64,000 bases of DNA, from assembly GCA_012728895.1 (NCBI GenBank), contig JAAYEG010000040.1, positions 1-64,000 on the forward strand. Reading direction: 5' to 3'. Of the stretch, positions 1-64,000 are shown piece by piece. This stretch comes from Methanospirillum sp. Lineage in GTDB: Archaea; Halobacteriota; Methanomicrobia; Methanomicrobiales; Methanospirillaceae. The translations under genes and the position numbers were made by a program. Numbering within the stretch: position 1 is the first letter of the stretch; every line of letters begins with the position of its first letter. Under the pieces are notes generated by a model that worked only from the letters and a program-made list of their open reading frames with translations, searched no databases and was not told the DNA's origin.

Positions 1-73
1 CATGATCCCGCAGATAGGTTTCAGCGGCCTCTTCGTCACCGGTGTATCGACCTAAGTCGACGAGGGATACCAT
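1..73 (-). CDS. 5' end of an unidentified gene cut by the window edge
   Basis: A minus-strand frame opens with ATG at 73 and stays open for 24 codons to the window edge, reading MVSLVDLGRYTGDEEAAETY and onward. A GGTGG purine stretch lies just upstream of the ATG. The style (short acidic N-terminus before the cut) recalls the first residues of some IS1595/ISXO2-type transposases, but 24 residues are too few to decide. It is divergent from the SAP-domain gene and shares its lower GC content. Confidence 0.4.
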   Translation of the reverse strand, partial: MVSLVDLGRYTGDEEAAETYLRDH

Positions 74-130
74 ACGTCCACCGTCTCATTCATCATATGA
101 AGGTGGCATTAATTAAAGAATCGCCTAAAA

Positions 131-952
131 ATGTTCATTGACGAGAGATTGGTCCGAAAAGGAGACCTTAATGAAAAGATGGAGGCGAAATTCAAAGTTT
201 CCGATTTGAAATCTCTATCTAAAGAACGAAACTTGCCTTCCACCGGAAAGAAGGCAGCTCTCATCGATCGATTGATACAATCAGATCGACTCGGTATGGA
301 ATCGTTGGTGTCTAATATTGAAATACTAACATGCACCGATGATGGAAGAGCTATCGCCGAGGAGTTTATCACGAGGGAGGAGGAGCTCAAGAGCAGGGTC
401 GAAAAGAAGACTGTTGGATTGTTGAAAGAAGGGAAGTACCGAGAAGCGATATCTGCGGTTGCAGATTATCGTGGACCCCCCAAGGAAATCAAAGACAGAT
501 CGGGAATGGTATTTGGAATGCAGAATCCTGAGAGGGACGAAGCACAATTGAAGACGATATTCTCGAAGACACCATCGACGTTACAATCTCTGAATGACGA
601 ACAACTAAATGCCCTCCGTATCGCCGCAGGAATGATGGTGATTTGGGGTTCCAATAACGGGAAAAAATGGTTGCCCGAAGACTTTTCGAATCCTTCAAAC
701 ATCTCTGTGGAAGCCGCGATGAGAACGTTACTTTCCCATGGAGTGTTCCTGGAAAATATACAGAGATACAAAAAAGCGGGTGTCAAATTTGTAAGAATAT
801 TATCTGCAGGAACCTTGTCCTGCGAATATTGCAGGAAACACGAAGGCAGAGTGTACCCAATTGATCAGGTAATCGCTTTACCCAACCCAGAATGTACGCA
901 TGAGATGGGTTGCCGCTGTTGTCTCGTCGCGGAAATTGAAATTCCAAAGTAA
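131..952 (+). CDS. SAP-domain protein with phage minor-head-like cysteine tail
   Basis: Encodes 273 residues from ATG 131; an internal ATG at 179, behind a GGAG stretch near 160, is an equally good start and leaves the domain intact. Residues about 22-52 (DLKSLSKERNLPSTGKKAAL) form a SAP helix-extended-helix DNA-binding motif. The last 50 residues (SCEYCRKHEGRVYPIDQV, then PNPECTHEMGCRCC) resemble the C-terminal signature of SPP1 gp7/Mu F minor head proteins, where a Cys-x2-Cys pair and a Gly-x-x-Tyr/Phe segment precede a final Cys/His cluster. The middle is charged and helical. GC and codon use are clearly lower than in all later genes, which suggests recent acquisition. The DNA-binding and viral-origin assignments are inferences. 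Confidence 0.6.
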   Translation: MFIDERLVRKGDLNEKMEAKFKVSDLKSLSKERNLPSTGKKAALIDRLIQSDRLGMESLVSNIEILTCTDDGRAIAEEFITREEELKSRVEKKTVGLLKEGKYREAISAVADYRGPPKEIKDRSGMVFGMQNPERDEAQLKTIFSKTPSTLQSLNDEQLNALRIAAGMMVIWGSNNGKKWLPEDFSNPSNISVEAAMRTLLSHGVFLENIQRYKKAGVKFVRILSAGTLSCEYCRKHEGRVYPIDQVIALPNPECTHEMGCRCCLVAEIEIPK

Positions 953-1111
953 TCGATAAATAGTCACGGGTTTTCAGAGATACAATAACGGACGATATCG
1001 CAGATAGTAGCCCCGGGAGCCATACAGACGAATATAGCGGCCCGTGGCGCCCCGATCATCGCCGTGGTCGATGGTCCGGGCCGGCACGTCCGGAATCATG
1101 GCAGAAGGAAA

Positions 1112-1134
1112 CCCCTCTCATTTTAAAGAAGGGG
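1112..1134 (-). terminator. Hairpin terminator behind truncated solute-binding gene
   Basis: On the minus strand CCCCTTCT, an AT-rich loop and AGAGGGG form a stem followed by TTT, starting 17 bases after the stop of the solute-binding fragment. One base is bulged. Its position and shape suit a transcription terminator. Confidence 0.5.
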
Positions 1135-1150
1135 AGATTCCGTGGCACCG

Positions 1151-1522
1151 TCAGGCGCCGACGAGCGCGTACTTGACCTTGAGTTCGTCCCAGTACGGGT
1201 CGTTCATCAGGAGGTCGAGGCCCGCGTTCATCGTCGCGAGAAGGTTCGCGTCGTCTTTCCGGACCGCGATCCCGTACTCCTCCTTCGTGTCGATCTCGTG
1301 GATGATCTTCGCGTCCAGCTGGCTGATGATGTTGACCGTCGGAGGCGTGTCGTAGACGGTCGCGTCGACCTGCCTGTTCATCAGGGCCGAGATCGCGAGC
1401 GGGAAATTGCCGAACGATTTGAGGTTCGAGGCTGGCATCTTCCCGGTGGCGATCAGGTTGTCCTGGACCCACCACCACCCGGTCGTCCCAAACTGGGAGC
1501 CGATCACGATCCTGCCGGACAT
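1151..1522 (-). pseudogene. Truncated extracellular solute-binding protein (family 3)
   Basis: The 123 residues match the second lobe and C-terminus of family 3 periplasmic amino-acid-binding proteins: GSQFGTTG is the typical lobe-crossing motif, followed by a segment with VDATVYDTPP and a tail ending LMNDPYWDELKVKYAL. A normal family member has about 250-280 residues with a signal peptide or lipobox, and the first half is absent here. An in-frame TGA lies five codons before the ATG, and the remaining space up to the nrdJ stop (1695) shows no recognisable first lobe in any minus frame. No permease or ATPase gene is nearby. I read it as a decaying remnant rather than a functional binding protein. 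Confidence 0.75.
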
Positions 1523-1694
1523 CTCACAGGGTCGTCAGAAGGACGGGATCCGTCTGACCGACGTACCTCTCCAACGAGGCGAGCTCGACGGGGAGTTGGC
1601 GGTTTCCTCGCGACTGCCGGGGGGCACGGCGACGTCGAGCGGGGGTTCGATAGGACGGCCCGGCTCGATACCCGGGACGAAGAGGTTGCCCGGC

Positions 1695-3896
1695 TCAGCT
1701 GCACCCGCTCCAGCCGCAGTGCTTGCAGATCCCCTGGTTGCACCCCTCGCCGAAGTCCAGGGGGGCCCGGCACTCGGGGCAGAGCCGCTTCTCGTCGACC
1801 TTCCGGATCTCCCAATCCCTGAGGGTCGTGATGCTCTCGTTCCTCGCCGAGAGCTCGATGCAGCGCCCGACCACGTCGGCGCAGGAGTGCCCCTCGGCGG
1901 ACGGGTTCTTGATCGCGGAGATGCAGTAGACCTTCGCAAACTGCCGGACGAACTTGTGGTACGGGACGCCGTTCTGGAGCCCGGTGCTGATCGCCCGCCC
2001 AATCGCGTTGCTGTTCGCCTCGCATCCTCCCTGCCCGACCGTCCGGATGAAGACCTCGATCGGCTGGCCGTCAAGCAGGTTCACGGTGACGTAGAGCCGG
2101 CAGCACCCCGACTGGCAGAGGTACGTCCGGCCCGCGAGCTCCTTGGGCCGGTCGATCGGGAGCCGGGGGACCTGCTCGGGGAGGCTCCCGTTCGCGGCCG
2201 TCCCGGCGGCGACGGGCTCCGTCTCCTTGAGGGCGAGCACGACCGTCTCCCGGCTCCCGGTGCGGTAGATCGTGATCCCCTTGAGACCGAGCCGCCAGGC
2301 CATCAGGAGCGCCTCCTCGCAGTCCTCCCTGGTCGCCGAGGCGGGCATGTTGATGGTCTTGCTGATCGAGGCGTGGACGTGCTTCTGGAAGCTCGCCTGC
2401 ATCAGGACGTGGTCGCGCCACGAGATGTCGAGCGCGGTCCTGAAGAGTGCTCGGAACTCGTCCGGGAGCCAGGCGACGTCCTGGACCGTGCCGGTCTCGT
2501 GGACGTGGGCGATCGTCTCCTCGAGCCGCCTCGCCCGCTCCTCCTCGGGGAGGCCCAGGCCCGCGACGGCCCGGCCGAGCGCCTCCCGGAAGACCGGGTT
2601 CACGATCACGAAGGTCTTCCCGACCGTGTTCTTCCTGGTGTAGGCGAACGAGAAGACCGGCTCGATCCCGCTCGAGCAGCCGGCGAGCAGGGAGATCGTC
2701 CCGGTGGGGGCGACCGTCGTCACCGCGGCGTTCCGGACGGATACCTCTCTCCAGACGCTCCCCTCCCAGGCAGGGAACGGCCCCAGCGCCACCGCGCGCC
2801 GGTGCGATTCGTCGACCGCGGCATCGTTTATTAGCCGCATCACCCCCTCGCACCAGGCCCTCCCCTCGTCCGAGTCGTAGCGGAGGCCCAGCATCAGCAT
2901 CGCGTCGTGGACCCCCATCACGCCCAGGCCGATCTTCCGGGTCCGCTTCGTCGCCTCCTCGATCTCGGGGATCGGGTAGACGTTCCGTTCCACGACCAGG
3001 TCCAGGAACCGGGCGGCCATCCGGGCGGTCTCTTCGACCCCGTCCCTGTCGAGGGCGCCGTCACGGACGAAGGCGGCGAGGTTGATGCTCCCGAGCACGC
3101 AGCTCTCGTAGGGGAGGAGCGGCTGCTCGCCGCAGGGGTTCGTGATCTCGATGGGGCCGAGGTCCGGCGTCGGGTTGTGCCGGTTGATCTCGTCGTAGAA
3201 GAGCACCCCCGGCTCCCCGTTCCGCCAGATCCCGTCGACGATCCCCGTCCAGATCCGGCCCACCGTGACCTCCTCCCCGGTGACGGGGTGGACGATCCAG
3301 ACGGTCTCGAGCTCGCGTCCCGCGACCAGGTCCATGAACCGGTCGTTCACCATCACCGAGATGTTGAAGTTCGCGACCTCGCCCTCCTCGTGCTTCATCC
3401 CGATGAACGCCAGGATGTCGGGATGCCAGACGTTCAGGATCCCCATGTTCGCCCCCCGGCGGCGCCCGCCCTGCTTGATCACGTCGGTCGCGGCGTTGAA
3501 GACCCGGATGAACGAGATCGGTCCCGAGGCGACCCCGTCCGTTGACTGCACGCTCGAGCCCTCCGGCCGTATCTGCGAGAAGTTGTAGCCGGTCCCCCCG
3601 CCCGTCTTGTGGATGATAGCGCCGTGCTTCATAGCGTCGAAGATCCCGTCGATCGAGTCGGGGACCGGCAGGGTGAAGCAGGCCGAGAGCTGGCCGATCT
3701 CCGTCCCGGCGTTCATCAGGGTCGGGGAGTTCGGGAGGAACCGGAGGCTCCGCATCGCCTCGAAGAAGGCCGCCCGGTCCCGGTCGTCCTCCGCGACGGC
3801 ATCGGCGACGCGCCGGCAGATCTCCTCGAAGGTCGTTTCCCCTTTCCGCAGGTACCGCGCGGAGAGGATACTGTCGACAACAGGTGATGTGGTCAT
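1695..3896 (-). CDS. nrdJ: Adenosylcobalamin-dependent ribonucleotide reductase (class II)
   Basis: 733 residues that reduce ribonucleotides to deoxyribonucleotides using a cobalamin-generated thiyl radical. The finger-loop sequence NPCGEQPLLPYESCVLGSIN lies at about 253-272: C255 is the expected radical cysteine. C266, 11 residues on, and C73 (SACFTLP) are the expected redox pair. The N-terminal RFLPNSPTLMNAG and KTGGGTGYNFS stretches are typical of the family. A C-terminal CPEC...C...CKHCG module after residue 700 is a zinc-ribbon-like tail seen in many class II enzymes. Start ATG at 3896. Oxygen-insensitive, B12-dependent reduction suits a corrinoid-rich methanogen. No partner subunit is expected. 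Confidence 0.95.
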   Translation of the reverse strand: MTTSPVVDSILSARYLRKGETTFEEICRRVADAVAEDDRDRAAFFEAMRSLRFLPNSPTLMNAGTEIGQLSACFTLPVPDSIDGIFDAMKHGAIIHKTGGGTGYNFSQIRPEGSSVQSTDGVASGPISFIRVFNAATDVIKQGGRRRGANMGILNVWHPDILAFIGMKHEEGEVANFNISVMVNDRFMDLVAGRELETVWIVHPVTGEEVTVGRIWTGIVDGIWRNGEPGVLFYDEINRHNPTPDLGPIEITNPCGEQPLLPYESCVLGSINLAAFVRDGALDRDGVEETARMAARFLDLVVERNVYPIPEIEEATKRTRKIGLGVMGVHDAMLMLGLRYDSDEGRAWCEGVMRLINDAAVDESHRRAVALGPFPAWEGSVWREVSVRNAAVTTVAPTGTISLLAGCSSGIEPVFSFAYTRKNTVGKTFVIVNPVFREALGRAVAGLGLPEEERARRLEETIAHVHETGTVQDVAWLPDEFRALFRTALDISWRDHVLMQASFQKHVHASISKTINMPASATREDCEEALLMAWRLGLKGITIYRTGSRETVVLALKETEPVAAGTAANGSLPEQVPRLPIDRPKELAGRTYLCQSGCCRLYVTVNLLDGQPIEVFIRTVGQGGCEANSNAIGRAISTGLQNGVPYHKFVRQFAKVYCISAIKNPSAEGHSCADVVGRCIELSARNESITTLRDWEIRKVDEKRLCPECRAPLDFGEGCNQGICKHCGWSGCS

Positions 3897-4282
3897 GGAA
3901 CCGTCGTGCCTCGCGCTGGTTGATCCGTACCGGGCCGACGGGAGGACCGTCCCCGTCCGCCGCCGCGGATGCCGGGGTGCCGCCGTGCGGCGGAGGATCC
4001 CGGCAGGATAGATCTAATTTCGTGCGGGGGTAGATAGTCGATGTGCCCGGGGCACCCCCTCGGCCCGGGCCTCCCGCGGGGCCGCGGAACCCGGGCCTGG
4101 CCCCCCGCCGGCCCCCCTCCTCCGGCGATGGGCCGTTTCACGCCCCCTGCCAGCCCGGAGCCCCCCAGGAGCCCGTGCCGGCGCCGCGCGCCAACCGCAG
4201 GACTGGCCCGTCGCCGGTTCCCACGGGCGCTCCCTGTTTGCCAGCGGGATGCCGGGAGACCGCGCCGTACCCGCGGGGTTCC
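3897..4282. other. Intergenic region, no convincing gene
   Basis: 386 bases between the nrdJ start and the stop of the HEAT gene. The part from about 4041 is extremely G+C rich and gives open frames on both strands with proline/arginine-rich, domain-free translations. The least GC-rich patch (about 4010-4025, reading GAAATTAGATC on the minus strand) could hold the nrdJ promoter, which would give a leader of roughly 90 bases. Confidence 0.5.
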
Positions 4283-4744
4283 TCAGGACCCGTGGATCAG
4301 CTCATCGACGATCCCGCGCCCTGCAGGGTCGTCCGCGAACGTGGCCTCGACGATCGCCCGCTCCTCGTCGCCGCCGATCGTCGAGAGCGCGGCCGCGGCC
4401 ATCCACCGGCAGCACTCGTTCTCGCTGCGGAGGTTCTCCATTAGCGTGGGAACCGCCCGCCGGTCGCCGATCCTCTCGAGGGCCCAGATCGCCGGGGCCC
4501 GCGTCGTCGTGTTTCCGTCGAGGGCCGCCACCATCAGGGCCTCGACCGCCGGCGGGCCGATCCGCTCGAGCGCGATCGCGCCCCTCCAGCGCATCTCGCG
4601 GTGGCTCGATCCCAGCAGGGGCGCGACGGCGAGGATCGCCGCCTCCCCCACGCAGCCGAGCTCCTCGGCCGCGTCGAGCATCTCCCAGGTGGTGCCCTGC
4701 ACCAGCCTCGAGACGAGGTTGTTGACCCGGTGTTGCTGCTCCAT
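4283..4744 (-). CDS. HEAT-repeat protein
   Basis: 153 residues from ATG 4744, preceded by the purine-rich GAGGGGAGAGGAG. The sequence is a run of short paired helices of the HEAT/PBS lyase type: blocks with REMRWRGAIALERIG, TRAPAIWALERIGDRRAVPTL and CCRWMAAAALSTIG repeat with a spacing of about 30 residues. Such alpha-solenoids bind other proteins, and some relatives act on phycobilins, which is irrelevant here. No catalytic residues are apparent and the partner is unknown. A longer reading of the frame upstream would add only arginine/proline-rich sequence and is rejected. Confidence 0.8.
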   Translation of the reverse strand: MEQQHRVNNLVSRLVQGTTWEMLDAAEELGCVGEAAILAVAPLLGSSHREMRWRGAIALERIGPPAVEALMVAALDGNTTTRAPAIWALERIGDRRAVPTLMENLRSENECCRWMAAAALSTIGGDEERAIVEATFADDPAGRGIVDELIHGS

Positions 4745-4801
4745 CTCTCCTCTCCCCTCCTCAGTGCCGATTCGTATCGACATCCTCCCTGTCCACGCTG
4801 T

Positions 4802-4812
4802 GGATAATAGAG
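4802..4812 (-). promoter_or_regulatory. TATA-like promoter of the HEAT gene
   Basis: CTCTATTATCC on the minus strand is an isolated AT island in GC-rich DNA, about 60 bases before the HEAT start. Transcription would begin near 4780, leaving a short leader that contains the GAGGGGAG ribosome-binding sequence. Confidence 0.45.
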
Positions 4813-4967
4813 ATTTGCCCCCCGACAATGCACGGCAATCCTGACGGGCAATCCGCGCCGGCGGATCCGCGGGGGGATTCGCCGGCGCGCCACGGACGGC
4901 GCGCGTTCCCGGGCCGGCGACCCTCCGTCGCTCCAGGGCCCCGGGCGGGTCGCCCCGGCATGACCGC

Positions 4968-5246
4968 TCAGAACGGGACGGGCAGGATCGCCTCGTCGAT
5001 TCGGATCGGCCGCCGCTCGGCGCGGAGCTGGCCGCCATCGACCACGAACCCGGCCCGGGCGAGGACCTCCTCGAGCCTCCCCTCGGCAGAGACGGCGTCC
5101 AGCCGCCGGCGAACGGCGGCCAGCGCTCCCTCTCGCGCGTCCTCGGGAGAGCCGCCGGTCGCTTCGCACCCGAACTCGGGGCAGACGGCCAGGAACCCGC
5201 CGCCGGAACGGTAGATGACGATGCTGACCGCAAGGTCCGCGATCAC
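4968..5246 (-). CDS. HicB-like / UPF0150 family protein
   Basis: 92 residues starting at GTG 5246, behind a GGGGAGGG ribosome-binding sequence. The N-terminal half shows the partial RNase-H-like HicB fold: a strand (VSIVIYRSGGGFLAVCPEF), then CEATGGSPEDAREGALAAV, matching the usual pattern in which a beta strand is followed by 'G.T.eEA..n...A'. The C-terminal third is helical and strand-forming and lacks an obvious DNA-binding helix. HicB proteins normally neutralise a small HicA RNase, but no HicA-like frame (about 60 residues) is visible on either side. It is therefore an orphan; a stand-alone role is plausible, as such solitary copies are common in archaea. Confidence 0.75.
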   Translation of the reverse strand: MIADLAVSIVIYRSGGGFLAVCPEFGCEATGGSPEDAREGALAAVRRRLDAVSAEGRLEEVLARAGFVVDGGQLRAERRPIRIDEAILPVPF

Positions 5247-5488
5247 CGGTCCCTCCCCTCGCCCGCTGTCCGGCTCCCGGCGGGAACCGGGGCTTCCGCT
5301 CGCCGTTGGGCCCCTCTCCGTGTGGGATCGAGGGAGAGGTGCCCGGGATCGCCGGCATCTGCGGCCCCGGCATCGATCGATCCTGAACTCCCGCGCATCG
5401 TCCTCTTCCGGCAACCGGGCCGCGGCACGTGGCCGGGCGGTCCCCTCTCGCTCCCCCGCTCCCGCCTGCGCCCGGGGGCAGGCGTCCT

Positions 5489-5971
5489 TCAGGCGATCGG
5501 GACGTAGATCTCGGTCAGGATCTCACCCGGCTCGACCTCGTGCGGATCGTTCAGATAGGCCTCCCTGATCGGTCCAACGATCCGGAGGTCCCGTTCGGCG
5601 ATCCAGGCGAAGAGCCGCTCGTAGACGGGGGGCATCTCCTCGTACGGGCCGTGATGCACCGCCTTCGCGAACCGCCCGCCGGAAAGGTCGTAGTAGGCGA
5701 TCTCTCCCTCGGTCTTCACCCGGTTCGCCACCGGGAACGCGACCTCCAGCTCGAGCTCCCCGGGCTCCGTCGCCTGGCCGGCATCGCCGGCGAGGGTCTC
5801 CGGGTAGAGGGCGACGGGTGGCCCGATCGGGATGCCGCCTTTCTCCAGGATCAGGGTGCAGACCTCCCCCAGCATCGCGGGGATGAACATGGATATCTCC
5901 GAAAAATTCCCCCGGCGTTTGAGGCCTACCACTGTCTGGGCAGGCAGCTCGACGATCTCGATCTCGTCCAT
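5489..5971 (-). CDS. GyrI-like small-molecule-binding domain protein
   Basis: 160 residues from ATG 5971 (a further in-frame ATG at 6004 would add 11). The sequence fits the GyrI-like/AraC effector-binding fold: an N-terminal strand EIVELPAQTVVGLKRRG, a central acidic strand region with EIAYYDLSGGRFAKAVHHGPYEEM, and a C-terminal IREAYLNDPHEVEPGEILTE, the usual final motif ending 'tEIyvPi'. Stand-alone members bind and in some cases hydrolyse hydrophobic cationic ligands. No DNA-binding domain is attached. It lies downstream of the acetyltransferase with a gap of 83 bases, on the same strand. Confidence 0.85.
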   Translation of the reverse strand: MDEIEIVELPAQTVVGLKRRGNFSEISMFIPAMLGEVCTLILEKGGIPIGPPVALYPETLAGDAGQATEPGELELEVAFPVANRVKTEGEIAYYDLSGGRFAKAVHHGPYEEMPPVYERLFAWIAERDLRIVGPIREAYLNDPHEVEPGEILTEIYVPIA

Positions 5972-6054
5972 GGCCAACCGGTGGGCGGCGGCAGAGATAA
6001 GCATGGCGGCACTGGCGGCGCCGGGAGGGGCGGCCCCTCGTCCCGCTCCCCCCG

Positions 6055-6621
6055 TCAGCGGAGGATCCGGGCGAGCTGGACCAGGTCGAGGTAGCCGTCG
6101 TCGGTCCGGAAGCCGGCCCGCCGGACCCCTTCTTGCTCGAACCCGCAACCGGCGAAGAGGTGCAGCGAGCGCTGGTTCCCGGCGACGACGAGCACCTCGA
6201 GGCGGACGAGCCCCCGGCGGGCCGCCTCGTCCACCATCGCCCTGATGCCCCGTCCCGCGAGCCCGCGACCCCACCAGGCCGAGTCCAGGTAGACGAAGAG
6301 CGAGGCGGTGTGGCCGAGCCGCGACGAGGGGTCGGCGGGGATCAGCCCGACCGAGCCCGCCACGGCCCCGTCGACCCGGAGGGCCCACCACGCCCCCTCC
6401 TGCTCCCGGATGTAACGGAGGAAGTCCAGGGTCCGGTCGAGCGGGACCGGCGGGGCCAGGTCGAGGAACCGGGCGACCTCGGGGTCGTTGACCAGCCGGT
6501 TCAGGGCACGGACGTCGTCCTCGGTGACGGGGCTGATCCGGAATCCCGCCGGCAGCCCCTCCCGTTCCCCCGGGTCCCCGTTCGAATCGTCTCCCTCCCG
6601 CGGCCTGGCGACCGGTATCAT
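6055..6621 (-). CDS. GNAT-family N-acetyltransferase (RimJ/RimL type)
   Basis: 188 residues from ATG 6621, whose ATG overlaps the stop of the upstream HerA-like gene as ATGA, so translation is probably coupled. The GNAT fold is clear: FRISPVTEDDVRALNRLVND at the start, a central strand ending in ASLFVYLDSAWWGRGLAGRG, where the GRGLAGRG segment (about 118-125) is the acetyl-CoA pyrophosphate loop, then RLEVLVVAGNQRSLHLFAGC and GFEQEGVRR, typical of motif B. The acceptor is unknown. The first 28 residues are charged and Gly/Pro-rich and may be a poorly conserved extension. Confidence 0.88.
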   Translation of the reverse strand: MIPVARPREGDDSNGDPGEREGLPAGFRISPVTEDDVRALNRLVNDPEVARFLDLAPPVPLDRTLDFLRYIREQEGAWWALRVDGAVAGSVGLIPADPSSRLGHTASLFVYLDSAWWGRGLAGRGIRAMVDEAARRGLVRLEVLVVAGNQRSLHLFAGCGFEQEGVRRAGFRTDDGYLDLVQLARILR

Positions 6622-8081
6622 CGGCTCTTTCCCAGCGATCCCAGGATGCCCCGGACGAGCTGGCGGCCGAGCTGCCCGCCGATCCCGCGCGCCGCGCTCT
6701 TGGCGAAGGTCCCGATCACCTCGCCCGCTTCCGCGTCGCCACGCCGTGTGCGCGGCGCCCTCTTCGGGACCGGCGCCTCTCCCGGAGGTTCGGGCTCGGG
6801 GACCCGTGCGGCGAGGGCTTCGTAGGCCGAGACCCGGTCGACGACCTTCTCGTAGAGGCCGGCGACCGGAGAGGCGCGGCGGACCGCGCTCCGCTCCTCG
6901 GGCGAGAGCGGGGCGAGCCGGCTCTGCGGCGGCAGGACGAAGGCGCGCTCGACCGGCGTCGGGACCCCGTCCCTGTCGAGCACCGAGACAAGCGCCTCGC
7001 CGACCCCGAGCTCGGTGATCGCGGTCACGGTGTCGACCCCCGGGTTCTGCCGGAGGGTCTCGGCCGCCGTCCGCACCGCGCGCTGGTCCTTGGGGGTGAA
7101 GGCGCGCAGGGCGTGCTGGACCCGGTTCCCGAGCTGGCCGAGCACGCTCTCGGGGATGTCGAGCGGGGACTGGGTCACGAACCAGACCCCGACCCCCTTC
7201 GACCGGATCAGCCGGACCACCTGCTCGATCCGGTCGAGCAGCACCTTCGGCGCGTCGTCGAAGAGGAGGTGGGCCTCGTCGAAGAAGACGACGATCCGCG
7301 GCCGCTCGGGGTCGCCGACCTCGGGCAGGTTCTCGTAGAGCTCCGAGAGGATGTAGAGGAGCAGGGTCGAGTAGAGGCGCGGGGCCTTCATCAGCTGGTC
7401 GGCCGCGAGGACGCTCACCGTGCCGCGCCCGTCGGGGGTCACGCGCATCAGGTCCTCGAGGCGGAGCGCGGGCTCGCCGAAGAGGGAGGCCCCGCCCTCC
7501 TGCTCGAGGGTGAGGAGCCCGCGCTGGATCGCCCCGATGCTGGAGGTCGCCAGGTTGCCGTACCGGGCCCGGTATCCAGAGGCGTTCTCGCTGACGTGGG
7601 CGAGGACCGCGCGGAGGTCCTTGAGGTCGAGCAGGAGCAGCCCCGCATCGTCCGCGATCGCGAAGACAGCCGCGAGGACGCCGGTCTGGACCTCGTTCAG
7701 GTCCAGGATCCTTGAGAAGAGAAGCGGCCCGATCTCCGAGACCGTGGTCCGGACGGGGTGGCCCTCGTTCCCGAAGACGTCCCAGAAGACCGCCGGGACG
7801 CCGTCGTACCGGAAGTCCTGGAGGTTGAGCCGGGCGATCCGCTCGATGACCTTCGGGGTCGGTTCGCCGGGCACGGCGAGCCCCGATAGGTCCCCCTTGA
7901 TGTCCGCGAGCAGAACCGGGATCCCGGCCCGCGAGAACTGCTCGGAGAGCACCCGGAGGGTGACGGTCTTGCCCGTTCCCGTGGCCCCGGTCACCAGGCC
8001 GTGCCGGTTCAGCATCCGGGGCAGCACGCCGATCTGCCGGTCGCCGACCGCGATCGCGAGGGGTTCCTGGGAGGATGGCAT
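6618..8081 (-). CDS. HerA-like DUF853 helicase/ATPase
   Basis: 487 residues from ATG 8081. Walker A GATGTGKT lies at about 32-39 and Walker B is the RIVVFFDEAHLLF segment near the middle. Glutamine/arginine-rich sensor stretches follow (GVWFVTQSPLDIPESV). Family members are HerA/FtsK-clade ATPases thought to translocate DNA, with no fixed pathway. An in-frame GTG at 8111 could extend it by 10 residues, but a TATA-like TTTTATC sits right there, so initiation at 8081 on a nearly leaderless transcript is more likely. The C-terminus (after about 410) is basic and proline-rich. Coupled to the acetyltransferase downstream. Confidence 0.9.
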   Translation of the reverse strand: MPSSQEPLAIAVGDRQIGVLPRMLNRHGLVTGATGTGKTVTLRVLSEQFSRAGIPVLLADIKGDLSGLAVPGEPTPKVIERIARLNLQDFRYDGVPAVFWDVFGNEGHPVRTTVSEIGPLLFSRILDLNEVQTGVLAAVFAIADDAGLLLLDLKDLRAVLAHVSENASGYRARYGNLATSSIGAIQRGLLTLEQEGGASLFGEPALRLEDLMRVTPDGRGTVSVLAADQLMKAPRLYSTLLLYILSELYENLPEVGDPERPRIVVFFDEAHLLFDDAPKVLLDRIEQVVRLIRSKGVGVWFVTQSPLDIPESVLGQLGNRVQHALRAFTPKDQRAVRTAAETLRQNPGVDTVTAITELGVGEALVSVLDRDGVPTPVERAFVLPPQSRLAPLSPEERSAVRRASPVAGLYEKVVDRVSAYEALAARVPEPEPPGEAPVPKRAPRTRRGDAEAGEVIGTFAKSAARGIGGQLGRQLVRGILGSLGKSR

Positions 8082-8109
8082 AGGCTGACAGACAGTATCG
8101 GCGGTCGCC

Positions 8110-8120
8110 ACGATAAAACC
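8110..8120 (-). promoter_or_regulatory. TATA-like promoter of HerA-like gene
   Basis: GGTTTTATCG on the minus strand is about 30 bases before ATG 8081, the spacing expected for a leaderless archaeal transcript. It decides the start choice against GTG 8111. Confidence 0.55.
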
Positions 8121-8132
8121 GGCCCCCCACCT

Positions 8133-8546
8133 TCAGGCGAAGGCGATCTGGACCGCGGTCGGGTAGCGCGCGACGAGCCCGAAGGCGATCGCCCGTCCGA
8201 TCCAGGCCTGCCCGTCCCGGAACTCGCGGAGGTGCGAGATCTCGCCGAGGGCCTGCAGGGCCTCGAACGCGGAGGGGTCCGTGAGGCTGCAGCTGTCGGG
8301 CACGTCCGCCCGGGCGAAGAGCAGGACCGGGAGCCTCAGACGGCGGGCGAGCCCGTGCGGCAGCCGGTCGTTGAGCGACCGGAGGACGGCGGGGTCGTAG
8401 CGGTACTCGTCGCCGCCCCGCGTGACCGAGACCGGCCGGTCGGCAGCGAGCAGGGCCGCGAGGGTCGGGCGCTCGGCCGCGACCCCGTCGTTCATGCGGT
8501 TGGCCTCGAGCCGGAGCCAGCGCCGGAGGACGCGGTCGTCGTACAT
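8133..8546 (-). CDS. UPF0216 (DUF61) family protein
   Basis: 137 residues of an archaea-specific family of unknown function. Recognisable family segments are VLRRWLRLEANRMNDGV at the N-terminus (usual pattern 'e...Lnd.lP..R..L'), then RPTLAALLAAD, GDEYRYDPAVLRSL and a C-terminal region with DGQAWIGRAIAFGLVARYPTAVQ. No metal or catalytic motif stands out. Start ATG 8546 is about 30 bases after a TATA-like sequence shared with the divergent siroheme-protein promoter region, so the mRNA is probably leaderless. Confidence 0.85.
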   Translation of the reverse strand: MYDDRVLRRWLRLEANRMNDGVAAERPTLAALLAADRPVSVTRGGDEYRYDPAVLRSLNDRLPHGLARRLRLPVLLFARADVPDSCSLTDPSAFEALQALGEISHLREFRDGQAWIGRAIAFGLVARYPTAVQIAFA

Positions 8547-8573
8547 CCGTGGCAGGTGGTGGGTCCCGGCAGG

Positions 8574-8600
8574 CTTAATACCGGCGATAGCGTTTTAACC
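8574..8600. promoter_or_regulatory. Divergent promoter pair (UPF0216 / siroheme protein)
   Basis: Two AT islands lie back to back: GGTATTAAG on the minus strand (8574-8582), about 30 bases before the UPF0216 ATG, and CGTTTTAACC on the plus strand (8591-8600), about 28 bases before ATG 8623. Both spacings fit leaderless transcription. Confidence 0.6.
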
Positions 8601-8622
8601 GGTTCCGTTGAACATACGGGCA

Positions 8623-9306
8623 ATGACGGAGAGTATCACCGGTGAGGCCGTGCGCCAGCGCGACGGGCGGACATTCGGGCTCACGGTCGGGGCCGCCGGG
8701 GGGGTCGTGACCCCGGAGGATCTCGAACGGATCGCCCGCACCGCCCGCGATTTCTCGATCCCGCTCGTCAAACTGACGACCGGCCAGCGTATCGCGCTGC
8801 TCGGGATCGCCGAGGACGACCTGCCCGGCGTCGCCCTGGCTCTCGGGCTCGGCGGGTTCGACTCGCCAGGGCCGTGCCTGAAGTACGTGACGGCCTGCCC
8901 CGGGACCTCGTCCTGCCGGTGGGGTATGCAGGACGCGCTCGCCCTGGCCGCCGCTCTCGAGGCGCGTTTCGCCGGCCGCTCCCTCCCCGGGAAGCTGAAG
9001 ATCGGGGTCTCGGGCTGCACCCGGAACTGCACCAGCTGCTTCTCCCGCGACCTCGGTCTCATCGGCACGGCCAGGGGCTGGACGGTCCTCTTCGGCGGCA
9101 ACGGCGGGCGGCGGCCCAGGAGCGCGGACCTCGCCGGAACGAACCTGGACGGGGCGCAGGCCCTCGACCTCGCCGACAGGCTGGTCGGGCACTACGCAGA
9201 GTACGCCCAAGCGGAGGAGCGGACGGCCCGCTTCGTCGAGCGCGTGGGGTTCGAGTCGATCCGGACCGATGTGCTCCGGTTCGCGCCGTACCTGCCGCTC
9301 GAATAG
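8623..9306 (+). CDS. Small siroheme/4Fe-4S sulfite-reductase-like protein
   Basis: 227 residues from ATG 8623 (a TTG five codons earlier is disfavoured by the promoter spacing). It is a one-domain nitrite/sulfite reductase: a ferredoxin-like half (VTPEDLERIARTARDF, VKLTTGQRIALLGI) followed by the siroheme-4Fe-4S half with CPGTSSC and CTRNC, i.e. the C-x5-C...C-x3-C ligand set, here followed by one more cysteine (CTRNCTSC). Typical assimilatory enzymes are twice as long, so it belongs to the small archaeal sulfite-reductase-like group of uncertain physiological substrate. No extra ferredoxin CxxCxxC domain is present. It stands alone on the plus strand. Confidence 0.88.
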   Translation: MTESITGEAVRQRDGRTFGLTVGAAGGVVTPEDLERIARTARDFSIPLVKLTTGQRIALLGIAEDDLPGVALALGLGGFDSPGPCLKYVTACPGTSSCRWGMQDALALAAALEARFAGRSLPGKLKIGVSGCTRNCTSCFSRDLGLIGTARGWTVLFGGNGGRRPRSADLAGTNLDGAQALDLADRLVGHYAEYAQAEERTARFVERVGFESIRTDVLRFAPYLPLE

Positions 9307-9372
9307 CCCGGGGGCCCCTTCCCAACCCCTGGCCGGGTAGGGATGTGCGGCTCCGGCCTCTTCGGCCGCTCC

Positions 9373-10221
9373 TCACCGGTCTCCGTACTCCAGCCGCAGC
9401 CCCACGCCGGTCTCCCGGAGGGGGGCGACCTCTCCCAGGGCGACCTTCGCCTGGAGGGCGGTGCAGTGGCAGGCATGGAGGGCACTCAGGCCGAGCCGGC
9501 CGAGGTAGTCGCGTGCCCCTTCGAGCTGGGGGCCGGGCTCGCGGAGATGGAGCCCGCCGATCAGGTCGAGAACGCGGCTCTCCCCGCAGACCTCCCGGGC
9601 GTGCTCGATCGTGTTGCAGCACCCCGCGTGGGCGCACCCCGTGATGACCACGAGCCCGTCGCGCCCGCGGTAGGCGAGGGCGGTGTCGTCGAGCAGCCGG
9701 TCCTCGTCCACGCGCCCGTCCGGCAGTACGATCCGGCGCGGGCCGGGCCGGACGGTCTCGAACGGGAACCGACGCCCGATCTCGCCCAGGTAGAAGAGGT
9801 CCGGCGCGAGGGCGACCGGATCTCTCGACAGGCGCACCGGCATGAACCGCTCCACCTCGCCGGCGGACAGGAGCGCCCCGATCTCGGGCAGCGGGGGTTT
9901 CGGGCGGGGCAGGAAGCAGCAGGGATGCGCGACGAGCGTGGGGACGCGGCAGGCAGTCCTCTCGATCTGCGCCTCGAGGTAGAGCCGGAGCAGGTGGTAG
10001 AGCCCCCCGGTGTGGTCCAGGTGCCCGTGGGAGAGGACGATGTAGTCGAGGTCGAGCAGGTCTATCCCCATCTTCTCCGCGTTCTGCAGGAGCGCGCCGG
10101 AGTAGCCCGTGTCGAAGAGCACCCGGCATCCCTGCGCCTCGACGAACACCGAGAACCCGTGCTCGGCCAGGAAGTAGCGGTCGAAGAGCGCGGTGTTGTC
10201 GACCAGGATCGTCGCCTTCAC
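9373..10221 (-). CDS. MBL-fold metallohydrolase (DHPPP-synthase-like subgroup)
   Basis: 282 residues starting at GTG 10221, behind GGAGG. The metallo-beta-lactamase signature SHGHLDHTGG occurs at about 64-73, later metal ligands are in ITGCAHAGCCNT and LIGGLHL. The order of motifs, with the GCAHAGCCN segment, is that of the archaeal branch annotated as dihydropterin-ribofuranosylaminobenzene phosphate synthase, a step in tetrahydromethanopterin synthesis; members of this branch are often misannotated, so the substrate is an inference. The gene overlaps the upstream radical SAM gene as GTGA and is presumably co-translated. Confidence 0.85.
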   Translation of the reverse strand: MKATILVDNTALFDRYFLAEHGFSVFVEAQGCRVLFDTGYSGALLQNAEKMGIDLLDLDYIVLSHGHLDHTGGLYHLLRLYLEAQIERTACRVPTLVAHPCCFLPRPKPPLPEIGALLSAGEVERFMPVRLSRDPVALAPDLFYLGEIGRRFPFETVRPGPRRIVLPDGRVDEDRLLDDTALAYRGRDGLVVITGCAHAGCCNTIEHAREVCGESRVLDLIGGLHLREPGPQLEGARDYLGRLGLSALHACHCTALQAKVALGEVAPLRETGVGLRLEYGDR

Positions 10222-11177
10222 ATTCTCCCTCCGTCATCACTGGTCTGGTTCCGGCACGAATAAAACACCCCCCGCGGTCCCCGCCGCGACGTGACGAGGC
10301 CCGCCCGTTCGAGCGTGCCGAGGTGCTTGACCAGGCCGCCCGCGTTCATGCCGGTGGTGCGGACCAGGTCCTCGACCGTCGAGGGGCGGCGGCGGAGCGT
10401 GGCCAGGATCCCGGCCTGCGCCTCATCCTCGCCCACCGGAACCGGAGACGCGGGAGACCCCGGGCCGACGATGGGAATCCCCGGGCGCCCGAGCCTCTCC
10501 CGGATCCGTTCCATCTCGATCTCCGGGGCCGCCCGCACCCACCCCTCCGAGGGGGGGCGGTCGAGGGTATTGAGCTGGACCAGGTCCGGGCCGATGCGCT
10601 CGATCGCGCCGGCCAGGCCCGCGAGCTCGGTCTCGCTGTCGTTCTGGCCGGGAACGATGAAGATCTCGAGCCAGATCGTCCCGGGGTAGTCTCTTCGGAA
10701 CCGCTCCATCCCGGCGATGACCGCGTCGATCCCGAGCGACGGGTGGGGCCGGTGGATGCGGCGGAACGTGGACTCCGAGACGGACGTGAGGGTGGGTATG
10801 ACCCGGTCGGCACGGGCGAGGTCCTCCTGGACCCGTGACTCGCCGAGGAGGCTCCCGTTGGTGAGCACGCTCACGGTGTACCCGGGGAACTCGTCCTTCA
10901 GGAACCCGACGACCTCCCCGAGCGAGAGCGAGAGCGTCGGCTCGCCGGAACCGGCGAGCGTGATCGAGTCGAGGCGCGGACGCCGGGCGAGTACCGTCCG
11001 GAGCTCGGCCACCATCTCCCCGGGAGGGAAGAACTCCCGCCGCGTCACGGTCCGGGACGTGGTCGGGCCGCACTCGCAGTAGACGCAGTCGTAGGAACAG
11101 TGCTTGAAGGGCACCAGGTCGACGCCGAGCGAGCGCCCGAGCCGGCGGGAGGCGACCGGTCCGAAGACGTGGTTCAT
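10218..11177 (-). CDS. Radical SAM protein with C-terminal winged helix
   Basis: 319 residues. The 4Fe-4S cluster motif CSYDCVYC lies near residue 27, followed by LAGSGEPTLS, the usual SAM-binding Gly/Glu motif. Later barrel strands (YTVSVLTNGSLL, WLEIFIVPGQND) are well conserved. Residues from about 250 form a winged helix-turn-helix (AGILATLRRRPSTVEDLV, GLVKHLGTLERAGLV). This architecture is widespread in methanogens, but the reaction is unknown; relatives are grouped with wybutosine-type or activase-like enzymes. Overlaps the metallohydrolase gene by 4 bases. The winged helix may sense nucleic acid or a partner. Confidence 0.88.
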   Translation of the reverse strand: MNHVFGPVASRRLGRSLGVDLVPFKHCSYDCVYCECGPTTSRTVTRREFFPPGEMVAELRTVLARRPRLDSITLAGSGEPTLSLSLGEVVGFLKDEFPGYTVSVLTNGSLLGESRVQEDLARADRVIPTLTSVSESTFRRIHRPHPSLGIDAVIAGMERFRRDYPGTIWLEIFIVPGQNDSETELAGLAGAIERIGPDLVQLNTLDRPPSEGWVRAAPEIEMERIRERLGRPGIPIVGPGSPASPVPVGEDEAQAGILATLRRRPSTVEDLVRTTGMNAGGLVKHLGTLERAGLVTSRRGPRGVFYSCRNQTSDDGGRM

Positions 11178-11259
11178 CTCGGTTTCACGGGTCCTGCGCG
11201 CCGGCCGCGCGACACGGGCGTGGGGGGGAACGGAACGCCGCGGTGCGGCGTCCCGGTCG

Positions 11260-12144
11260 TCATCGACGGCTGGCGAGGTCCGCCAGCTCGGTCCGGATCC
11301 GGAGAGCGAGTTCCTCGACGGCCCGGAGCGCGGAGGACGGGCCGGCGCGGGTGAGCGGGAGCCCCTCTCTCACCGACTCGATGACGGCCGGGTCGAAGGG
11401 CACCCTCCCGACCACGGGGATGCCCTCCCCGTCGCACCACTGCTCGATGGAGTCGGCGAGCGATTCGTCCAGGTCGTAGCGGTTGATCGCGACCAGGACC
11501 CGCGGGTGGAACTGCCGGGAGACCGCGACCACCCGCTCGAGGTCGTGGAGGCCCGAGACGCTCGGCTCGGTCACGACGAGCACCATCTCCACCCCGCTCA
11601 CCGTCGAGATGAGCGGACACCCGGTCCCGGGCGGTCCGTCGATCAGGAAGAGGTCGGCGTCGCCGTCGCGCTCCTCGGCCACCTTCTTCACGGCGTGGAC
11701 GAGCAGCCCGGAGTTGCCGGCCCCGGGCACGAGCCGGGCGTGGACCAGGTGTCCCCGGTCGGTCTCGGAGTACAGGATCTCGCCGGTCTGCCGGGGCTGC
11801 ATGGAGGCAGCGTCGGCGGGGCAGACCTGGACGCAGACGGCGCATCCCTCGCAGCGGAGGGCATCGACCTGGAAGGTATCCCCCCCGTGCCGGATCGCGT
11901 CGAACCGGCAGTGCGCCTCGCACTCCCCGCACTGGAGGCAGAGGTCGGGGTCGATGCACGCGGCCTTCATGCCCATGAACGGCTCCTTCCGGATCAGCGT
12001 CGGGCGGAGGAGGAGGGCGAGGTTTGCCGCGTCGACGTCGCAGTCCGCGATCACGAGCCGGCCGGGGAGGAGGTCGGCGAGCGCGGCCGTGACCATCGTC
12101 TTGCCGGTGCCCCCCTTCCCGCTGATTACCGCGAGCCGGATCAT
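11260..12144 (-). CDS. MinD-type P-loop ATPase with inserted ferredoxin domain (copy 2)
   Basis: 294 residues from ATG 12144, which overlaps the stop of copy 1 as ATGA. Deviant Walker A SGKGGTGKT is at about 8-16. Between the first and second halves of the ATPase lies a two-cluster ferredoxin insert: CLQCGECEAHC and CEGCAVCVQVC. The catalytic half resumes with FLIDGPPGTGCPLIS and VLVVTEPSVSGLHDLE. Proteins of this type (COG1149) are thought to handle or insert Fe-S or related metal clusters, like the Mrp/Nbp35 carriers. It is 30-40 percent like its neighbour by eye. The pair probably works as a heterodimer (inference). Confidence 0.92.
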   Translation of the reverse strand: MIRLAVISGKGGTGKTMVTAALADLLPGRLVIADCDVDAANLALLLRPTLIRKEPFMGMKAACIDPDLCLQCGECEAHCRFDAIRHGGDTFQVDALRCEGCAVCVQVCPADAASMQPRQTGEILYSETDRGHLVHARLVPGAGNSGLLVHAVKKVAEERDGDADLFLIDGPPGTGCPLISTVSGVEMVLVVTEPSVSGLHDLERVVAVSRQFHPRVLVAINRYDLDESLADSIEQWCDGEGIPVVGRVPFDPAVIESVREGLPLTRAGPSSALRAVEELALRIRTELADLASRR

Positions 12145-12992
12145 CGCGCCACCCCCGCGAGCCTCCGGCACTCCTCGAAGAGCGTCGCGAAGGCCTCCTG
12201 CCACTCGGGCCGCTCCCGGCTGAGGATCCCGCCCCGGTTCTGGATCGCGGCGAAATCCCGGTCGAACGGGACGGTCAGGAGGACCTCAAGGCCGTGGGCG
12301 TCGCAGAACTCGTGCGTCTCCCGGTCGTTGCCGTCGCTCCGGTTGATGACGACGCCCGCGGGGATCCGGAGCCGCGCGGCCACGTCGGCGGCCAGCTCGA
12401 GGTCGTGGAGACCGAACGGCGTGGACTCGGTCACGAGGATGCAGGCGTCGCTCCCCTCGAGCGTCTCGACCACCGGGCAGGCGGTGCCCGGCGAGGAGTC
12501 GCAGATCACCAGCGGGTCGCGCCGGGCCTGCTCCCGGGCAGCCCTGATGATGGGTACTGCCAGTGGACTCCCGGTGTCGAGCGTGCCGGTGATCAGCTTC
12601 AGCCCTGGCAGGGGCGTCGAGGTCGCGATGGTCCCGATCCGCTCCGGCACCTCGCGGATGGCGGCCTGCGGGCAGACCAGGGTGCATCCGCCGCAGGAAT
12701 GGCAGAGCTCGGAAAAGAAGAGGACACTGTCTGCGAGGACGCTCAGCGCCCCGAACTGGCAGAACTCCCCGCACCTGCCGCAGAGGTCGCAGGCGTCCGT
12801 GTCGATCGCGGGGACGGGCCTGGTCACGTCCCGGATCTCGGCCTCCCCCGGGAGGAAGAGGTGGAGGTTCGGTTCCTCGACATCACAGTCGACCAGAGTG
12901 ACCTGCCCGGCCTGTGAGAGCGTGAAAGCGAGGTTGACGGCCACCATGCTCTTGCCGGTGCCCCCCTTGCCGCTCGCGACCGCCAGTCTCAT
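12141..12992 (-). CDS. MinD-type P-loop ATPase with inserted ferredoxin domain (copy 1)
   Basis: 283 residues from ATG 12992. Walker A SGKGGTGKS at about 7-15, then DCDVEEPNLHLFL, a ferredoxin insert with CDLCGRCGEFC and CHSCGGCTLVC, and the switch segment ICDSSPGTACPVVE. LVTESTPFGLHDLE is the typical late motif. First gene of a likely three-gene unit: NifX-like protein, this gene and copy 2 are on one strand within 2.2 kb. The conserved pairing of two such ATPases with a NifX/NifB-domain protein in methanogens and sulfate reducers suggests metal-cofactor or redox-cluster handling, mechanism unknown. Confidence 0.92.
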   Translation of the reverse strand: MRLAVASGKGGTGKSMVAVNLAFTLSQAGQVTLVDCDVEEPNLHLFLPGEAEIRDVTRPVPAIDTDACDLCGRCGEFCQFGALSVLADSVLFFSELCHSCGGCTLVCPQAAIREVPERIGTIATSTPLPGLKLITGTLDTGSPLAVPIIRAAREQARRDPLVICDSSPGTACPVVETLEGSDACILVTESTPFGLHDLELAADVAARLRIPAGVVINRSDGNDRETHEFCDAHGLEVLLTVPFDRDFAAIQNRGGILSRERPEWQEAFATLFEECRRLAGVAR

Positions 12993-13055
12993 CGTCCGTC
13001 CCGCCGGGCTCCGCTGCCCGGCATACCGCCATCGTACATGCAGTCCCGGGCCCGC

Positions 13056-13391
13056 CTAGCCCGTGCGGGTGAGGGCGTCGTTCCGGAACTTCTCGAGCGC
13101 GTCGGCGACCGTCCCACCATCGCCGTAGGTGTACATCGCGATCCCCGCGGTGAGCAGCGCCTCGCGCGCATTCCCGCCCACCTGCCCGCTGACCATCGCC
13201 CCCGCGCCGTGGGAGGTGAGGAGCTGGGCGGCCCTGGGACCGACGCCCCCGGCCCCGTCGGCGAACGGGTTCTGGACGGCCTCGACGGAGCCCGTGTCGG
13301 TGTCGACGAAGATGAAGTACGGAGCCCGTCCGAACCGCTCCTCGGCCGGGGAGTCGAGGGTTGTGCCTTTCGAGGTAATGCAGACTTTCAT
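13056..13391 (-). CDS. NifB/NifX-type dinitrogenase cofactor-binding-fold protein
   Basis: 111 residues of the NifX/MTH1175 fold (ribonuclease-H-like, binds FeMo-cofactor precursors in nitrogen-fixing relatives). Family features: MKVCITSKGTTLDSPAEERF at the start, the FGRAPYFIFVDTDTG strand pair and VGPRAAQLLTSHGAGAMVSG with the GQVGGNA turn. An upstream SD (AAGGAGAG) is good. It lies 63 bases upstream of the ATPase pair and is oriented the same way. No nitrogenase genes are in the window, so a role in storing or delivering another Fe-S-type cofactor is at least as likely. Confidence 0.88.
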   Translation of the reverse strand: MKVCITSKGTTLDSPAEERFGRAPYFIFVDTDTGSVEAVQNPFADGAGGVGPRAAQLLTSHGAGAMVSGQVGGNAREALLTAGIAMYTYGDGGTVADALEKFRNDALTRTG

Positions 13392-13395
13392 GAAT

Positions 13396-13440
13396 CTCTC
13401 CTTGATTGATACTCATATGGGCATAATTGGCAAAAAGGTA
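13396..13440 (-). promoter_or_regulatory. Promoter and ribosome-binding site of NifX-like gene
   Basis: The minus strand reads CTTTTTGCCAATTATGC in 13421-13438, an AT-rich promoter-like element, followed by AAGGAGAG just before ATG 13391. It would drive the NifX-like gene and probably the two ATPases. Confidence 0.45.
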
Positions 13441-13484
13441 TGGATGCCTGCAGGGGTCTTCCGGGCGCCCCGCGCAGGTCCGGC

Positions 13485-14228
13485 TCAGCCGATCGTGGCG
13501 CCGTCCACGGAGAGCACGGCGCCGGTGATGTAGCTCGCCATCCCGCTCGCGAGGAAGAGGAACGCGTTCGCCACCTCCTCCGGCCGGCCGACCCGCCCGA
13601 GGGGGATACGGGCCACGACCGGCGCGAGCAGGGTCTCGGGGACGCCGGCCATCATCTCGGTGTCGATGACGCCGGGCGCGACGGCGTTGACGCGGATGCC
13701 GTCCCTCCCGAGCTCGCGGGCGAGGGACTTCGTCAGGCCGTTGACCGCAAACTTCGAGGCCGGGTAACCGCACCCGGTGGACTGGCCGTAGAGGCCGGCC
13801 ATCGAGCTGGTGTTCAGGATGACCCCGCCGCCCTGCTCCTTCATGAGCCGCGCCGCCGCCTGCGAGCAGGTGAACACCGAGGTCACGTTCAGGTCCATGA
13901 TCCGGGCGAAGTCTTCGGGCCTGTAGGAGTAGATCGAGTCCATCGCGGCGATCCCGGCGTTGTTCACCAGGACGTCCAGGCGCCCGTACCGACCCCTGAC
14001 CGTCCCGAAGGCCCGGGCCACCTCCGCCGCGTCCGAGAGGTTCGGCCAGAGACCGTCGACCTGGTACCCGGGGTCTTCGGCCCTGAGCTTCGCGACGGCG
14101 ACCCCGACGCTCTCCTCCCCGGAGCCGAGCAGGAAGACCGATGCGCCGTTCTCCAGGAACCTCTTCACGGTCGCGAACCCGATCCCGCGCGTGCCGCCGG
14201 TCACGACGGCCACCTTTCCGTCCAGCAT
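13485..14228 (-). CDS. Short-chain dehydrogenase/reductase (FabG-like)
   Basis: 247 residues of classical SDR length. The cofactor motif TGGTRGIG is at about 10-17, NNAG at about 88-91, the catalytic serine in NTSSMAG and the YPASK motif (Tyr-x3-Lys) follow, and RVNAVAPGVIDT is the conserved late strand. The absence of an acidic residue after strand 2 (FLLGSGEES) is compatible with NADPH use. It reduces or oxidises a carbonyl/hydroxyl substrate that cannot be told from sequence. It stands between the NifX-like gene and tRNA-Gly, on its own on the minus strand. Confidence 0.9.
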   Translation of the reverse strand: MLDGKVAVVTGGTRGIGFATVKRFLENGASVFLLGSGEESVGVAVAKLRAEDPGYQVDGLWPNLSDAAEVARAFGTVRGRYGRLDVLVNNAGIAAMDSIYSYRPEDFARIMDLNVTSVFTCSQAAARLMKEQGGGVILNTSSMAGLYGQSTGCGYPASKFAVNGLTKSLARELGRDGIRVNAVAPGVIDTEMMAGVPETLLAPVVARIPLGRVGRPEEVANAFLFLASGMASYITGAVLSVDGATIG

Positions 14229-14395
14229 GGTGCCCCACCCTCAGGTTGCTGGCACAGCTCCGACGCGCGGGGGGTTAAACGTAGTGTACCGGGGGCATCG
14301 CCTCGCCCCCGGGCCGGCAGAGGACCGGGAGGAGGCTGCCTCACGGGAGGCGGGAAGAGAGAGAGTACGGCCGGGGGACCGGGTCCCCGCCACGA

Positions 14396-14466
14396 TGCGA
14401 TAGCCGGGATTCGAACCCGGGTTAGAGGCTTGGGAAGCCCCTGTCCTGCCACTAGACTACTATCGC
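14396..14466 (-). tRNA. tRNA-Gly (anticodon CCC)
   Basis: A complete cloverleaf of 71 bases on the minus strand: acceptor GCGATAG pairs with CTATCGC, discriminator A; D-arm GTCTAGTGGCAGGAC; anticodon stem GGGGC/GCCTC with loop TTCCCAA (anticodon CCC); T-arm with CGGGTTCGAATCCCG. CCA is not encoded. An AT-rich GATATCTTTTTC element lies upstream at about 14490-14502 and may be its promoter. Confidence 0.93.
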
Positions 14467-14520
14467 CCTGGTGCCCAGTAACCTTGGAATGAAAAAGATA
14501 TCAACCTTGCCAGGGAAATC

Positions 14521-14670
14521 TTAGAGCTTCCCTTCGTAGACCTCGGGGTTCGCGTCGAACGCCCTCTTGCAGCCCGGGGCGCAGAAGTAGACCTTCCTGC
14601 CCCTGTAATCGCTCGTCCACTTCGCCGTCGCCTCGTCGACGTCCATGTCGCAGACCGGGTCCCGTGCCAT
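14521..14670 (-). CDS. Small YHS-domain metal-binding protein
   Basis: A 49-residue frame: MARDPVCDMDVDEATAKWTS, then DYRGRKVYFCAPGCKRAFDA, ending NPEVYEGKL. This is a full YHS domain: DPVCDMxV opens it and the YFCxxxCKxxFxxxPxxY half closes it, with three cysteines (C7, C30, C34) as likely metal ligands. YHS domains are found alone or fused to copper/heavy-metal ATPases, and a copper ATPase gene lies 1.2 kb away on the same strand, so a role in copper handling is plausible. ATG 14670 is preceded by a GGGG stretch. It is usually missed because it is so short. Confidence 0.88.
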   Translation of the reverse strand: MARDPVCDMDVDEATAKWTSDYRGRKVYFCAPGCKRAFDANPEVYEGKL

Positions 14671-14734
14671 GCCCCATTCCCCGCGGCGGGTGCCGCAGGG
14701 AGAGATGCGGCTCTGAAAATAAAAAGGTGCGGGT

Positions 14735-15505
14735 CTACGCGCCGCTGAACCGGCGGACCATCGCGAGCGCGTCGGCCAGGAGGGGGGACGAGAACAGGAG
14801 CATCCCCGTCACGACGAGGCCGGTTCCGATCACCAGACCCTCGAGGTAGAGGAGGGCGGTCGCGTTGAATGACGCGAGCGACCAGACCGCCGTGACGATC
14901 CCGACCAGGACGAAGACCGCGCCGTACGCGGCCGATGCGGCCCTTGGCTCCGAGAACGTGGCCAGGCCCCGCAGTTCAGACGGCAGGCCCGCCGGGCGGG
15001 CGGCCACCGTCCCGGTCTCCTCGGGGATGCGGAGGGTCCGGATCCGGAGCCCGTCCTCGCGCGCGCGTTCCACGAGTGCCCTGAACCCCGTGAGCGCCGT
15101 TCCCAGGGCGTCCGCCCGTTCGACCGCCCTCGCGTTCAGCACGACCAGCCCGGTCCTCCCGTCCCCGTTCCTGCCGATCACCAGGTCGGTCGACCCGTTC
15201 CGGACGGGCTCGGTGATGCGGTCGATGCACTCCTGGCGGCAGACCTGGTCGTCGAAAAGGACCGCGAGGAGGGTCACCCGGTTCCTCGCAGCGTGGGCGA
15301 CGGCCTCGCGGACGCCGGCCCCCTCGCCGTCCGAGGGGGCCAGCCGGACCAGGGTGGCGCCGGCGCGGGCGACGACCTCGGCCGTGCGGTCGGTCGAACC
15401 CTCGTCGATCACCAGGACCGAGTCGGCGGCCTGTCGGGCGCGCATGATCATCGAGCCGATGACGAGCTCGGCGTTCCGGCAGGGGAGTGCGATCAACCCG
15501 CTCAT
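14735..15505 (-). CDS. Family 2-like glycosyltransferase with two C-terminal membrane helices
   Basis: 256 residues. The N-terminus fits GT2 (SGLIALPCRNAELVIGSMI, VLVIDEGSTDRTAEVVARAG). The region that should hold the Asp-x-Asp metal site reads VLFDDQVCRQECIDRITEPV where relatives have DADGQ, so the site is altered. Two hydrophobic stretches at about 190-212 and 220-244 anchor it in the membrane. Relatives transfer sugars to polyprenyl phosphate or start S-layer glycans, but this copy may have lost activity or use another site. Isolated between the YHS gene and the copper ATPase. Confidence 0.7.
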   Translation of the reverse strand: MSGLIALPCRNAELVIGSMIMRARQAADSVLVIDEGSTDRTAEVVARAGATLVRLAPSDGEGAGVREAVAHAARNRVTLLAVLFDDQVCRQECIDRITEPVRNGSTDLVIGRNGDGRTGLVVLNARAVERADALGTALTGFRALVERAREDGLRIRTLRIPEETGTVAARPAGLPSELRGLATFSEPRAASAAYGAVFVLVGIVTAVWSLASFNATALLYLEGLVIGTGLVVTGMLLFSSPLLADALAMVRRFSGA

Positions 15506-15647
15506 ATTGAACGCACCAGCCCCTCACCGGTCCCTGCCGCGGGCGACGGGATCGAGACTCCTTGACGACATACGCGTGGGTATCCGAATCCGGCGATGGC
15601 CGGGCAGGACCGCCCAGAGGAGAGACGCGACAATCAGAACCACTTCC

Positions 15648-15673
15648 TGCATCGGCCGGACCGGCCCGATGCA
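15648..15673. repeat. 8-bp perfect inverted repeat
   Basis: TGCATCGG ... CCGATGCA with a 10-base spacer that itself contains CCGG pairs. It lies about 145 bases upstream of the glycosyltransferase and could be an operator or an RNA hairpin. Confidence 0.5.
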
Positions 15674-15742
15674 CTTACGTTCAGTGATCGTTCGCTGTTC
15701 CTGCATAAGAGCCTGTGTCTTTGAATCGGTGAATGGATAGGT

Positions 15743-15749
15743 AAAAAAA
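15743..15749 (-). terminator. T-run terminator after copper ATPase
   Basis: TTTTTTT on the minus strand about 97 bases after the ATPase stop, in an AT-rich patch. Archaeal transcription commonly ends at such runs. Confidence 0.5.
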
Positions 15750-15845
15750 CAAGGAATTCTCGGGGAATCTTGAGAATCGGGCGAATTTTTGCGCTCCATC
15801 CCGTCACGGTCGCCCGTCCCGACCCGGGGAGGGCCCTGCGGCGGG

Positions 15846-18272
15846 TCACCCCGGGACCCGGGCGCGGGGCGTCCAGGCCCGGAGGAGAAGCGAGAGCGAG
15901 ACGACCGTGACCGACGAGAAAGCCATCGCGGCGGCGGCCCACTCGGGGCGGAAGACGACCCCGGTGAACGGGTACAGGACACCCGCGGCGGCGGGTATCA
16001 GGGCCGAGTTGTAGAAGAGGGCCCAGAAGATGTTCTGCCGAATCCGCCCCATCACCTTCCTTCCGAGCTCGAGCGCTGCGACCGCGTCGAGGGGTTCCGA
16101 GCGGATCAGCACGACGTCGCCGGACTCGATCGCGACGTCGGTCCCCGACCCGATCGCGATCCCGAGATCGGCCGTCGCGAGCGCCGGGGCGTCGTTGATC
16201 CCGTCCCCGACGTACGCGACCCGCTCGCCGCCGTCCTGGAACCCCCGGACGGCCGCGGCCTTCTCGCCCGGCAGCACCCCGGCGAGGACGCGGTCGATCC
16301 CGATGGTCCGGGCGATCGCCTCCGCGGTCCGCCGGTTGTCGCCGGTGATCATGGCCACGCGAAGCCCCATCTCCCGGATCGCCGCGATCGCCGCCTCGGT
16401 GGTCTCCTTGACCGGGTCTGCGACGGCGAGCACCCCTCCGACCTCGCCGTCGACCGCGACGAAGACCGCGGTCTTCCCCGCCTCCTCGAGCCGGCGCGCC
16501 TCCCGGTCGATCCCGTCCGGAAGCGCGACGGACCGCTCCCCGAGCAGGCCACGCGAGCCGACCAGCACCGGGCGCCCGTCGACGCGGGCCCCGACGCCCT
16601 TCCCCGCGTAGGTGTCGAACCCCTCCGCCGTCCCGAACGGGACCCCCTCGGCGCCGGCGGCCTCCACGACGGCGCGTGCGAGCGGGTGCTGCGAGTTCGC
16701 CTCGACCGCGGCGGCGAGCGAGAGGAGCGTCCCCCGGTCGAGCCCGGCGAGGAGGGTCCCGGTCACGGCCGGAGCGCCCCGGGTGAGCGTCCCGGTCTTG
16801 TCGAACGCGACCAGCGTGACCGTCTCGGCCGCCTCGAGCGCCTCGCCGCTCCTGACGAGAAGGCCGAGCTCGGCCCCCCGCCCGACGCCGACCGTGACCG
16901 CGGTGGGCGTCGCGAGCCCGAGGGCGCAGGGGCATGCGACCACCAGGACCGAGATCAGGCAGGTGAGGGCGAAGAGGAGGTCGGCGCCGAGGAGAAAGAA
17001 CCACGCCGCGAACGCCCCGATTGCGACCGCGAGCACGACCGGGATGAACCAGGCCACCGCGCGATCGGCCACCCGCTGGACGGGCGGGCGCGACCCCTGG
17101 GCCTGTTCGACGAGCGCGATGATCCGGGCGAGGACGGTCTCGCGCCCGACCCGCTCTGCCCGGAAGCGGAGGACCGAGTTCTGGTTTATGGTCCCCCCGA
17201 CCACCCCGTCGCCGGCGCGCTTGCCGACCGGCACCGGCTCCCCCGTGATCATCGACTCGTCGACGAAGCTCTCCCCCTCCACCACCGTGCCGTCGACCGG
17301 GACCCGCTCGCCCGGCCGGACCAGGACCAGGTCGCCGGGGACCACGTCCCGGACGGGGACCTGGACCTCCGCTCCGTCCCGGAGCACGGTCGCCGCCCTG
17401 GGGGCCAGGTCGATGAGCGCCCGGATCGCCTGCCCGGTCCTGCCCTTCGCCCGCGCCTCGAGGTACCGGCCCAGGGTCAGGAACGCGGCCAGCATCACGG
17501 AGGTCTCGTAGAACATGTAGTCGTGGGAGAGCACGATCCCGAAGGTGCCCATCAGGGAGGCCCCGAACGCCACCCCGATGCCCAGGGCGTACATCGAGTC
17601 CATGTTCAGCGTCCGGTTCCTCAGGCCGAGCCACGCCGCGCGGAAGATCGGGGCAGCGAGGTAGAGGAAGGCCGGGGTCGCGACCGCGAGGTGGATCCAG
17701 GAGAGGACGTGCATCGGGATCCCGAGCGGGAGCCACATCGAGAGCATCAGCGGGATCGAGACCCCGAAGCCGACCAGGATCCGCAGGCGCTTGTCGGCGA
17801 GGTCCGCCTCGAGCGCCTCCTCCACGGCCTCGATGGAGGCCTCGCCCTCGAGCCCCAGGTACCGGTACCCCGCCTCCTCGATCGCGCCGGCCATCCCCCG
17901 GGGGTCGACGAGCGAGGGGTTGTAGGTGACGTGCGCCTGCTCTGTGGCGAGGTTGACCCGGACGTCCACGACCCCCGGGAGGGCGCGGAGCGCCTCCTCT
18001 ATCGCCTGGACGCACATCGCGCAGACCATGCCCCCGACGCGGAGGACGGCCTCGCGGTTCACGACGCCGTACCCGGCATCCTCGACCGCCCGCCCGAGCT
18101 GGGCGAGGTCGGTCCGGGCCGGGTCGAAGGTGACCCGGGCGCTCCCGGTCGCGAGGTTCACCCGTGCCTCGCTCACGCCGGGCTCCCGCTTCAGCGCATC
18201 CTCGACCGCGAGCGAGCAGGTGGCGCAGTGCAGCCCCGTGACCGCGAGCTCGGCCTCTGTCGGTCCCGACAT
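15846..18272 (-). CDS. copA: Copper-translocating P-type ATPase (CopA)
   Basis: 808 residues from ATG 18272. Two N-terminal heavy-metal domains carry GLHCATC (C16/C19) and GMVCAMC (C84/C87). The membrane part contains the transport motif [13 protein letters not shown], preceded by the actuator motif containing [15 protein letters not shown] with the phosphorylated Asp, and the hinge [15 protein letters not shown] are intact. It exports Cu(I) across the cytoplasmic membrane with ATP. A longer reading of the frame (adding about 106 residues) is arginine-rich noise. The small YHS gene lies nearby, and no CopY/CueR-type regulator is visible. Confidence 0.95.
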
Positions 18273-18716
18273 CACGGCATGGGTATCATCGGGAGAGAGA
18301 AAAAGGTGCCCATGCCGGCGGCCCCGCGCCCATCTCCGGGGGACGGCCTGCGACAGCCCCTCTCGACTTCGAGCCCGATCCCCCGGCGAGTACCCATGGT
18401 GGAGCGAGCGCCGCGAGGCCTGCGGAAGGTCCGTCTTTCGTTCCTCCTGATGGGTATCCTTTTCCCGGCCTCGCCGGGGTCCGGACGGGCCACGGGACCT
18501 CGCGGTCCGACCCGGTGTCGAACGCCGACCCGCGAGCTCGAGGGGTCGGGGACCGGGCCCGCCGCCGTCGACCGGATCGTCCGCCGCCACTGCGGACGTA
18601 CCCGGGCCGGGTCGGCGCCGGGCGAGGGCCCGGCCTCTCTCTTCACCCTCCCCGCCGCCTGAACCGCGCGGACGGCCGGGACCTCTCCCACGGCCCGGGC
18701 TGGTCCCATCTCCGCG
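18273..18716. other. Intergenic region, no gene seen
   Basis: 444 bases upstream of the copper ATPase and downstream of the mannose-1-phosphate guanylyltransferase. The minus strand reads ACCTTTTTCTCTC near 18295-18308, which could be part of the copper ATPase promoter. Open frames in both directions are GC-driven and show no family features. No copper operator was recognised. Confidence 0.5.
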
Positions 18717-20063
18717 CTAGGAGCGGCCGTACGCGTCCTCGAACCTGACGATGTCGTCCTCCTCGAGGTACTCGCCGATCTGGACCTCGATCACCTCGAG
18801 CGGGATCATGCCCGGGTTCCCCAGCCGGTGGCGCTGACCGGTCTTGACGAAGGTCGACTCGCCCTGAGCGAGCAGGCGGACCTCGCCCTCGAGCTCCACC
18901 TCGGCCGTCCCCGAGACCACGATCCAGTGCTCGGACCGGTGGTGGTGGAGCTGGAGGGAGAGGCGGCGGCCCGGCCGCACCGTGACGCGCTTGATCTTGA
19001 ACGCGCCGTTCGCCTCGAGCACCTTGTAGGTGCCCCAGGGGCGGTGCTCCTCGCGGTGGTGGACCACGACCGGGTCGTTCTCCGCCTTCATCCGGGCCAC
19101 GAGGTCGCGGACCCGCCCGGTCTCGCTCTTTTTCGCGACAAGCAGGGCGTCGTCGGTGTCGACCACGACCAGCCCTTCGACCCCGATCAGCCCGACCCGC
19201 TTCTGCCCCGCCCGGACGAAGGTGTCGCGGCAGTCGAGGCAGAGCGCCCCCCCGGCGTTCCCGTCCGCGTCGGCCGGCTCTGCCGCAGCGAGCGCGGCGA
19301 AGTCGCCGAGGTCGGACCAGTCGGCCCGGAGCGGGACGACCGCGACCCGGTCCGAGTGTTCGAGGAGCCCGTAGTCGATTGAGACCGAGGGCATCGATGC
19401 GTAGTCGGGTGGGAGCGTTTCGACCCCGGCGGCGATCTCGGGCTGAAGGCGGGCGAGCTCCTGGAAGAAGACCCGGGGCGAGATGAGGAACATCCCCGAG
19501 TTCCAGAGGTAGCCGTCGCGGACGTACTCCTCTGCCGTGGCGGCGCCGGGTTTCTCGACGAACGCCCCGACCTCGAAACCCCCCGGCAGGAGGGGGCCCG
19601 GCCGGATGTAGCCGTACCCGGTGTGCGGCGCGGTGGGGGTCACCCCGAACGTGACCAGCCGCTCCTCCGCGAGCGCCGCCGCTCCCCGGATCACGTCGAG
19701 CGCGGCGTCCTCGAGCAGGTGGTCGCTCGGGAGGACGGCGGCGACACCCTCGCCCCCGGACTCGCGGATCTCCGCCATGGCCCAGGCGATCGCCGGGAGG
19801 GTGTTCCGTCCCGCGGGCTCGGCGAGGAGGCTGGTCTCGTCGCACCTCCCGCCCAGGGCCTCGACCTGGTCGCGGATCAGGTAGCGGTGGGCCGTGTTCG
19901 TCACCACCCAGACCCCGTCCTCCCCGGCGAGCGCCCGGGCGCGCAGCCAGGTGCGCTGGAAGAGAGAGCGGTCCCCGACCGGGAGGAACTGCTTCGGGTA
20001 CTGCTCCCGCGAGAGCGGCCAGAGCCGGGTCCCCGAACCCCCCGCGAGGATGATGCACTGCAT
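18717..20063 (-). CDS. Mannose-1-phosphate guanylyltransferase / mannose-6-phosphate isomerase
   Basis: 448 residues, the usual length of the bifunctional type II enzyme. The nucleotidyltransferase half starts IILAGGSGTRLWPLSREQYP and KQFLPV, with the substrate motif in FVEKPG at about 180. The C-terminal cupin (about 335-445) has HHREEHRPWGTYKVLE, RLSLQLHHHRSEHWIVVSG and GQRHRLGNPG, the metal-binding isomerase motifs. It would make GDP-mannose from fructose-6-phosphate via mannose-6-phosphate (with a phosphomannomutase elsewhere) for surface glycans. The flippase-like gene follows upstream on the same strand with a short 26-base gap. Confidence 0.94.
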   Translation of the reverse strand: MQCIILAGGSGTRLWPLSREQYPKQFLPVGDRSLFQRTWLRARALAGEDGVWVVTNTAHRYLIRDQVEALGGRCDETSLLAEPAGRNTLPAIAWAMAEIRESGGEGVAAVLPSDHLLEDAALDVIRGAAALAEERLVTFGVTPTAPHTGYGYIRPGPLLPGGFEVGAFVEKPGAATAEEYVRDGYLWNSGMFLISPRVFFQELARLQPEIAAGVETLPPDYASMPSVSIDYGLLEHSDRVAVVPLRADWSDLGDFAALAAAEPADADGNAGGALCLDCRDTFVRAGQKRVGLIGVEGLVVVDTDDALLVAKKSETGRVRDLVARMKAENDPVVVHHREEHRPWGTYKVLEANGAFKIKRVTVRPGRRLSLQLHHHRSEHWIVVSGTAEVELEGEVRLLAQGESTFVKTGQRHRLGNPGMIPLEVIEVQIGEYLEEDDIVRFEDAYGRS

Positions 20064-20089
20064 GGATCACCGTTGCGTGCGCCCGGGGG

Positions 20090-21127
20090 TTAAGGTTCGC
20101 GGACCGCGCCGCGCCGCGAGGCCTCGCGGCGGACGATCGCGACCCCCGCGCCGAGCCCGAGCACGATGTTGAGGTGGTAGACGATGAGGCGCCAGAGCAG
20201 GATCAGGAGCCCGAGCGACGAGGATGGAACGAAGAGCCCGTAGAGCGAGGCGGCCGAGGCCTCGGCGAGCCCGGCCCCGCCCGGGGTCAGCGGGATGAGG
20301 GCGATCACGTTGACCAGGATCTGGCAGAGGACGGAGAGGACCCAGTCCGCGGGCAGGCCGAGCGCGAGCAGCACCAGGGAGGCGACCGAGAACTCGAGGA
20401 GCCAGTACCCGGCCGAGAAGAGGAGCCCGCCCACGAGGTGCCCCCGGCCCCGCCCGGCGAACCGGCCGAAGGCGGCCCGGAAGTGGCCGGCCTCCCGTTC
20501 GACCCGGGCGGCCGTCCCGGCGAGCCGCCCGGCGGCCCCGCCGGGGAGCACCCTTCCGAGCGCGCCCGCCCCGGCGAAGAGGACGCGGCGGAGGGCGCCC
20601 GGGGAGACCAGGGCGAGCAGGAAGAGGCCGGCCACCGCGAGGACGACGACCCCGATCGCCTCCAGGAGGAGGCCGCCCTCGACCCCGAGCACCGCCATCT
20701 GCCGGCCCAGGAAGCGGATCGCCAGCAGGACCGCGGCCAGCAGCAGGAAGAAGTCGAGGAGCCGCTCGACCGCGACGACCGCGGTCGCGTCCCCTGCCCG
20801 CACCCCCGCCCGGTAGAGCTCGTGGGCCCGCACCGGCTCCCCCCCCGCCGACGACGGCGTGATGGCGGCAGCGAGCACGTTCGCCAGGACGAGCGGGACG
20901 CAGGCCCGGAACGGGACGTCGTAGCCGAGCCCCGCCGAGAGGACCCGGACCCGCCCCGCCCAGCAGAGGAGGGCCGCGCCGTGCGAGAGGACCGCGACCG
21001 CGATCCAGCGCCAGTCCAGGTGCCCGAGCGCGGCGACGGTCGCGCCGTCCACGGTGAGCGCGAGCACCAGGCCGAGCACGCCGGCCGAGATGAGGACCGA
21101 GACGAAGAGCCAGCCGCGCCGCCGCAT
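20090..21127 (-). CDS. Flippase-like integral membrane protein (UPF0104/LPG synthase TM family)
   Basis: 345 residues with about eight hydrophobic segments: residues 5-27, 38-58, 76-92, 125-145, 155-180, 230-250 and others. The signature region VPLVLANVLAAAITPSSAGG and later PLTPGGAGLAEAS is diagnostic of the lysylphosphatidylglycerol synthase TM family, whose archaeal members (AglD-like) work with dolichol-linked sugars or lipids. It probably moves or modifies a lipid intermediate (inference). It shares a strand and tight spacing with a GDP-mannose synthesis gene and with the DUF357 gene, whose stop lies 1 base before its ATG. Confidence 0.88.
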   Translation of the reverse strand: MRRRGWLFVSVLISAGVLGLVLALTVDGATVAALGHLDWRWIAVAVLSHGAALLCWAGRVRVLSAGLGYDVPFRACVPLVLANVLAAAITPSSAGGEPVRAHELYRAGVRAGDATAVVAVERLLDFFLLLAAVLLAIRFLGRQMAVLGVEGGLLLEAIGVVVLAVAGLFLLALVSPGALRRVLFAGAGALGRVLPGGAAGRLAGTAARVEREAGHFRAAFGRFAGRGRGHLVGGLLFSAGYWLLEFSVASLVLLALGLPADWVLSVLCQILVNVIALIPLTPGGAGLAEASAASLYGLFVPSSSLGLLILLWRLIVYHLNIVLGLGAGVAIVRREASRRGAVREP

Positions 21128-21128
21128 C

Positions 21129-21695
21129 CTACACCGCGAAGAGGGAGCGGTCCCCGCCGACCGCGAGCAACCCGGACCTGACCCCCGCGTCGAGCCAGCC
21201 GTGCGCGTAGGAGCTGACCTGGACCGAGGCCTCGCAGTCGCCGCCGGCGAGGAGGGCGGCGGCCGCCCCGTGGAAGGCCCGGGCCACCGCGACGACGGTC
21301 AGCGCGGCCGCGTGCGCCGGGCTCGCGGGGTCCGGGGCCGGGCCGGCGCTCAGGGCGGCGGACCCGAGCATCGCGGCGTACCGCCGGGCCTTTTCCCCGA
21401 GCCGGGCCGCGTGCCGGCCCGGGACCGTGCCGCGGAGAAGGCCTGCGCCCGTCTCCGTGCCGTCGAGGAGGCCGAGCACCAGCGCGGCGTCGAGCCAGCC
21501 GCAGGCGTAGGCCAGGGCGGCGAGGGCGTTCACCGGGTCGTCACGCGCGGCGAAGACTGCCGCGTCCGTCCGGTACGCCCGGACCATCTCCAGGCAGTCC
21601 GAGGCGGCCGGGGCAAGGAGGGCGTCCTCCCGCACCCCCGGCCGGGCGCGGGCGAGGCAGGCGTCCAGGCGGTCGAGCGATGCGGCGACGGTCAT
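21129..21695 (-). CDS. DUF357 protein with two repeats
   Basis: 188 residues in two halves that each end in the family motif: ALAYACGWLDAALVLGLL (about 58-75) and SSYAHGWLDAGVRSGLL (about 165-181). DUF357 is an archaeal helical domain of unknown function normally present once; here it appears duplicated, with the linker (residues about 80-140) alanine-rich. Its ATG overlaps the dphB stop as ATGA, so it follows dphB in one transcript. Confidence 0.88.
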   Translation of the reverse strand: MTVAASLDRLDACLARARPGVREDALLAPAASDCLEMVRAYRTDAAVFAARDDPVNALAALAYACGWLDAALVLGLLDGTETGAGLLRGTVPGRHAARLGEKARRYAAMLGSAALSAGPAPDPASPAHAAALTVVAVARAFHGAAAALLAGGDCEASVQVSSYAHGWLDAGVRSGLLAVGGDRSLFAV

Positions 21696-22441
21696 AGGCC
21701 CGCGAAGGCCTCCAGGTGTTCGCGCTCCATCACGTGGAGGTCGCCGGGCACGATCAGGACGTGCAGGGGGCCGCCGAACTCGACGGCGCGGAGACGGGCG
21801 GCGTCACCGGCCGCGACGACCGGGTCGGGCGACCCGACCCGGGAGCAGCCGACGTAGAGCGGGATCTCCTGGCCGAGCGAGGCCGCCGTCGTTCCGAGCA
21901 GGTCGAGCGCATCCGGGATCAGCATGAACCGGCCGGGCTGGATGTCGAGGTAGACCAGGGTGTGGAGCCCCCGGGAGAGGTTCTCGCCGATCACCGCGAC
22001 CGGCGAGGTCGGCCTCCAGTTCCCGTGCGGGAAGGGGAGCGAGGTCGCCGGGCCGAACCGGTAGTTCTGGAGCCCGGCGAGCCCGGCCGCAGCGGTGGCG
22101 ATCGAGGCCCCGTGCACGATCCGGGTCTCGATCCCGAGCCGGCTCGCCCGGAGCCGGAGGTCGACGTGGGTGGTCGAGACCATCGGGTCGCCCGGGACGA
22201 GGAGCACCGCGGTCCCCTCCCTGGCAGCAGCGAGCACCTCGTCGGGGCGGTTCTCGACCCCGGCGCGCGAGAGGACCGTGACCGGCTTCTTCCAGGCCGC
22301 CTCCATCTCGGCGACGCTCGCGCCGACGAGACGGGAGGTGTAGCCCTCGAGAAAGACCCGGTCCGCCTCCGCGATCGCTCGCCTGCCGCGGAGCGATACG
22401 TCCTCGAGGTCCCAGAGCCCGAGGCCGACGAAGACGAGCAG
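21692..22441 (-). CDS. dphB: Diphthine synthase DphB with apparent CTG start
   Basis: 249 residues if read from CTG at 22441. DphB methylates the modified histidine of elongation factor 2 to give diphthine. The family's first residues are normally M-L-x-x-V/I-G-L-G-L-[WY]-D; here the codon in the methionine position is CTG, followed by LVFVGLGLWDLEDVSLRG, and an in-frame TAG lies immediately before it. The next ATG (22306) would delete the first 45 residues, including the AdoMet-binding strand. Later motifs are normal: LVPGDPMVSTTH, HGASIATAAAG and YVGCSRVGSPDP. A run of eight G's lies 6 bases upstream of CTG and may act as ribosome-binding site. Non-canonical start or a sequence error. Confidence 0.9.
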   Translation of the reverse strand: MLVFVGLGLWDLEDVSLRGRRAIAEADRVFLEGYTSRLVGASVAEMEAAWKKPVTVLSRAGVENRPDEVLAAAREGTAVLLVPGDPMVSTTHVDLRLRASRLGIETRIVHGASIATAAAGLAGLQNYRFGPATSLPFPHGNWRPTSPVAVIGENLSRGLHTLVYLDIQPGRFMLIPDALDLLGTTAASLGQEIPLYVGCSRVGSPDPVVAAGDAARLRAVEFGGPLHVLIVPGDLHVMEREHLEAFAGL

Positions 22442-22535
22442 CTAGGCCCCCCCCTGCAGGGGGCCCGCGGGCCGGGAACGGGACATGATCGGCGTAGCTG
22501 TCGCGCGGAGCCGGGATAAGCGCTTTGGTGGCCGC

Positions 22536-24389
22536 TCAGCCGAACGCGAAGTTGAAGAGCGCGCCGAAGAAGAGCCCGAGCAGGAGCGTGTAGACCGTGA
22601 TCAGGCCCGCGATCCGGGTGCCGATCTCCTGCCGCAGGACCGCGATCGTGGAGATGCACGGCACGAAGAGGGTCGAGACGAGCGCGAAGACGTAGAGCTG
22701 GAGCCCTGTCATCACGGTGTCGAGCCGGGCAGTCCCGGCGAGGACGACCAGGGTCTCGAAGGCCATCTCCTTCCGGAGGATGCCGAAGAGGAGCGCGGTC
22801 GAGGCGTACGCCGGCAGCCCCAGGACCCCCTCCGAGATCGGGGCGAAGGCCTCCTGGAACGCGGCGATCACCCCGAAGTACCCGAGCAGGCCGAGCACGA
22901 TGCTGCTGACGAGCAGGAGGGGCATCGCGATGTACAGGAACTCCTTGATCCGGAGCCAGGCCTTGAGCAGGACCAGGTCCGGACGCGGGCGGCGGAGCGG
23001 GGGCATCTCCAGGACCATCCCGAACTGGGGGCCGGGCGTGACCCGGCTCAGCACGACCCCCGTCGCCAGGATCAGCCCGAGCACGATCAGGTAGATCGAG
23101 AACGCGGCCCAGAGCGAGACGAACGAGGCGACGATCCCCGAGATGACGACCGTCCGGGCCGAGCAGGGGACCATCGTGATCAAAAAGGCGGCGATGACGC
23201 GCTCGCGCCGGGTCGAGAGAAGGCGGGTCCCCATCACGGCCGGGACGTTGCACCCGAACCCGAGCACGAGCGGGATGATCGCCTCGCCGTGGAGACCCAT
23301 CCGGTGCATGGTCCGGTCGGCCAGGAACGCGGCCCGGGACATGTACCCCGAGTCCTCGATCACCGCGAGGAGCACGTAGAACGTGAAGATGTACGGGAAG
23401 GCGATCCCGAACCCCGACTGGAGCGCGAGGCCGACGGAGACGAGCACTTCGCGGACGAGGGGGTCCAGGTCGAGCGCCGCGATGGGGTCGAGGAGCAGGA
23501 AGTCGAAGGCCTCGACGATGTACTCCTCGAGGACCCCGCCGACGATGAAGACCGCGAGCAGCATCGCGCCCAGGACGCCGACCAGGATCGGGACCCCCGG
23601 GAACGTCCGGGTCAGGAGCCGGTCGATCCCGGCGTCGGCCTCGCCGGCCGACGAGACCACCTGGTCCGCGATCGCCCGCGCCAGGTTGTGCCGGTTGGTC
23701 GCGATGATCTGGGCGGCCGACATCCGGTGGCGGCGGCCGATCTCCTTGCTCACGTCGTCGGCCGACTCCAGGAGATCGGGGTCGTCGCCGAGCCCCTGGA
23801 GGGCCTGGAGGGCGGTGCGGCGGTCGATCCCGAAGGACCGCCCGAGCGAGTGGACGGCGGCCTCGACGTGGTTGTCGTACGGGACCTCGACCGAGGCGGG
23901 CCGGGCCTCCAGGAGGGCGGAGGGGAGGATCCGGTCGATCCCCTGCCCGGTCGCCGCCGATGTCGCGACCACGGGGATCCCGAGCAGCTCCCCGAGCCGC
24001 GCGGTGTCGACCGAGATCCCGCGGCGGACCGCCTCGTCGGTCATGTTCACGACCGCCAGCATGGGCCGGCCGTACTCGGCGACCTGGAGGAGGAGGTAGA
24101 GGGTCCGCTCGAGCCGGGTCGCGTCGAGCACGGCCACGAGCGTCGTCATCTCGTCGTCCTCGACGATCCGCCGGATCAGGGTGTCGGTCTCGGCCCCGTC
24201 CTCGAGCGAGTAGACGCCGGGCAGGTCCACGACCTCGACCCGCTCGCGCTGCCAGCAGGAGGAGCCCGAGAAGAGGTCGACCGACGAGCCGGGGTAGTTG
24301 CCGACCTCGACCCCGACCCCGGTCAGCTGGCTGAAGATCAGCGACTTGCCGACCCCGGGGTTGCCGACGAGCGCGACCTTCAGCGGCAT
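22536..24389 (-). CDS. feoB: Ferrous iron transporter FeoB
   Basis: 617 residues from ATG 24389. The N-terminal G domain has GNPGVGKS at 9-16, the G2/G3 region with NYPGSSVD and VVDLPGVYSLEDG, and G4-like VVNMTDEA. From about 290 on there are 9-10 membrane segments with the typical GFGCNVPAVMGTR gate and, near the end, GILRKEMAFETLVV. It imports Fe(II) with GTP hydrolysis. It overlaps the upstream DtxR-FeoA gene by 10 bases, so the pair is one transcription unit. Ends in a segment LGLFFGALFNFAFG. Confidence 0.95.
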   Translation of the reverse strand: MPLKVALVGNPGVGKSLIFSQLTGVGVEVGNYPGSSVDLFSGSSCWQRERVEVVDLPGVYSLEDGAETDTLIRRIVEDDEMTTLVAVLDATRLERTLYLLLQVAEYGRPMLAVVNMTDEAVRRGISVDTARLGELLGIPVVATSAATGQGIDRILPSALLEARPASVEVPYDNHVEAAVHSLGRSFGIDRRTALQALQGLGDDPDLLESADDVSKEIGRRHRMSAAQIIATNRHNLARAIADQVVSSAGEADAGIDRLLTRTFPGVPILVGVLGAMLLAVFIVGGVLEEYIVEAFDFLLLDPIAALDLDPLVREVLVSVGLALQSGFGIAFPYIFTFYVLLAVIEDSGYMSRAAFLADRTMHRMGLHGEAIIPLVLGFGCNVPAVMGTRLLSTRRERVIAAFLITMVPCSARTVVISGIVASFVSLWAAFSIYLIVLGLILATGVVLSRVTPGPQFGMVLEMPPLRRPRPDLVLLKAWLRIKEFLYIAMPLLLVSSIVLGLLGYFGVIAAFQEAFAPISEGVLGLPAYASTALLFGILRKEMAFETLVVLAGTARLDTVMTGLQLYVFALVSTLFVPCISTIAVLRQEIGTRIAGLITVYTLLLGLFFGALFNFAFG

Positions 24390-25006
24390 GGGGACGCGAG
24401 CACCGTCTCTGCACACTCGGGCGAGAGCCCGATCTCGCAGCCCTTGACCTCGATCACCACGGCCCGGTTCGAGAGCCGGCGCCGGACCACGACCTCCTCG
24501 CCCGGCACGACCCCCATGTCCATGAGCCGCCTGAACCTCCCGCACGGCCGGACGTACGTGATCCGGACCCGTTCGCCCTCGAGGAAGTCGAGCAGGGGCT
24601 GCCCCTCGCCCGCCGGGACCGTGCACGGGCGCTCGAAGGGCCTCGGGCAGCGGAGGTGGCCGGCGATCCGCGCGATCGCCTCGTCCGAGACCCCGTGCTC
24701 GAGCGTGCAGGCCTCGCGGTCCGCGGCCTCCCGCTCCATCCCGATCTGCTCAAAAAAGCAGGCGAGGGTCCGGTGCCGGCGGGCGATCCGGCGCGCGACC
24801 CGCCTGCCCTCGTGATTGAGCCCGTACCGCCCGCCGGGGCCGGGTTCCAGCCGTCCGTTCGTGACCGCTCTCTGGAGGAGCCTCTCGAACGCGTCCGCGT
24901 CGAGCCCGAGCCGGGCCGCCAGCGCCGCGTCGTCGGGACGGGGCTCCTCGAGCAGGGCCTCGAGCAGGTCCTCCTCGTGGTCCCGTGACTCCTCCGTCAT
25001 CGTCAT
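24380..25006 (-). CDS. DtxR-type metalloregulator fused to FeoA domain
   Basis: 208 residues. Residues 1-70 form a winged helix (EEDLLEALLEEPRPDDAALAARL, RLEPGPGGRYGLNHEGR). The middle part has the metal-binding and dimerisation sequence REAADREACTLEHGVSDEAI (E, C, E, H ligands). From about 130 there is a FeoA/SH3-like domain (LLDFLEGERVRITYVRPC, RLMDMGVVPGEEVVV, EIGLSPECAETVLV-like end). In DtxR proteins an SH3 domain of this kind is common, so this may simply be a metalloregulator that is translated with the transporter; either way it likely controls or assists FeoB. Its end overlaps the FeoB start by 10 bases. Confidence 0.85.
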   Translation of the reverse strand: MTMTEESRDHEEDLLEALLEEPRPDDAALAARLGLDADAFERLLQRAVTNGRLEPGPGGRYGLNHEGRRVARRIARRHRTLACFFEQIGMEREAADREACTLEHGVSDEAIARIAGHLRCPRPFERPCTVPAGEGQPLLDFLEGERVRITYVRPCGRFRRLMDMGVVPGEEVVVRRRLSNRAVVIEVKGCEIGLSPECAETVLASPCR

Positions 25007-25095
25007 GCAGGTTCTCTGTCTCGACGGTTATGGGTTGTGGACGCCGTCGCATAGACTGATATGGTGGCAGGACATCGTACACTCGGGAGAAGAGC

Positions 25096-26784
25096 GTGGC
25101 GTGCACGAACCGTCAGGTCGCAAAGACCCTCCGGCTGATCGGGCAGCTCCACGAGCTCCGGGGTGACGGCCCGTTCCGGGTCAGGGCGTTCATGGCCGGG
25201 GCGGACCTGGTCGAGCGGCTGGAGCGGCCGGTGGCCGGTATGGACGAGGACGAGCTGGTCGGGCTCCCCGGGGTCGGGGAGCGGATCGCCTCCGTGGTGC
25301 GCGAGGTCTGCGAGACGGGGACGAGCACCGAGCTCGAGTCGCTCCAGGCCGAGCTCCCCCCCTCGCTCCCCGAGCTGCTCTCGGTCGAGGGGATCGGGCC
25401 GAAGACCGCCGGCCGGCTCTGGCGCGAGCTCGGGGTCACCTCGGTGGCCGGGCTCATCGAGGCGGCGAAGCATGGCCGGATCCGGCGACTGAAGGGCTTC
25501 GGGCCGAAGCGCGAGGCCGAGCTCCGGCGGGGGGCCGAGCGGTATGCCGGGGCCGGGCATCGGATGAACCGCGCGACGGCCGGGGAGCTGCTGGCCGGGA
25601 TCGTCGCCGTCCTCGCGCCCGGGCAGTGGGCGGTGGCCGGGTCGTACCGGCGCGGCGCGGCGACGGTCGGCGATCTCGATCTCGTCAGCTGCCAGGACCC
25701 CCGCGAGGTGAACCCGCGCCTCCGGGAGATCGCCGACGAGGTGATCGAGGAGGGCGACCGCCGGACCTCGATCCGGTTCCGGGGCGAGCGGGTCGATCTC
25801 CGGTTCACGACCCCGGACGCCCTGGGCCCGATGCTCGTCTACCTGACCGGCTCGAAGACCTTCAACATCCGGCTCCGGGACCGGGCCCTGCTCGCGGGGC
25901 TCCGGATCAACGAGTACGGGATCGCGGACCGGTCCGGCGCCGGGCTCGCGACCTATCCCTCCGAGGCGGCGATGTTCGCCGCGCTCGACCTGCAGTACAT
26001 CCCACCGGAGCTCCGGGAGGGCTCCGGGGAGATCGAGGCCGCCGAGCGGAACGCCATCCCCGCGCTCGTCGCCGGCGAGGGGCTCCGGGGCGACCTCCAC
26101 GTCCACTCGAACTGGTCGGACGGCAGCCTCTCGCTCGCCGAACTGGCGGCCGAGGGTGAGCGGCGGGGTTACGAGTACCTGGCCGTGACGGACCACTCGG
26201 AGACGCTCGGGATCGCCCACGGCCTCTCCGAGCGCGACCTGGCCGAGCAGCGGCGAACGATCGAGGCGGTCAACCGGACCTCGGGCTGCTACCTGGTCAC
26301 AGGGGTGGAGGTCGACATCCTCTCGGACGGCACGCTCGGCCTGCCCGACCGGGCCCTGGCCGACCTGGAGCTGGTGGTCGCGAGCCTCCACTCGGGCCTT
26401 CGGCAGGACCGCGACAGGGTGACCCGCAGGGTGGTCGCCGCGTGCGAGAACGAGCACGTCGACGTCATCGGCCACCCGACCGGGCGGCTGATCGGGCGGC
26501 GCGAGCCGGCCGCGGTCGACCTCCCTCGGCTGATCGAGGCGGCCGCCTCGACCGGCACCGCGCTCGAGATCAACGCCTCGCCGTACCGGCTCGACCTCGA
26601 GGACGTCGCGGTCCGGGCCGCCCGCGACCGCGGGGTCGTGCTCTCGATCGGGACCGACGCGCACCGCCCCGGGGAGCTGAACCACCTCCGGCACGGGCTC
26701 GCGACCGCGCGACGGGGGTGGTGCACGCCGGCCGACGTGCTGAACACCCGCCCGCTCGCCGCGCTGCTGGAGGGAACCCGGTGA
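25096..26784 (+). CDS. polX: DNA polymerase X family (PolX) with PHP domain
   Basis: 562 residues starting at GTG 25096. Helix-hairpin-helix motifs lie at about 56-66 (GLPGVGERIAS) and 97-108 (VEGIGPKTAGRL). The polymerase active site is VAGSYRRGAATVGDLDLV at about 180-197 (the two Asp of GDLDL), with the third acidic strand in RVDLRFT. A C-terminal PHP phosphoesterase (from about 330) starts GDLHVHSNWSDGS and has TDHSE, DVIGHPTGRL and GTDAHRP, all metal-ligand motifs. It fills short gaps in base-excision-type repair and has 3'-5' exonuclease activity in bacterial relatives. It ends in GTGA overlap with the next gene. Confidence 0.95.
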   Translation: MACTNRQVAKTLRLIGQLHELRGDGPFRVRAFMAGADLVERLERPVAGMDEDELVGLPGVGERIASVVREVCETGTSTELESLQAELPPSLPELLSVEGIGPKTAGRLWRELGVTSVAGLIEAAKHGRIRRLKGFGPKREAELRRGAERYAGAGHRMNRATAGELLAGIVAVLAPGQWAVAGSYRRGAATVGDLDLVSCQDPREVNPRLREIADEVIEEGDRRTSIRFRGERVDLRFTTPDALGPMLVYLTGSKTFNIRLRDRALLAGLRINEYGIADRSGAGLATYPSEAAMFAALDLQYIPPELREGSGEIEAAERNAIPALVAGEGLRGDLHVHSNWSDGSLSLAELAAEGERRGYEYLAVTDHSETLGIAHGLSERDLAEQRRTIEAVNRTSGCYLVTGVEVDILSDGTLGLPDRALADLELVVASLHSGLRQDRDRVTRRVVAACENEHVDVIGHPTGRLIGRREPAAVDLPRLIEAAASTGTALEINASPYRLDLEDVAVRAARDRGVVLSIGTDAHRPGELNHLRHGLATARRGWCTPADVLNTRPLAALLEGTR

Positions 26785-27371
26785 TCCGCCGGCTGTACGA
26801 GCGGCACCTGGCGCGCAACCTCGTCGAGCTCCCGGAGAGGATCTGCGTGCTGCTCTCGGACAGGGACCTGGCCGCCGCGCCGGACAAGATCCTGGAGTGC
26901 ATCGAGTGGTGCCGCGAGGCGGGGCTCACGGGGGTGATCTTCCACATCTCGACCGACGACCCGGCTGGGCTCGAGCCGTGCCTTTCCGGGCTGCGCCGGA
27001 TCGCCCGGGTGGCCCGCCTCACCCTCCACTGGAAAGAGACGACCGAGACCGCGGGCGAGGGGATGGAGGTGACGGTCGCGATCGGGAAGAGCGGGCGCGA
27101 CGAGATCGCCGGCTGCATCCGGCGGATGGCCGAGGACGGGGTGGACCCGGACGCGGTGGACGAACGCACGTTCGAGGAGTACCTGACCTTCCCCTACGCG
27201 CCCGACCTGGTGATCAAGACCGGGGGGGACCACCTGACCGACTTTTTGATCTGGCAGTCGGTCTACAGCGAGCTCTTCTTCTCGGACGTGAACTGGCCCC
27301 TCTTCCGGCGGCTCGACCTGCTCCGGGCGCTGCGCGACTACCAGTCCCGGGCCCGCCGGTTCGGAAAGTGA
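26781..27371 (+). CDS. Cis-prenyltransferase-like subunit lacking the catalytic Asp motif
   Basis: 196 residues from GTG 26781, overlapping the PolX stop as GTGA. The C-terminal half is a normal cis-prenyltransferase: PDLVIKTGGDHLTDFLIWQ, then YSELFFSDVNWPLFRR and a tail RARRFGK containing the Arg-x-Gly-type end. The N-terminal half is shorter and where the family has DGNxRxA it reads ICVLLSDRDL, so the diphosphate-binding Asp is absent. This is the pattern of the non-catalytic subunit of heteromeric enzymes (NgBR/Nus1 in eukaryotes; a two-protein enzyme is reported for Methanosarcina mazei). The catalytic partner lies 1.4 kb away (28777-29538). Confidence 0.85.
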   Translation: MIRRLYERHLARNLVELPERICVLLSDRDLAAAPDKILECIEWCREAGLTGVIFHISTDDPAGLEPCLSGLRRIARVARLTLHWKETTETAGEGMEVTVAIGKSGRDEIAGCIRRMAEDGVDPDAVDERTFEEYLTFPYAPDLVIKTGGDHLTDFLIWQSVYSELFFSDVNWPLFRRLDLLRALRDYQSRARRFGK

Positions 27372-27381
27372 AAAGGGTGGG

Positions 27382-28716
27382 TCAGAGGGCGACCGAGAGG
27401 GCGACGATCCCGGCAGGCTGGGTCGTGACCCCGCGCCTGACCAGGACCCCGTCGCGCTCGACCCGGACCTCGAGGGGGGCCGTCGTCTGGTCGAGCTTCT
27501 GGATGTTGGCCGTGACCATCGTGGCCGGGCCGGTGATCGTCCTGACCTCCGTCCCGGTCCCGACAACCTGGGTCTCGGTGTAGGTCCCGGCCTGCTGGCC
27601 GATGGTCCCGGACCAGCCGCCGTCCGAGGAGATGACGACCCGGATCCCGGTCCCGCCGGCCGCCGTGGACGGGGGCGTCGTTCCTGCCGGGGAGGCCGTC
27701 TCCGGTGCCCCGAAGGTCGGCGGGAAGAGCCCCGGGATGCCCTGCCCCGCCGTGGGGGAGACCGAAGCGGCGGGCGTCGGCCGAGCGGGGGTCGCGATCG
27801 TGTGGACCGGGATCCCCGTGTAGGTGTTGACCCCGTCGGGGGTGGTGCCGGCGCTCTCGCCGCCTCCGGGCGGGAAGAACGCGAAGAGGATCAGGGTGAG
27901 CAGGATCACCCCCGCGATCGCCAGGATCCAGGTGGGCCTGATCGAGCGGCCGAGCGCGGCGGGGTCGAAGAGCGGCCCCCGTGCCCGGGGGCTCTTCTTC
28001 CGCCGCCCCTTCCGCTGGCGCGCCGCGTTCTCGTCGTAGTCGCGGGGCACGATGATCGGCCCCTCCTCGGTCTTCGCCTCGAGCGACGGGGGGACCGGCC
28101 GCTCGGGCTCCGCCGGCACGACCGGCGGTTCCAGCCAGGGGATGATCGCGTCCTCCCCGTCCCCGTCCTTTCGCGAGGGCTCCGGCCGTGACGGGGGGGG
28201 CGTCTCGCCGGGCATGGGCCCGGCCGCCCCGCCGGCCGCCGCGGGCGCCGGGGCGGACGGCCCCGGCCACTCATCCCGGACCCGCGCCCGCTCGACCGGG
28301 GCGGGCCGGTTCTCGGCCGACCATTCCTCTCTCGGCGGGACCATCCGGCGGAGCGCGGCCTCGGCCCGCGTGGCCGCCCCGGCCCCGTCGGCCGGGGGTT
28401 CCGCCCCCAGTTCCTCGATCCCGGGGCTCTCGGCCGGCGGGGCCGCTCCGGGCTCCCGCCCGGCCGGGGCCTCGCCCGTCTCGCGCCTGCGGCGCTGCCT
28501 GAGCTCGGTGAGCGGGAGCTGGATCCGTTCCCGCCTCCCCTCTGGCCACGGGGTGACCGGTCCCCGGACAGGCTCCGGGGGAGCGTCCGCAGGGGGCGAC
28601 CCGGGCCCGGGAGCGACCGCCTCCGCGCTCTCGCCCCGGCGGAGCTGCGCGCCGCAGCGGGTGCAGAACCGATCGTCCGGGCCGCCGATCGCCGCGCCGC
28701 ACTGATGGCAGAACAT
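27382..28716 (-). CDS. Zinc-ribbon, proline-rich single-pass membrane protein
   Basis: 444 residues. An N-terminal zinc ribbon (MFCHQCGAAIGGPDDRFCTR CGAQL) is followed by about 220 low-complexity proline/alanine/glutamate residues, a membrane helix at about 262-282 (ILAIAGVILLTLILFAFFPP) and an outer part of about 160 residues. The last 100 (VVISSDGGWSGTIGQQAGTY, then VTANIQKLDQTTAPLEVRV) look like a small beta domain. The ribbon faces the cytoplasm, so it may couple a cytoplasmic partner to a surface domain; no function is known. A perfect palindrome (28725-28735) sits between its TATA-like sequence and its ATG. Confidence 0.75.
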   Translation of the reverse strand: MFCHQCGAAIGGPDDRFCTRCGAQLRRGESAEAVAPGPGSPPADAPPEPVRGPVTPWPEGRRERIQLPLTELRQRRRRETGEAPAGREPGAAPPAESPGIEELGAEPPADGAGAATRAEAALRRMVPPREEWSAENRPAPVERARVRDEWPGPSAPAPAAAGGAAGPMPGETPPPSRPEPSRKDGDGEDAIIPWLEPPVVPAEPERPVPPSLEAKTEEGPIIVPRDYDENAARQRKGRRKKSPRARGPLFDPAALGRSIRPTWILAIAGVILLTLILFAFFPPGGGESAGTTPDGVNTYTGIPVHTIATPARPTPAASVSPTAGQGIPGLFPPTFGAPETASPAGTTPPSTAAGGTGIRVVISSDGGWSGTIGQQAGTYTETQVVGTGTEVRTITGPATMVTANIQKLDQTTAPLEVRVERDGVLVRRGVTTQPAGIVALSVAL

Positions 28717-28724
28717 GCTTCTGT

Positions 28725-28756
28725 ACTACAGTAGTGCCCCGACACCCTATTAACCG
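28725..28756 (-). promoter_or_regulatory. Promoter with ACTACAGTAGT palindrome at the transcription start
   Basis: TATA-like GGTTAATAGG occupies 28746-28755 on the minus strand; 20 bases on, the 11-base perfect palindrome ACTACAGTAGT (28725-28735) spans the predicted transcription start, 9 bases before ATG 28716. This placement suits a repressor site. Confidence 0.45.
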
Positions 28757-28776
28757 TGCCGAATCCGACCGGCTGT

Positions 28777-29538
28777 TCAGGCCGCTTCGACCCGCTGGCG
28801 GTAGATGCGGACGGCCCGGAGGAGATCGATCCGCCGGAACTGGGGCCAGTACGGTGCGCAGAAATAGACGGCGCACTCGTTCCCGTTCGCCTGCCAGGGT
28901 AAAAAGTTCGAGGTCCGGTACTCGTTGCCGGTCCTGATGATCAGGTCCACCGGGGGGAGCGGGGAACCCTCGCCCAGGTTCTCGTCGACGAGCGCCGGCG
29001 TGATCTCGTCGGGCCGGACACGCCCGGCGGCGACCTCTCCGAGGATCCGGCGGGCGGCGCTTACGATCTCGTTCCGCCCGCCGTAGGCGAGCGCGACGTT
29101 GAGGTGGAAGCGCGAGTACCCGGCCGTCGAGGCCTCCGCCGACTCGATGGCCGCGCGGAGGTCGGGCGGGAGGAGGGCGCGGTCGCCGACGACGCGGACC
29201 CGGATCCGGTTCCGGTGCACCCGCTCGTCGGTGATGACGGCGAGCAGCTTCTCGCGGAAGAGCCGGAAGAGCTCGTCGAGCTCGTCCGGGCCGCGGCTGA
29301 AGTTCTCGGTCGAGAAGGCGTAGAGCGTGATGTGCTCGATCCCGAGGTCGCAGGCCCACTCCAGGAGCCGCTCGGTCGTGTCCGCCCCGGCGCGGTGGCC
29401 GAGCGCGGTGCCGGCGCCCCGGGCGCGCGCGTACCGGCGGTTGCCGTCCTGGATGATCGCGATGTGCCGCGGCACGACCGCGCACTCGCGCTCGAGCATC
29501 CGCTCGTAGACCGGCTCGAGCAGGGACCGGAGGCTCAC
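28777..29538 (-). CDS. uppS: Cis-prenyltransferase, catalytic (undecaprenyl-diphosphate-synthase family)
   Basis: 253 residues from GTG 29538, which overlaps the stop of the radical SAM gene as GTGA. The catalytic block IAIIQDGNRRYARARG holds the essential Asp of DGNxR; GHRAGADTTERLLEWACD, LYAFSTENFSRG and the C-terminal IIRTGNEYRTSNFLPWQ are complete. Archaeal-type enzymes make the polyprenyl carrier (dolichol precursor) for glycosylation. The tail ends RAVRIYRQRVEAA without the RxG motif that closes most homodimeric enzymes; the partner at 26781 has it. The two likely form a heteromer. Confidence 0.9.
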   Translation of the reverse strand: MSLRSLLEPVYERMLERECAVVPRHIAIIQDGNRRYARARGAGTALGHRAGADTTERLLEWACDLGIEHITLYAFSTENFSRGPDELDELFRLFREKLLAVITDERVHRNRIRVRVVGDRALLPPDLRAAIESAEASTAGYSRFHLNVALAYGGRNEIVSAARRILGEVAAGRVRPDEITPALVDENLGEGSPLPPVDLIIRTGNEYRTSNFLPWQANGNECAVYFCAPYWPQFRRIDLLRAVRIYRQRVEAA

Positions 29539-30536
29539 AGCGGGGTCACCTCCACGATCATGCCCCGGTTGGGGTAGCGCTCGACGACCGCCATGGCCCC
29601 GGAGACCGCGCCCCGCCCCGCGGCCAGGCGGTCCCAGGCGAGCTCGACCGCCCCGTCGACGACCGCGTACTCCTCCCCGGAGAGCCCGAGGGCGGCGACG
29701 GCCTCGTCGACCCCGCCGTCGGGCCGGATCAGGCCGTAGACCACGGTCCCGTCCTCCGAGACCTCGTCGAACGGCCGGGCCGTGTTGACCGCGATCCTGA
29801 GCATCCGTCTCCGGAGCTGGACCGCGTCCTTGAACGCCGAGGAGCAGAACCGGACCTTCTCGTGGCCCAGGAGGGGGCGCGCCCAGGCCTCCGCCCCGGC
29901 GACCGCGTTCCCGGCGGGGTCGGCGAGTTCCAGCCCCCGCGCCCTCATCCCGTCGGCGCAGGTGTCCCCCCACTCGAGCTCGTTGATATTGAGGAAGTCG
30001 ACGAGCGGGAGGAGAGCGGCGAGCGCCTCGATCCCGGGGAGGGACGGGACCTCGATTCCGACCGCGAACCCGAGCGAGCGGGCGGCCCGGACCGCGCCCG
30101 GGTACGGCGTCTCCAGGATCCGGCCCCAGTCGGCGTGGGGCGGGTGGAGCCGGAGCTCGTCGACGAGCCCGACGAGGGGACGGAGGTCGTCCGCGGTCGG
30201 CGCCTGTCCGGTGTAGAGGTGGACCTGGTGGGCGGGGCCGAAGGCCTCCTTGAGGACCCGACAGCAGTGCGCCACCCGCTCCGGGACCAGGAGCGGGTCC
30301 CCCCCGGTCACGCCGGTCCCGAGCGCCGACATGGCCCGGGCCTCGGCCAGGAGGTCGTCGTCGGAAGAGACCTCGCGGTCGTTCGCCCAGACCCGGTCGA
30401 CGCCCTTCCGGTCGGCCGAGAGGGGGCAGTACCAGCAGCCCCGTTCGCAGCGCCCGGTCACGAAGAGGACGAGTTTCGCCCCCTCGCGGCAGAGCAGGCA
30501 GCCCGGCGCGATGTAACGGTCACCGGTCCCCCGCAT
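29535..30536 (-). CDS. Radical SAM protein
   Basis: 333 residues. After a short N-terminal CLLC pair, the cluster motif CERGCWYC occurs at about 30-37 with the hydrophobic FVTGR strand before it; GVTGGDPLL is the SAM-binding glycine/Asp motif. The barrel continues with HLYTGQAPTADDLRPL, ELRLHPPH, and INELEWG. The last 100 residues are a separate beta domain (GTVVYGLIRPDG). Relatives occur in methanogens without assigned function. The two added cysteines at 15-18 are unusual and may bind metal. Co-transcribed with uppS downstream. Confidence 0.85.
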   Translation of the reverse strand: MRGTGDRYIAPGCLLCREGAKLVLFVTGRCERGCWYCPLSADRKGVDRVWANDREVSSDDDLLAEARAMSALGTGVTGGDPLLVPERVAHCCRVLKEAFGPAHQVHLYTGQAPTADDLRPLVGLVDELRLHPPHADWGRILETPYPGAVRAARSLGFAVGIEVPSLPGIEALAALLPLVDFLNINELEWGDTCADGMRARGLELADPAGNAVAGAEAWARPLLGHEKVRFCSSAFKDAVQLRRRMLRIAVNTARPFDEVSEDGTVVYGLIRPDGGVDEAVAALGLSGEEYAVVDGAVELAWDRLAAGRGAVSGAMAVVERYPNRGMIVEVTPL

Positions 30537-30624
30537 GACCGTAGTGATCGACGCCGGGGATAATCAGGATATGCGTCCCGTACCGACAGCGTGATTAGCG
30601 AGCCCCCCCAACCTCTCGGGATAG

Positions 30625-32475
30625 ATGGCTGTCGCGGACAGGGGGCAGCGCCCCCGGTTTCTCTCGCTCTCGGACGACGAGCAACCGCGGCTCTCGCCGA
30701 CGGCCGTCGCGTTCCTCGTGGTCTTCCTGGTGGTGGTCGGCGCCGCGATCGGCGCGGTCCTGCTCTACCTCGGGGTCTTCGCCGGCCAGGGCCCCCCGCT
30801 CGAGATCGAGGTCGGCTACGACGGCGAGACCCTCCGGGTCCACCACGCGGGCGGCGTCGACCTGGCCCCGGGAGACTTCCGGCTCCTGGTCGACGGGGAG
30901 GATCGGACACGGGACGCCCGCCTGGAGTCGGGGACCGGGAACTTCTCGGCCGGGAGGACCCTGGTCCTCCCGGCCCCCTCGCCGGTCCAGGGGGTCGTGG
31001 TCCGGTACGAGGGGGACGAAGGTCCGCGCGGCCCGATCGCCCGGCGCTACGCCGAGGCGTTCGTGCCGACGGGTGCCGACGACCCCTGGGCGATGCCCTT
31101 CCCCCCGGAGCCCCGCTCGACCCCGAGGGCGGCGGAGGTCCCGCCGCCGGAGTACGCGTTCCCGCCCGCGCCGGCCCCCCTCCCGCTCCCCGGGGAGCCC
31201 CGCGACGGGCTCGTCTTCGTGGCCGCGGCCGACTCGCCGGCGATTCCGCCCGGGACGGTCCTGTACTGCGACGGGAGCAGCGACGAGGAGGAGATCAACG
31301 GGGCGCTCGTCCGGGCCGGGACGGTCGTGCTCCTCGAGGGGACGTTCCACCTCTCGCGCCGCGTCTCCGTCCCGTCCAACACGACCCTGATGGGGCTGGG
31401 AAAAGCCCGGACCGTGCTCGCCTTCGAGAACGCGGCCGACCCGTACCAGCCGATCCAGGTCGCGGCGCCGCACGTCACGATCCGGGACCTGCAGCTCCAG
31501 GGGCAGGGGTTCATCCGCGTCTCCGCGAGCCACGTCCGGGTCCGGGACGTGCTGGCCACGAGCCGGATGCCGGACGGGCGCCGCCTCCCCTCGGGCGGGA
31601 ACGGGATGTTCTTCGTCTGGGCCGACCGGGACGATATCGAGGACGTCGAGTTCTACGGGTGCACGGCCTACGACTGCTCGACCCACGGGTTCAACATGAA
31701 CCAGGACTTCACGGACAGGGTGCCGCGGACGGTCCGGGGGGCCCGGTTCGTGAACTGCTACGCGGCCCTCTGCGGGCACGGCGTGGCCGGGGGCTCGCGC
31801 TCGGAGTGGACCACCGGGTTCGACCTCCAGGAGGGGCAGGACCTGGTCGACTGCCGGGTGGTCAACTGCATCGCCGAGTCGAACTGGGAGTCCGGGTTCC
31901 ACGCGGAGCCCGGATCCCGCGTCGACGCGTCCGGCCGGGAGATCGGGCCGCGCACCGTGTGCGAGGGGCTCGTCCTCGAGAACTGCATCTCGAAGAACAA
32001 CGGCTGGCGGAACACGGCGCCCGGCCGGTTCTTCATGTCGGGGTTCTACGTCCACCGCAACGCGAACCTGACGGGCTGCCAGTCGTTCCACAACCGGAAC
32101 GCCGGGTTCTACGTCCAGGGCGGCGAGGACCTGCTCTTCGAGGACTGCACGGACCGGGGCTCGACCTACGGCTGGCTGATCGTCAAGGCGAGCCGGGAGA
32201 TCACGCTCCGGAACTGCACCTCGGACCGGGCGGGGGTCTGGGCGCTCTGGGCTGCCTACGCGAGCCGTCTCTCGATCGAGGACTTCACCCAGACCGGCGC
32301 GGGGTCGGCCCGGGGGGTCCAGTCCATGCTCGGCTGGTACAAGGACGACCCCCGGTACAGCCGGGCGGTCACGGACTCCGTCTTCAGGATCGCGGCCTCG
32401 GGGCCGGCCGGCACGGTCCCGATCACCCGCGAGGGGAGGGGGAACCGCTACGAGATCGAAGCGCCCGGCGGGTAG
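30625..32475 (+). CDS. Membrane-anchored right-handed beta-helix protein
   Basis: 616 residues from ATG 30625. One membrane helix at about 27-52 (AVAFLVVFLVVVGAAIGAVL), a pilin-like beta module (residues about 60-150), a proline-rich linker, then a parallel beta-helix of about 400 residues opening with PPGTVLYCDGSSDEEEIN and GTVVLLEGTFHLSRRV. The first coil motif is typical of pectate-lyase-fold proteins; many rungs carry cysteine pairs (CTAYDC, CYAALC, CRVVNC). No recognisable catalytic site is seen, so binding a surface polysaccharide is as likely as cleavage. It is a close paralogue of the beta-helix pilin at 44277 over the helix, but lacks a clear prepilin signal. It precedes the glycogen cluster by 33 bases. 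Confidence 0.82.
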   Translation: MAVADRGQRPRFLSLSDDEQPRLSPTAVAFLVVFLVVVGAAIGAVLLYLGVFAGQGPPLEIEVGYDGETLRVHHAGGVDLAPGDFRLLVDGEDRTRDARLESGTGNFSAGRTLVLPAPSPVQGVVVRYEGDEGPRGPIARRYAEAFVPTGADDPWAMPFPPEPRSTPRAAEVPPPEYAFPPAPAPLPLPGEPRDGLVFVAAADSPAIPPGTVLYCDGSSDEEEINGALVRAGTVVLLEGTFHLSRRVSVPSNTTLMGLGKARTVLAFENAADPYQPIQVAAPHVTIRDLQLQGQGFIRVSASHVRVRDVLATSRMPDGRRLPSGGNGMFFVWADRDDIEDVEFYGCTAYDCSTHGFNMNQDFTDRVPRTVRGARFVNCYAALCGHGVAGGSRSEWTTGFDLQEGQDLVDCRVVNCIAESNWESGFHAEPGSRVDASGREIGPRTVCEGLVLENCISKNNGWRNTAPGRFFMSGFYVHRNANLTGCQSFHNRNAGFYVQGGEDLLFEDCTDRGSTYGWLIVKASREITLRNCTSDRAGVWALWAAYASRLSIEDFTQTGAGSARGVQSMLGWYKDDPRYSRAVTDSVFRIAASGPAGTVPITREGRGNRYEIEAPGG

Positions 32476-32508
32476 TTTGATGTTTCGGGAGCCCGTACCA
32501 CTCAGCTG

Positions 32509-33987
32509 ATGATGCCTCCGGAGAGTCGGGAGAGACGCGCCTGTTTCATCTTCGATCTCCACGTGGGCCTCCCGCTCCGTCCGGCGCCGCTCCCCCGGGC
32601 CGGGCGGGGCTCCGCCGTCGCCTCCTATCTCGAGACCGACCTCGGGGGACCGGTCAGCGAGCTCGCGGCCCGCGCGATCCTCCCGGCCTCGGACGTCCTC
32701 GCCGCCGCCCTCGACCGGGGGTTCTCGTGCGCCCTCTCGGTCTCGGGGACGACCGTCGACCTGCTCGAGGCGCACGCCCCGGACGCGCTCGCCGCCCTGG
32801 CCCGCGTGGCGGGCCACCCGAGGGCGGAGGTGCTCGCCGCCCCGTACCACCACGGCATCGCCGGCCTCATCCCCGACCGGGCCGAGTTCGTCGACGAGGT
32901 GGTCCGCCACCGTGAGCGGATGCGCGAGGTCTTCGGGGCGTCCCCGGCGGTCTTCACGCCGCCGGAGCTCTGCGCGACCGGGACGATGGCCGACGCGCTC
33001 CCGGAGACGGGGTGCACGGCCATCCTGACCGAGCCGCGCTGGTGCCTGCCCCGGGACCTGGACCCGGCCCTGGTCTACCGCGCGGGGTCGGCACGGGTCC
33101 TGCTCCGGCACTGCGCCCTCTCGGACGACCTCGCCGCGCGGTTCTTCTCTCCGGGGTGGGACTGCTCCCCGCTCTCGCCCGCAACCTACGCGGGCTGGGT
33201 CGCCGGGACCCCGGGCGAGTGCGTCACGGTCGGGCTCGACCTGGACCTGCTCGGCGACGGCGGGCTCCTGGAGTTCTGGGAGGCGCTCCCGGAGGAGCTG
33301 GCGGCGCTCGGGGTCGAGACCGCGACCCCGTCCGCGGTCCTGGCCGACCGCCCGGCCGACCTTTTGGGCCCGGAGCGGGAGGTCTCCTGGAGCGCGCCCG
33401 ACGGGGGCGAGTCCTGGCTCGAGACCATCTTCCAGCACTCGGCCGCGGAGGCGCTCGCCCGGGCGGGGGCCTGGCTCCCCGGGCGGGAGGTCTGGCGCCA
33501 CCTCTCCTCGACCGACCACTTCCGGGCGATGGCGATGCGGGCCGGCGGGTGCGGTCGCCGCGAGGTTACGGTCGACCACGGGGCGACGGTCGAGGCCTTC
33601 GCCCGGTTCATGCGGGCGCTCTCCGCGCTCGAGGCCCGGTCCGCCGTCCGGACCCGTTCCCGGCGGGCCGCGATGGCCCTGCGCGCCCTGCCGCCCGAGG
33701 CGGCGTTCGTCTTCTCCCGCGGCGGCTGCGGGGCGGGATACGCGGCGCACAGCCTGGCCGAGTGCCTCGAGCAGCTCGCGTTCACAGACGAACAGGTCGT
33801 CGCCGACCACCTCGCGCGGGGCGACTTCTCCCGCTGGTGCGAGGACGTGCTCGGGGACCGGGTCCTCGCAGTGCAGGTGAGAGAATGCCGGAATCGAGAG
33901 GAGTTGCAGCAGACGATGCAGGGGCGGGCAGACGAACTGGTCCGCAGAAGATCGCGTTCTTCTGCTGGGAGTCCCTCCACGCGGTGA
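32509..33987 (+). CDS. GH57-family glycoside hydrolase with C-terminal DUF5752-like domain
   Basis: 492 residues from ATG 32509. The N-terminus (CFIFDLHVGLPLRPAP), the HGIAGLIPDRAEFVDEV segment (YHHGIAGLI), and FTPPELCATG (candidate nucleophile Glu in motif 3) fit the GH57 alpha-amylase family, which acts on alpha-glucans. The last 90 residues (AFVFSRGGCGAGYAAHSLAE, then HLARGDFSRWCEDVLGDRVL) resemble DUF5752, a small domain found beside glycogen enzymes in archaea. The gene overlaps the next (GT4) by 103 bases in another frame. First member of the six-gene glucan cluster. Confidence 0.85.
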   Translation: MMPPESRERRACFIFDLHVGLPLRPAPLPRAGRGSAVASYLETDLGGPVSELAARAILPASDVLAAALDRGFSCALSVSGTTVDLLEAHAPDALAALARVAGHPRAEVLAAPYHHGIAGLIPDRAEFVDEVVRHRERMREVFGASPAVFTPPELCATGTMADALPETGCTAILTEPRWCLPRDLDPALVYRAGSARVLLRHCALSDDLAARFFSPGWDCSPLSPATYAGWVAGTPGECVTVGLDLDLLGDGGLLEFWEALPEELAALGVETATPSAVLADRPADLLGPEREVSWSAPDGGESWLETIFQHSAAEALARAGAWLPGREVWRHLSSTDHFRAMAMRAGGCGRREVTVDHGATVEAFARFMRALSALEARSAVRTRSRRAAMALRALPPEAAFVFSRGGCGAGYAAHSLAECLEQLAFTDEQVVADHLARGDFSRWCEDVLGDRVLAVQVRECRNREELQQTMQGRADELVRRRSRSSAGSPSTR

Positions 33988-35099
33988 GGGTCGGCGGGCT
34001 CGCGCCCGCGGCGACCGAGCTCGCCGAGAGCCTGGCATCCCGGGGCCTCGAGGTCCACTTCTTCACCCGGGCGGGCAGCGAGACCCGGGGCGACCGGGCG
34101 GTGATCGAAGGCGTCACCTACCACTTCTGCCGTCCCGAGGGCCCCAACATCGTCGACTACTGCCGGTCGATGTCGGCCCGGATGGTCGAGGCCTTCCGCC
34201 GGGAGGACGACCCCCCGTTCGACGTGCTCCACTTCCACGACTGGCACGCGGTGGACGCGCTCCACGAGCTCCGGGACCGGGTCACGGTCTTCTCGTTCCA
34301 CTCGACCGAGTACGGCAGGAACGGGGGCTCTTTCGGGGGCTGGTGGGAGTTCGACGAGATCTCGGGCAAGGAGTGGTACGCCGGCTTCGTCTCGACCCTG
34401 GTGATGACCGTCTCGCACCACACGCGGACCGAGGTGATGTGGCTCTACGGGGTGCCGGGGTGGAAGTGCGCGGTGGTCCCGAACGGGGTCCGGCCCGAGC
34501 GGTTCTGGAGGCCCGTCGACCCCGGGTCCGTCAAGAAGCGCTACGGGATCCACCCGCTGGCCCCGCTCGTCCTGTTCGTCGGCCGGCTCGCGTTCCAGAA
34601 GGGGCCGGACCTCCTGCTCGAGGCGGTCCCCCACGTGCTCCGGAAGCGCTGGGACGTCCAGTTCATCGTCGCGGGGACCGGGCAGATGGCGGAGGACCTC
34701 CGGGAGCGGGCGCGGGGCCTCCCCGTCCAGTTCCCCGGGTACGTCTCGGGCGAGGACCACCTGGACCTCCTGAACGCCGCGGACGTCGTGGTGATCCCGA
34801 GCCGGAACGAGCCGTTCGGCCTGGTCCTGACCGAGGCCTGGTCCGCGGAGCGGTGCGTGGTCGCGACGGACGTCGGCGGGCTCTCGGAGAACATCGAGCC
34901 GTTCGTCGACGCGATCCGGGTGCCGGTCCACCCCGAGTCGATCGCCTGGGGGATCAACTACGTGATCGACAACCCGCAGTACATCCGGTCGCTCGGGCGG
35001 GCGGGCCGGAAGAAGGTCGTGGAGCGGTTCGACTGGGACCTGGTGACCGGGGAGGCCCTCGAGGTCTACGCGCGCGCGCAGGCCCTACGGGCCCGTTAG
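33885..35099 (+). CDS. Glycosyltransferase family 4, glycogen-synthase-like
   Basis: 404 residues from ATG 33885, with AGGTGAGAG directly upstream. It starts KIAFFCWESLHAVRVGGLAP, where VGGLAPAATELAESL is the nucleotide-sugar loop, and includes HDWHAVDALHELRD, VPNGVRPERF and the EX7E motif in RNEPFGLVLTEAW near 310. Such archaeal GT4 enzymes use ADP- or UDP-glucose to extend alpha-1,4-glucan. Its neighbours make it the synthase of this cluster. An overlap of 103 bases with the GH57 gene leaves no shorter sensible start before KIAFFCWE, so the overlap seems real. Confidence 0.92.
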   Translation: MPESRGVAADDAGAGRRTGPQKIAFFCWESLHAVRVGGLAPAATELAESLASRGLEVHFFTRAGSETRGDRAVIEGVTYHFCRPEGPNIVDYCRSMSARMVEAFRREDDPPFDVLHFHDWHAVDALHELRDRVTVFSFHSTEYGRNGGSFGGWWEFDEISGKEWYAGFVSTLVMTVSHHTRTEVMWLYGVPGWKCAVVPNGVRPERFWRPVDPGSVKKRYGIHPLAPLVLFVGRLAFQKGPDLLLEAVPHVLRKRWDVQFIVAGTGQMAEDLRERARGLPVQFPGYVSGEDHLDLLNAADVVVIPSRNEPFGLVLTEAWSAERCVVATDVGGLSENIEPFVDAIRVPVHPESIAWGINYVIDNPQYIRSLGRAGRKKVVERFDWDLVTGEALEVYARAQALRAR

Positions 35100-35112
35100 G
35101 GGGGAGCCTGGC

Positions 35113-37032
35113 ATGACGGACGCGGTCCTCCCCCTCGCGCCGCTCTCGGAGTTCGACCGGCACCTCTTCCGCGAGGGGACCCATTTCTCGCTCGCGTCGG
35201 TGCTCGGGGCCCACCCCGGCGCCCTGGACGGCGAGCGCGGGACCGCGTTCCGTGTCTGGGCCCCGAACGCGGCCCGCGTCTCGCTCCTCGGCGACTTCAA
35301 CGGCTGGCACCCCGACGCCCATCCGCTCCATCCGGCCGGGGACGGGACGGGGCTCTTCTCGGGCTTCGTCCCGGGTCTCGGTCCGGGCGAGCGCTACAAG
35401 TACCGCGTCGCGTCGCGCCACGCCGGGTTCGTCTCGGACCGGGCCGACCCGGTCGCGTTCGCGGCCGAGCACCCGCCCGGGACGGCGTCCCGGGTCGCGG
35501 ACCTCTCGTACACCTGGTCGGACGGGAGTTGGCTCGCGGAGCGGGGGTCCCGGCAGTCCCGCGAGGCACCTGTCTCGTGCTACGAGGTCCACGCCGGCTC
35601 CTGGCGGCGGGACCCGTCCGAGCCGGGCCGCCCGCTCTCGTGGGGCGAGCTGGCCGACCCCCTGGTCGACCACGTCGCCGACCTGGGGTTCACCCACGTC
35701 GAGCTGATGCCGGTGATGGAGCACCCGTTCTACCCCTCCTGGGGCTACCAGTGCCTGGGCTACTTCGCCCCGACCGCGCGGCACGGGGCGCCGCAGGACC
35801 TGATGCGCTTTATCGACCGGCTCCACCAGGCAGGGATCGGGGTGATCCTGGACTGGGTCCCGAGCCACTTCCCGACCGACGGGCACGGGCTCGCCTTCTT
35901 CGACGGGACGCACCTCTACGAGCACGCCCACCCGCTCCAGCGGCTCCACCCCGAGTGGGGGTCGGCCGTCTTCAACCTGGGGCGCAACGAAGTCCGGGCG
36001 TTCCTGGGCTCCTCGGCCCGTTTCTGGGTCGAGCGCTACCACGCGGACGGCCTCCGGGTCGATGCGGTCGCGTCGATGCTCTACCTCGACTACGGGCGGA
36101 GGCCCGGGGAGTGGGTCCCGAACGTCCACGGCGGGCGGGAATCGCTCGAGGCGGTCTCGTTCCTCCGGGAACTGAACCACGCGGTCCTGGCCGCGCACCC
36201 CGGGACGCTGATGTGCGCCGAGGAATCGACGGCCTGGCCGCTCGTGACCCGCCCGCCGTACACGGGCGGGCTCGGCTTCTCGCTCAAGTGGAACATGGGC
36301 TGGATGCACGACTCGCTCGCCTACTTCGCGCGGGACCCGGTCTTCCGGCGGTACCACCACGGCGAGATGACCTTCTCGACCGCCTACGCCTGGAGCGAGG
36401 ACTACGTGCTCCCGCTCTCGCACGACGAGGTGGTCCACATGAAGGGCTCGCTCCTCGACCGGATGCCGGGCGACGACTGGCAGCGGCGGGCGAACCTCCG
36501 CCTCCTGCTCGGGCACCTCTTCACGCACCCGGGCAAGAAGCTCCTCTTCATGGGCGGCGAGTTCGGGCAGGAGGCGGAGTGGAACTTTGACGCCTCGCTC
36601 GACTGGCACCTGCTCGCCGACGAGCGGCACGCCGGGATCCTCCGGTTCACCCGGGACGCCGCGCGGCTCTACCGGGACCTGCCCGCCCTCCACGAGCGCG
36701 ACCACGACCCGGGCGGCTTCGCCTGGGTGGTGGGCGGGGACGCGGACCAGTCGGTCTTCGTTCACCTCCGTCGGGGGGCCGCGCCCGGCGCGGCGGCGCT
36801 CGTGGTCCTGAACGCGACCCCGGTGACCCGGCACCCCTACCGGGTCGGGGTGCCGTGCCCGGGCCGGTGGCGGGAGGTGCTGAACAGCGACGCCGCGGAG
36901 TACGGCGGGTCCGGGGCCGGGAACCTGGGCGGGGTTCCGGCCGAGCCGGTCCCGTCCCACGGCTACCCGCAGTCGCTCGTGCTGGTGCTGCCCCCGCTCG
37001 CCTGCCTGGTGCTGGTCCCGGAGGGGGCGTGA
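35113..37032 (+). CDS. glgB: 1,4-alpha-glucan branching enzyme (GH13)
   Basis: 639 residues from ATG 35113. An N-terminal CBM48-like domain (RVWAPNAARVSLLGDFNGW) is followed by the GH13 barrel: SWGYQCLGYFAPTAR, HADGLRVDAVASML (catalytic Asp in GLRVDA), LMCAEEST (Glu) and VLPLSHDEVVHMKGSLL (transition-state Asp). The C-terminal beta domain starts near 560. It forms alpha-1,6 branches in glycogen. It is shorter than enterobacterial GlgB, lacking the first N-terminal module. It overlaps the next GH57 gene as GTGA. Confidence 0.95.
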   Translation: MTDAVLPLAPLSEFDRHLFREGTHFSLASVLGAHPGALDGERGTAFRVWAPNAARVSLLGDFNGWHPDAHPLHPAGDGTGLFSGFVPGLGPGERYKYRVASRHAGFVSDRADPVAFAAEHPPGTASRVADLSYTWSDGSWLAERGSRQSREAPVSCYEVHAGSWRRDPSEPGRPLSWGELADPLVDHVADLGFTHVELMPVMEHPFYPSWGYQCLGYFAPTARHGAPQDLMRFIDRLHQAGIGVILDWVPSHFPTDGHGLAFFDGTHLYEHAHPLQRLHPEWGSAVFNLGRNEVRAFLGSSARFWVERYHADGLRVDAVASMLYLDYGRRPGEWVPNVHGGRESLEAVSFLRELNHAVLAAHPGTLMCAEESTAWPLVTRPPYTGGLGFSLKWNMGWMHDSLAYFARDPVFRRYHHGEMTFSTAYAWSEDYVLPLSHDEVVHMKGSLLDRMPGDDWQRRANLRLLLGHLFTHPGKKLLFMGGEFGQEAEWNFDASLDWHLLADERHAGILRFTRDAARLYRDLPALHERDHDPGGFAWVVGGDADQSVFVHLRRGAAPGAAALVVLNATPVTRHPYRVGVPCPGRWREVLNSDAAEYGGSGAGNLGGVPAEPVPSHGYPQSLVLVLPPLACLVLVPEGA

Positions 37033-39407
37033 CCGACCGAGCGGTCTGCGTCCACGGCCACTTCTACCAGCCGCCGCGCGAGGACCCCTGGCTCGAGGAG
37101 GTGGACCTCCAGCCCTCGGCCGCCCCGTTCCCGGACTGGAACGAGCGGGTCACGGCCGAGTGCTACCGGCCCTTCACGGCGGCGCGGGTGCTCGCGCCCG
37201 ACGGTCGGATCTCGTCGATCGTCAACCTCTTCTCGCGCTGCTCGTTCAACGTCGGCCCGACCCTGCTCACCTGGCTCGAACGGAGGGCTCCCGACGTCTA
37301 CGCCGCGGTCCTGGAGGCCGACCGCGAGGCCCTCGCGCGGTACGGCCACGGGGCCGCGCTGGCCCAGGGCTACCACCACGCGATCCTGCCGCTCGCGGAC
37401 CCGCGCGACCGCGTCACCGAGGTGGCCTGGGGGGTCCGCGACTTCGAGCGCCGGTTCGACCGCCCCCCCGAGGGGTTCTGGCTCCCCGAGCTCGCGGTCG
37501 ACGTCCCGACCCTGGAGGCGCTCGCGGCCCACGGGATCCGGTTCACGCTCCTGGCGCCCCACCAGGCGGCGCGGGTCCGGGTCCCCGGGGGCGCCTGGCG
37601 GGAGGTGGACCGGCTCTCGCTCGACCTCTCCCGCCCGTACCGGTGCCCGCTTCCCTCCGGTGACTCGATCGCGGTCTTCTTCTACGACGGGGCGACGGCC
37701 GACGCGCTCGCGTTCGGGGACCTGCTCTCGAACGGCTCCCGGTTCTCGGACCGCCTGGCCCGGGGGCTCTCGGGCGAGGACCGGGCCCAGCTGGTCTCGG
37801 TCGCGGTCGACGGCGAGACCTTCGGCCACCACAGGAAGTTCGGGGAGATGGCGCTCGCCCGGGCCCTCGCGGAGCTGGAGGGGCGCCACCGGCTCCGGGT
37901 GACGGTCTACGGCGAGTTCCTCGAGGCCCACCCGCCGGAGCGGGAGGTCCAGGTGCGGGAGCTGACCTCCTGGTCGTGCGCGCACGGGGTCGAGCGCTGG
38001 CGGGCGGACTGCGGCTGCGCGACCGGGACCCACCCGGGCTGGTCGCAGGCCTGGCGCCCGGTCCTCCGCCGGGCCCTCCAGGACCTGCGCGACCGGCTCC
38101 GGCCGGCGTTCGAGGCGGGGGCCGGCCCCCTCCTGTCCGACCCCTGGAGGGCCCGGGACGCCTACATCGACCTGGTCCGCGATCCGTCCGGCCCCGCCCG
38201 GGAGGCGTTCTTCGCGGCGCACGCCGCCCGCCCCCTCTCCCCGGGCGAGGAGCACCTGGTCCTCGCGCACCTGGAGCTCCAGCGCCACCTGCTGATGTGC
38301 TTCACCTCGTGCGGCTGGTTCTTCGACGACATCGCGGGGATCGAGCCGGTCCAGGTCCTCCGGTACGCGGCCCGGGCCTGCCAGCTCGCCCGCCACCTCT
38401 CCCTGCCCGACCCCGCCCCGGCCCTGGTCGAGGCGCTCCGGGGGGCGCGAGGCAACACGCCGGCCGCCCCGGACGGGGCCGCGGTCTGGGCGCGGCAGGT
38501 CGCGCCGGCCGAGCTCGACTGGCCGCGGCTCGCGGCCCACCTCGCCGTGAAGGCGCTCTGGGCCGACGCGCCCTGCGCGTTCCGGGAGGGGCCGTACGCG
38601 GTCGCGTGCGAGGCCTGCGACCGCTCGGCGGACGGCGACCGCCTCTTCGCGGCCGGCGCCCTCGGAGTCGAGGCCTCGCGGACCCTGGAGTGCCGGGCTT
38701 TCTCGTTCGGGGTCCTCGTCGGTCCGGACGGGGCGGCCAGGGTCGGCATCGGCCCGCCGGGGTCCCCCGTCTGCCCGGGCCCGGACCGGCTTGCGGAGTC
38801 CTTCCCCGACCACCTCTACGGGCCGGAGGCGCTCGGGCTCCGGGCGCGGCGGGACCTCTACGAGCGGCTGATGCGCCGGGCGGCCGACGAGACCACGGTG
38901 ACCTGCGCCCCGCTCGCGGCCGGCCGCCGGCCGCTCCTCGCCGCCCTCGCCCCGCTCGGGCTCGTCCCGCCCCCCTCGTTCGCGGCGCCGGTCGCGCTCG
39001 CCCTCGAGGGGGAGGTCCTCGCGCTCCTCGGCTCCGCGCCCTGCGATACGGCCCGGCTCGCCCCGGCCGCCGCCGGGCTCGCCCCCCTCGCCGGGCTGTA
39101 CGACGCCCCGCGGCTCCGCCGGGCGCTCGAGGAGGCCCTCCGCGGGGCGCTGGAGCGGGCCGCTGCCGGGTTCCCGGACCCGTCGCCGCTCGCGGAGTTC
39201 TCGCGGATCGTCGCCGCCGCGGGGCCGCTCGCGCTCCAGCCCGATCTCTGGTCCCTTCAGAACCTATACATGGCGACCGCGCAGAAGTACTATTCACCCA
39301 TGGCAGCAGACGGGCGACGGGGAGGGGACCTGCCGGGCCCCCGCGAACGGGCGTGGGAGGCCCGGTTCGCCCGGCTCGCCGGGTTCCTCGGGGTGCGCCT
39401 CCCGTGA
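37029..39407 (+). CDS. GH57 glycoside hydrolase with C-terminal DUF3536-type region
   Basis: 792 residues from GTG 37029. Motif 1 is VHGHFYQPPREDPW, motif 3 is FWLPELAVDVPTL (Glu nucleophile), motif 4 is VAVDGETFGHHRKFG (Asp acid/base), and a long helical DUF3536-type region with repeated DIAGIEPVQVLRYAARA follows after about 400. Family members of this kind hydrolyse or transfer alpha-1,4-glucan and act in archaeal glycogen breakdown. It is translationally coupled to both neighbours (GTGA overlaps on each side). The region after about 620 is not assigned. Confidence 0.9.
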   Translation: MTDRAVCVHGHFYQPPREDPWLEEVDLQPSAAPFPDWNERVTAECYRPFTAARVLAPDGRISSIVNLFSRCSFNVGPTLLTWLERRAPDVYAAVLEADREALARYGHGAALAQGYHHAILPLADPRDRVTEVAWGVRDFERRFDRPPEGFWLPELAVDVPTLEALAAHGIRFTLLAPHQAARVRVPGGAWREVDRLSLDLSRPYRCPLPSGDSIAVFFYDGATADALAFGDLLSNGSRFSDRLARGLSGEDRAQLVSVAVDGETFGHHRKFGEMALARALAELEGRHRLRVTVYGEFLEAHPPEREVQVRELTSWSCAHGVERWRADCGCATGTHPGWSQAWRPVLRRALQDLRDRLRPAFEAGAGPLLSDPWRARDAYIDLVRDPSGPAREAFFAAHAARPLSPGEEHLVLAHLELQRHLLMCFTSCGWFFDDIAGIEPVQVLRYAARACQLARHLSLPDPAPALVEALRGARGNTPAAPDGAAVWARQVAPAELDWPRLAAHLAVKALWADAPCAFREGPYAVACEACDRSADGDRLFAAGALGVEASRTLECRAFSFGVLVGPDGAARVGIGPPGSPVCPGPDRLAESFPDHLYGPEALGLRARRDLYERLMRRAADETTVTCAPLAAGRRPLLAALAPLGLVPPPSFAAPVALALEGEVLALLGSAPCDTARLAPAAAGLAPLAGLYDAPRLRRALEEALRGALERAAAGFPDPSPLAEFSRIVAAAGPLALQPDLWSLQNLYMATAQKYYSPMAADGRRGGDLPGPRERAWEARFARLAGFLGVRLP

Positions 39408-40933
39408 GCGGCGCCGTCCTTTCCCGGCGCACGAGCGGGGTGCTCTGCCACGTCACCTCGCTCCCCTCGCGGTTCGGGTGCGGCGACCTGGGGCCGGCGG
39501 CCCACCGGTTCGCCGACCTGCTGGCCGACGGAGCGCAGTCCCTCTGGCAGGTCCTCCCGCTCGCCCCAACAGGGCCGGGCAACTCGCCGTACGCGAGCCC
39601 CTCGGTCTTCGCGGGGAACACGCTCCTCGTGTCTCCCGAGTCTCTCGCGGCGGACGGCTACCTGGACCCGGGGGAGCTCGCCTCCCCGCCGGCCTTCCCC
39701 GGGGGCCGGGTCGACTACGGAACCGTCGCCGCCTGGAAAAACCCGCTCCTCGCCCGGGCTGCCCGGCGGCTGCTCGAGAACCCGCCGCCCGGTTTCGAAA
39801 CGTTCCTGGCCCGCGAGGCCGGCTGGCTCGAGGACCACTGCCTCTTCGTGGCCTGCCGCGAGAGGTACGGCGGCGTCCCCTGGCCCGACTGGCCCGCCGG
39901 GCTCGCGGTCCGCGAGCCCGGCGCCCTCGAGGCGGCCAGCGAAAGCCTCCGGGAGCGGTGCGAGGTCGAGCAGGCGCTCCAGTTCCTCTTCGACGGGCAG
40001 TGGCGGCGGCTCCGGGAGCACTGCGCAGCCCGCGGCATCGGCCTTGTCGGGGACCTTCCGATCTACGTCACCTGGGACTCTGCCGACGTCTGGGCCCGGC
40101 CCGGGCACTTCCGGCTCGACGCCGCCCTCCGACCCGAGGCGGTCGCGGGCGTGCCCCCGGACTACTTCTCGGCCGACGGCCAGCGGTGGGGCAACCCGCT
40201 CTACCGCTGGGAGGTTCACCGCGACGGGGGCTACGCCTGGTGGACGGCCCGGCTGGCCCGCGCGGCCGCCCTCTTCGACGTCGTCCGGCTCGACCACTTC
40301 GTGGGCTTCGCCGAGTACTGGGAGGTCCCGGCCGGCGAGCCGACCGCCCGGAACGGGGCCTGGCGGCCCGGCCCGGGGAGAGATCTCTTCCGGCCCGTCC
40401 TCGACGCCCTCCCCTCGCTCGCCCTGGTGGCCGAGGACCTGGGGCACGTCACCCCCGGCGTCACCGCCCTGCGGGAGGCGCTCGGGGTCCCCGGGATGCG
40501 CGTCCTCCTCCTCGGGCTCGGGACGGGGATGGCCGCGAGCCCGCACGCGCCCCACCACCACGAGCGGGAGACGGTCCTCTATTCCGGGACCCACGACAGC
40601 CCGACCGCCGCCGGCTGGTGGGAGGAGGCCTCCCCCGAGGACCGGGCCGCCCTCGACCGCTACCTCGGGCGGACGGTGGGGCGCGCGGAGGTCGCCGACG
40701 CGCTGATCCGGCTCTGCATGCAGTCGGTCGCGGCGACGCTCATCGTCCCGCTCCAGGACCTGCTCGGGCTCGGCTCCGGCGCCCGGATGAACACCCCGGG
40801 GACGGCCTTTGGGAACTGGGAGTGGCGCTGCCCGGAGGGCGCGCTCACCCCCGCCCTGGCGGCCCGCCTCGCCGACCTGGCGGCGACCTACGACCGGGCG
40901 CCGCGCCCCCCCTCCGAACCCCCACGGACGTGA
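39404..40933 (+). CDS. malQ: 4-alpha-glucanotransferase (amylomaltase)
   Basis: 509 residues from GTG 39404 (GTGA overlap with the previous gene). GH77 features: TSGVLCHVTSLPSRFGCGDL, PLAPTGPGNSPYAS, GLVGDLPIYV, then VRLDHFVGFAEYW (catalytic Asp in VRLDHF), LVAEDLGHV (Glu) and SGTHDSPTAAGWW (Asp). It transfers maltodextrin segments and so recycles the short glucans left by phosphorylase. Five bases separate its stop from glgP. Confidence 0.95.
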   Translation: MSGAVLSRRTSGVLCHVTSLPSRFGCGDLGPAAHRFADLLADGAQSLWQVLPLAPTGPGNSPYASPSVFAGNTLLVSPESLAADGYLDPGELASPPAFPGGRVDYGTVAAWKNPLLARAARRLLENPPPGFETFLAREAGWLEDHCLFVACRERYGGVPWPDWPAGLAVREPGALEAASESLRERCEVEQALQFLFDGQWRRLREHCAARGIGLVGDLPIYVTWDSADVWARPGHFRLDAALRPEAVAGVPPDYFSADGQRWGNPLYRWEVHRDGGYAWWTARLARAAALFDVVRLDHFVGFAEYWEVPAGEPTARNGAWRPGPGRDLFRPVLDALPSLALVAEDLGHVTPGVTALREALGVPGMRVLLLGLGTGMAASPHAPHHHERETVLYSGTHDSPTAAGWWEEASPEDRAALDRYLGRTVGRAEVADALIRLCMQSVAATLIVPLQDLLGLGSGARMNTPGTAFGNWEWRCPEGALTPALAARLADLAATYDRAPRPPSEPPRT

Positions 40934-40938
40934 TCTCC

Positions 40939-43140
40939 ATGGAACGATACCCCGACTTCCCCCAGATCCCCGAGCGGCTCTCGGGGCTCGTCGACCTCGC
41001 CTACAACCTCTGGTGGTCCTGGCACCCCGAGGCCCGCCTGCTCTTCAAGCAGCTCTCGCACCCGCTCTGGAAGGAGTGCGTCCACAACCCGATCCGGCTC
41101 ATGCACCACCTCCCGGCGGACGTCTTCGACGAGGCGGCCACGGACCCGGACTACCTCCTCCGCTACGACATCGTGATGCACCGGTTCCGCCGGTACATGG
41201 ACGAGCGGAACGGGTGGTTCCAGGAGGCCTACGGCGAGGGGGGGAACGGGATGCGGATCGCCTACTTCTCGGCCGAGTTCGGGCTCCACCACTCGCTCCC
41301 GTTCTACGCCGGCGGTCTCGGGTTCCTGGCGGGGGACCACCTCAAGGAGTGCTCCGACCTCCACGTCCCGGTGGTCGGGGTCGGGTTCATGTACGCGGAC
41401 GGCTACCTCCACCAGAGGCTCACCCCCGACGGCTGGCAGGAGGACATCGTCGAGACCCTGGACCGGGCGGCCGCGCCGATCACGCAGGTCGCCGGCCCGG
41501 ACGGGAAGCCGCTGGAGGTGACCGTCCCCCTGATGGACCCGGACCTCCTGGCCTACGTCTGGCGGGTCGACGTGGGCCGGGTCCCGCTCTATCTCCTGGA
41601 CACGGACCACCCCGCGAACCCCCCGGAGTACCGCTCGATCTCGAGCCGGCTCTACACCGGGGACCGCGAGCTCCGGCTCCGGCAGGAGATCGTGCTCGGG
41701 GTCGGCGGGCGGCGGATGCTCGCGGCCCTGGGGGTCGAGTTCTCGGCGGTCCACCTCAACGAGGGCCACCCGGCCTTCGCCCTGCTCGAGCTCCTCCGCG
41801 AGCGGGTCGAGGAGGGGACCCCGTTCGACCAGGCGGTCCGCGAGGTGCGCGGGACCTCGATCTTCACGACACACACCCCGGTCCCGGCCGGGTTCGACGT
41901 CTTCTCCGACGACCTGATCACGAAGGCGTTCAACTCCTACCCCGCGTCGCTCGGGCTCTCGACCGAGGAGTTCCTCTCGCTCGGGCGCGACCCCGCCTCC
42001 CCCGGCTCGGGGTTCAACATGGCGATGCTCGCGCTCCGGCTCTGCGGGCACGCGAACGCGGTCTCGGAGCGGCACGGCCAGGTCTCGCGCGAGCTCTTCG
42101 GCGGGCTCTGGCCGGGCCGGCCGATTGACCAGGTCCCGGTCGGCTCGATCACGAACGGGGTCCACCTCCCGACCTGGCTCAACTCCCGGATGGCCGCGCT
42201 CTTCGACCGCCACTTCTTCGAGACCAGCCCGAACTGGCTCGAGGAGCACGACGTTTCGGCGATCTGGAAGCTGGTCGACGCGATCCCGGACGGCGAGCTC
42301 TGGAACCTCCACATCGCGCTCAAGGCGAAGCTCCTGAACCGGATGCGCGAGCGGCGCCGGCGGGTCTTCGCGGGCGGGAACGAGGACCCGGGCCGGTTCG
42401 TGGCCGAGGGGGTGATGATGGACCCGTCGGTCCTGACGATCGGGTTCGCCCGCCGGTTCTCGACCTACAAGCGGGCCGACCTGGTCTTCCGGGACCCCGA
42501 GCGGCTCCGGCGGATCCTGACCCACAAGAAGCGGCCGGTCCAGCTGATCTTCGCGGGGAAGGCGCACCCGAGCGACGAGGAGGGGAAGCGGATGCTCCAG
42601 CGGATCTACGGGTTCGCCCGCCGGCCCGAGTTCGAGGGGCGGATCGCGTTCCTGGAGGACTACGGCGAGCAGACCGCGCAGTACCTGGTCCACGGCGTCG
42701 ACGTCTGGCTCAACAACCCGCTTCCGCCGATGGAGGCCTCGGGGACGAGCGGGATGAAGGCCGCGATGAACGGGGTCGTGAACTGCTCGATCCTGGACGG
42801 CTGGTGGCTGGAGGGCTTCAACGGCGTGAACGGCTGGGCCTTCGGGGGCGAGGCGCAGGGCGGGGACCGGTCGAACTCCGACGCGGAGGCGATCTACCGC
42901 CTGCTCGAGGAGGAGATCACCCCGCTCTACTACCGGAAGGGGCTCGACGGGGTGCCGCACGACTGGGTCCGGCTGATGAAGGCCTCGATCCGGTGCTGCG
43001 CCCCCCGCTTCTCGGCCCGCCGGATGGTCAAGGAGTACGTCGGGCACTACTACCCGCACCTGCTCAGCTGCGCGGCCTCGGGGTTCGAGGTCTGCCCGGT
43101 CGACCCCCCTGAACTCTCTCTCGCCGGCCGGGAGGGATAG
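40939..43140 (+). CDS. glgP: Alpha-glucan (glycogen) phosphorylase
   Basis: 733 residues from ATG 40939. It belongs to the archaeal/short type (GT35): NLWWSWHPEARLLF at the N-terminus, AYFSAEFGLHHSLPFYAGGL, HLNEGHPAFALLE, TTHTPVPAGFDVF, and near the end EASGTSGMKAAMNGVVNCS, the phosphate/pyridoxal-phosphate region containing the lysine of GMKAAMNG. It releases glucose-1-phosphate from alpha-glucan ends. It closes the glucan cluster; a 127-base gap with a new promoter separates it from the pilin operons. Confidence 0.94.
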   Translation: MERYPDFPQIPERLSGLVDLAYNLWWSWHPEARLLFKQLSHPLWKECVHNPIRLMHHLPADVFDEAATDPDYLLRYDIVMHRFRRYMDERNGWFQEAYGEGGNGMRIAYFSAEFGLHHSLPFYAGGLGFLAGDHLKECSDLHVPVVGVGFMYADGYLHQRLTPDGWQEDIVETLDRAAAPITQVAGPDGKPLEVTVPLMDPDLLAYVWRVDVGRVPLYLLDTDHPANPPEYRSISSRLYTGDRELRLRQEIVLGVGGRRMLAALGVEFSAVHLNEGHPAFALLELLRERVEEGTPFDQAVREVRGTSIFTTHTPVPAGFDVFSDDLITKAFNSYPASLGLSTEEFLSLGRDPASPGSGFNMAMLALRLCGHANAVSERHGQVSRELFGGLWPGRPIDQVPVGSITNGVHLPTWLNSRMAALFDRHFFETSPNWLEEHDVSAIWKLVDAIPDGELWNLHIALKAKLLNRMRERRRRVFAGGNEDPGRFVAEGVMMDPSVLTIGFARRFSTYKRADLVFRDPERLRRILTHKKRPVQLIFAGKAHPSDEEGKRMLQRIYGFARRPEFEGRIAFLEDYGEQTAQYLVHGVDVWLNNPLPPMEASGTSGMKAAMNGVVNCSILDGWWLEGFNGVNGWAFGGEAQGGDRSNSDAEAIYRLLEEEITPLYYRKGLDGVPHDWVRLMKASIRCCAPRFSARRMVKEYVGHYYPHLLSCAASGFEVCPVDPPELSLAGREG

Positions 43141-43233
43141 GCCCCGCCCCTCGCCGGGAACCGCCGGCCCGGGGCAGGGAAGCCGGCGATTTATCCCCCC
43201 CCGCGGCCCCGGTCCAGGACGAGAGAAAAGCAA

Positions 43234-43241
43234 CATTTATG
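43234..43241 (+). promoter_or_regulatory. Promoter of pilin operon A
   Basis: CATTTATG in an AT island (GAGAGAAAAGCAACATTTATGATAAC) preceded by an A/G-rich BRE-like stretch, 27-34 bases before ATG 43268. It suits a leaderless or very short-leader transcript of the first pilin operon. Confidence 0.6.
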
Positions 43242-43267
43242 ATAACTTTCTGCATATAGTTCCCGTA

Positions 43268-44287
43268 ATGGCTGCGCCGGGGAGGGTGCGGAGCGAGGAC
43301 GCGCTGTCGGAGATCGTCGGGTTCGTGCTGGTCCTGGCGCTGGTGGTCGTGGCCTCGACCCTCTACCTGATGTACGTGGTGCCGGCCGAGGGCCGGGAGG
43401 ACGAGATCACCCAGATGAACGAGGTCCAGGACCGGTTCGTCAGCTACAAGACGAGCGTGGACGGGCTCTGGATGCGCTCGCTGGCCGACCTCTCCGTGGC
43501 CGGGACGCGCGGCGTCTCGCTCTCCACCTCGTTCGACCTGGGGACGGGCGGGGGCAACACCCAGTCGAGCGGGCTCTTCCTCTCGTTCATGCGGCCGATC
43601 GGGACGGCCGCGAATATGCGGACGCAGATAGGCACGGAACCGACCGATACCATAGAGGATCGAATCGGTCTGCGGCTGAACGAAGATGAATACTATTTTG
43701 CGAACGATGCGGAATTCAACGAGGTGCCCGTCGGATCCCTGAGCTACCACACGGACAATTACTACTGGATCCAGCAGAACTACATCTACAAGCTCGGCGG
43801 GGTGTTCCTGGAGCAGCCCGGCGAGGGCGTCTCGGTCAAGGTTGCGCCGCCCATCGCCATCTACCAGGTGAAGAACGCGTTGAACGACCCGCCCAGCGAT
43901 GCGGTGAAGGTCAGCCTCTCGCTCGTCAACATCACGAGCCCAAGTTCGACCGTCGGCGGTACCGGGCCCCTGCGCGTCGAGACGCGCCTCCGAGAGTCGG
44001 TGGTCGCATCCTACCGGAACGAACCTTTGAAGGAAGTCGTGTTTTGGGTCTACGCAAAAGATGAGTTCTGGGCGGATGCCTGGTTGCAGGTCTTTCACGA
44101 TCTAAAAAGGAAGTGCCCGGTCTCTAATCCAGACGAGTGGATCGATATCGAACAGGATAATTCCGATCCACGGATGGTCACGCTACACGTCTCTCATAAA
44201 CCGGGCGGGGTCCCGTCCCCGACGAGCGACGTGTTCCTCGACCTTTCCGAAGCGACGCTCCAGGTGACGTTCGAGTATGACGAGTAG
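43268..44287 (+). CDS. Archaeal type IV pilin-like protein, scaffold type (operon A)
   Basis: 339 residues. The prepilin-like N-terminus SEDALSEIVGFVLVLALVVVA is followed by a membrane helix and an extended ectodomain with the segment VVPAEGREDEITQMNEVQDR. No known fold in the ectodomain. It is a paralogue of the protein at 46260 (same head, same VPxxGREEEI linker, then YKT and LW blocks, and a conserved NYYWIQQNYIYKLGGVFL stretch). It opens operon A and is coupled to the next gene by an 11-base overlap. Probably a minor pilin or scaffold that carries the larger one (inference). Confidence 0.78.
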   Translation: MAAPGRVRSEDALSEIVGFVLVLALVVVASTLYLMYVVPAEGREDEITQMNEVQDRFVSYKTSVDGLWMRSLADLSVAGTRGVSLSTSFDLGTGGGNTQSSGLFLSFMRPIGTAANMRTQIGTEPTDTIEDRIGLRLNEDEYYFANDAEFNEVPVGSLSYHTDNYYWIQQNYIYKLGGVFLEQPGEGVSVKVAPPIAIYQVKNALNDPPSDAVKVSLSLVNITSPSSTVGGTGPLRVETRLRESVVASYRNEPLKEVVFWVYAKDEFWADAWLQVFHDLKRKCPVSNPDEWIDIEQDNSDPRMVTLHVSHKPGGVPSPTSDVFLDLSEATLQVTFEYDE

Positions 44288-46136
44288 GGAGGACGCTGTC
44301 TCGGAGGCCATCGGGGGCGTCCTGCTCATTGCACTCGTGGTCATCGGCGCGGCCATCGTGGGCACGTACGTGGCATCGCAGCCCCTGCCCGAGAAGATCC
44401 CCAAGGTGCAGTTCGGCGTCAAAGAGTATCAGAAGAATATCTACCTCGAGCACGAGGGCGGAGAGAGCCTTATCAATGGATCTTTTTCTGTCGTGGTCGA
44501 CGGTCAGCGTATCCCCCCTGGCAAGTGGGAGATCGTATCCGGTGATGACACGTGGAACCTTGGGGATAGGATCAAGATTGATGAAGAGTATGAAGGAGCC
44601 AAATCGGTCGGCCTCGTCTACAGCGGGGGTTCGGGCGAGACGCTGCTGCGTTCTTCCAGCTCACCGTGGGGATTTGAGTACTCGCCCCCGTTCCCGGATC
44701 CGTTCGAGGTCATCGAGGATCCCTACGAGGTTCGCGATATCCCAGATTGGCCGGGGAACTTCACCAACCTGTCCTACGACTGGCCCGTCACCGCTGAGCC
44801 GCAACCGACCTTTACGCCGGCGAACTCCAAGCACGTGTACGTCGCCGCGAAAGACTCGACGATCACGCCCCCCGAACCTCCGCTCTTCATCTGCGACGGG
44901 GTCGACGACGAGCGCGAGATCAACGACGCGATCGCCATTGCACAGGGAGGAGTCGTGGAGCTGCTCGACGGCACCTTCCGCTGCCACGGGCGGATCATCC
45001 TCCGCGACGACACCTCGCTCTACGGCCAGGGGTCACTGGATACCGCGGTCGAGATAACGGCGAAGAACGGCGGCTCGGGGTACCTGCCGGTGACCATCAA
45101 CGCGAACAACGTGAACGTCGGGTATTTTTCGCTCCACGGGAACGGCTTCGTCATGGTCACGAAGAGCCACGTCCGGGTCCACGACATCACCGCGACCAGC
45201 ATCGACCTGGACGGCAAATGGCACAAGGCCTCGGGGAACGGGATGTTCTTCGTCTGGGTCGCCCCGCCCGAGATCCAGGTCGATGACGTCGAGTTCTACC
45301 TCTGTCGGGCGGTCCGGTGCCACACCCACGGGTTCAACATGAACCAGTACTATGATGACCGGGTGGTGCGGGCCACCACGAACATCCGGTTCGTCGGATG
45401 CCATGCGGTCAAGTGCGGCTACGGTGTCGCCGGCGAACCGGGCATCCCGGCATCGGTCACGTCCACGAACGAGTCCCGCTCGGAGTGGATCACCGGTTTC
45501 GACTTCCACGAGTGGCAGGACCTCGTCAACTGCGAGGTCGTGGAGTGCGTCGCCGCCGACAACTGGGAGTCCGGGTTCCACCTCGAGCCCGGCGCCCGGT
45601 ACACGGAGCCGCCGGGCCCGTGGACCGTCTCGAAGAACATCGTCTTCCGGGACTGTGCGAGCATCGACAACGGACAGCGGAACACCTACAAGAACCACTT
45701 CTTCATGTCGGGCTACTACCTCTCGCGGGACACCGACCTACACAACTGCTACTCAGAGAACAACCGGAACTGCGGCTACTACGTCCACAGCGGGAAGGAC
45801 AGCTCGTTCACGGATTGTAGGGACGTCGGGAGCACCTACGGGTGGAAGGTCTGCAAGGCGAGCGAGGATATATCGATCGCGGACTGCACCAGTGAGAACA
45901 ACCCCCGCTGGGCCCTCTGGCTCTCGTTCTCGAAGCGCATCTCCGTGACCAACTTCGTCCAGAGTAACGTCGCCGGGGACCGGGGATACCAGAACATCCT
46001 GGGGTGGTACAAGGACGAGGCGAAGTACCAGCTGCCGGTCACGGACTCGAAATTCGTCATCACGGCCTATGGAAACACCATGCCGATCATCAACAGGGCA
46101 GGGAACGGCAATACCTATGACCTCTCTTACGGGTGA
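44277..46136 (+). CDS. Pilin-tethered beta-helix surface protein
   Basis: 619 residues. Type IV pilin head (EDAVSEAIGGVLLIALVVIGAA) then a PF07790-like beta module (KVQFGVKEYQKNIYLEHEGG), a linker and a right-handed beta-helix from about residue 180 (YVAAKDSTITPPEPP, then CDGVDDEREINDAIAIAQGG). Coils show GNGMFFVWVAPPEIQVDDVE, HGFNMNQ, CGYGVAGEP, NWESGFHLEPGAR and several Cys pairs. No catalytic residues are evident, so adhesion or glycan binding is more likely than lyase activity. It shares long identical blocks with the protein at 30625. Exported and processed by a prepilin peptidase encoded elsewhere (inference). Confidence 0.8.
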   Translation: MTSREDAVSEAIGGVLLIALVVIGAAIVGTYVASQPLPEKIPKVQFGVKEYQKNIYLEHEGGESLINGSFSVVVDGQRIPPGKWEIVSGDDTWNLGDRIKIDEEYEGAKSVGLVYSGGSGETLLRSSSSPWGFEYSPPFPDPFEVIEDPYEVRDIPDWPGNFTNLSYDWPVTAEPQPTFTPANSKHVYVAAKDSTITPPEPPLFICDGVDDEREINDAIAIAQGGVVELLDGTFRCHGRIILRDDTSLYGQGSLDTAVEITAKNGGSGYLPVTINANNVNVGYFSLHGNGFVMVTKSHVRVHDITATSIDLDGKWHKASGNGMFFVWVAPPEIQVDDVEFYLCRAVRCHTHGFNMNQYYDDRVVRATTNIRFVGCHAVKCGYGVAGEPGIPASVTSTNESRSEWITGFDFHEWQDLVNCEVVECVAADNWESGFHLEPGARYTEPPGPWTVSKNIVFRDCASIDNGQRNTYKNHFFMSGYYLSRDTDLHNCYSENNRNCGYYVHSGKDSSFTDCRDVGSTYGWKVCKASEDISIADCTSENNPRWALWLSFSKRISVTNFVQSNVAGDRGYQNILGWYKDEAKYQLPVTDSKFVITAYGNTMPIINRAGNGNTYDLSYG

Positions 46137-46145
46137 GCCGTACGG

Positions 46146-46169
46146 CCTGCCTGGCTCAGGACAGGCAGG
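46146..46169 (+). terminator. Hairpin terminator between the two pilin operons
   Basis: CCTGCCTG-GCTCAGGA-CAGGCAGG is a perfect 8-bp stem with an 8-base loop, starting 10 bases after the beta-helix pilin stop. It separates operon A from B. Confidence 0.6.
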
Positions 46170-46259
46170 ATTGCCCTGCTCTGTGTTCAAAACGGCGCCT
46201 GCCGGCCTGTCTTCACGTCGGGTCAACGTTTCAAAAGGTTAAAGTAGGTGAACCATAGA

Positions 46260-47336
46260 ATGGAGAGTCGGAGCACCAGGGGACGGAGGTCTCACGAGGA
46301 CGGTATCTCGGAGGTCGTCGGCTTCGTGGTCATCCTCGCGGTCGTGGTGGGTGTGCTGTCGCTCTACCTCACCTACGCGATCCCGGTCCAGGGGAGAGAG
46401 GAGGAGATCAGGGTGATGGACGGTGTGCGTTCCTGGTTCGTCGACTACAAGACCGGGCTGGACCAGCTCTGGCTGAACAGCCCCGTCGTCAATAACAGCA
46501 CTACCCCCTATGTCCCGCGGGACACCATCTTCCCCGAAGACAGGAATGCTCTGTACAGCATCACCACCGGCCAGGTCACGCTCCGGCGTGTCATCAGCCC
46601 GGGAACCAGCCGGGAGTCCGGCTTCATCCGCCGGTACCTGCCGCTGCTCGCCCCGATACCGTCCTCGGCAGAAGTCTCTGTCAGGAACGAGGACACGTTC
46701 AGGATATCGGGGTGGAGAAACGGCACGGAAGTCCTCAAGTGGGAAGGGACGGTTCCCTCGCTCGTCTATACCTCGCACAACTACTACTGGCTCCAGCAGG
46801 AGTACTCGTACCAGCTCGGCGGAGTCTTTCTCCGCCAGTGGGACCTGGCGGGAGCAGAACCGAGGAGGATGACCGTGGTGGCGTCGCCCCCGCTCTCTCT
46901 TTACACCCCCGAGGGGGGGACAACCTACCAGACGAAGGCCGAGATCGTCGTCGTGAACCTGAGTGCAGAGACAGGGGGTTTCGGGGTTACGTCTCCGGTC
47001 AGGGTCGAGACCAACCTCTCGGCGGACCCGCTGGATCTCGAGCCCAGCGACGGACGGCCATCGGCGGAATTCTCGGCCGTCACCCTGACTTTCGAGGGTG
47101 CGAGCCACGAATCGGCGGTGGCGTGGTCCACGATCTTCGAGGGAGCCGCGATGCGGAATACCCTCAATTCCGACTATTACAATCTAACGAAACCGAACGC
47201 ATCGACGCCCACGATAGCCGCGATCGACATCATCGGGTACGAACCCTCGGATCCATACATCCATGATGTCCAGTTCGAGGCGCTTATCGCGAACTACGCC
47301 ATGAGGATGCAGAATGTGCCGACAATGATCGAATAG
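46260..47336 (+). CDS. Archaeal type IV pilin-like protein, scaffold type (operon B)
   Basis: 358 residues from ATG 46260, with AGGTGA (46246-46251) as ribosome-binding site; a GTG four codons earlier lies inside that site and is rejected. The head HEDGISEVVGFVVILAVVVGVL is followed by IPVQGREEEIRVMDGVRSWF, and the ectodomain resembles the paralogue at 43268 (HNYYWLQQEYSYQLGGVFLR). No known enzymatic motif. Starts operon B; its stop is 9 bases before the next ATG. Possibly a common base on which the different large pilins are displayed (inference). Confidence 0.78.
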   Translation: MESRSTRGRRSHEDGISEVVGFVVILAVVVGVLSLYLTYAIPVQGREEEIRVMDGVRSWFVDYKTGLDQLWLNSPVVNNSTTPYVPRDTIFPEDRNALYSITTGQVTLRRVISPGTSRESGFIRRYLPLLAPIPSSAEVSVRNEDTFRISGWRNGTEVLKWEGTVPSLVYTSHNYYWLQQEYSYQLGGVFLRQWDLAGAEPRRMTVVASPPLSLYTPEGGTTYQTKAEIVVVNLSAETGGFGVTSPVRVETNLSADPLDLEPSDGRPSAEFSAVTLTFEGASHESAVAWSTIFEGAAMRNTLNSDYYNLTKPNASTPTIAAIDIIGYEPSDPYIHDVQFEALIANYAMRMQNVPTMIE

Positions 47337-47345
47337 GTGAGAGCA

Positions 47346-49373
47346 ATGGATGCAACAAGGGAAAGGGAAACGGGTGCCTCTGAGGTGATCGGCGCCGTGC
47401 TGCTGGTCAGCCTGGTCGTGATCGGAGGGGCAGTGGTGGCGGCCTTTGCCTTCGGGCAGCAGACCCCGAAGGAGGTTCCGCACGTGATGTTCGGGGTCTC
47501 GCTGGACAGCGAGAACGAGCTGCTGACGCTCCATCATACCGGGGGCGAAACCCTCCATCCGGGGGAGTACGGTGTCACCTGGTATGACACGAATGGCACG
47601 CTTTACTATGCTCCAGAAGAAAACATTAGTGTTACATGGGCGCCCGACGGGGATCTCCAGATCAGCGAAGTCGACAAGCGGGTTGGCGACGTTGTCCTGT
47701 CGTACAAGGATGGCGCAGGCGGCGAGACGGTCCTTCGCCGCGTACCTTTCGAGGACTTCAACCCGGCCCCCGTTGCCATACCGTCAGGCCCATGGACGAT
47801 TTCTGGATACAAGCGGAACGTCACCTCGAGCGGCCAGCTGATCGGTCCGCTGAAAGATGTCACCATCCGCCTGACGAAAACACAGGGTGAGATCGACTTC
47901 CCGGCGGACGGGATGGTCGATGTTACCGACGATGACGGATACTTCTCATTCTCCGTCCCGGAGCACCAGGCCACATACAGACTTGCTGAAGAGGAGATCA
48001 ACCTGACCCTGTGGAAGCCGTACAGCCCGGCCAGCGGCCAGTATGACTCGATCACGCTCACCCACCACCAGACCAGCGTGGTCAGGAACTTCTCGAACGA
48101 GCGCCTGCCGCCGCCGCCGTGGAAGATCTCGGGACACAAGTGGAACGTGACCTGGAAGGGCGAGAATCCGGAACCTCTCGAAGGAATCACCATCAACCTG
48201 ACGCTGGTGAGCGGTGACGCACCCGGTTTCCCGCCCCAGGGCAGGACGGCGACGACGAATGAGTACGGGTACTACGAGTTTGAGGTTCCCGGGTACTGGG
48301 AGTTCGAGGTGCCGGCCACTCTGCCGACCTATCGCCTCACCGAGGAGATCGACCGGGATATCTGGAGACCGTACGCCCCCGCGTCCGGTGTCAGGGAAGT
48401 GACATTGAGCGCATCTCCCGGCGCGACTGACGAGGACTTCAGCAACTGGAAGATCCCGCCGAACAAGAAGATCTACGGGTACAAGACTGGATACAGCCCG
48501 ACAGGCTGGTACCTGGGGCCGGTCGAAGGCATCCGGATCGACCTGACGCATACGAGCGGTGAATTCCCCGACGCCCAGATCGGCAGGACGATTACCAACT
48601 ATACTGACGAGAATGGATACTACGAGTTCGTCGTCTCGGGGTTCCCTGCAGAATACACGGTGAAGGAGACGGACCTCCCGGAGTACTGGACCCCCTGGGA
48701 TCCGGAGTCGGGATCTTTCGAGAACGTGCCGCCCGGTGCGAGACGGGACTTCAAGAACATGAGGGTCCCGATGGGAGGGAAGGTTATCCGCCTCGAGAAG
48801 ACGGAGCAGATCAATACCGCCACCGAGGGGTACCTCGTTGGCGGTTCCTACTTCCAGGTCGATACAACAGGTAAAGATCACGTGACGATAAACGGATCCA
48901 CCTATAAGTTCAAGAACAACGATGAGGTCCGGTTCGTCATCAACGGCGACCAGAACCGGGGCCGGATGACCGTTACGAAGGGCGGGACCGACCTGGTCGA
49001 ATTCTCGTTCAACGTCACGATGCAGAAGAGGGTTGGTGGCAACTGGGTAGACGTCGAGGGCGCCTCGGGCCTGATCAGCGACATCAGCATCACGAACATC
49101 AACAAGAACGGGATCGTGACGGAGTCCACCCTGACGTACAGGCACCCGTCCTACGAATCCTGGACGATGCTCCGGCTCGACGGGGAGACCGTGATCCCGA
49201 GCGTGGTCGACCAGACGCCGTTCGAATTCACGAACCTGCACATCGTCCACGACAATTCGCAACACGAGGGCAATAACATCATGTGGATCTGGCTCGAGCC
49301 GGGCAACAACAGCCTGCTCGTCGAGGGCGATTACGTGAATTACCCTGAAATCTCCCCATCTTCCGATCCATGA
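47346..49373 (+). CDS. Large pilin-like surface protein with three CNA-B-like repeats
   Basis: 675 residues from ATG 47346, after AGGTGAG. Head ASEVIGAVLLVSLVVIGGA, then a pilin-type beta module (VPHVMFGVSLDSENELLTLH, HTGGETLHPGEYGV). Three repeats start near residues 150, 259 and 373 (ISGYKRNVTSS, ISGHKWNVTW, IYGYKTGYSP) and each has the CNA-B/SdrD-type pattern 'G.I..LT..D..G.Y.F.vp...Y.l.E', giving prealbumin-like stalk domains. A further unassigned domain (about 480-675) caps the C-terminus. No sortase signal or cell-wall anchor. Its stop overlaps the next ATG as ATGA. Confidence 0.82.
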   Translation: MDATRERETGASEVIGAVLLVSLVVIGGAVVAAFAFGQQTPKEVPHVMFGVSLDSENELLTLHHTGGETLHPGEYGVTWYDTNGTLYYAPEENISVTWAPDGDLQISEVDKRVGDVVLSYKDGAGGETVLRRVPFEDFNPAPVAIPSGPWTISGYKRNVTSSGQLIGPLKDVTIRLTKTQGEIDFPADGMVDVTDDDGYFSFSVPEHQATYRLAEEEINLTLWKPYSPASGQYDSITLTHHQTSVVRNFSNERLPPPPWKISGHKWNVTWKGENPEPLEGITINLTLVSGDAPGFPPQGRTATTNEYGYYEFEVPGYWEFEVPATLPTYRLTEEIDRDIWRPYAPASGVREVTLSASPGATDEDFSNWKIPPNKKIYGYKTGYSPTGWYLGPVEGIRIDLTHTSGEFPDAQIGRTITNYTDENGYYEFVVSGFPAEYTVKETDLPEYWTPWDPESGSFENVPPGARRDFKNMRVPMGGKVIRLEKTEQINTATEGYLVGGSYFQVDTTGKDHVTINGSTYKFKNNDEVRFVINGDQNRGRMTVTKGGTDLVEFSFNVTMQKRVGGNWVDVEGASGLISDISITNINKNGIVTESTLTYRHPSYESWTMLRLDGETVIPSVVDQTPFEFTNLHIVHDNSQHEGNNIMWIWLEPGNNSLLVEGDYVNYPEISPSSDP

Positions 49374-52300
49374 CCCTCCGAGGACGGCATGACGAGGACG
49401 CCAACGCCGAGATCCTCGGCGTCGTGATACTGATCGGCATCTTCGCCGTCACGGCCGGCATCATCTCCGCGACGGTCCTCGCGACACCCGAGGCCGAGAA
49501 GGTCCCGGCAGCCTCGATTGAGATCACGCAGCCTTCGCCGGATGCGCTCCGGATCGTCCACCTCGGGGGAGATCCCCTGCCGCTGGACCGGATCGCTGTC
49601 CGCGGAATGAAATCCGACGGAGTTAAGGTGCCGAAAGAGGGACTCGAAACGCTCAGGGTCTGGCTGAACCTCGACGGGACGGTCCTGAGCAACGGGTTCA
49701 ACGAAGTGGTGAATGCTACGGATTGGGTCAGTGCGGTCCTCGTCTGGAAAGGAACCGGGGGGGAATCGATACTTTCAAGCTGGAGCCAGTCGAGCATCTA
49801 CGGGCCGCTCGGCCCCGCCGGACTGGCTGGCGATACCTCCGACCTGGTCGAGAATCCGCCGCGGACGCAACCGACGATCACGCCCCTTCCCCTCGTCTGG
49901 TCTCCAGGCGACGAGGTGATAGCAAATTTCCTCCCCCTCGACAACACCACCATCCCCGCCGGTGACCCGCTCGGGTTCGAAGATCGATCGACCGGCTACA
50001 TCACTGCATGGTCGTGGAACTTCGGCGACGGACATACGCTCGAGACTACTGTTCCCGGCGTGATCTTCGACCATACCTTCGAGCACCAGGGCGACTATTA
50101 CGTAACGCTCACCGTCTCAAACAATACCACCGGAGCGCACGACACCGTCAAGCACACCGTCCATGTGACACCGCCCGGGCAACCCAGTCCCCTGGATTTC
50201 ACGATCTCACCCCGGGACAGCGGGAACCACGAGCTCACCGTCACATGCCTCGCCTCCCTGGATCCCGACCACCCTCTCACCATCACGGCCTGGCAATGGG
50301 ATGCCCTCGACGCGCAGACCGGGACCTTGAAACAGTATGGCCCGTACTACGGTGACGTCTTCCATCATCCGGATTTAACGAGTATAGACTTGAAGTTCGA
50401 GAACCACGACGGCCTCACCAACAATATCTGCACGATCATGCTCACCGGCTGGTCGCCGTATCTCGAGTATCCCATCACCGTCACGAAGACGGTCACCGTG
50501 GGTCCCGAGCTCCGGGCCCGTTTCACGCCGAACGCCACCTCTGCCATCGCCGGGTACCCGATCAGCTTCCTCGATGAATCAACCGGGGTCGTCGACACCT
50601 GGCACTGGGACTTCGGGGACGGCTCGACAAACGAGACACAGCACCCTGAACACGTCTACGCCAACCCGGGCGAGTACACCGTCACCCTCACAGTCACAGG
50701 TTACGATGAGACCATCCCGGGGGACCACATCGTGACGGATCAGGCGACGGCAACGATCCACGTCGAGGAGCCGGTCATCGCTGCCTTCACCTCCAACTTG
50801 ACCTCCGGAGAGGCCCCGCTCACGGTCGCGTTCGTCGATCAGTCCACCGGCGGCCCGACCAACTGGACCTGGTCGTTCGGCGACAACACAATCTCGCATG
50901 AGCAGAGCCCTGTTCATACGTACGCGACGGACGGAAAATTCAAGGTCTCACTGGCCGCCGAGAAGTACGACCCGGACTCGTATAGTGTTGAGGTCAAGGA
51001 GATCTACATCTGGGTGGGTTCCCCGGTCATCGCCGACTTCACCGCGGATGTGCGAAACGGCCCCGCGCCGCTCGAGGTCCATTTCACCGACACCTCCACC
51101 TCCACGAGCGCCGACCCCATCACCATATGGGAATGGGACTTCGATAACGATGGCACGGTCGACTCGACCGAGCAGAACCCGAGTTATATTTACACGAGCG
51201 CCGGAACCTACTCCGTCTCCCTCCGGGTGGAGAATTCCAACCGGTTCGACACGGAAACCAAGGGCGCCTTCGTGACGGTGTACGAGAACGTCACTGCCTC
51301 GTTCACCGCGGACCGCACGATCGGGCTGTATCCCCTCACGGTCAGGTTCACGGACACCTCGTCCGGCAACCCGACGTTTTGGCGCTGGGACTTCGGTGAC
51401 GGGTACATCTCGATGGAACGGGATCCCGTCCACGTCTTCAACGGGACGGGCACGTATACCGTGACGCTGAAAGCCAGCCATTCCTTCGACTCGGACGAGA
51501 TCACGAAGGTGAACTACATCGAGGTGGTCGATAAGCCCATCGAGGCCCGCTTCTCCGCGGTCCAGACGGCGGGCCCGCACAGCCTCACCGTCGCGTTCAC
51601 CGATACCTCGGATGGAGACCCGGAGGAATGGTACTGGGAGTTCGGCGACGGTCAGAATTCTACGGAGCAAAACCCCGTCCATACCTACTCCAGCAAGGGG
51701 ACCTATCCCGTGATACTGACAACCAAGATCGACGGGACCGAGTACGTATCCAAGCCAGTGACCATCACGGTATACGATCCCATCGAAGCCCGGATGTCGG
51801 TCTTCAACAGAGAGGGCCCTGTCCCGCTCGCCGTTTCGTTCAGGGACATATCGACAGGCGACAGGGACCGCCGGTTATGGAATTTCGGTGACAATTCAAC
51901 ATCGACGGAGCTGAACCCGACACACACGTACGTGGCAGGGGGTACCTACAACGCGACCCTGACCGTCTGGAACAGTCTCCGCCCCGACCTGACGTACGAG
52001 GCGTCGACAACCGTGACAGCCTTCGACGTCGCGAACGCGAGCTTCACGGCAAACGTGACCTCGGGGGTGGCGCCGCTCGCGGTCCAGTTCACAGACACCT
52101 CGACCGGGCACCCGACCTGGCGGATCTGGGACTTCGACAACGACGGGTCGATCGACTCGACCGAACAGGCACCGACGCACGTATTCACGCGTGGCGGCGT
52201 GTACCTCGTCAGTCTCCGCATTGGAAACCCGGCAGGAGAGGATCTCACGCCGGCGACCATGACGATCGTGGTCAGCGAGGTTCTTCGAGCCTCCTTCAGG

Positions 52301-53041
52301 GCCAACGTCACCGGGGGCGATGCACCGCTGGCGGTCGCGTTCACAGACGAATCGACCGGCGACGATATCCTGAGCAGGACGTGGGACTTCGGAGACGGAG
52401 GGCACTCGTCCGAACGGAACCCGGTCTACGTGTATGGTACGCCCGGCACCTATACCGTGGGTCTGACGGTTACGAACGCCACCGGCTCGGATTCTGAGAC
52501 CAAGGACGATTACATCACCGTCACCGTTCCGCCTCCGTCGCTCAAGGCCGAATTCACCGCGAATACCACCCTGGGCGGCACACCGCTTGACGTCGCGTTT
52601 ACGGATCTCTCGACCGGCGACCCGACGGGGTGGATATGGGATTTCAATAATGACGGCAAAGTTGATTCGATCGACCCGAACCCGGTCTGTCTCTTCGAAT
52701 GGGCCGGAACTTACACCGTGAACCTGACGGTCACGAAAGACGACCGTTCGGACTCCGAGGTCAAGACCGGTTACATACAAGTGTACGATCCTCCCGTGGC
52801 CGACTTCTCAGGAACACCGACTACTGTTTCTAGGAATCAGCCGGTCCAGTTCACCGACCTCTCGACGAACTCTCCAACGGCCTGGGCGTGGGACTTCAAC
52901 AACGATGGCCTGAGCGAGAGCACCGTACAGAACCCGTCACATTCGTACAGTGTGAAGGGAACGTATGCCGTCAGGCTTTCTGTCTCGAACGCCGGCGGAT
53001 CGGACACCCTGACGAGGGACAGCTACATCACGGTGAAATAG
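49370..53041 (+). CDS. Large pilin-like surface protein with about 12 PKD repeats
   Basis: 1223 residues from ATG 49370 (overlap with the previous stop). N-terminal pilin-like segment DEDANAEILGVVILIGIFAV, then a beta module and, from about residue 185, tandem PKD domains. I count twelve, each with a core like FTDTSTG-W-WDFGDG...YTVSLRV; one near residues 260-350 (SPLDFTISPRDSG) is divergent. The repeats form a rigid extended rod of about 50 nm if fully stretched (inference from domain number). Several repeats have WDFDNDG or WDFNNDG variants that might bind calcium. PKD rods in methanogens are typical of S-layer or adhesion proteins. T-run terminator follows. Confidence 0.88.
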   Translation: MTLRGRHDEDANAEILGVVILIGIFAVTAGIISATVLATPEAEKVPAASIEITQPSPDALRIVHLGGDPLPLDRIAVRGMKSDGVKVPKEGLETLRVWLNLDGTVLSNGFNEVVNATDWVSAVLVWKGTGGESILSSWSQSSIYGPLGPAGLAGDTSDLVENPPRTQPTITPLPLVWSPGDEVIANFLPLDNTTIPAGDPLGFEDRSTGYITAWSWNFGDGHTLETTVPGVIFDHTFEHQGDYYVTLTVSNNTTGAHDTVKHTVHVTPPGQPSPLDFTISPRDSGNHELTVTCLASLDPDHPLTITAWQWDALDAQTGTLKQYGPYYGDVFHHPDLTSIDLKFENHDGLTNNICTIMLTGWSPYLEYPITVTKTVTVGPELRARFTPNATSAIAGYPISFLDESTGVVDTWHWDFGDGSTNETQHPEHVYANPGEYTVTLTVTGYDETIPGDHIVTDQATATIHVEEPVIAAFTSNLTSGEAPLTVAFVDQSTGGPTNWTWSFGDNTISHEQSPVHTYATDGKFKVSLAAEKYDPDSYSVEVKEIYIWVGSPVIADFTADVRNGPAPLEVHFTDTSTSTSADPITIWEWDFDNDGTVDSTEQNPSYIYTSAGTYSVSLRVENSNRFDTETKGAFVTVYENVTASFTADRTIGLYPLTVRFTDTSSGNPTFWRWDFGDGYISMERDPVHVFNGTGTYTVTLKASHSFDSDEITKVNYIEVVDKPIEARFSAVQTAGPHSLTVAFTDTSDGDPEEWYWEFGDGQNSTEQNPVHTYSSKGTYPVILTTKIDGTEYVSKPVTITVYDPIEARMSVFNREGPVPLAVSFRDISTGDRDRRLWNFGDNSTSTELNPTHTYVAGGTYNATLTVWNSLRPDLTYEASTTVTAFDVANASFTANVTSGVAPLAVQFTDTSTGHPTWRIWDFDNDGSIDSTEQAPTHVFTRGGVYLVSLRIGNPAGEDLTPATMTIVVSEVLRASFRANVTGGDAPLAVAFTDESTGDDILSRTWDFGDGGHSSERNPVYVYGTPGTYTVGLTVTNATGSDSETKDDYITVTVPPPSLKAEFTANTTLGGTPLDVAFTDLSTGDPTGWIWDFNNDGKVDSIDPNPVCLFEWAGTYTVNLTVTKDDRSDSEVKTGYIQVYDPPVADFSGTPTTVSRNQPVQFTDLSTNSPTAWAWDFNNDGLSESTVQNPSHSYSVKGTYAVRLSVSNAGGSDTLTRDSYITVK

Positions 53042-53075
53042 GCAGTCGGTGCGTTGAGACAGCGACCGGCTCCCC

Positions 53076-53082
53076 TTTTTTT
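53076..53082 (+). terminator. T-run terminator after PKD pilin
   Basis: CCTTTTTTTGTTT, 35 bases after the stop, with a GC-rich CCGGCTCCCC stretch before it. Confidence 0.55.
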
Positions 53083-53915
53083 GTTTCCTGTCACTCTTCC
53101 CTTCGATTGCCGGGGCATTTGGGGCTGCGTTCGAGTGCGTGCCACTCATCCGGTCACCTCTGTGCGTACCCGACGATTCGTTCTGCGGGCAATCGTTGGA
53201 CTAAAACCGTCCCGGACTCTTGTTCGTCTCGACTGGAACGAGGCGTGAGCCATTTACGACAGCCGGTGCTGTCGTCCCTGGCCAGTGGAGGTGCGATCAC
53301 CCTGTCATCCTCTCCGAAAACGCACCTGTTATTCCCGTTCTCCTGCGGATGGTTCCATCCGGCCATGATGCGCCCGGTTGTCTCAGCACGCCCGCTCAAC
53401 AGTTCACCGATCAGCAATCCATCTTTCCTCGTTATAGAGCCGAACCCCTGGCGCAGTGATCGCCCCGCGACAAGTACGGCCACCGCGAGAATCGCTACGA
53501 AAGGGTGGCGTGGCCGTTGGTGAATGGTCTGGATAGAGAACACCGCCTGCGCTGGCAAGGGGCTGTCCTCGATCCGCAATCGCGACCTGGCAACTCCCCT
53601 CTCGTCCCCCCGAGCGGCTTTCCAGAGTTCGAATTCAATGGGATTCACACAGGTCCCTCTCATTTGACATCACACCGTCGGAACGTACCCGAAAATTCTG
53701 AGATGACGAGTACAACCAGGCTTCGCGTTTCCAGTTATCGATTCCTGTAACGGCACGATGCCCAGGAAGCCCGTGCAGTCCCCTGTGCCCGGACACCGGG
53801 TTTCCACGCGAACCTCCACTCCTGGCGACGACCCTGGGCCCTTTCCGGAAGATCCGCGGGGTGTGCATAAAGTTTGCACCACGTTAAAGGCCGGGAGTCG
53901 TGCGGCAGGCCCGAA

Positions 53916-53935
53916 GAAACCCGGAGAAACCCGGA
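53916..53935 (+). repeat. Tandem 10-base repeat
   Basis: GAAACCCGGA occurs twice head to tail in an otherwise non-coding stretch. Two copies only; not a CRISPR array. Confidence 0.6.
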
Positions 53936-54081
53936 GCGTCAGGGGAGGACGAAATGGATGGGCGAGGAACGGGATGGGTTCATGTCGAGATGCCGGCACC
54001 GGTTTGAAGAGTGAGCCACTGCTCGTTCTCTTGACGTTTTTTTCATGCGAGGCAATCGGCTTACAGTCACAACAAACTGTC

Positions 54082-54106
54082 CGGTACCTCGTCCGAAAAG
54101 GTACCG
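54082..54106 (-). terminator. Inverted repeat, probable terminator of the NHL gene
   Basis: CGGTACCT...AGGTACCG, an 8-bp perfect repeat with a 9-base loop, about 60 bases past the NHL gene stop on its strand. It could also be an operator-like palindrome. Confidence 0.4.
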
Positions 54107-54167
54107 ATTGCCCCCCGCCACGCATGTCCCCGCGGGCCACAGGGGCCGAGTTCCCATTCGTCCCCTC

Positions 54168-55319
54168 TCAGAGCTGGGTGAAGAGCCAGGTGACATCCGC
54201 GAAGTCGATCCGCCCGTTCTGGTTGTAATCGAAACACATCGCCGGTTGATACCCGGTGATCCAGGACATCTGGCTGAAGTAGAGCACGATGTCGGCAAAG
54301 TCGGCCCGTCCATTGCCGTTCACGTCCTCGTACCGGCCGTCACCGTCGAGATCATTCGGGGGCGATGAAATTCCGGGCATGCTCGAGACCACCGGTTTTG
54401 GGGTTTCGGCCGGCGAAAATTTCTGGACTCGATGGTTGTTCCTATCTACCACGTACACATCGCCCTTCCCGTCCACCGCGATCCCCCTCGGGAGGTTGAA
54501 CTCCCCTTCATCCGTGCCGAAATCACCCCATCTTGCCAGGGGTGTACCCGTCAGCGTGAACTTCCGGACCGAGTTGTTGCCCTCGTCGGTCAGGAGAATC
54601 CCTCCACAGGGAGCAACGGCGACACCCGAGAGTATATCGAACTCCCCCCCGGATGTTCCCGACGCCGCCCACTCCCGGATGAAGTCGCCGGCAGCGGTGA
54701 ACACCACGACCCGGTGGTTGTTTCGATCGGCCACGAACACACGGTCACCCGTGTCCACCGCGATGCCGTACGGCGCATCGAACTCTGCGTCTCCCGTGCC
54801 GGGACTCCCCCACTTCATGAGAAAGGTGCCCGTGGAGGTGAATTTCTGGACCCGGTTGTTGAGCGCGTCCGCCACGTACACGTGTCCGCTGCCGTCCGTT
54901 GCAATCCCCCAGAGGGACCTGAACTGGCTGTCTCCGGTGCCGTAACTCCCCCACTGCGTCAGGTACGTGCCGTTCGAGTCAAACTTCTGGATACGCATGG
55001 TCTGGTCGCCGACGTAGACGTTGCCAGCAGTATCCACCGCGATACTGCATATGCTGACGAACTGCCCGGGAGCGATGCCGAAGATTCCCCACGTATCCAC
55101 GAACTCCCCCGACGACGTGAACTTCTGGACCCGGTTGTTGGCCGAGTCGGCCACGTAGACGTATCCCGCCGTGTCCACTGCAACTCCCGCCGGGTAGTAG
55201 AACTGCCCGTCTCCCTGTCCAATGCCCCCCCATCCGTCAGCGTACTCATAGGTCTCTGCCGTTGCAACAGGGATCCAGAGGATAACCAGAAATATGCTCA
55301 ATATATAGATTGATTTCAT
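54168..55319 (-). CDS. Secreted NHL-repeat propeller protein with dockerin-like tail
   Basis: 383 residues. Signal peptide (MKSIYILSIFLVILWIPVATA, cleaved near residue 21). Six NHL-type blades of about 47 residues follow, each with a core like GIAVDxxGxVYVADxxNNRVQKF and (G)TWGxxGTGDGQF; together they make a six-bladed propeller. After a short linker, residues 323-383 carry paired EF-hand-like loops DLDGDGRYEDVNGNGRADFA and FDYNQNGRIDFADVTWLF, a type I dockerin pattern. No cohesin is visible in the window. Probably a cell-surface or extracellular binding protein. The gene is AT-flanked with a good promoter. Confidence 0.87.
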   Translation of the reverse strand: MKSIYILSIFLVILWIPVATAETYEYADGWGGIGQGDGQFYYPAGVAVDTAGYVYVADSANNRVQKFTSSGEFVDTWGIFGIAPGQFVSICSIAVDTAGNVYVGDQTMRIQKFDSNGTYLTQWGSYGTGDSQFRSLWGIATDGSGHVYVADALNNRVQKFTSTGTFLMKWGSPGTGDAEFDAPYGIAVDTGDRVFVADRNNHRVVVFTAAGDFIREWAASGTSGGEFDILSGVAVAPCGGILLTDEGNNSVRKFTLTGTPLARWGDFGTDEGEFNLPRGIAVDGKGDVYVVDRNNHRVQKFSPAETPKPVVSSMPGISSPPNDLDGDGRYEDVNGNGRADFADIVLYFSQMSWITGYQPAMCFDYNQNGRIDFADVTWLFTQL

Positions 55320-55616
55320 GGCATTCTCATTATTTGGCTTCTTTAATTTACAAAGATTTAAATATTGTCAATCTCATCCCCCTCCCCTATCGCGGAGAGA
55401 GCGATGAAAAAGTGGGTGGATGCGATGACGTCCCGGGTGGGAGGGCTCTCGTATTCGTATCATCGCCCGAACCGTTGACGATGCCACGAGGACGATGCGG
55501 AAACAATACACCCGATCAATCGAAAAGATGATCCACGCGACGATCGTCAGGGAGGTACGACCTCCGGCGAGATTCTCACCATGTCCTGATTTGTGTCGTT
55601 CGCGGGATAGACTGCC
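55320..55616. other. Intergenic region, divergent NHL and YkgJ genes
   Basis: About 300 bases with AT-rich promoter sequence at the left (for the NHL gene) and a less clear one at the right. No open frame here shows family features. Confidence 0.4.
55341..55365 (-). promoter_or_regulatory. Promoter of the NHL-dockerin gene
   Basis: The minus strand reads ATATTTAAATC (55355-55365) and TAAATTAAAG (55341-55350). The first TATA-like box would give a short leader, the second a leaderless transcript. Very AT-rich compared with the window. Confidence 0.55.
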
Positions 55617-56087
55617 ATGCCCTTCCACTGCCTCCGGTGCGGCGAGTGCTGCTCGGCCATGGGCGAGGTGCACGCCCTCGAGGGCGACCCCGCCTCCGGC
55701 CGTTGCGTCGTCGTGAACCGCTACACCGGGGAGCGGACGCCGGTCAGGGTCGACCCCGGCAGAGGAGGCCTCCTCTCCGGGCCACCGCTCCCCGGGGCCT
55801 GCCCGCTCTTCCGGCGCGACGCCGCCGGCCTCGGCATCTGCCCCGTGCACGGCACCTGGCCGAGGGTCTGCGCCGAGTACGCCTGCTGGCGCATCCTGGT
55901 CCTGGCCCCGAACGGCGGGCGGGCCGCGCGGGTCATGGGAACGCGCCACATCGCGGTCGACGACCCGGCCCTCGAGCCGGTGCTCGCGCCGCACCGCGGG
56001 TTCCTCGCCGGGATCGAGGAGGACGCGGCGTGGGACGCCGCTCTCTCAGTTATTCTCGAGCGGGCCGGCTACCGCGTCGAGGAGTGA
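55617..56087 (+). CDS. YkgJ-family cysteine cluster protein
   Basis: 156 residues. N-terminal FHCLRCGECCS is the CxxCxxCC signature, further cysteines at GACPLF, GICPVHGTWPRVCAEYACW form the remainder of the metal or Fe-S site. The family (UPF0153) is of unknown function; such clusters are believed to bind zinc or an Fe-S cluster. Start ATG 55617. It stands alone, divergent from the NHL gene and 400 bases before the next secreted-protein gene. Confidence 0.9.
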   Translation: MPFHCLRCGECCSAMGEVHALEGDPASGRCVVVNRYTGERTPVRVDPGRGGLLSGPPLPGACPLFRRDAAGLGICPVHGTWPRVCAEYACWRILVLAPNGGRAARVMGTRHIAVDDPALEPVLAPHRGFLAGIEEDAAWDAALSVILERAGYRVEE

Positions 56088-56508
56088 GAGGAAAGAGGGA
56101 GGGATCCGGAACCGGATCCGGTAGTGGCGAGCCCGTAACGCAGACTCCCGGGATCGACGCGGTGCGCGTTCCGGGGACGGACGGTCTCGGCGCGATAAAT
56201 CACGGGTATTCCCGGACCGGCGAACGGCTCCTTGGAGGGCCCCGCGAGTCACGGAGAACAGCGTCTTCGCGCGCCTACCGGCAGTAGGAGATTCCCCGGG
56301 ATACGGCAGGTCCCGGTGCGGCGTTGGCCGATGCCGGACCGGTTCGTATCCGTGTATCCCTGTTCACATCGCTGAATGCCGAAAATAGCAGTATATTCCC
56401 CCTTAAAAAGAATAATATCGGAAATCATCGAGAAATAAAAAAACCAAAGTTTATGATTAATAAGACTGAAATATCTCGTTGAAACGCTCTGCAGGTCTGC
56501 ATGTCGGC
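56088..56508. other. Intergenic region with AT-rich promoter
   Basis: About 420 bases. The first half is GC-rich without features. The second half (from about 56380) is very AT-rich: AAAATAGCAG, GAAATAAAAAAACCAAAG and GTTTATGA (56449-56456), the last being a good TATA box for the next gene. Confidence 0.5.
56449..56456 (+). promoter_or_regulatory. TATA box of the secreted propeller gene
   Basis: GTTTATGA preceded by an A-rich BRE-like element; transcription would start near 56479. The first TTG codon lies exactly there, but the ATG at 56509 is the more likely start. Confidence 0.55.
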
Positions 56509-58617
56509 ATGGGATCGCGGGGCCGATCGAAGAAAATGGTTGATGCAATGATGATACAGGGCATCTCACACAGGACAGGATCGCTCGTGGCCACAGTCGT
56601 GGCGCTCTCGGCTCTCCTGATCGTCCTCGCGGCGCCCGTGAGCGCCACGGTTGTCGCCGGGATCACCGGGAACCAGATAACAATCCTCGATACAGAGGGA
56701 GGGACCGCTGATTTTGGCCAGGTACTAATACCCCCTGCCGGTTATGCGTTCAAAACCCCTCCCTCCGATGTCGCGCTGAACGATGCAGGGGACTGGGCGG
56801 CAGTCGTGGCGGGAGTCACAAGCGACTCTCGCACGGTGAAAGGGTATCTCTACCTCTTCACGAGGACCGGCGGCTCTTGGGTACCTTCCGAATTTTCATT
56901 GGGATCCGATGCTTTCACTCCACAGCAGGTTACGTTCAGTCCTGACGGCACGCAGGTCGCCGTCGGGAATTATGGCGGCAGCCGAATCAAGATCGTTGAG
57001 ATCGCCTGTTCTTCGATAACGACAAAAGACATTCGCACTACGTATTCGCCCGACTATAAACCGAGGGCTGTCGGTTACACCAGGGACGGATTCCTGGTCG
57101 TCGGGGTTGACGGAACCGTCACTGAAGATTACGTGGTATACTATGGTAACTACGGTGCCGATCCGGGCCCGACATTTCTGATCAGTGCGGGGCTGCCCGA
57201 TTGCCTCGCCACCGATCCGAACACCCGGACCGTCGTGATCTCCTCGAGGGGGAGCAACCAGATCTCGATTGTTGACCCGGACAGTTCATTCCCGTCCGTC
57301 TCTACTGCCTTGGTTGCACCGGGCGAGCCGGACATAACGGCCGACGGGAGATACGCGCTCGTCCCGAACACCAACTCGAATACGGTCACGATCATCGATC
57401 TCGAGAACCCGACGACCCCTGTCGCCATGATACCCGTCGCAACGGGCTCCTGGGGGATTGGATATGCCAGGAGTGTCGCGGTCATTAACGAGGACGAGGC
57501 GCTCGTCGCCGGAAGCGGGGGCGTGGCCAGAATCACCGGCCTCAGCTCCCTCCCCGGCACCTCGCAGGTCCAGGTCGCGCAGGTCTCCGGCGGAGCGATC
57601 GATCACATCGCCGTGGCCCCCTGGGCCGCGCCGTACATTCCTGTCGTCAACCAGCCACCGGCGATCGACTCCATCCCGGACGTCGCCGTGGAGGAGGGCG
57701 AGCCGGTCACGATCCCCGTCTCGGGCTCCGACCCCGACAGCGACCCCCTGACGTACGCGGTTTCCACTCTCCCTGACGGCGCGTCCTTCGATGCGCAGAA
57801 CGGGGTATTCACCTGGACCCCTGCTCCCGGCCAGGCGGGTACCTACGAGGTGACTTTCACCGTCACCGACGACGAGGGCGCGAGCGCCAGCACCACGGTC
57901 ACGATCACCGTCACCCCGGCCCCCGTCACCGACGACCAGGCCCCGATCGTCACCTCCACCGGCCCCAACCCGGTCGCGGTCGGCACCCCAATAATCATCA
58001 CGGCGCAGGCAAGTGACGAAGCCACGGGCGGGTCGGCCCTCGCGTCGGCCGCGTACTCGCTCGACGACTGGGCCAGCGGAGTCGGGATCAGCGATATCTC
58101 GATCGACGGGCCCCGGGCGACCCTCTCCTTCCAGCTCTCGGGTCTCGCAGCCGGCGTCTACCGCGTCCAGATCTCCGCGACCGACGAGCACGGCAACGTC
58201 GGCTACCTCGCCGAGCCGCTGATCGTCGTCGTCTACGACCCGAGCGCCGGGTTCGTGACCGGCGGAGGCTGGACCGACTCGACGCAGGGCAAGGCGACCT
58301 TCGGGTTCGTGGCGAAGTACCAGAAGGGGACGACCGTCCCGAAGGGTGAGACCACCCTCAACGTCAACGGGGCCGGGATCGCGTTCAGGTCCGACTCCTA
58401 CCAGTACCTCGTCGTGAACGGGGCCACGGCCGAGATCCGGGGGACGGGGAGCGTCAACGGCGAGCCCGGGTACGCCATGACCCTCAGGGTCGTCGATGGC
58501 GGGAAGAGCGACGCCGTCTCGTTCAGGCTCGTCGCCCCCGGCGGCGAGGTCGTCTTCGAGACGGGAGAACCGGCCCCGCTCGGCGGCGGCTCGATCGTGA
58601 TCCACGGCTCGAAGTGA
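56509..58617 (+). CDS. Secreted propeller protein with cadherin-like and post-COAP-1-like domains
   Basis: About 702 residues from ATG 56509; ATG 56536 or TTG 56479 are alternatives. A signal peptide (TGSLVATVVALSALLIVLAA, then PVSA) precedes a YVTN-type propeller of about 340 residues (TITGNQ, QVTFSPDGTQVAVGNYGG, TRDGFLVVGVDG). Then QPPAIDSIPDVAVEEGEPVT opens a cadherin/Ig-like domain (GSDPDSDPLTYAV) followed by a similar one. The last 120 residues start AGFVTGGGWTDSTQGKATFG and end LGGGSIVIHGSK, the pattern of the 'post-COAP-1' domain found at the end of archaeal/bacterial secreted proteins. Function unknown; likely surface-located. Confidence 0.85.
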   Translation: MGSRGRSKKMVDAMMIQGISHRTGSLVATVVALSALLIVLAAPVSATVVAGITGNQITILDTEGGTADFGQVLIPPAGYAFKTPPSDVALNDAGDWAAVVAGVTSDSRTVKGYLYLFTRTGGSWVPSEFSLGSDAFTPQQVTFSPDGTQVAVGNYGGSRIKIVEIACSSITTKDIRTTYSPDYKPRAVGYTRDGFLVVGVDGTVTEDYVVYYGNYGADPGPTFLISAGLPDCLATDPNTRTVVISSRGSNQISIVDPDSSFPSVSTALVAPGEPDITADGRYALVPNTNSNTVTIIDLENPTTPVAMIPVATGSWGIGYARSVAVINEDEALVAGSGGVARITGLSSLPGTSQVQVAQVSGGAIDHIAVAPWAAPYIPVVNQPPAIDSIPDVAVEEGEPVTIPVSGSDPDSDPLTYAVSTLPDGASFDAQNGVFTWTPAPGQAGTYEVTFTVTDDEGASASTTVTITVTPAPVTDDQAPIVTSTGPNPVAVGTPIIITAQASDEATGGSALASAAYSLDDWASGVGISDISIDGPRATLSFQLSGLAAGVYRVQISATDEHGNVGYLAEPLIVVVYDPSAGFVTGGGWTDSTQGKATFGFVAKYQKGTTVPKGETTLNVNGAGIAFRSDSYQYLVVNGATAEIRGTGSVNGEPGYAMTLRVVDGGKSDAVSFRLVAPGGEVVFETGEPAPLGGGSIVIHGSK

Positions 58618-58928
58618 CGGGCCGACCCCTCTCCTTTTCTCTGCCGCGGGAGTAGAAGCCCGCCGGCGCGGCCCCCTGCGGCCCGGTCGCCGTCCCCGAG
58701 AGAACCGTGCTCCGCGCCCGGCTGCGAAAAGGCCGGTCCGGGGGCAGGCTTCGCCCGCCAAGGTACCGCGGCCGGCGCGGGTTCGGAGCGTGCTCCGGGC
58801 AGCGAGGTCGCCGGCCACGCGCCTCTCCCCCCCCCCCGTCCCCTCGTTGCCGCCGCCGGAATCCTTATCCCCTAGCGCCCGCACCACTCACCCATGCGGC
58901 CCGAGACCGCCAGGGGGCCCGGCTGACC
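58618..58928. other. Intergenic region, no gene seen
   Basis: 311 bases, mostly GC-rich. AATCCTTATCCCC (58860-58872) is a possible TATA-like box for the gene at 58929. A short T-rich stretch (CTCCTTTTCTC) after 58620 may terminate the previous gene. Confidence 0.45.
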
Positions 58929-59471
58929 ATGGCCTTCGGGATCGACGCCGAGGACGTGGCCGCGCTCTGCATCCTCGCGGCCGACGGGGACCTCTCGATC
59001 TCCTGCGCCGACGTGGCCGACCTCCTCGAGGCCACCGAGCGGCGCGCCCGTGCGAGCTTCGGCCCCGTTCCAGGCGACATCCGCCGGGCCCTCGCGGGGC
59101 TCGTCCTCGAGTCCGGGCTCGCCTATCCCGAGGAGCTCCGCAGAGGGACGATCGACGACGTCCTGGCCCGGCTCCGGCTCCGGAACCTCCTGGGCCCGAT
59201 CCTCTCCCGGGACCGGCTCTGGTTCGACGCCGGCGGCGGCGTCCACTGGACCTCGGTCGCGCCGGCCGAGCTCGCCGCCCCGGGCGGGCGGGCCCGGACC
59301 GAACTGCTCGTCGAGCTCGCCGTGGTTGCGCCGGGGCCGGTGGAGGTGCTCGCGGCCCTCGCCGCGCTCGGGTGGAGCCGGTCCTTCGTCAAAACCCTCC
59401 TCGAGCGCGCCCCACGGCTCGACGACGACGAGGTCCGCCGGCAGGTCGCCTTCGAGGACTGGTACGAGTAG
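58929..59471 (+). CDS. Hypothetical protein, conserved-looking, no known family
   Basis: 180 residues from ATG 58929, with AGGGGG upstream. Rich in leucine and alanine and helical; two tidy regions are DVAALCILAADGDLSISCAD with VADLLEATERR, and ELLVELAVVAPGPVEVLAAL with a C-terminal acidic end RQVAFEDWYE. I do not recognise the family. Good coding character (regular third-position GC, clear start) supports a real cytoplasmic protein. It stands alone before the META lipoprotein on the same strand. Confidence 0.65.
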   Translation: MAFGIDAEDVAALCILAADGDLSISCADVADLLEATERRARASFGPVPGDIRRALAGLVLESGLAYPEELRRGTIDDVLARLRLRNLLGPILSRDRLWFDAGGGVHWTSVAPAELAAPGGRARTELLVELAVVAPGPVEVLAALAALGWSRSFVKTLLERAPRLDDDEVRRQVAFEDWYE

Positions 59472-59615
59472 GCGGGCCCCCCGGGGTTACCGGGAGGCGC
59501 CCCCCGCCCCCGGGGGCCTGCACGGGGGATTCCCCCGGGCGGCACGGGCGCCCCGGCGAGGCCCGCGCTTCACGCACCGGAGGGTATTTCCGGCGGCAGG
59601 ACCCCTGGAGTCGTG

Positions 59616-60083
59616 ATGAACCGACTGGGCGGATGCGCGGTCCTCGCGCTCGCGCTCGTCGCCGCGGGCTGCGCCGCCCTGCCGGCCGGCCCCGGGGGCC
59701 CGGGGGCTGACGACCTCGCCGGGACCTGGCGGATCGCGTCGTACCTGGGCGCGGACGACCGGGCGGTCGCGCCCCTGGCCGGGACCGGCCCGTTCCTCTC
59801 CTTCGGGACCGACGGGCGGCTCGGCGGCACCGCCGGCTGCAACTCTTTCGGGGCCGACTACCGGGCGGGCAACGGCCGGCTCTCGGTCGGCCCCGTCGTC
59901 ACGACCCTCATGTACTGCGAGGCGCCGGGGGTCATGGACCAGGAGGCGCGCGTCCTCTCCCTCCTTTCGCTCGCGGAGGAATTCCGGCTCGACGGGGACG
60001 CCCTGGTCCTGCTCGACGCCGGGGGGAGGGCGGTCATGACGCTCGCGCGGGCCCCCGCGCCCCCGCCCACCGGGAGCGCGTGA
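59616..60083 (+). CDS. META-domain lipoprotein (HslJ-like)
   Basis: 155 residues from ATG 59616. Lipobox LVAAGC places a lipid anchor at Cys19 or so. The domain then reads LAGTWRIASYLGADDRAVAP, FLSFGTDGRLGGTAGCNSFG and VVTTLMYCEAPGVMDQEARV, the META/HslJ pattern with GTxGCNxF. It should sit on the outer face of the cytoplasmic membrane; family members are linked to stress or metal binding without a fixed role. Convergent with nrpR, whose stop lies 12 bases after this stop. Confidence 0.9.
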   Translation: MNRLGGCAVLALALVAAGCAALPAGPGGPGADDLAGTWRIASYLGADDRAVAPLAGTGPFLSFGTDGRLGGTAGCNSFGADYRAGNGRLSVGPVVTTLMYCEAPGVMDQEARVLSLLSLAEEFRLDGDALVLLDAGGRAVMTLARAPAPPPTGSA

Positions 60084-60095
60084 CGCCGCCCCGCG

Positions 60096-61049
60096 TCATC
60101 CGCCGTCCATGACCTTGGCGAACGGGACGTTCCCGGCCCCGATCTCGGTCCTGACCGGGATACCGAGCTCCCGGCAGTACCCGCCCATGTTCATCCCCGA
60201 GAAGGCCACGATCGAGAGCCGGAACGGGTCCGGCGGCACGTTGAAGACCGAGGACCCGATCGTGACCGGGAAGGCGAAGCCGGCCCGCTGCATCGACCCG
60301 ATCAGGTCCATCACCCGCGGCCCGGCCGTCTCCGGGACGCGCCGGATGTTGGCGAGCGCGATCCCGCTCCCGGTCTCGATCAGGGACCTGAGCGAGGTCA
60401 GGCCCGACGAGATGAAGAGCTCGAGCGGGTCGATCGTGGTCCCGCGGTAGCCGATCAGGTGGACGAACTCCGTCGACGTCCCGTAGCCGTTGACCCGGAG
60501 CGTGCCGCCGTACGCGACCTGGACCGGGATCCCGTGGTGCTGGAAGACCCCGTCCATCGTGATCGAGCAGACCGTCATCAGCCCGACCGAGCCCGGGGGC
60601 ACCCCCTGGTGGCGGTCGACGACCCGGTAGTGCGGGAAGAAGCCGCACCCGGCCCCGATCACCGCGTCGAACGCCTCCCGGACCTCGTCGAGCCGCTCCT
60701 CGGGCACGACGGTCAGGTTGTAGGCCACGTCCCCGGTCGTGGTCTCGGGGTCGAACGTCGACCGGAACGCGAGCCGCTCGAGCTTTGAGATGATGTAGCC
60801 GGTCCTGTCCTCCACGAGCGCCTTCTCGGTCTCGCTCCGGCCCAGCTCGGTCAGGACCCGCCCGTGGTTCCCGATCTTGTACGTGAACCCCGACTCGTCG
60901 AGGTACCGGAGGTAGTACTGGACCGCGCGGTCGGAGAGGACGAACCCCCGCTCGGCCATCAGCTCCGAGAGCCGCTTCGCCCCGACCGGCTCCTCCTGCC
61001 CCTTGAGGATCCTGAGGAGCTCGACGACCTTCCGCTCGGTCTTGATCAT
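60096..61049 (-). CDS. nrpR: NrpR-type nitrogen repressor
   Basis: 317 residues. Residues 1-70 are a winged helix (RKVVELLRILKGQEEPVGAK, LSDRAVQYYLRYLDESGF). The rest is a single NRD domain (DUF128) with TGDVAYNLTVVPEERLDEV, HRVVDRHQG-like VVDRHQGVPPGSVGL and PVQVAYGGTLRVNGYGTSTE. NrpR represses nitrogen-fixation and glutamine-synthetase genes and is released by 2-oxoglutarate. The one-NRD form matches the NrpRI subunit type, which may need an NrpRII partner. Its ATG overlaps the dcd-like stop as ATGA, so it is co-translated with that gene. Confidence 0.93.
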   Translation of the reverse strand: MIKTERKVVELLRILKGQEEPVGAKRLSELMAERGFVLSDRAVQYYLRYLDESGFTYKIGNHGRVLTELGRSETEKALVEDRTGYIISKLERLAFRSTFDPETTTGDVAYNLTVVPEERLDEVREAFDAVIGAGCGFFPHYRVVDRHQGVPPGSVGLMTVCSITMDGVFQHHGIPVQVAYGGTLRVNGYGTSTEFVHLIGYRGTTIDPLELFISSGLTSLRSLIETGSGIALANIRRVPETAGPRVMDLIGSMQRAGFAFPVTIGSSVFNVPPDPFRLSIVAFSGMNMGGYCRELGIPVRTEIGAGNVPFAKVMDGG

Positions 61050-61489
61050 CTCTCCCTGGCCCCGACAGCGCCCCGGCTCTCCTGGTAGCGCCCCTGGTAC
61101 CCCTCGTCGTTCGCCATCACCTCGGAGAAGACGATCTGGACGACCCGGTCCCCCTCGGCGATCCGGACCTGGTCCGGGCCCAGGTTAGAGAGGGCCAGGG
61201 TCAGCTGCCCGCGGAACCCGGGGTCGACGAACCCCCCGCCGAGCAGCACCCCCTTCCGGCCCAGCGACGAGCGGCAGCGCAGGGTCGCCGAGAGCCCCAG
61301 CGGGACCTCGACCCACTCCGTGGACGGGACGAGCCGGCACTCGCCCCGCGGGATCACGGTCTCTTCCCCGGCGCGCAGGTCGTACGAGGCGACCTGGAGC
61401 GACTCCCTCGCGAAGGGGCGGATCGTGAGCCGTTCGCCCGGTTCGAGCGTGCGGAGGCGGCGGACGATCTCGTTCCCGGACAGTATCAT
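61046..61489 (-). CDS. dCTP deaminase/dUTPase-family protein
   Basis: 147 residues from ATG 61489, shorter than the roughly 200 of M. jannaschii DCD-DUT. Family strands are clear: RLTIRPFARESLQVASYDLR, LRCRSSLGRKGVLLGGGFVD, GFRGQLTLALSN and GDRVVQIVFSEV. The conserved Gly-x-Asp region is present (GFVDPGF). In dCTP deaminases a catalytic Glu follows in 'TLEL'; here it is Ala in TLALSN, so deamination may be lost. The protein may be a dUTPase-like member or a regulator. It has its own TATA element and is leaderless, and it is the first gene of the nrpR operon. Confidence 0.85.
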   Translation of the reverse strand: MILSGNEIVRRLRTLEPGERLTIRPFARESLQVASYDLRAGEETVIPRGECRLVPSTEWVEVPLGLSATLRCRSSLGRKGVLLGGGFVDPGFRGQLTLALSNLGPDQVRIAEGDRVVQIVFSEVMANDEGYQGRYQESRGAVGARER

Positions 61490-61511
61490 AGGAATATCAG
61501 GAGCTTCCGAA

Positions 61512-61519
61512 TACTTAAT
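61512..61519. promoter_or_regulatory. Shared promoter of dcd-like gene and tRNA-Arg
   Basis: An AT island reading ATACTTAATAGT lies 23-30 bases from the dcd-like ATG (61489) on one side and about 25-32 from the tRNA-Arg start (61544) on the other. The minus strand reads ACTATTAAGTAT. It can serve as TATA in both directions, each with correct spacing. Confidence 0.55.
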
Positions 61520-61543
61520 AGTCATCGCTGCGAACCATCTCCC

Positions 61544-61615
61544 GGATCTATGGGGTAGAGGATATCCTCTTGGGCTTCGAACCCAAGGACCCGGGTTCGA
61601 TTCCCGGTGGATCCG
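61544..61615 (+). tRNA. tRNA-Arg (anticodon TCG)
   Basis: A 72-base cloverleaf: acceptor GGATCTA pairs with TGGATCC (one G-U pair), discriminator G; D-arm GGGTAGAGGATATCC; anticodon stem TTGGG/CCCAA with loop CTTCGAA (anticodon TCG); T-arm CCGGGTTCGATTCCCGG. CCA not encoded. Divergent from the dcd-like gene. Confidence 0.92.
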
Positions 61616-61898
61616 TCGTCTCCGTGCCGGCGTGCGAAATTTTTAAGACCTCCTGTGCCGTGTAGATAATACAACATCTCCCGCAGGGCCCGGATCGGCA
61701 CCGGGCCCGTGCGCGGCCGCACCTCTCCTGACATCTGGGCGGCCGGATGCTGGTACGGGTGGTCGAACATGAGGCACGTCTCGATGAATAGCGGCCCTGC
61801 AACGGGGTCCGTCCATGTTCTGTTCTCCTGTTCTTCCCCGGCAGCGCCGGCCCCGTCGAAGGGGCGCGGATCGAGCAGAGGGCGAGGATGGGTTGAGC
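61616..61898. other. Spacer between tRNA-Arg and coiled-coil gene
   Basis: About 280 bases. It contains GCGAAATTTTTAAGACC near 61635-61651, an AT-rich element that may terminate the tRNA or start the next transcript, and nothing else recognisable. Confidence 0.35.
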
Positions 61899-62759
61899 AT
61901 GCTGAATGAACTGATTGATAAGAGAAAGACTATCCTGGCCGAGTCCGAGCAGCACAAGGAGCGGCGGAACGAGCTGAACGCCACCGCGAGCAAGTTCGCC
62001 AGGGAGCGGAACGCGCTGAACGCGAAGACCCGCGAGTTCGTCGAGGAAGCGCAGCGGAACAAGGAGCTGCGCGACCAGGCGAACAAGGACGTCCAGGCCG
62101 CGAAAGAGGAGCGCAACGGGCTCAACGAGCAGGCGAACGTCCTCTTCGAGGAGCTCGAGGCCTTCAAGAAAGAGCACGGCTCGCTCAGGAACCGGGGGAT
62201 CAAGGAGCTCCAGAAGCAGATCGAGCACATGGAGTTCCGCCAGCAGACCGAGGTCTTCTCGGTCGACAAGGAGCGGGAGCTGATCGAGAAGATCAAGGCG
62301 CTCAAGATCGAGATCCGGGACCAGGAGGCCGAGCTCGAGCAGAACAAGGAGATGCGGACCAAGCTCACCGACGCCCGCGAGTTCCGTCGCCAGGCCTCCG
62401 AGGTCCACGCCCGCGTCACCGAGCTGGCCGAGCTGGCCCAGCGGCACCACGACCTGATGGTCGAGAACTACCGGAACGCCGACAGGTCGCGGGAGACCGC
62501 CGACGAGTCCCACAAGCAGTTCGTCGAGGCCCAGGAGGCCGCTGACGCCGAGCACAAGGCCTTCCTCGGCTGCCAGAAGGAGCTGCGCGACTACGACAAG
62601 GTGATCGGCGGGATCCGGAAGAAGACCAAGGCGACCCGGGTGACCAAGGAGCAGAAGGCGGTCCGCCAGGAGGCGGAGCGGATCTTCACCTCCTTCCGCA
62701 GCGGCGAGAAGCTCACGACCGACGACCTGCTGCTGCTCCAGCGGTCGAAAATGGTCTGA
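61899..62759 (+). CDS. Archaeal coiled-coil protein (COG1340-like)
   Basis: 286 residues from ATG 61899. Nearly the whole protein is charged, heptad-rich helix, with repeats like ELNATASKFARERNALNAKT, KEERNGLNEQANVLFEELEA and ELAELAQRHHDLMVENYRNA. Two long coiled-coil parts flank a short turn (about residue 120-150). The end RQEAERIFTSFRSGEKLTTD leads to a small non-coiled tail (DDLLLLQRS). Members are widespread in archaea, sometimes wrongly annotated as phosphoserine phosphatase, with no assigned function; a structural or chromosome/ribosome-linked role is possible. T6 run follows the stop. Confidence 0.85.
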   Translation: MLNELIDKRKTILAESEQHKERRNELNATASKFARERNALNAKTREFVEEAQRNKELRDQANKDVQAAKEERNGLNEQANVLFEELEAFKKEHGSLRNRGIKELQKQIEHMEFRQQTEVFSVDKERELIEKIKALKIEIRDQEAELEQNKEMRTKLTDAREFRRQASEVHARVTELAELAQRHHDLMVENYRNADRSRETADESHKQFVEAQEAADAEHKAFLGCQKELRDYDKVIGGIRKKTKATRVTKEQKAVRQEAERIFTSFRSGEKLTTDDLLLLQRSKMV

Positions 62760-62766
62760 TTATCTC

Positions 62767-62772
62767 TTTTTT
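62767..62772 (+). terminator. T-run terminator after coiled-coil gene
   Basis: CTCTTTTTTCCC starts 5 bases after the stop codon. Confidence 0.5.
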
Positions 62773-62797
62773 CCCTGATCCCGGCACGTGAACAAGA

Positions 62798-62805
62798 ATT
62801 TATTA
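62798..62805 (+). promoter_or_regulatory. TATA box of DUF373 gene
   Basis: ATTTATTA, 27 bases before the ATG at 62829, indicates a leaderless transcript. Confidence 0.6.
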
Positions 62806-62828
62806 GATCCCGTGCCACACTCCTGATC

Positions 62829-63959
62829 ATGGCGGACCGGCGGACTCTCGTGCTCTCGGTGGACCGGGACGACGACCTGGGGTTCAAGGCCTGCCTCGAG
62901 GGGCCGGTGGTCGGGCGCGAGGCCTGCCTGGCCGCCGCCAACGCGCTCGCGCTCGTCGACCCCGAGGACTCCGACGTCAATGCGATCTTCCAGGCCGTCA
63001 AGGTCGCGGACGGGCTGGCCGCGAAGAGCGAGGAGGTCGAGGTCGCGATCGTCGCCGGCGACCACCTGCACATGGTCGAGGGGGACCGGAAGATCGCCCG
63101 CGACCTGGAGAGGGTGATCGCCCGGATCGGCGCGACCGAGTGCATCCTGGTCACCGACGGCGCCGAGGACGACTTCGTCCTCCCGATCATCCAGTCCCGG
63201 ATCGCGGTCTCGTCGGTGCGGCGGGTCGTGGTCACGCAGATGGTGAACCTCGAGGGGACCTACTACATCCTCAAGAAGCTGATCGACGACCCCAAGATCT
63301 CGCGCCCGCTCCTTGTCCCCGTCGGGCTCGCGATGCTCCTCTTCGCGGGCGCGTCCCTGCTCGGGTACCCCGACATGGCGACGATCGCCGTGGTCGGGGT
63401 CATCGGGGTCTACCTCCTCTTCCGCGGGCTCGGGTACGAGGACATCTTCGGGTCGTCGTACCGGGCGCTCGTCACCTCCCTCTCGCACGGGCGGTTCACG
63501 CTGGTGACGAACCTGGCCGCGCTCCTGCTCGTCGTCATCGGGGCGATCACCGGCGTCACCGCGACGGTCGTCCACTACATGGGCGGCGACCAGGCGAACG
63601 GGGTCTTCATGGTCCTCGCCTTCGCCTACGGCGCGGTCCCCTGGTGGGTGGTGGCCGCCCTCGTCTCCCAGTCTGGCCGGATCATCGATCTCTGGCTCGG
63701 GGAGCGCGGCGACTTCCGGCGGATCCTCCTCCTGCCGTTCCTGACCCTGGCGGCCGGGCTCCTCGTCTACGGCGCGGCGATCTACGTGCTCGCGGTGAAC
63801 CGGGCCCCGGAGTTCCCGATCCTGGCCGAGGCCGGGCTCCAGTACCTGATCGCGCTCTCGCTGGCCGCCCTCGTCAGCTTCGCGGTCGGGCTCTGGATCC
63901 AGCGCTCGGCCCGGCGCGCGGAGCAGGCCGAGGACCTGGTCCGCGTCCCGGCCGAGTGA
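62829..63959 (+). CDS. DUF373 membrane protein
   Basis: 376 residues. The cytoplasmic N-terminal domain of about 150 residues starts with TLVLSVDRDDDLGFKA, has NALALVDPEDSDVNAIFQAV, then VAIVAGDHLHMVEGDRKIAR and ECILVTDGAEDDFVLPIIQS, the DUF373 pattern rich in Asp. Seven or so membrane segments follow (about 160-180, 185-200, 225-250, 258-275, 300-325, 335-352). The family is archaeal and of unknown function; the acidic N-terminal part may bind a nucleotide or metal. TATA element 27 bases upstream. Confidence 0.9.
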   Translation: MADRRTLVLSVDRDDDLGFKACLEGPVVGREACLAAANALALVDPEDSDVNAIFQAVKVADGLAAKSEEVEVAIVAGDHLHMVEGDRKIARDLERVIARIGATECILVTDGAEDDFVLPIIQSRIAVSSVRRVVVTQMVNLEGTYYILKKLIDDPKISRPLLVPVGLAMLLFAGASLLGYPDMATIAVVGVIGVYLLFRGLGYEDIFGSSYRALVTSLSHGRFTLVTNLAALLLVVIGAITGVTATVVHYMGGDQANGVFMVLAFAYGAVPWWVVAALVSQSGRIIDLWLGERGDFRRILLLPFLTLAAGLLVYGAAIYVLAVNRAPEFPILAEAGLQYLIALSLAALVSFAVGLWIQRSARRAEQAEDLVRVPAE

Positions 63960-63964
63960 GCCGC

Positions 63965-64000
63965 CTAGAGGGTGTCCAGGCTGATCGCGTTGAACTCCTG
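63965..64000 (-). CDS. 3' end of a gene cut by the window edge
   Basis: Minus-strand reading gives QEFNAISLDTL before a TAG (stop at 63965-63967), 5 bases after the DUF373 stop. Eleven residues; the family cannot be told. Confidence 0.4.
   Translation of the reverse strand, partial: QEFNAISLDTL

Follow-up and report, generated by a model that had tools for sequence, protein, structure and literature searches.

The window, the whole 64,000-nucleotide stretch that was analysed, is contig C31:1-64000 of an assembly of 2.28 Mb in 80 contigs. Its base 1 is the first base of C31, so its left edge is a physical contig end and was rejected as a biological boundary. GC content is 0.447 at positions 1-1000 against 0.64-0.79 nearly everywhere else in the window, which agrees with the AT-rich first kilobase of the original prediction. 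The drop is confined to positions 126 to about 1000 (GC ~0.45, no strand assigned), and the values are 0.52 at 1-100 and 0.65 at 1001-1100. The open reading frame (ORF) in this segment, at 131-952 on the plus strand, has a GC3 of 0.48 compared with 0.93-0.97 in the neighbouring host genes, and the surrounding chromosome is 65-75% GC. A search of 199 close relatives of the host with the ORF protein returned only the query itself, and the gene was therefore not inherited within the host family. It is a foreign, horizontally acquired single gene, as its composition had led one to suspect. Elsewhere in the window, positions 20001-24000 have a strong AT skew (0.2-0.44) despite a GC content of 71-76%, and GC falls from ~0.73 to ~0.60 across about 14 kb at 43000-58000.

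The segment is preceded by the end of an IS1595-family insertion sequence (1-125, minus strand), which comprises the first 24 codons of a transposase (73..1) and a 24-bp terminal inverted repeat, GGTGGCATTAATTAAAGAATCGCC, at 102-125. The codons encode MVSLVDLGRYTGDEEAAETYLRDH, which resembles the N-terminus of a transposase. Copies of this ~125 bp, either identical or with 82% identity, are present on C6, C55, C71 (both ends), C70 and C2 and at the opposite end of C31, and C28 has a shorter related fragment. These copies lie nearly always at contig ends, and all of the longer ones diverge immediately past the 24-bp repeat. Matching right ends are found on C54 and C4 with a DDE_Tnp_IS1595 domain (PF12762), and an 8-bp duplication common to C71 and C54 (TAAAGATA/TATCTTTA) fixes the ends of the element and the length of its target site. 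With a DDE_Tnp_IS1595 transposase, terminal inverted repeats and an 8-bp target duplication the element belongs to the IS1595 family, and contig C31 breaks inside one of its multiple copies. Many other contig breaks in the assembly are also copies of this family (C6, C55, C71, C70, C2, C31, C64, C54, C4, C12 and C28), and matching of terminal repeats and target duplications can order contigs, as for C71-C54 and C64-C31.

Directly after the insertion sequence end lies an 8-bp target-site duplication, TAAAAATG (126-133, no strand), whose reverse complement, CATTTTTA, follows the right end of the element on C64. The predicted partner junction, a right end and then CATTTTTA, has one site in the genome (C64:107-135, 0 mismatches), and a reversed control pattern has none. 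C64 is thus the other side of the insertion, with the matching end, the matching 8-bp duplication and the missing N-terminal codons. The window ORF is the 3' part (131-952, plus strand, 273 amino acids) of an interrupted gene, and ~98 N-terminal codons, which cover the zinc ribbon and the beginning of the wHTH/SAP region, are located at C64:131-424 on the minus strand. Joining C64 and C31 as an empty site gives one open frame through the junction, which reads MAKVCSRCGKKIGFFGYQSKMGLCSPCEQ...SSDWQTSKPYLQLL...EEPAIVIK and then continues into MFIDERLV... of the window ORF. By itself, the C64 part matches a Marinobacter homolog over residues 9-52 (E = 2e-9), and its alignment to homologs extends as far as the break; the window ORF covers the Marinobacter protein from about residue 59 to its end. 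The open frame and the homology across the junction imply that the gene was intact, with ~371 codons, before the insertion sequence entered. Because the ATG of the ORF (131-133) falls inside the target duplication, the single complete protein that had been read here is an insertion artefact: a longer gene was cut at 125/126, and the 273 residues are its C-terminal part. The gene is most likely inactive in this host, since the remaining frame has been parted from its promoter and N-terminus. The case shows that what seems a whole orphan protein at the edge of a contig can be a fragment left by an insertion sequence.

Cellular genes adjoin the interrupted gene on both sides. In the window it is followed by a host gene fragment (1151-1522, minus strand) resembling family-3 solute-binding proteins (PF00497, E = 0.002, 18.3 bits, below the cut-off of 26.4), and then by a ribonucleotide reductase of the class II type with a TSCPD domain (1695-3896, minus strand; PF02867, E = 7.9e-129; PF12637, E = 1.7e-15). 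On C64, past the 5' part, the next genes encode a DUF4352 protein and a cysteine-desulfurase-like class-V aminotransferase, and reading the sequence further identifies phosphoglycerate kinase and V-type ATP synthase subunits. No portal, terminase or integrase occurs in the C64 and C31 flanks. A provirus to the left is rejected by the C64 junction and the ordinary archaeal genes beyond it, and with it the proposal that the gene came from an archaeal virus or integrated element whose other genes lie on that side. Ordinary flanking genes together with a lack of viral matches to the C-terminus were to have told against a viral connection; the flanking genes are indeed ordinary, but matches to minor head proteins exist, and a possible viral link survives in that relatives of the gene do occur in phages. 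An imperfect ~38-bp direct repeat brackets the gene, with one copy at 1027-1064 (plus strand) and the second on its other side at C64:1372-1409. The gene may have integrated by way of this repeat, but copies of it are dispersed elsewhere in the genome, including C17, C18 and C24, and its length reaches up to ~65 bp. The same genome also has a provirus-like region at C40:5001-25000 with a portal-like ORF, a Phage_Mu_F match at C40:17056 and a large terminase ORF that starts with an apparent intein end (..GRFMVPTHN followed by SRAGAEW..). The C40 Phage_Mu_F gene is part of this separate region.

The intact protein of ~371 amino acids had a putative zinc ribbon, a SAP domain, helices and a MuF-like putative zinc domain, in that order. 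The Cys motif in the N-terminal part from C64 resembles a zinc ribbon, with a sub-threshold Pfam match only. The SAP domain (residues 20-52 of the ORF, 188-286, plus strand) scores 37.6 bits against a curated cut-off of 23.9 (PF02037, E = 1.6e-9) and has Foldseek matches to the solved SAP domains of Tho1. The putative zinc domain (residues 193-271, 707-943, plus strand) consists of a helix, a strand and a CxxC...C-T-x-E-x-G-C-R-C signature, and its five Cys are invariant across the family. On its own, the sequence of the C-terminus gives matches to minor-head PHROGs with E values from 3e-4 to 0.04, and to the NCBIfam model of SPP1 gp7 (TIGR01641) at E = 0.027 (14.9 bits, below the cut-off of 39.65). 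PF04233 is not among the Pfam matches of the ORF, and the best homolog reaches 27.1 against its cut-off of 29.6. In profile-profile comparison (hhalign), the last 80 residues match archaeal MuF proteins at 98.9% (E = 1.9e-17, score 88.8), and column-shuffled profiles that keep the Cys columns score at most 29. The alignment thus identifies the C-terminal domain as a homolog of phage MuF/gp7 minor head proteins, and both halves of the domain pair that had been noticed by eye are recovered, the gp7-like half weakly from a single sequence and strongly from profiles.

The predicted structure of the window ORF has a pLDDT of 86.9, and that of a full-length homolog from Chlorobiales a pLDDT of 92.6 and a pTM of 0.82. 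A Foldseek search of the PDB with the latter model gave no significant match. Its best ten matches are all FAN1 (E 0.045-0.3, probability 0.28-0.94), and membership in FAN1 was rejected because the fold match is sub-threshold. In BFVD, 31 viral models match with E <= 0.001; among those with names, many are minor capsid or head-morphogenesis proteins and one is named for a SAP domain. The pairing of SAP with a MuF C-terminal domain may therefore already exist unremarked in metagenomic phages. Pfam and NCBIfam scans found no toxin domain, so that a MuF toxin was also rejected, and neither database nor PADLOC has a model for the whole SAP/MuF-like protein. PADLOC likewise gave no match for the family proteins P0001 (the window ORF), P0003 (Marinobacter), L061 (Chlorobiales) and L055.

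Relatives of the gene are few and scattered. Scans with the window ORF protein as a single query had no match in viral or genome contigs, and alignments were needed to find homologs there. A tblastn search detects a full-length relative on the Marinobacter plasmid pMAD49a (31%, E = 9e-36); the only other plasmid homologs are a Neisseria record and one weak match. Alignment-based scans add homologs in Phycisphaerae, Chlorobiales, Holophagaceae, Methanothrix and Neisseria, and the viral contigs (including IMG/VR) contribute five Neisseria-type prophages and three further loci (L065, L088 and L089). Among 394 archaeal genomes of the host phylum, 14 match the family HMM, most through the C-terminal domain only. 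In four Methanocella-like genomes the match covers SAP and the helical part (E = 1e-21 to 7e-26), and the hits to the C-terminal domain alone include a few more proteins, several of which are real MuF proteins. The family profile matches the alignment with the Methanocella-like proteins over its full length, the two alignments having members in common. Two of 392 Planctomycetota genomes match. A tree of 13 members is star-like, grouping the window protein weakly with that of Methanothrix (83/86), and its resolution is too poor to date the transfer. The Holophagaceae homolog (L062:4765-5757) has an in-frame TGA, making it a second cellular copy that looks decayed. These proteins are best explained as a rare, scattered and undescribed accessory family of temperate phages, mobile elements and bacterial and archaeal chromosomes.

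The phage contexts of the relatives suggest a link to lysogeny. In the Neisseria prophages, a 186-amino-acid form without SAP directly follows a CI-type regulator (HTH_3 and Peptidase_S24), and its start overlaps the regulator stop. In L088, the family gene overlaps the preceding Cro/C1-type regulator (HTH_26) by 4 nt and is followed by TerL, an ORF in the portal position with no Pfam match, and a distinct MuF protein (PF04233, E = 8.4e-5, slightly short of the cut-off). In L089, it follows an HTH_3 regulator in an overlapping frame, on a contig that also has a Mu-type transposase. Three unrelated phages thus have the gene immediately behind a Cro/CI-type regulator, where one would expect its expression in the lysogen. 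A related SAP module (60 columns, hhalign 91%, E = 1.1e-6) lies between a CI-type regulator and the integrase of Streptococcus phage Javan617, and a Latilactobacillus phage encodes a SAP protein beside a Peptidase_M78 protein. A Phycisphaerae prophage has the family gene between TerL (GpA_nuclease) and a lambda-type portal; SPP1 is described as carrying moron genes between the same two positions (PMC6316719). On the 77-kb virus contig L065 the gene is outside any recognisable head module. The head-module position downstream of a portal was not encountered, with host genes around the window gene and copies elsewhere located behind regulators, alone or before a portal.

Among the cellular copies, that of Methanothrix adjoins AriA and AriB of the PARIS defence system, and the contig (L063:3478-5830) also has a type I restriction-like ORF upstream. 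The Chlorobiales gene is in an AT-rich solitary pair within a 60% GC region. Within the few kilobases seen around many of the cellular copies (Chlorobiales, Holophagaceae, Methanocella-like), there is no phage or defence neighbour.

We hold with middling confidence that the window contains the broken 3' part of an acquired gene whose family is a lysogeny-expressed mobile accessory, probably of an immunity type. Acting in the lysogen or its host, the protein would provide immunity or exclude superinfecting phages. The SAP module could hold it on DNA, zinc would be bound by the Cys-rich domain, and the MuF-like domain, by analogy with gp7, may engage the DNA-portal complex of another phage as it enters. 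In published descriptions, gp7 binds the portal and is dispensable for assembly (PMC6316719), and the title of a reference cited there calls it a DNA-binding protein. Alternatively, the MuF-like domain could serve as a decoy in head assembly, a mechanism suggested by domain homology. DNA binding through SAP is not essential to every member because the Neisseria version is without this domain. The lack of a PADLOC match and the many cellular copies with neither phage nor defence genes nearby also tell against an immunity role. A more speculative extension, to which we give little credence, is that temperate phages turned their own MuF C-terminal domain and a SAP module, tied to the repressor, into a factor that blocks rivals, and that archaea and bacteria took it up as a single-gene defence. 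If the protein is an immunity factor, it would be an example of a virion domain turned on other phages and common to bacteria and archaea. No paper was found in the literature searched that pairs a SAP domain with a minor head protein, nor one that joins a SAP domain, prophages and superinfection.

Ranked next after immunity is a regulator that partners the phage repressor, either an antirepressor or a DNA-damage sensor related to it as ImmA is to ImmR. The SAP domain would then detect flaps or ends in DNA, with the zinc domain controlling induction through the repressor. The gene's overlap with, or direct adjacency to, the regulator in three phages is consistent with such a partnership, as are the best PDB matches to FAN1, a SAP-containing flap nuclease (E = 0.045, probability 0.94, below significance), and the Peptidase_M78 neighbour of the Latilactobacillus SAP protein. 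Stand-alone chromosomal copies, including the window gene, have no adjacent repressor, however, and we judge this role unlikely.

A cellular DNA-repair or chromatin protein with a FAN1-like SAP is improbable. The C-terminal zinc domain would in that case be cellular and MuF derived from it, and there are indeed Methanosarcina-like chromosomal proteins with a related C-terminal domain in which no phage context is seen, as well as four Methanocella-like genomes with full-length members. The very patchy distribution described above, with mostly C-terminal matches in the archaea, the AT-rich islands in the host genome and Chlorobiales, and the linkage to phages and repressors all argue against a cellular protein of this kind.

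The gene product is probably not a phage head protein. It could be a remnant of an archaeal tailed provirus, a minor head (MuF) protein whose SAP domain holds the packaged DNA, and the C-terminal homology to MuF, the best BFVD matches to head-morphogenesis and minor capsid proteins (one of them named for SAP) and the position of the Phycisphaerae copy are compatible with this. The head role is still more improbable. In L088 the family gene is between the regulator and TerL, and a separate MuF gene follows the portal position. Furthermore, the window gene has host genes on both sides and neither portal nor terminase, the C40 provirus of the same genome has its own Phage_Mu_F, the repressor-adjacent relatives are outside the head module, and the Marinobacter homolog has no match among 50,697 phage records. 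It is least probable of all that the remaining 273-amino-acid ORF is still expressed and functional, starting from the insertion sequence end. In favour are the stop-free frame with its ATG at 131 and an AT-rich stretch (ATTAATTAAAG) upstream in the inverted repeat as a possible promoter; against it, the ORF is missing ~98 N-terminal residues, the last ~45 of them conserved, has no visible ribosome-binding site in the sequence, and is most simply inactivated by the insertion.

Known domains are combined here in a way that is undescribed, and the proposed role of the family is suggestive. Its C-terminal helix-strand-CxxC...CRC domain is homologous to that of MuF/SPP1 gp7 (PF04233, TIGR01641), with C-T-x-E-x-G-C-R-C in place of the canonical H-P-x-C-R-C. 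It differs from these proteins in that a SAP module and helices replace the usual N-terminal part, in being encoded behind repressors or alone rather than after a portal, and in scoring below the curated cut-offs of both models. The MuF polymorphic toxins (PMC5576092) are likewise multidomain MuF proteins linked to temperate phages. In those proteins, however, MuF leads, a toxin domain follows, and the gene is downstream of the portal, whereas here the MuF-like domain is C-terminal and no toxin domain is recognised. Several chromosomal proteins of Methanosarcina-like genomes (L039-L045), which begin MGLFDFLK... and end in a MuF-related CxxC...CxC domain, have a homologous C-terminus (hhalign 98.7%) but different N-termini in which no SAP is seen. 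The SAP region of FAN1 provides the best PDB matches of the full-length homolog model, no more than suggestive at an E of 0.045, and no family member was found to have its VRR-NUC nuclease domain. The SAP proteins of Streptococcus and Latilactobacillus phages (phrog_10777, E = 2.4e-6 for the Chlorobiales homolog) have a similar SAP stretch and, like the family, a place in the lysogeny module, although the Javan617 protein is without the Cys-rich C-terminal domain.
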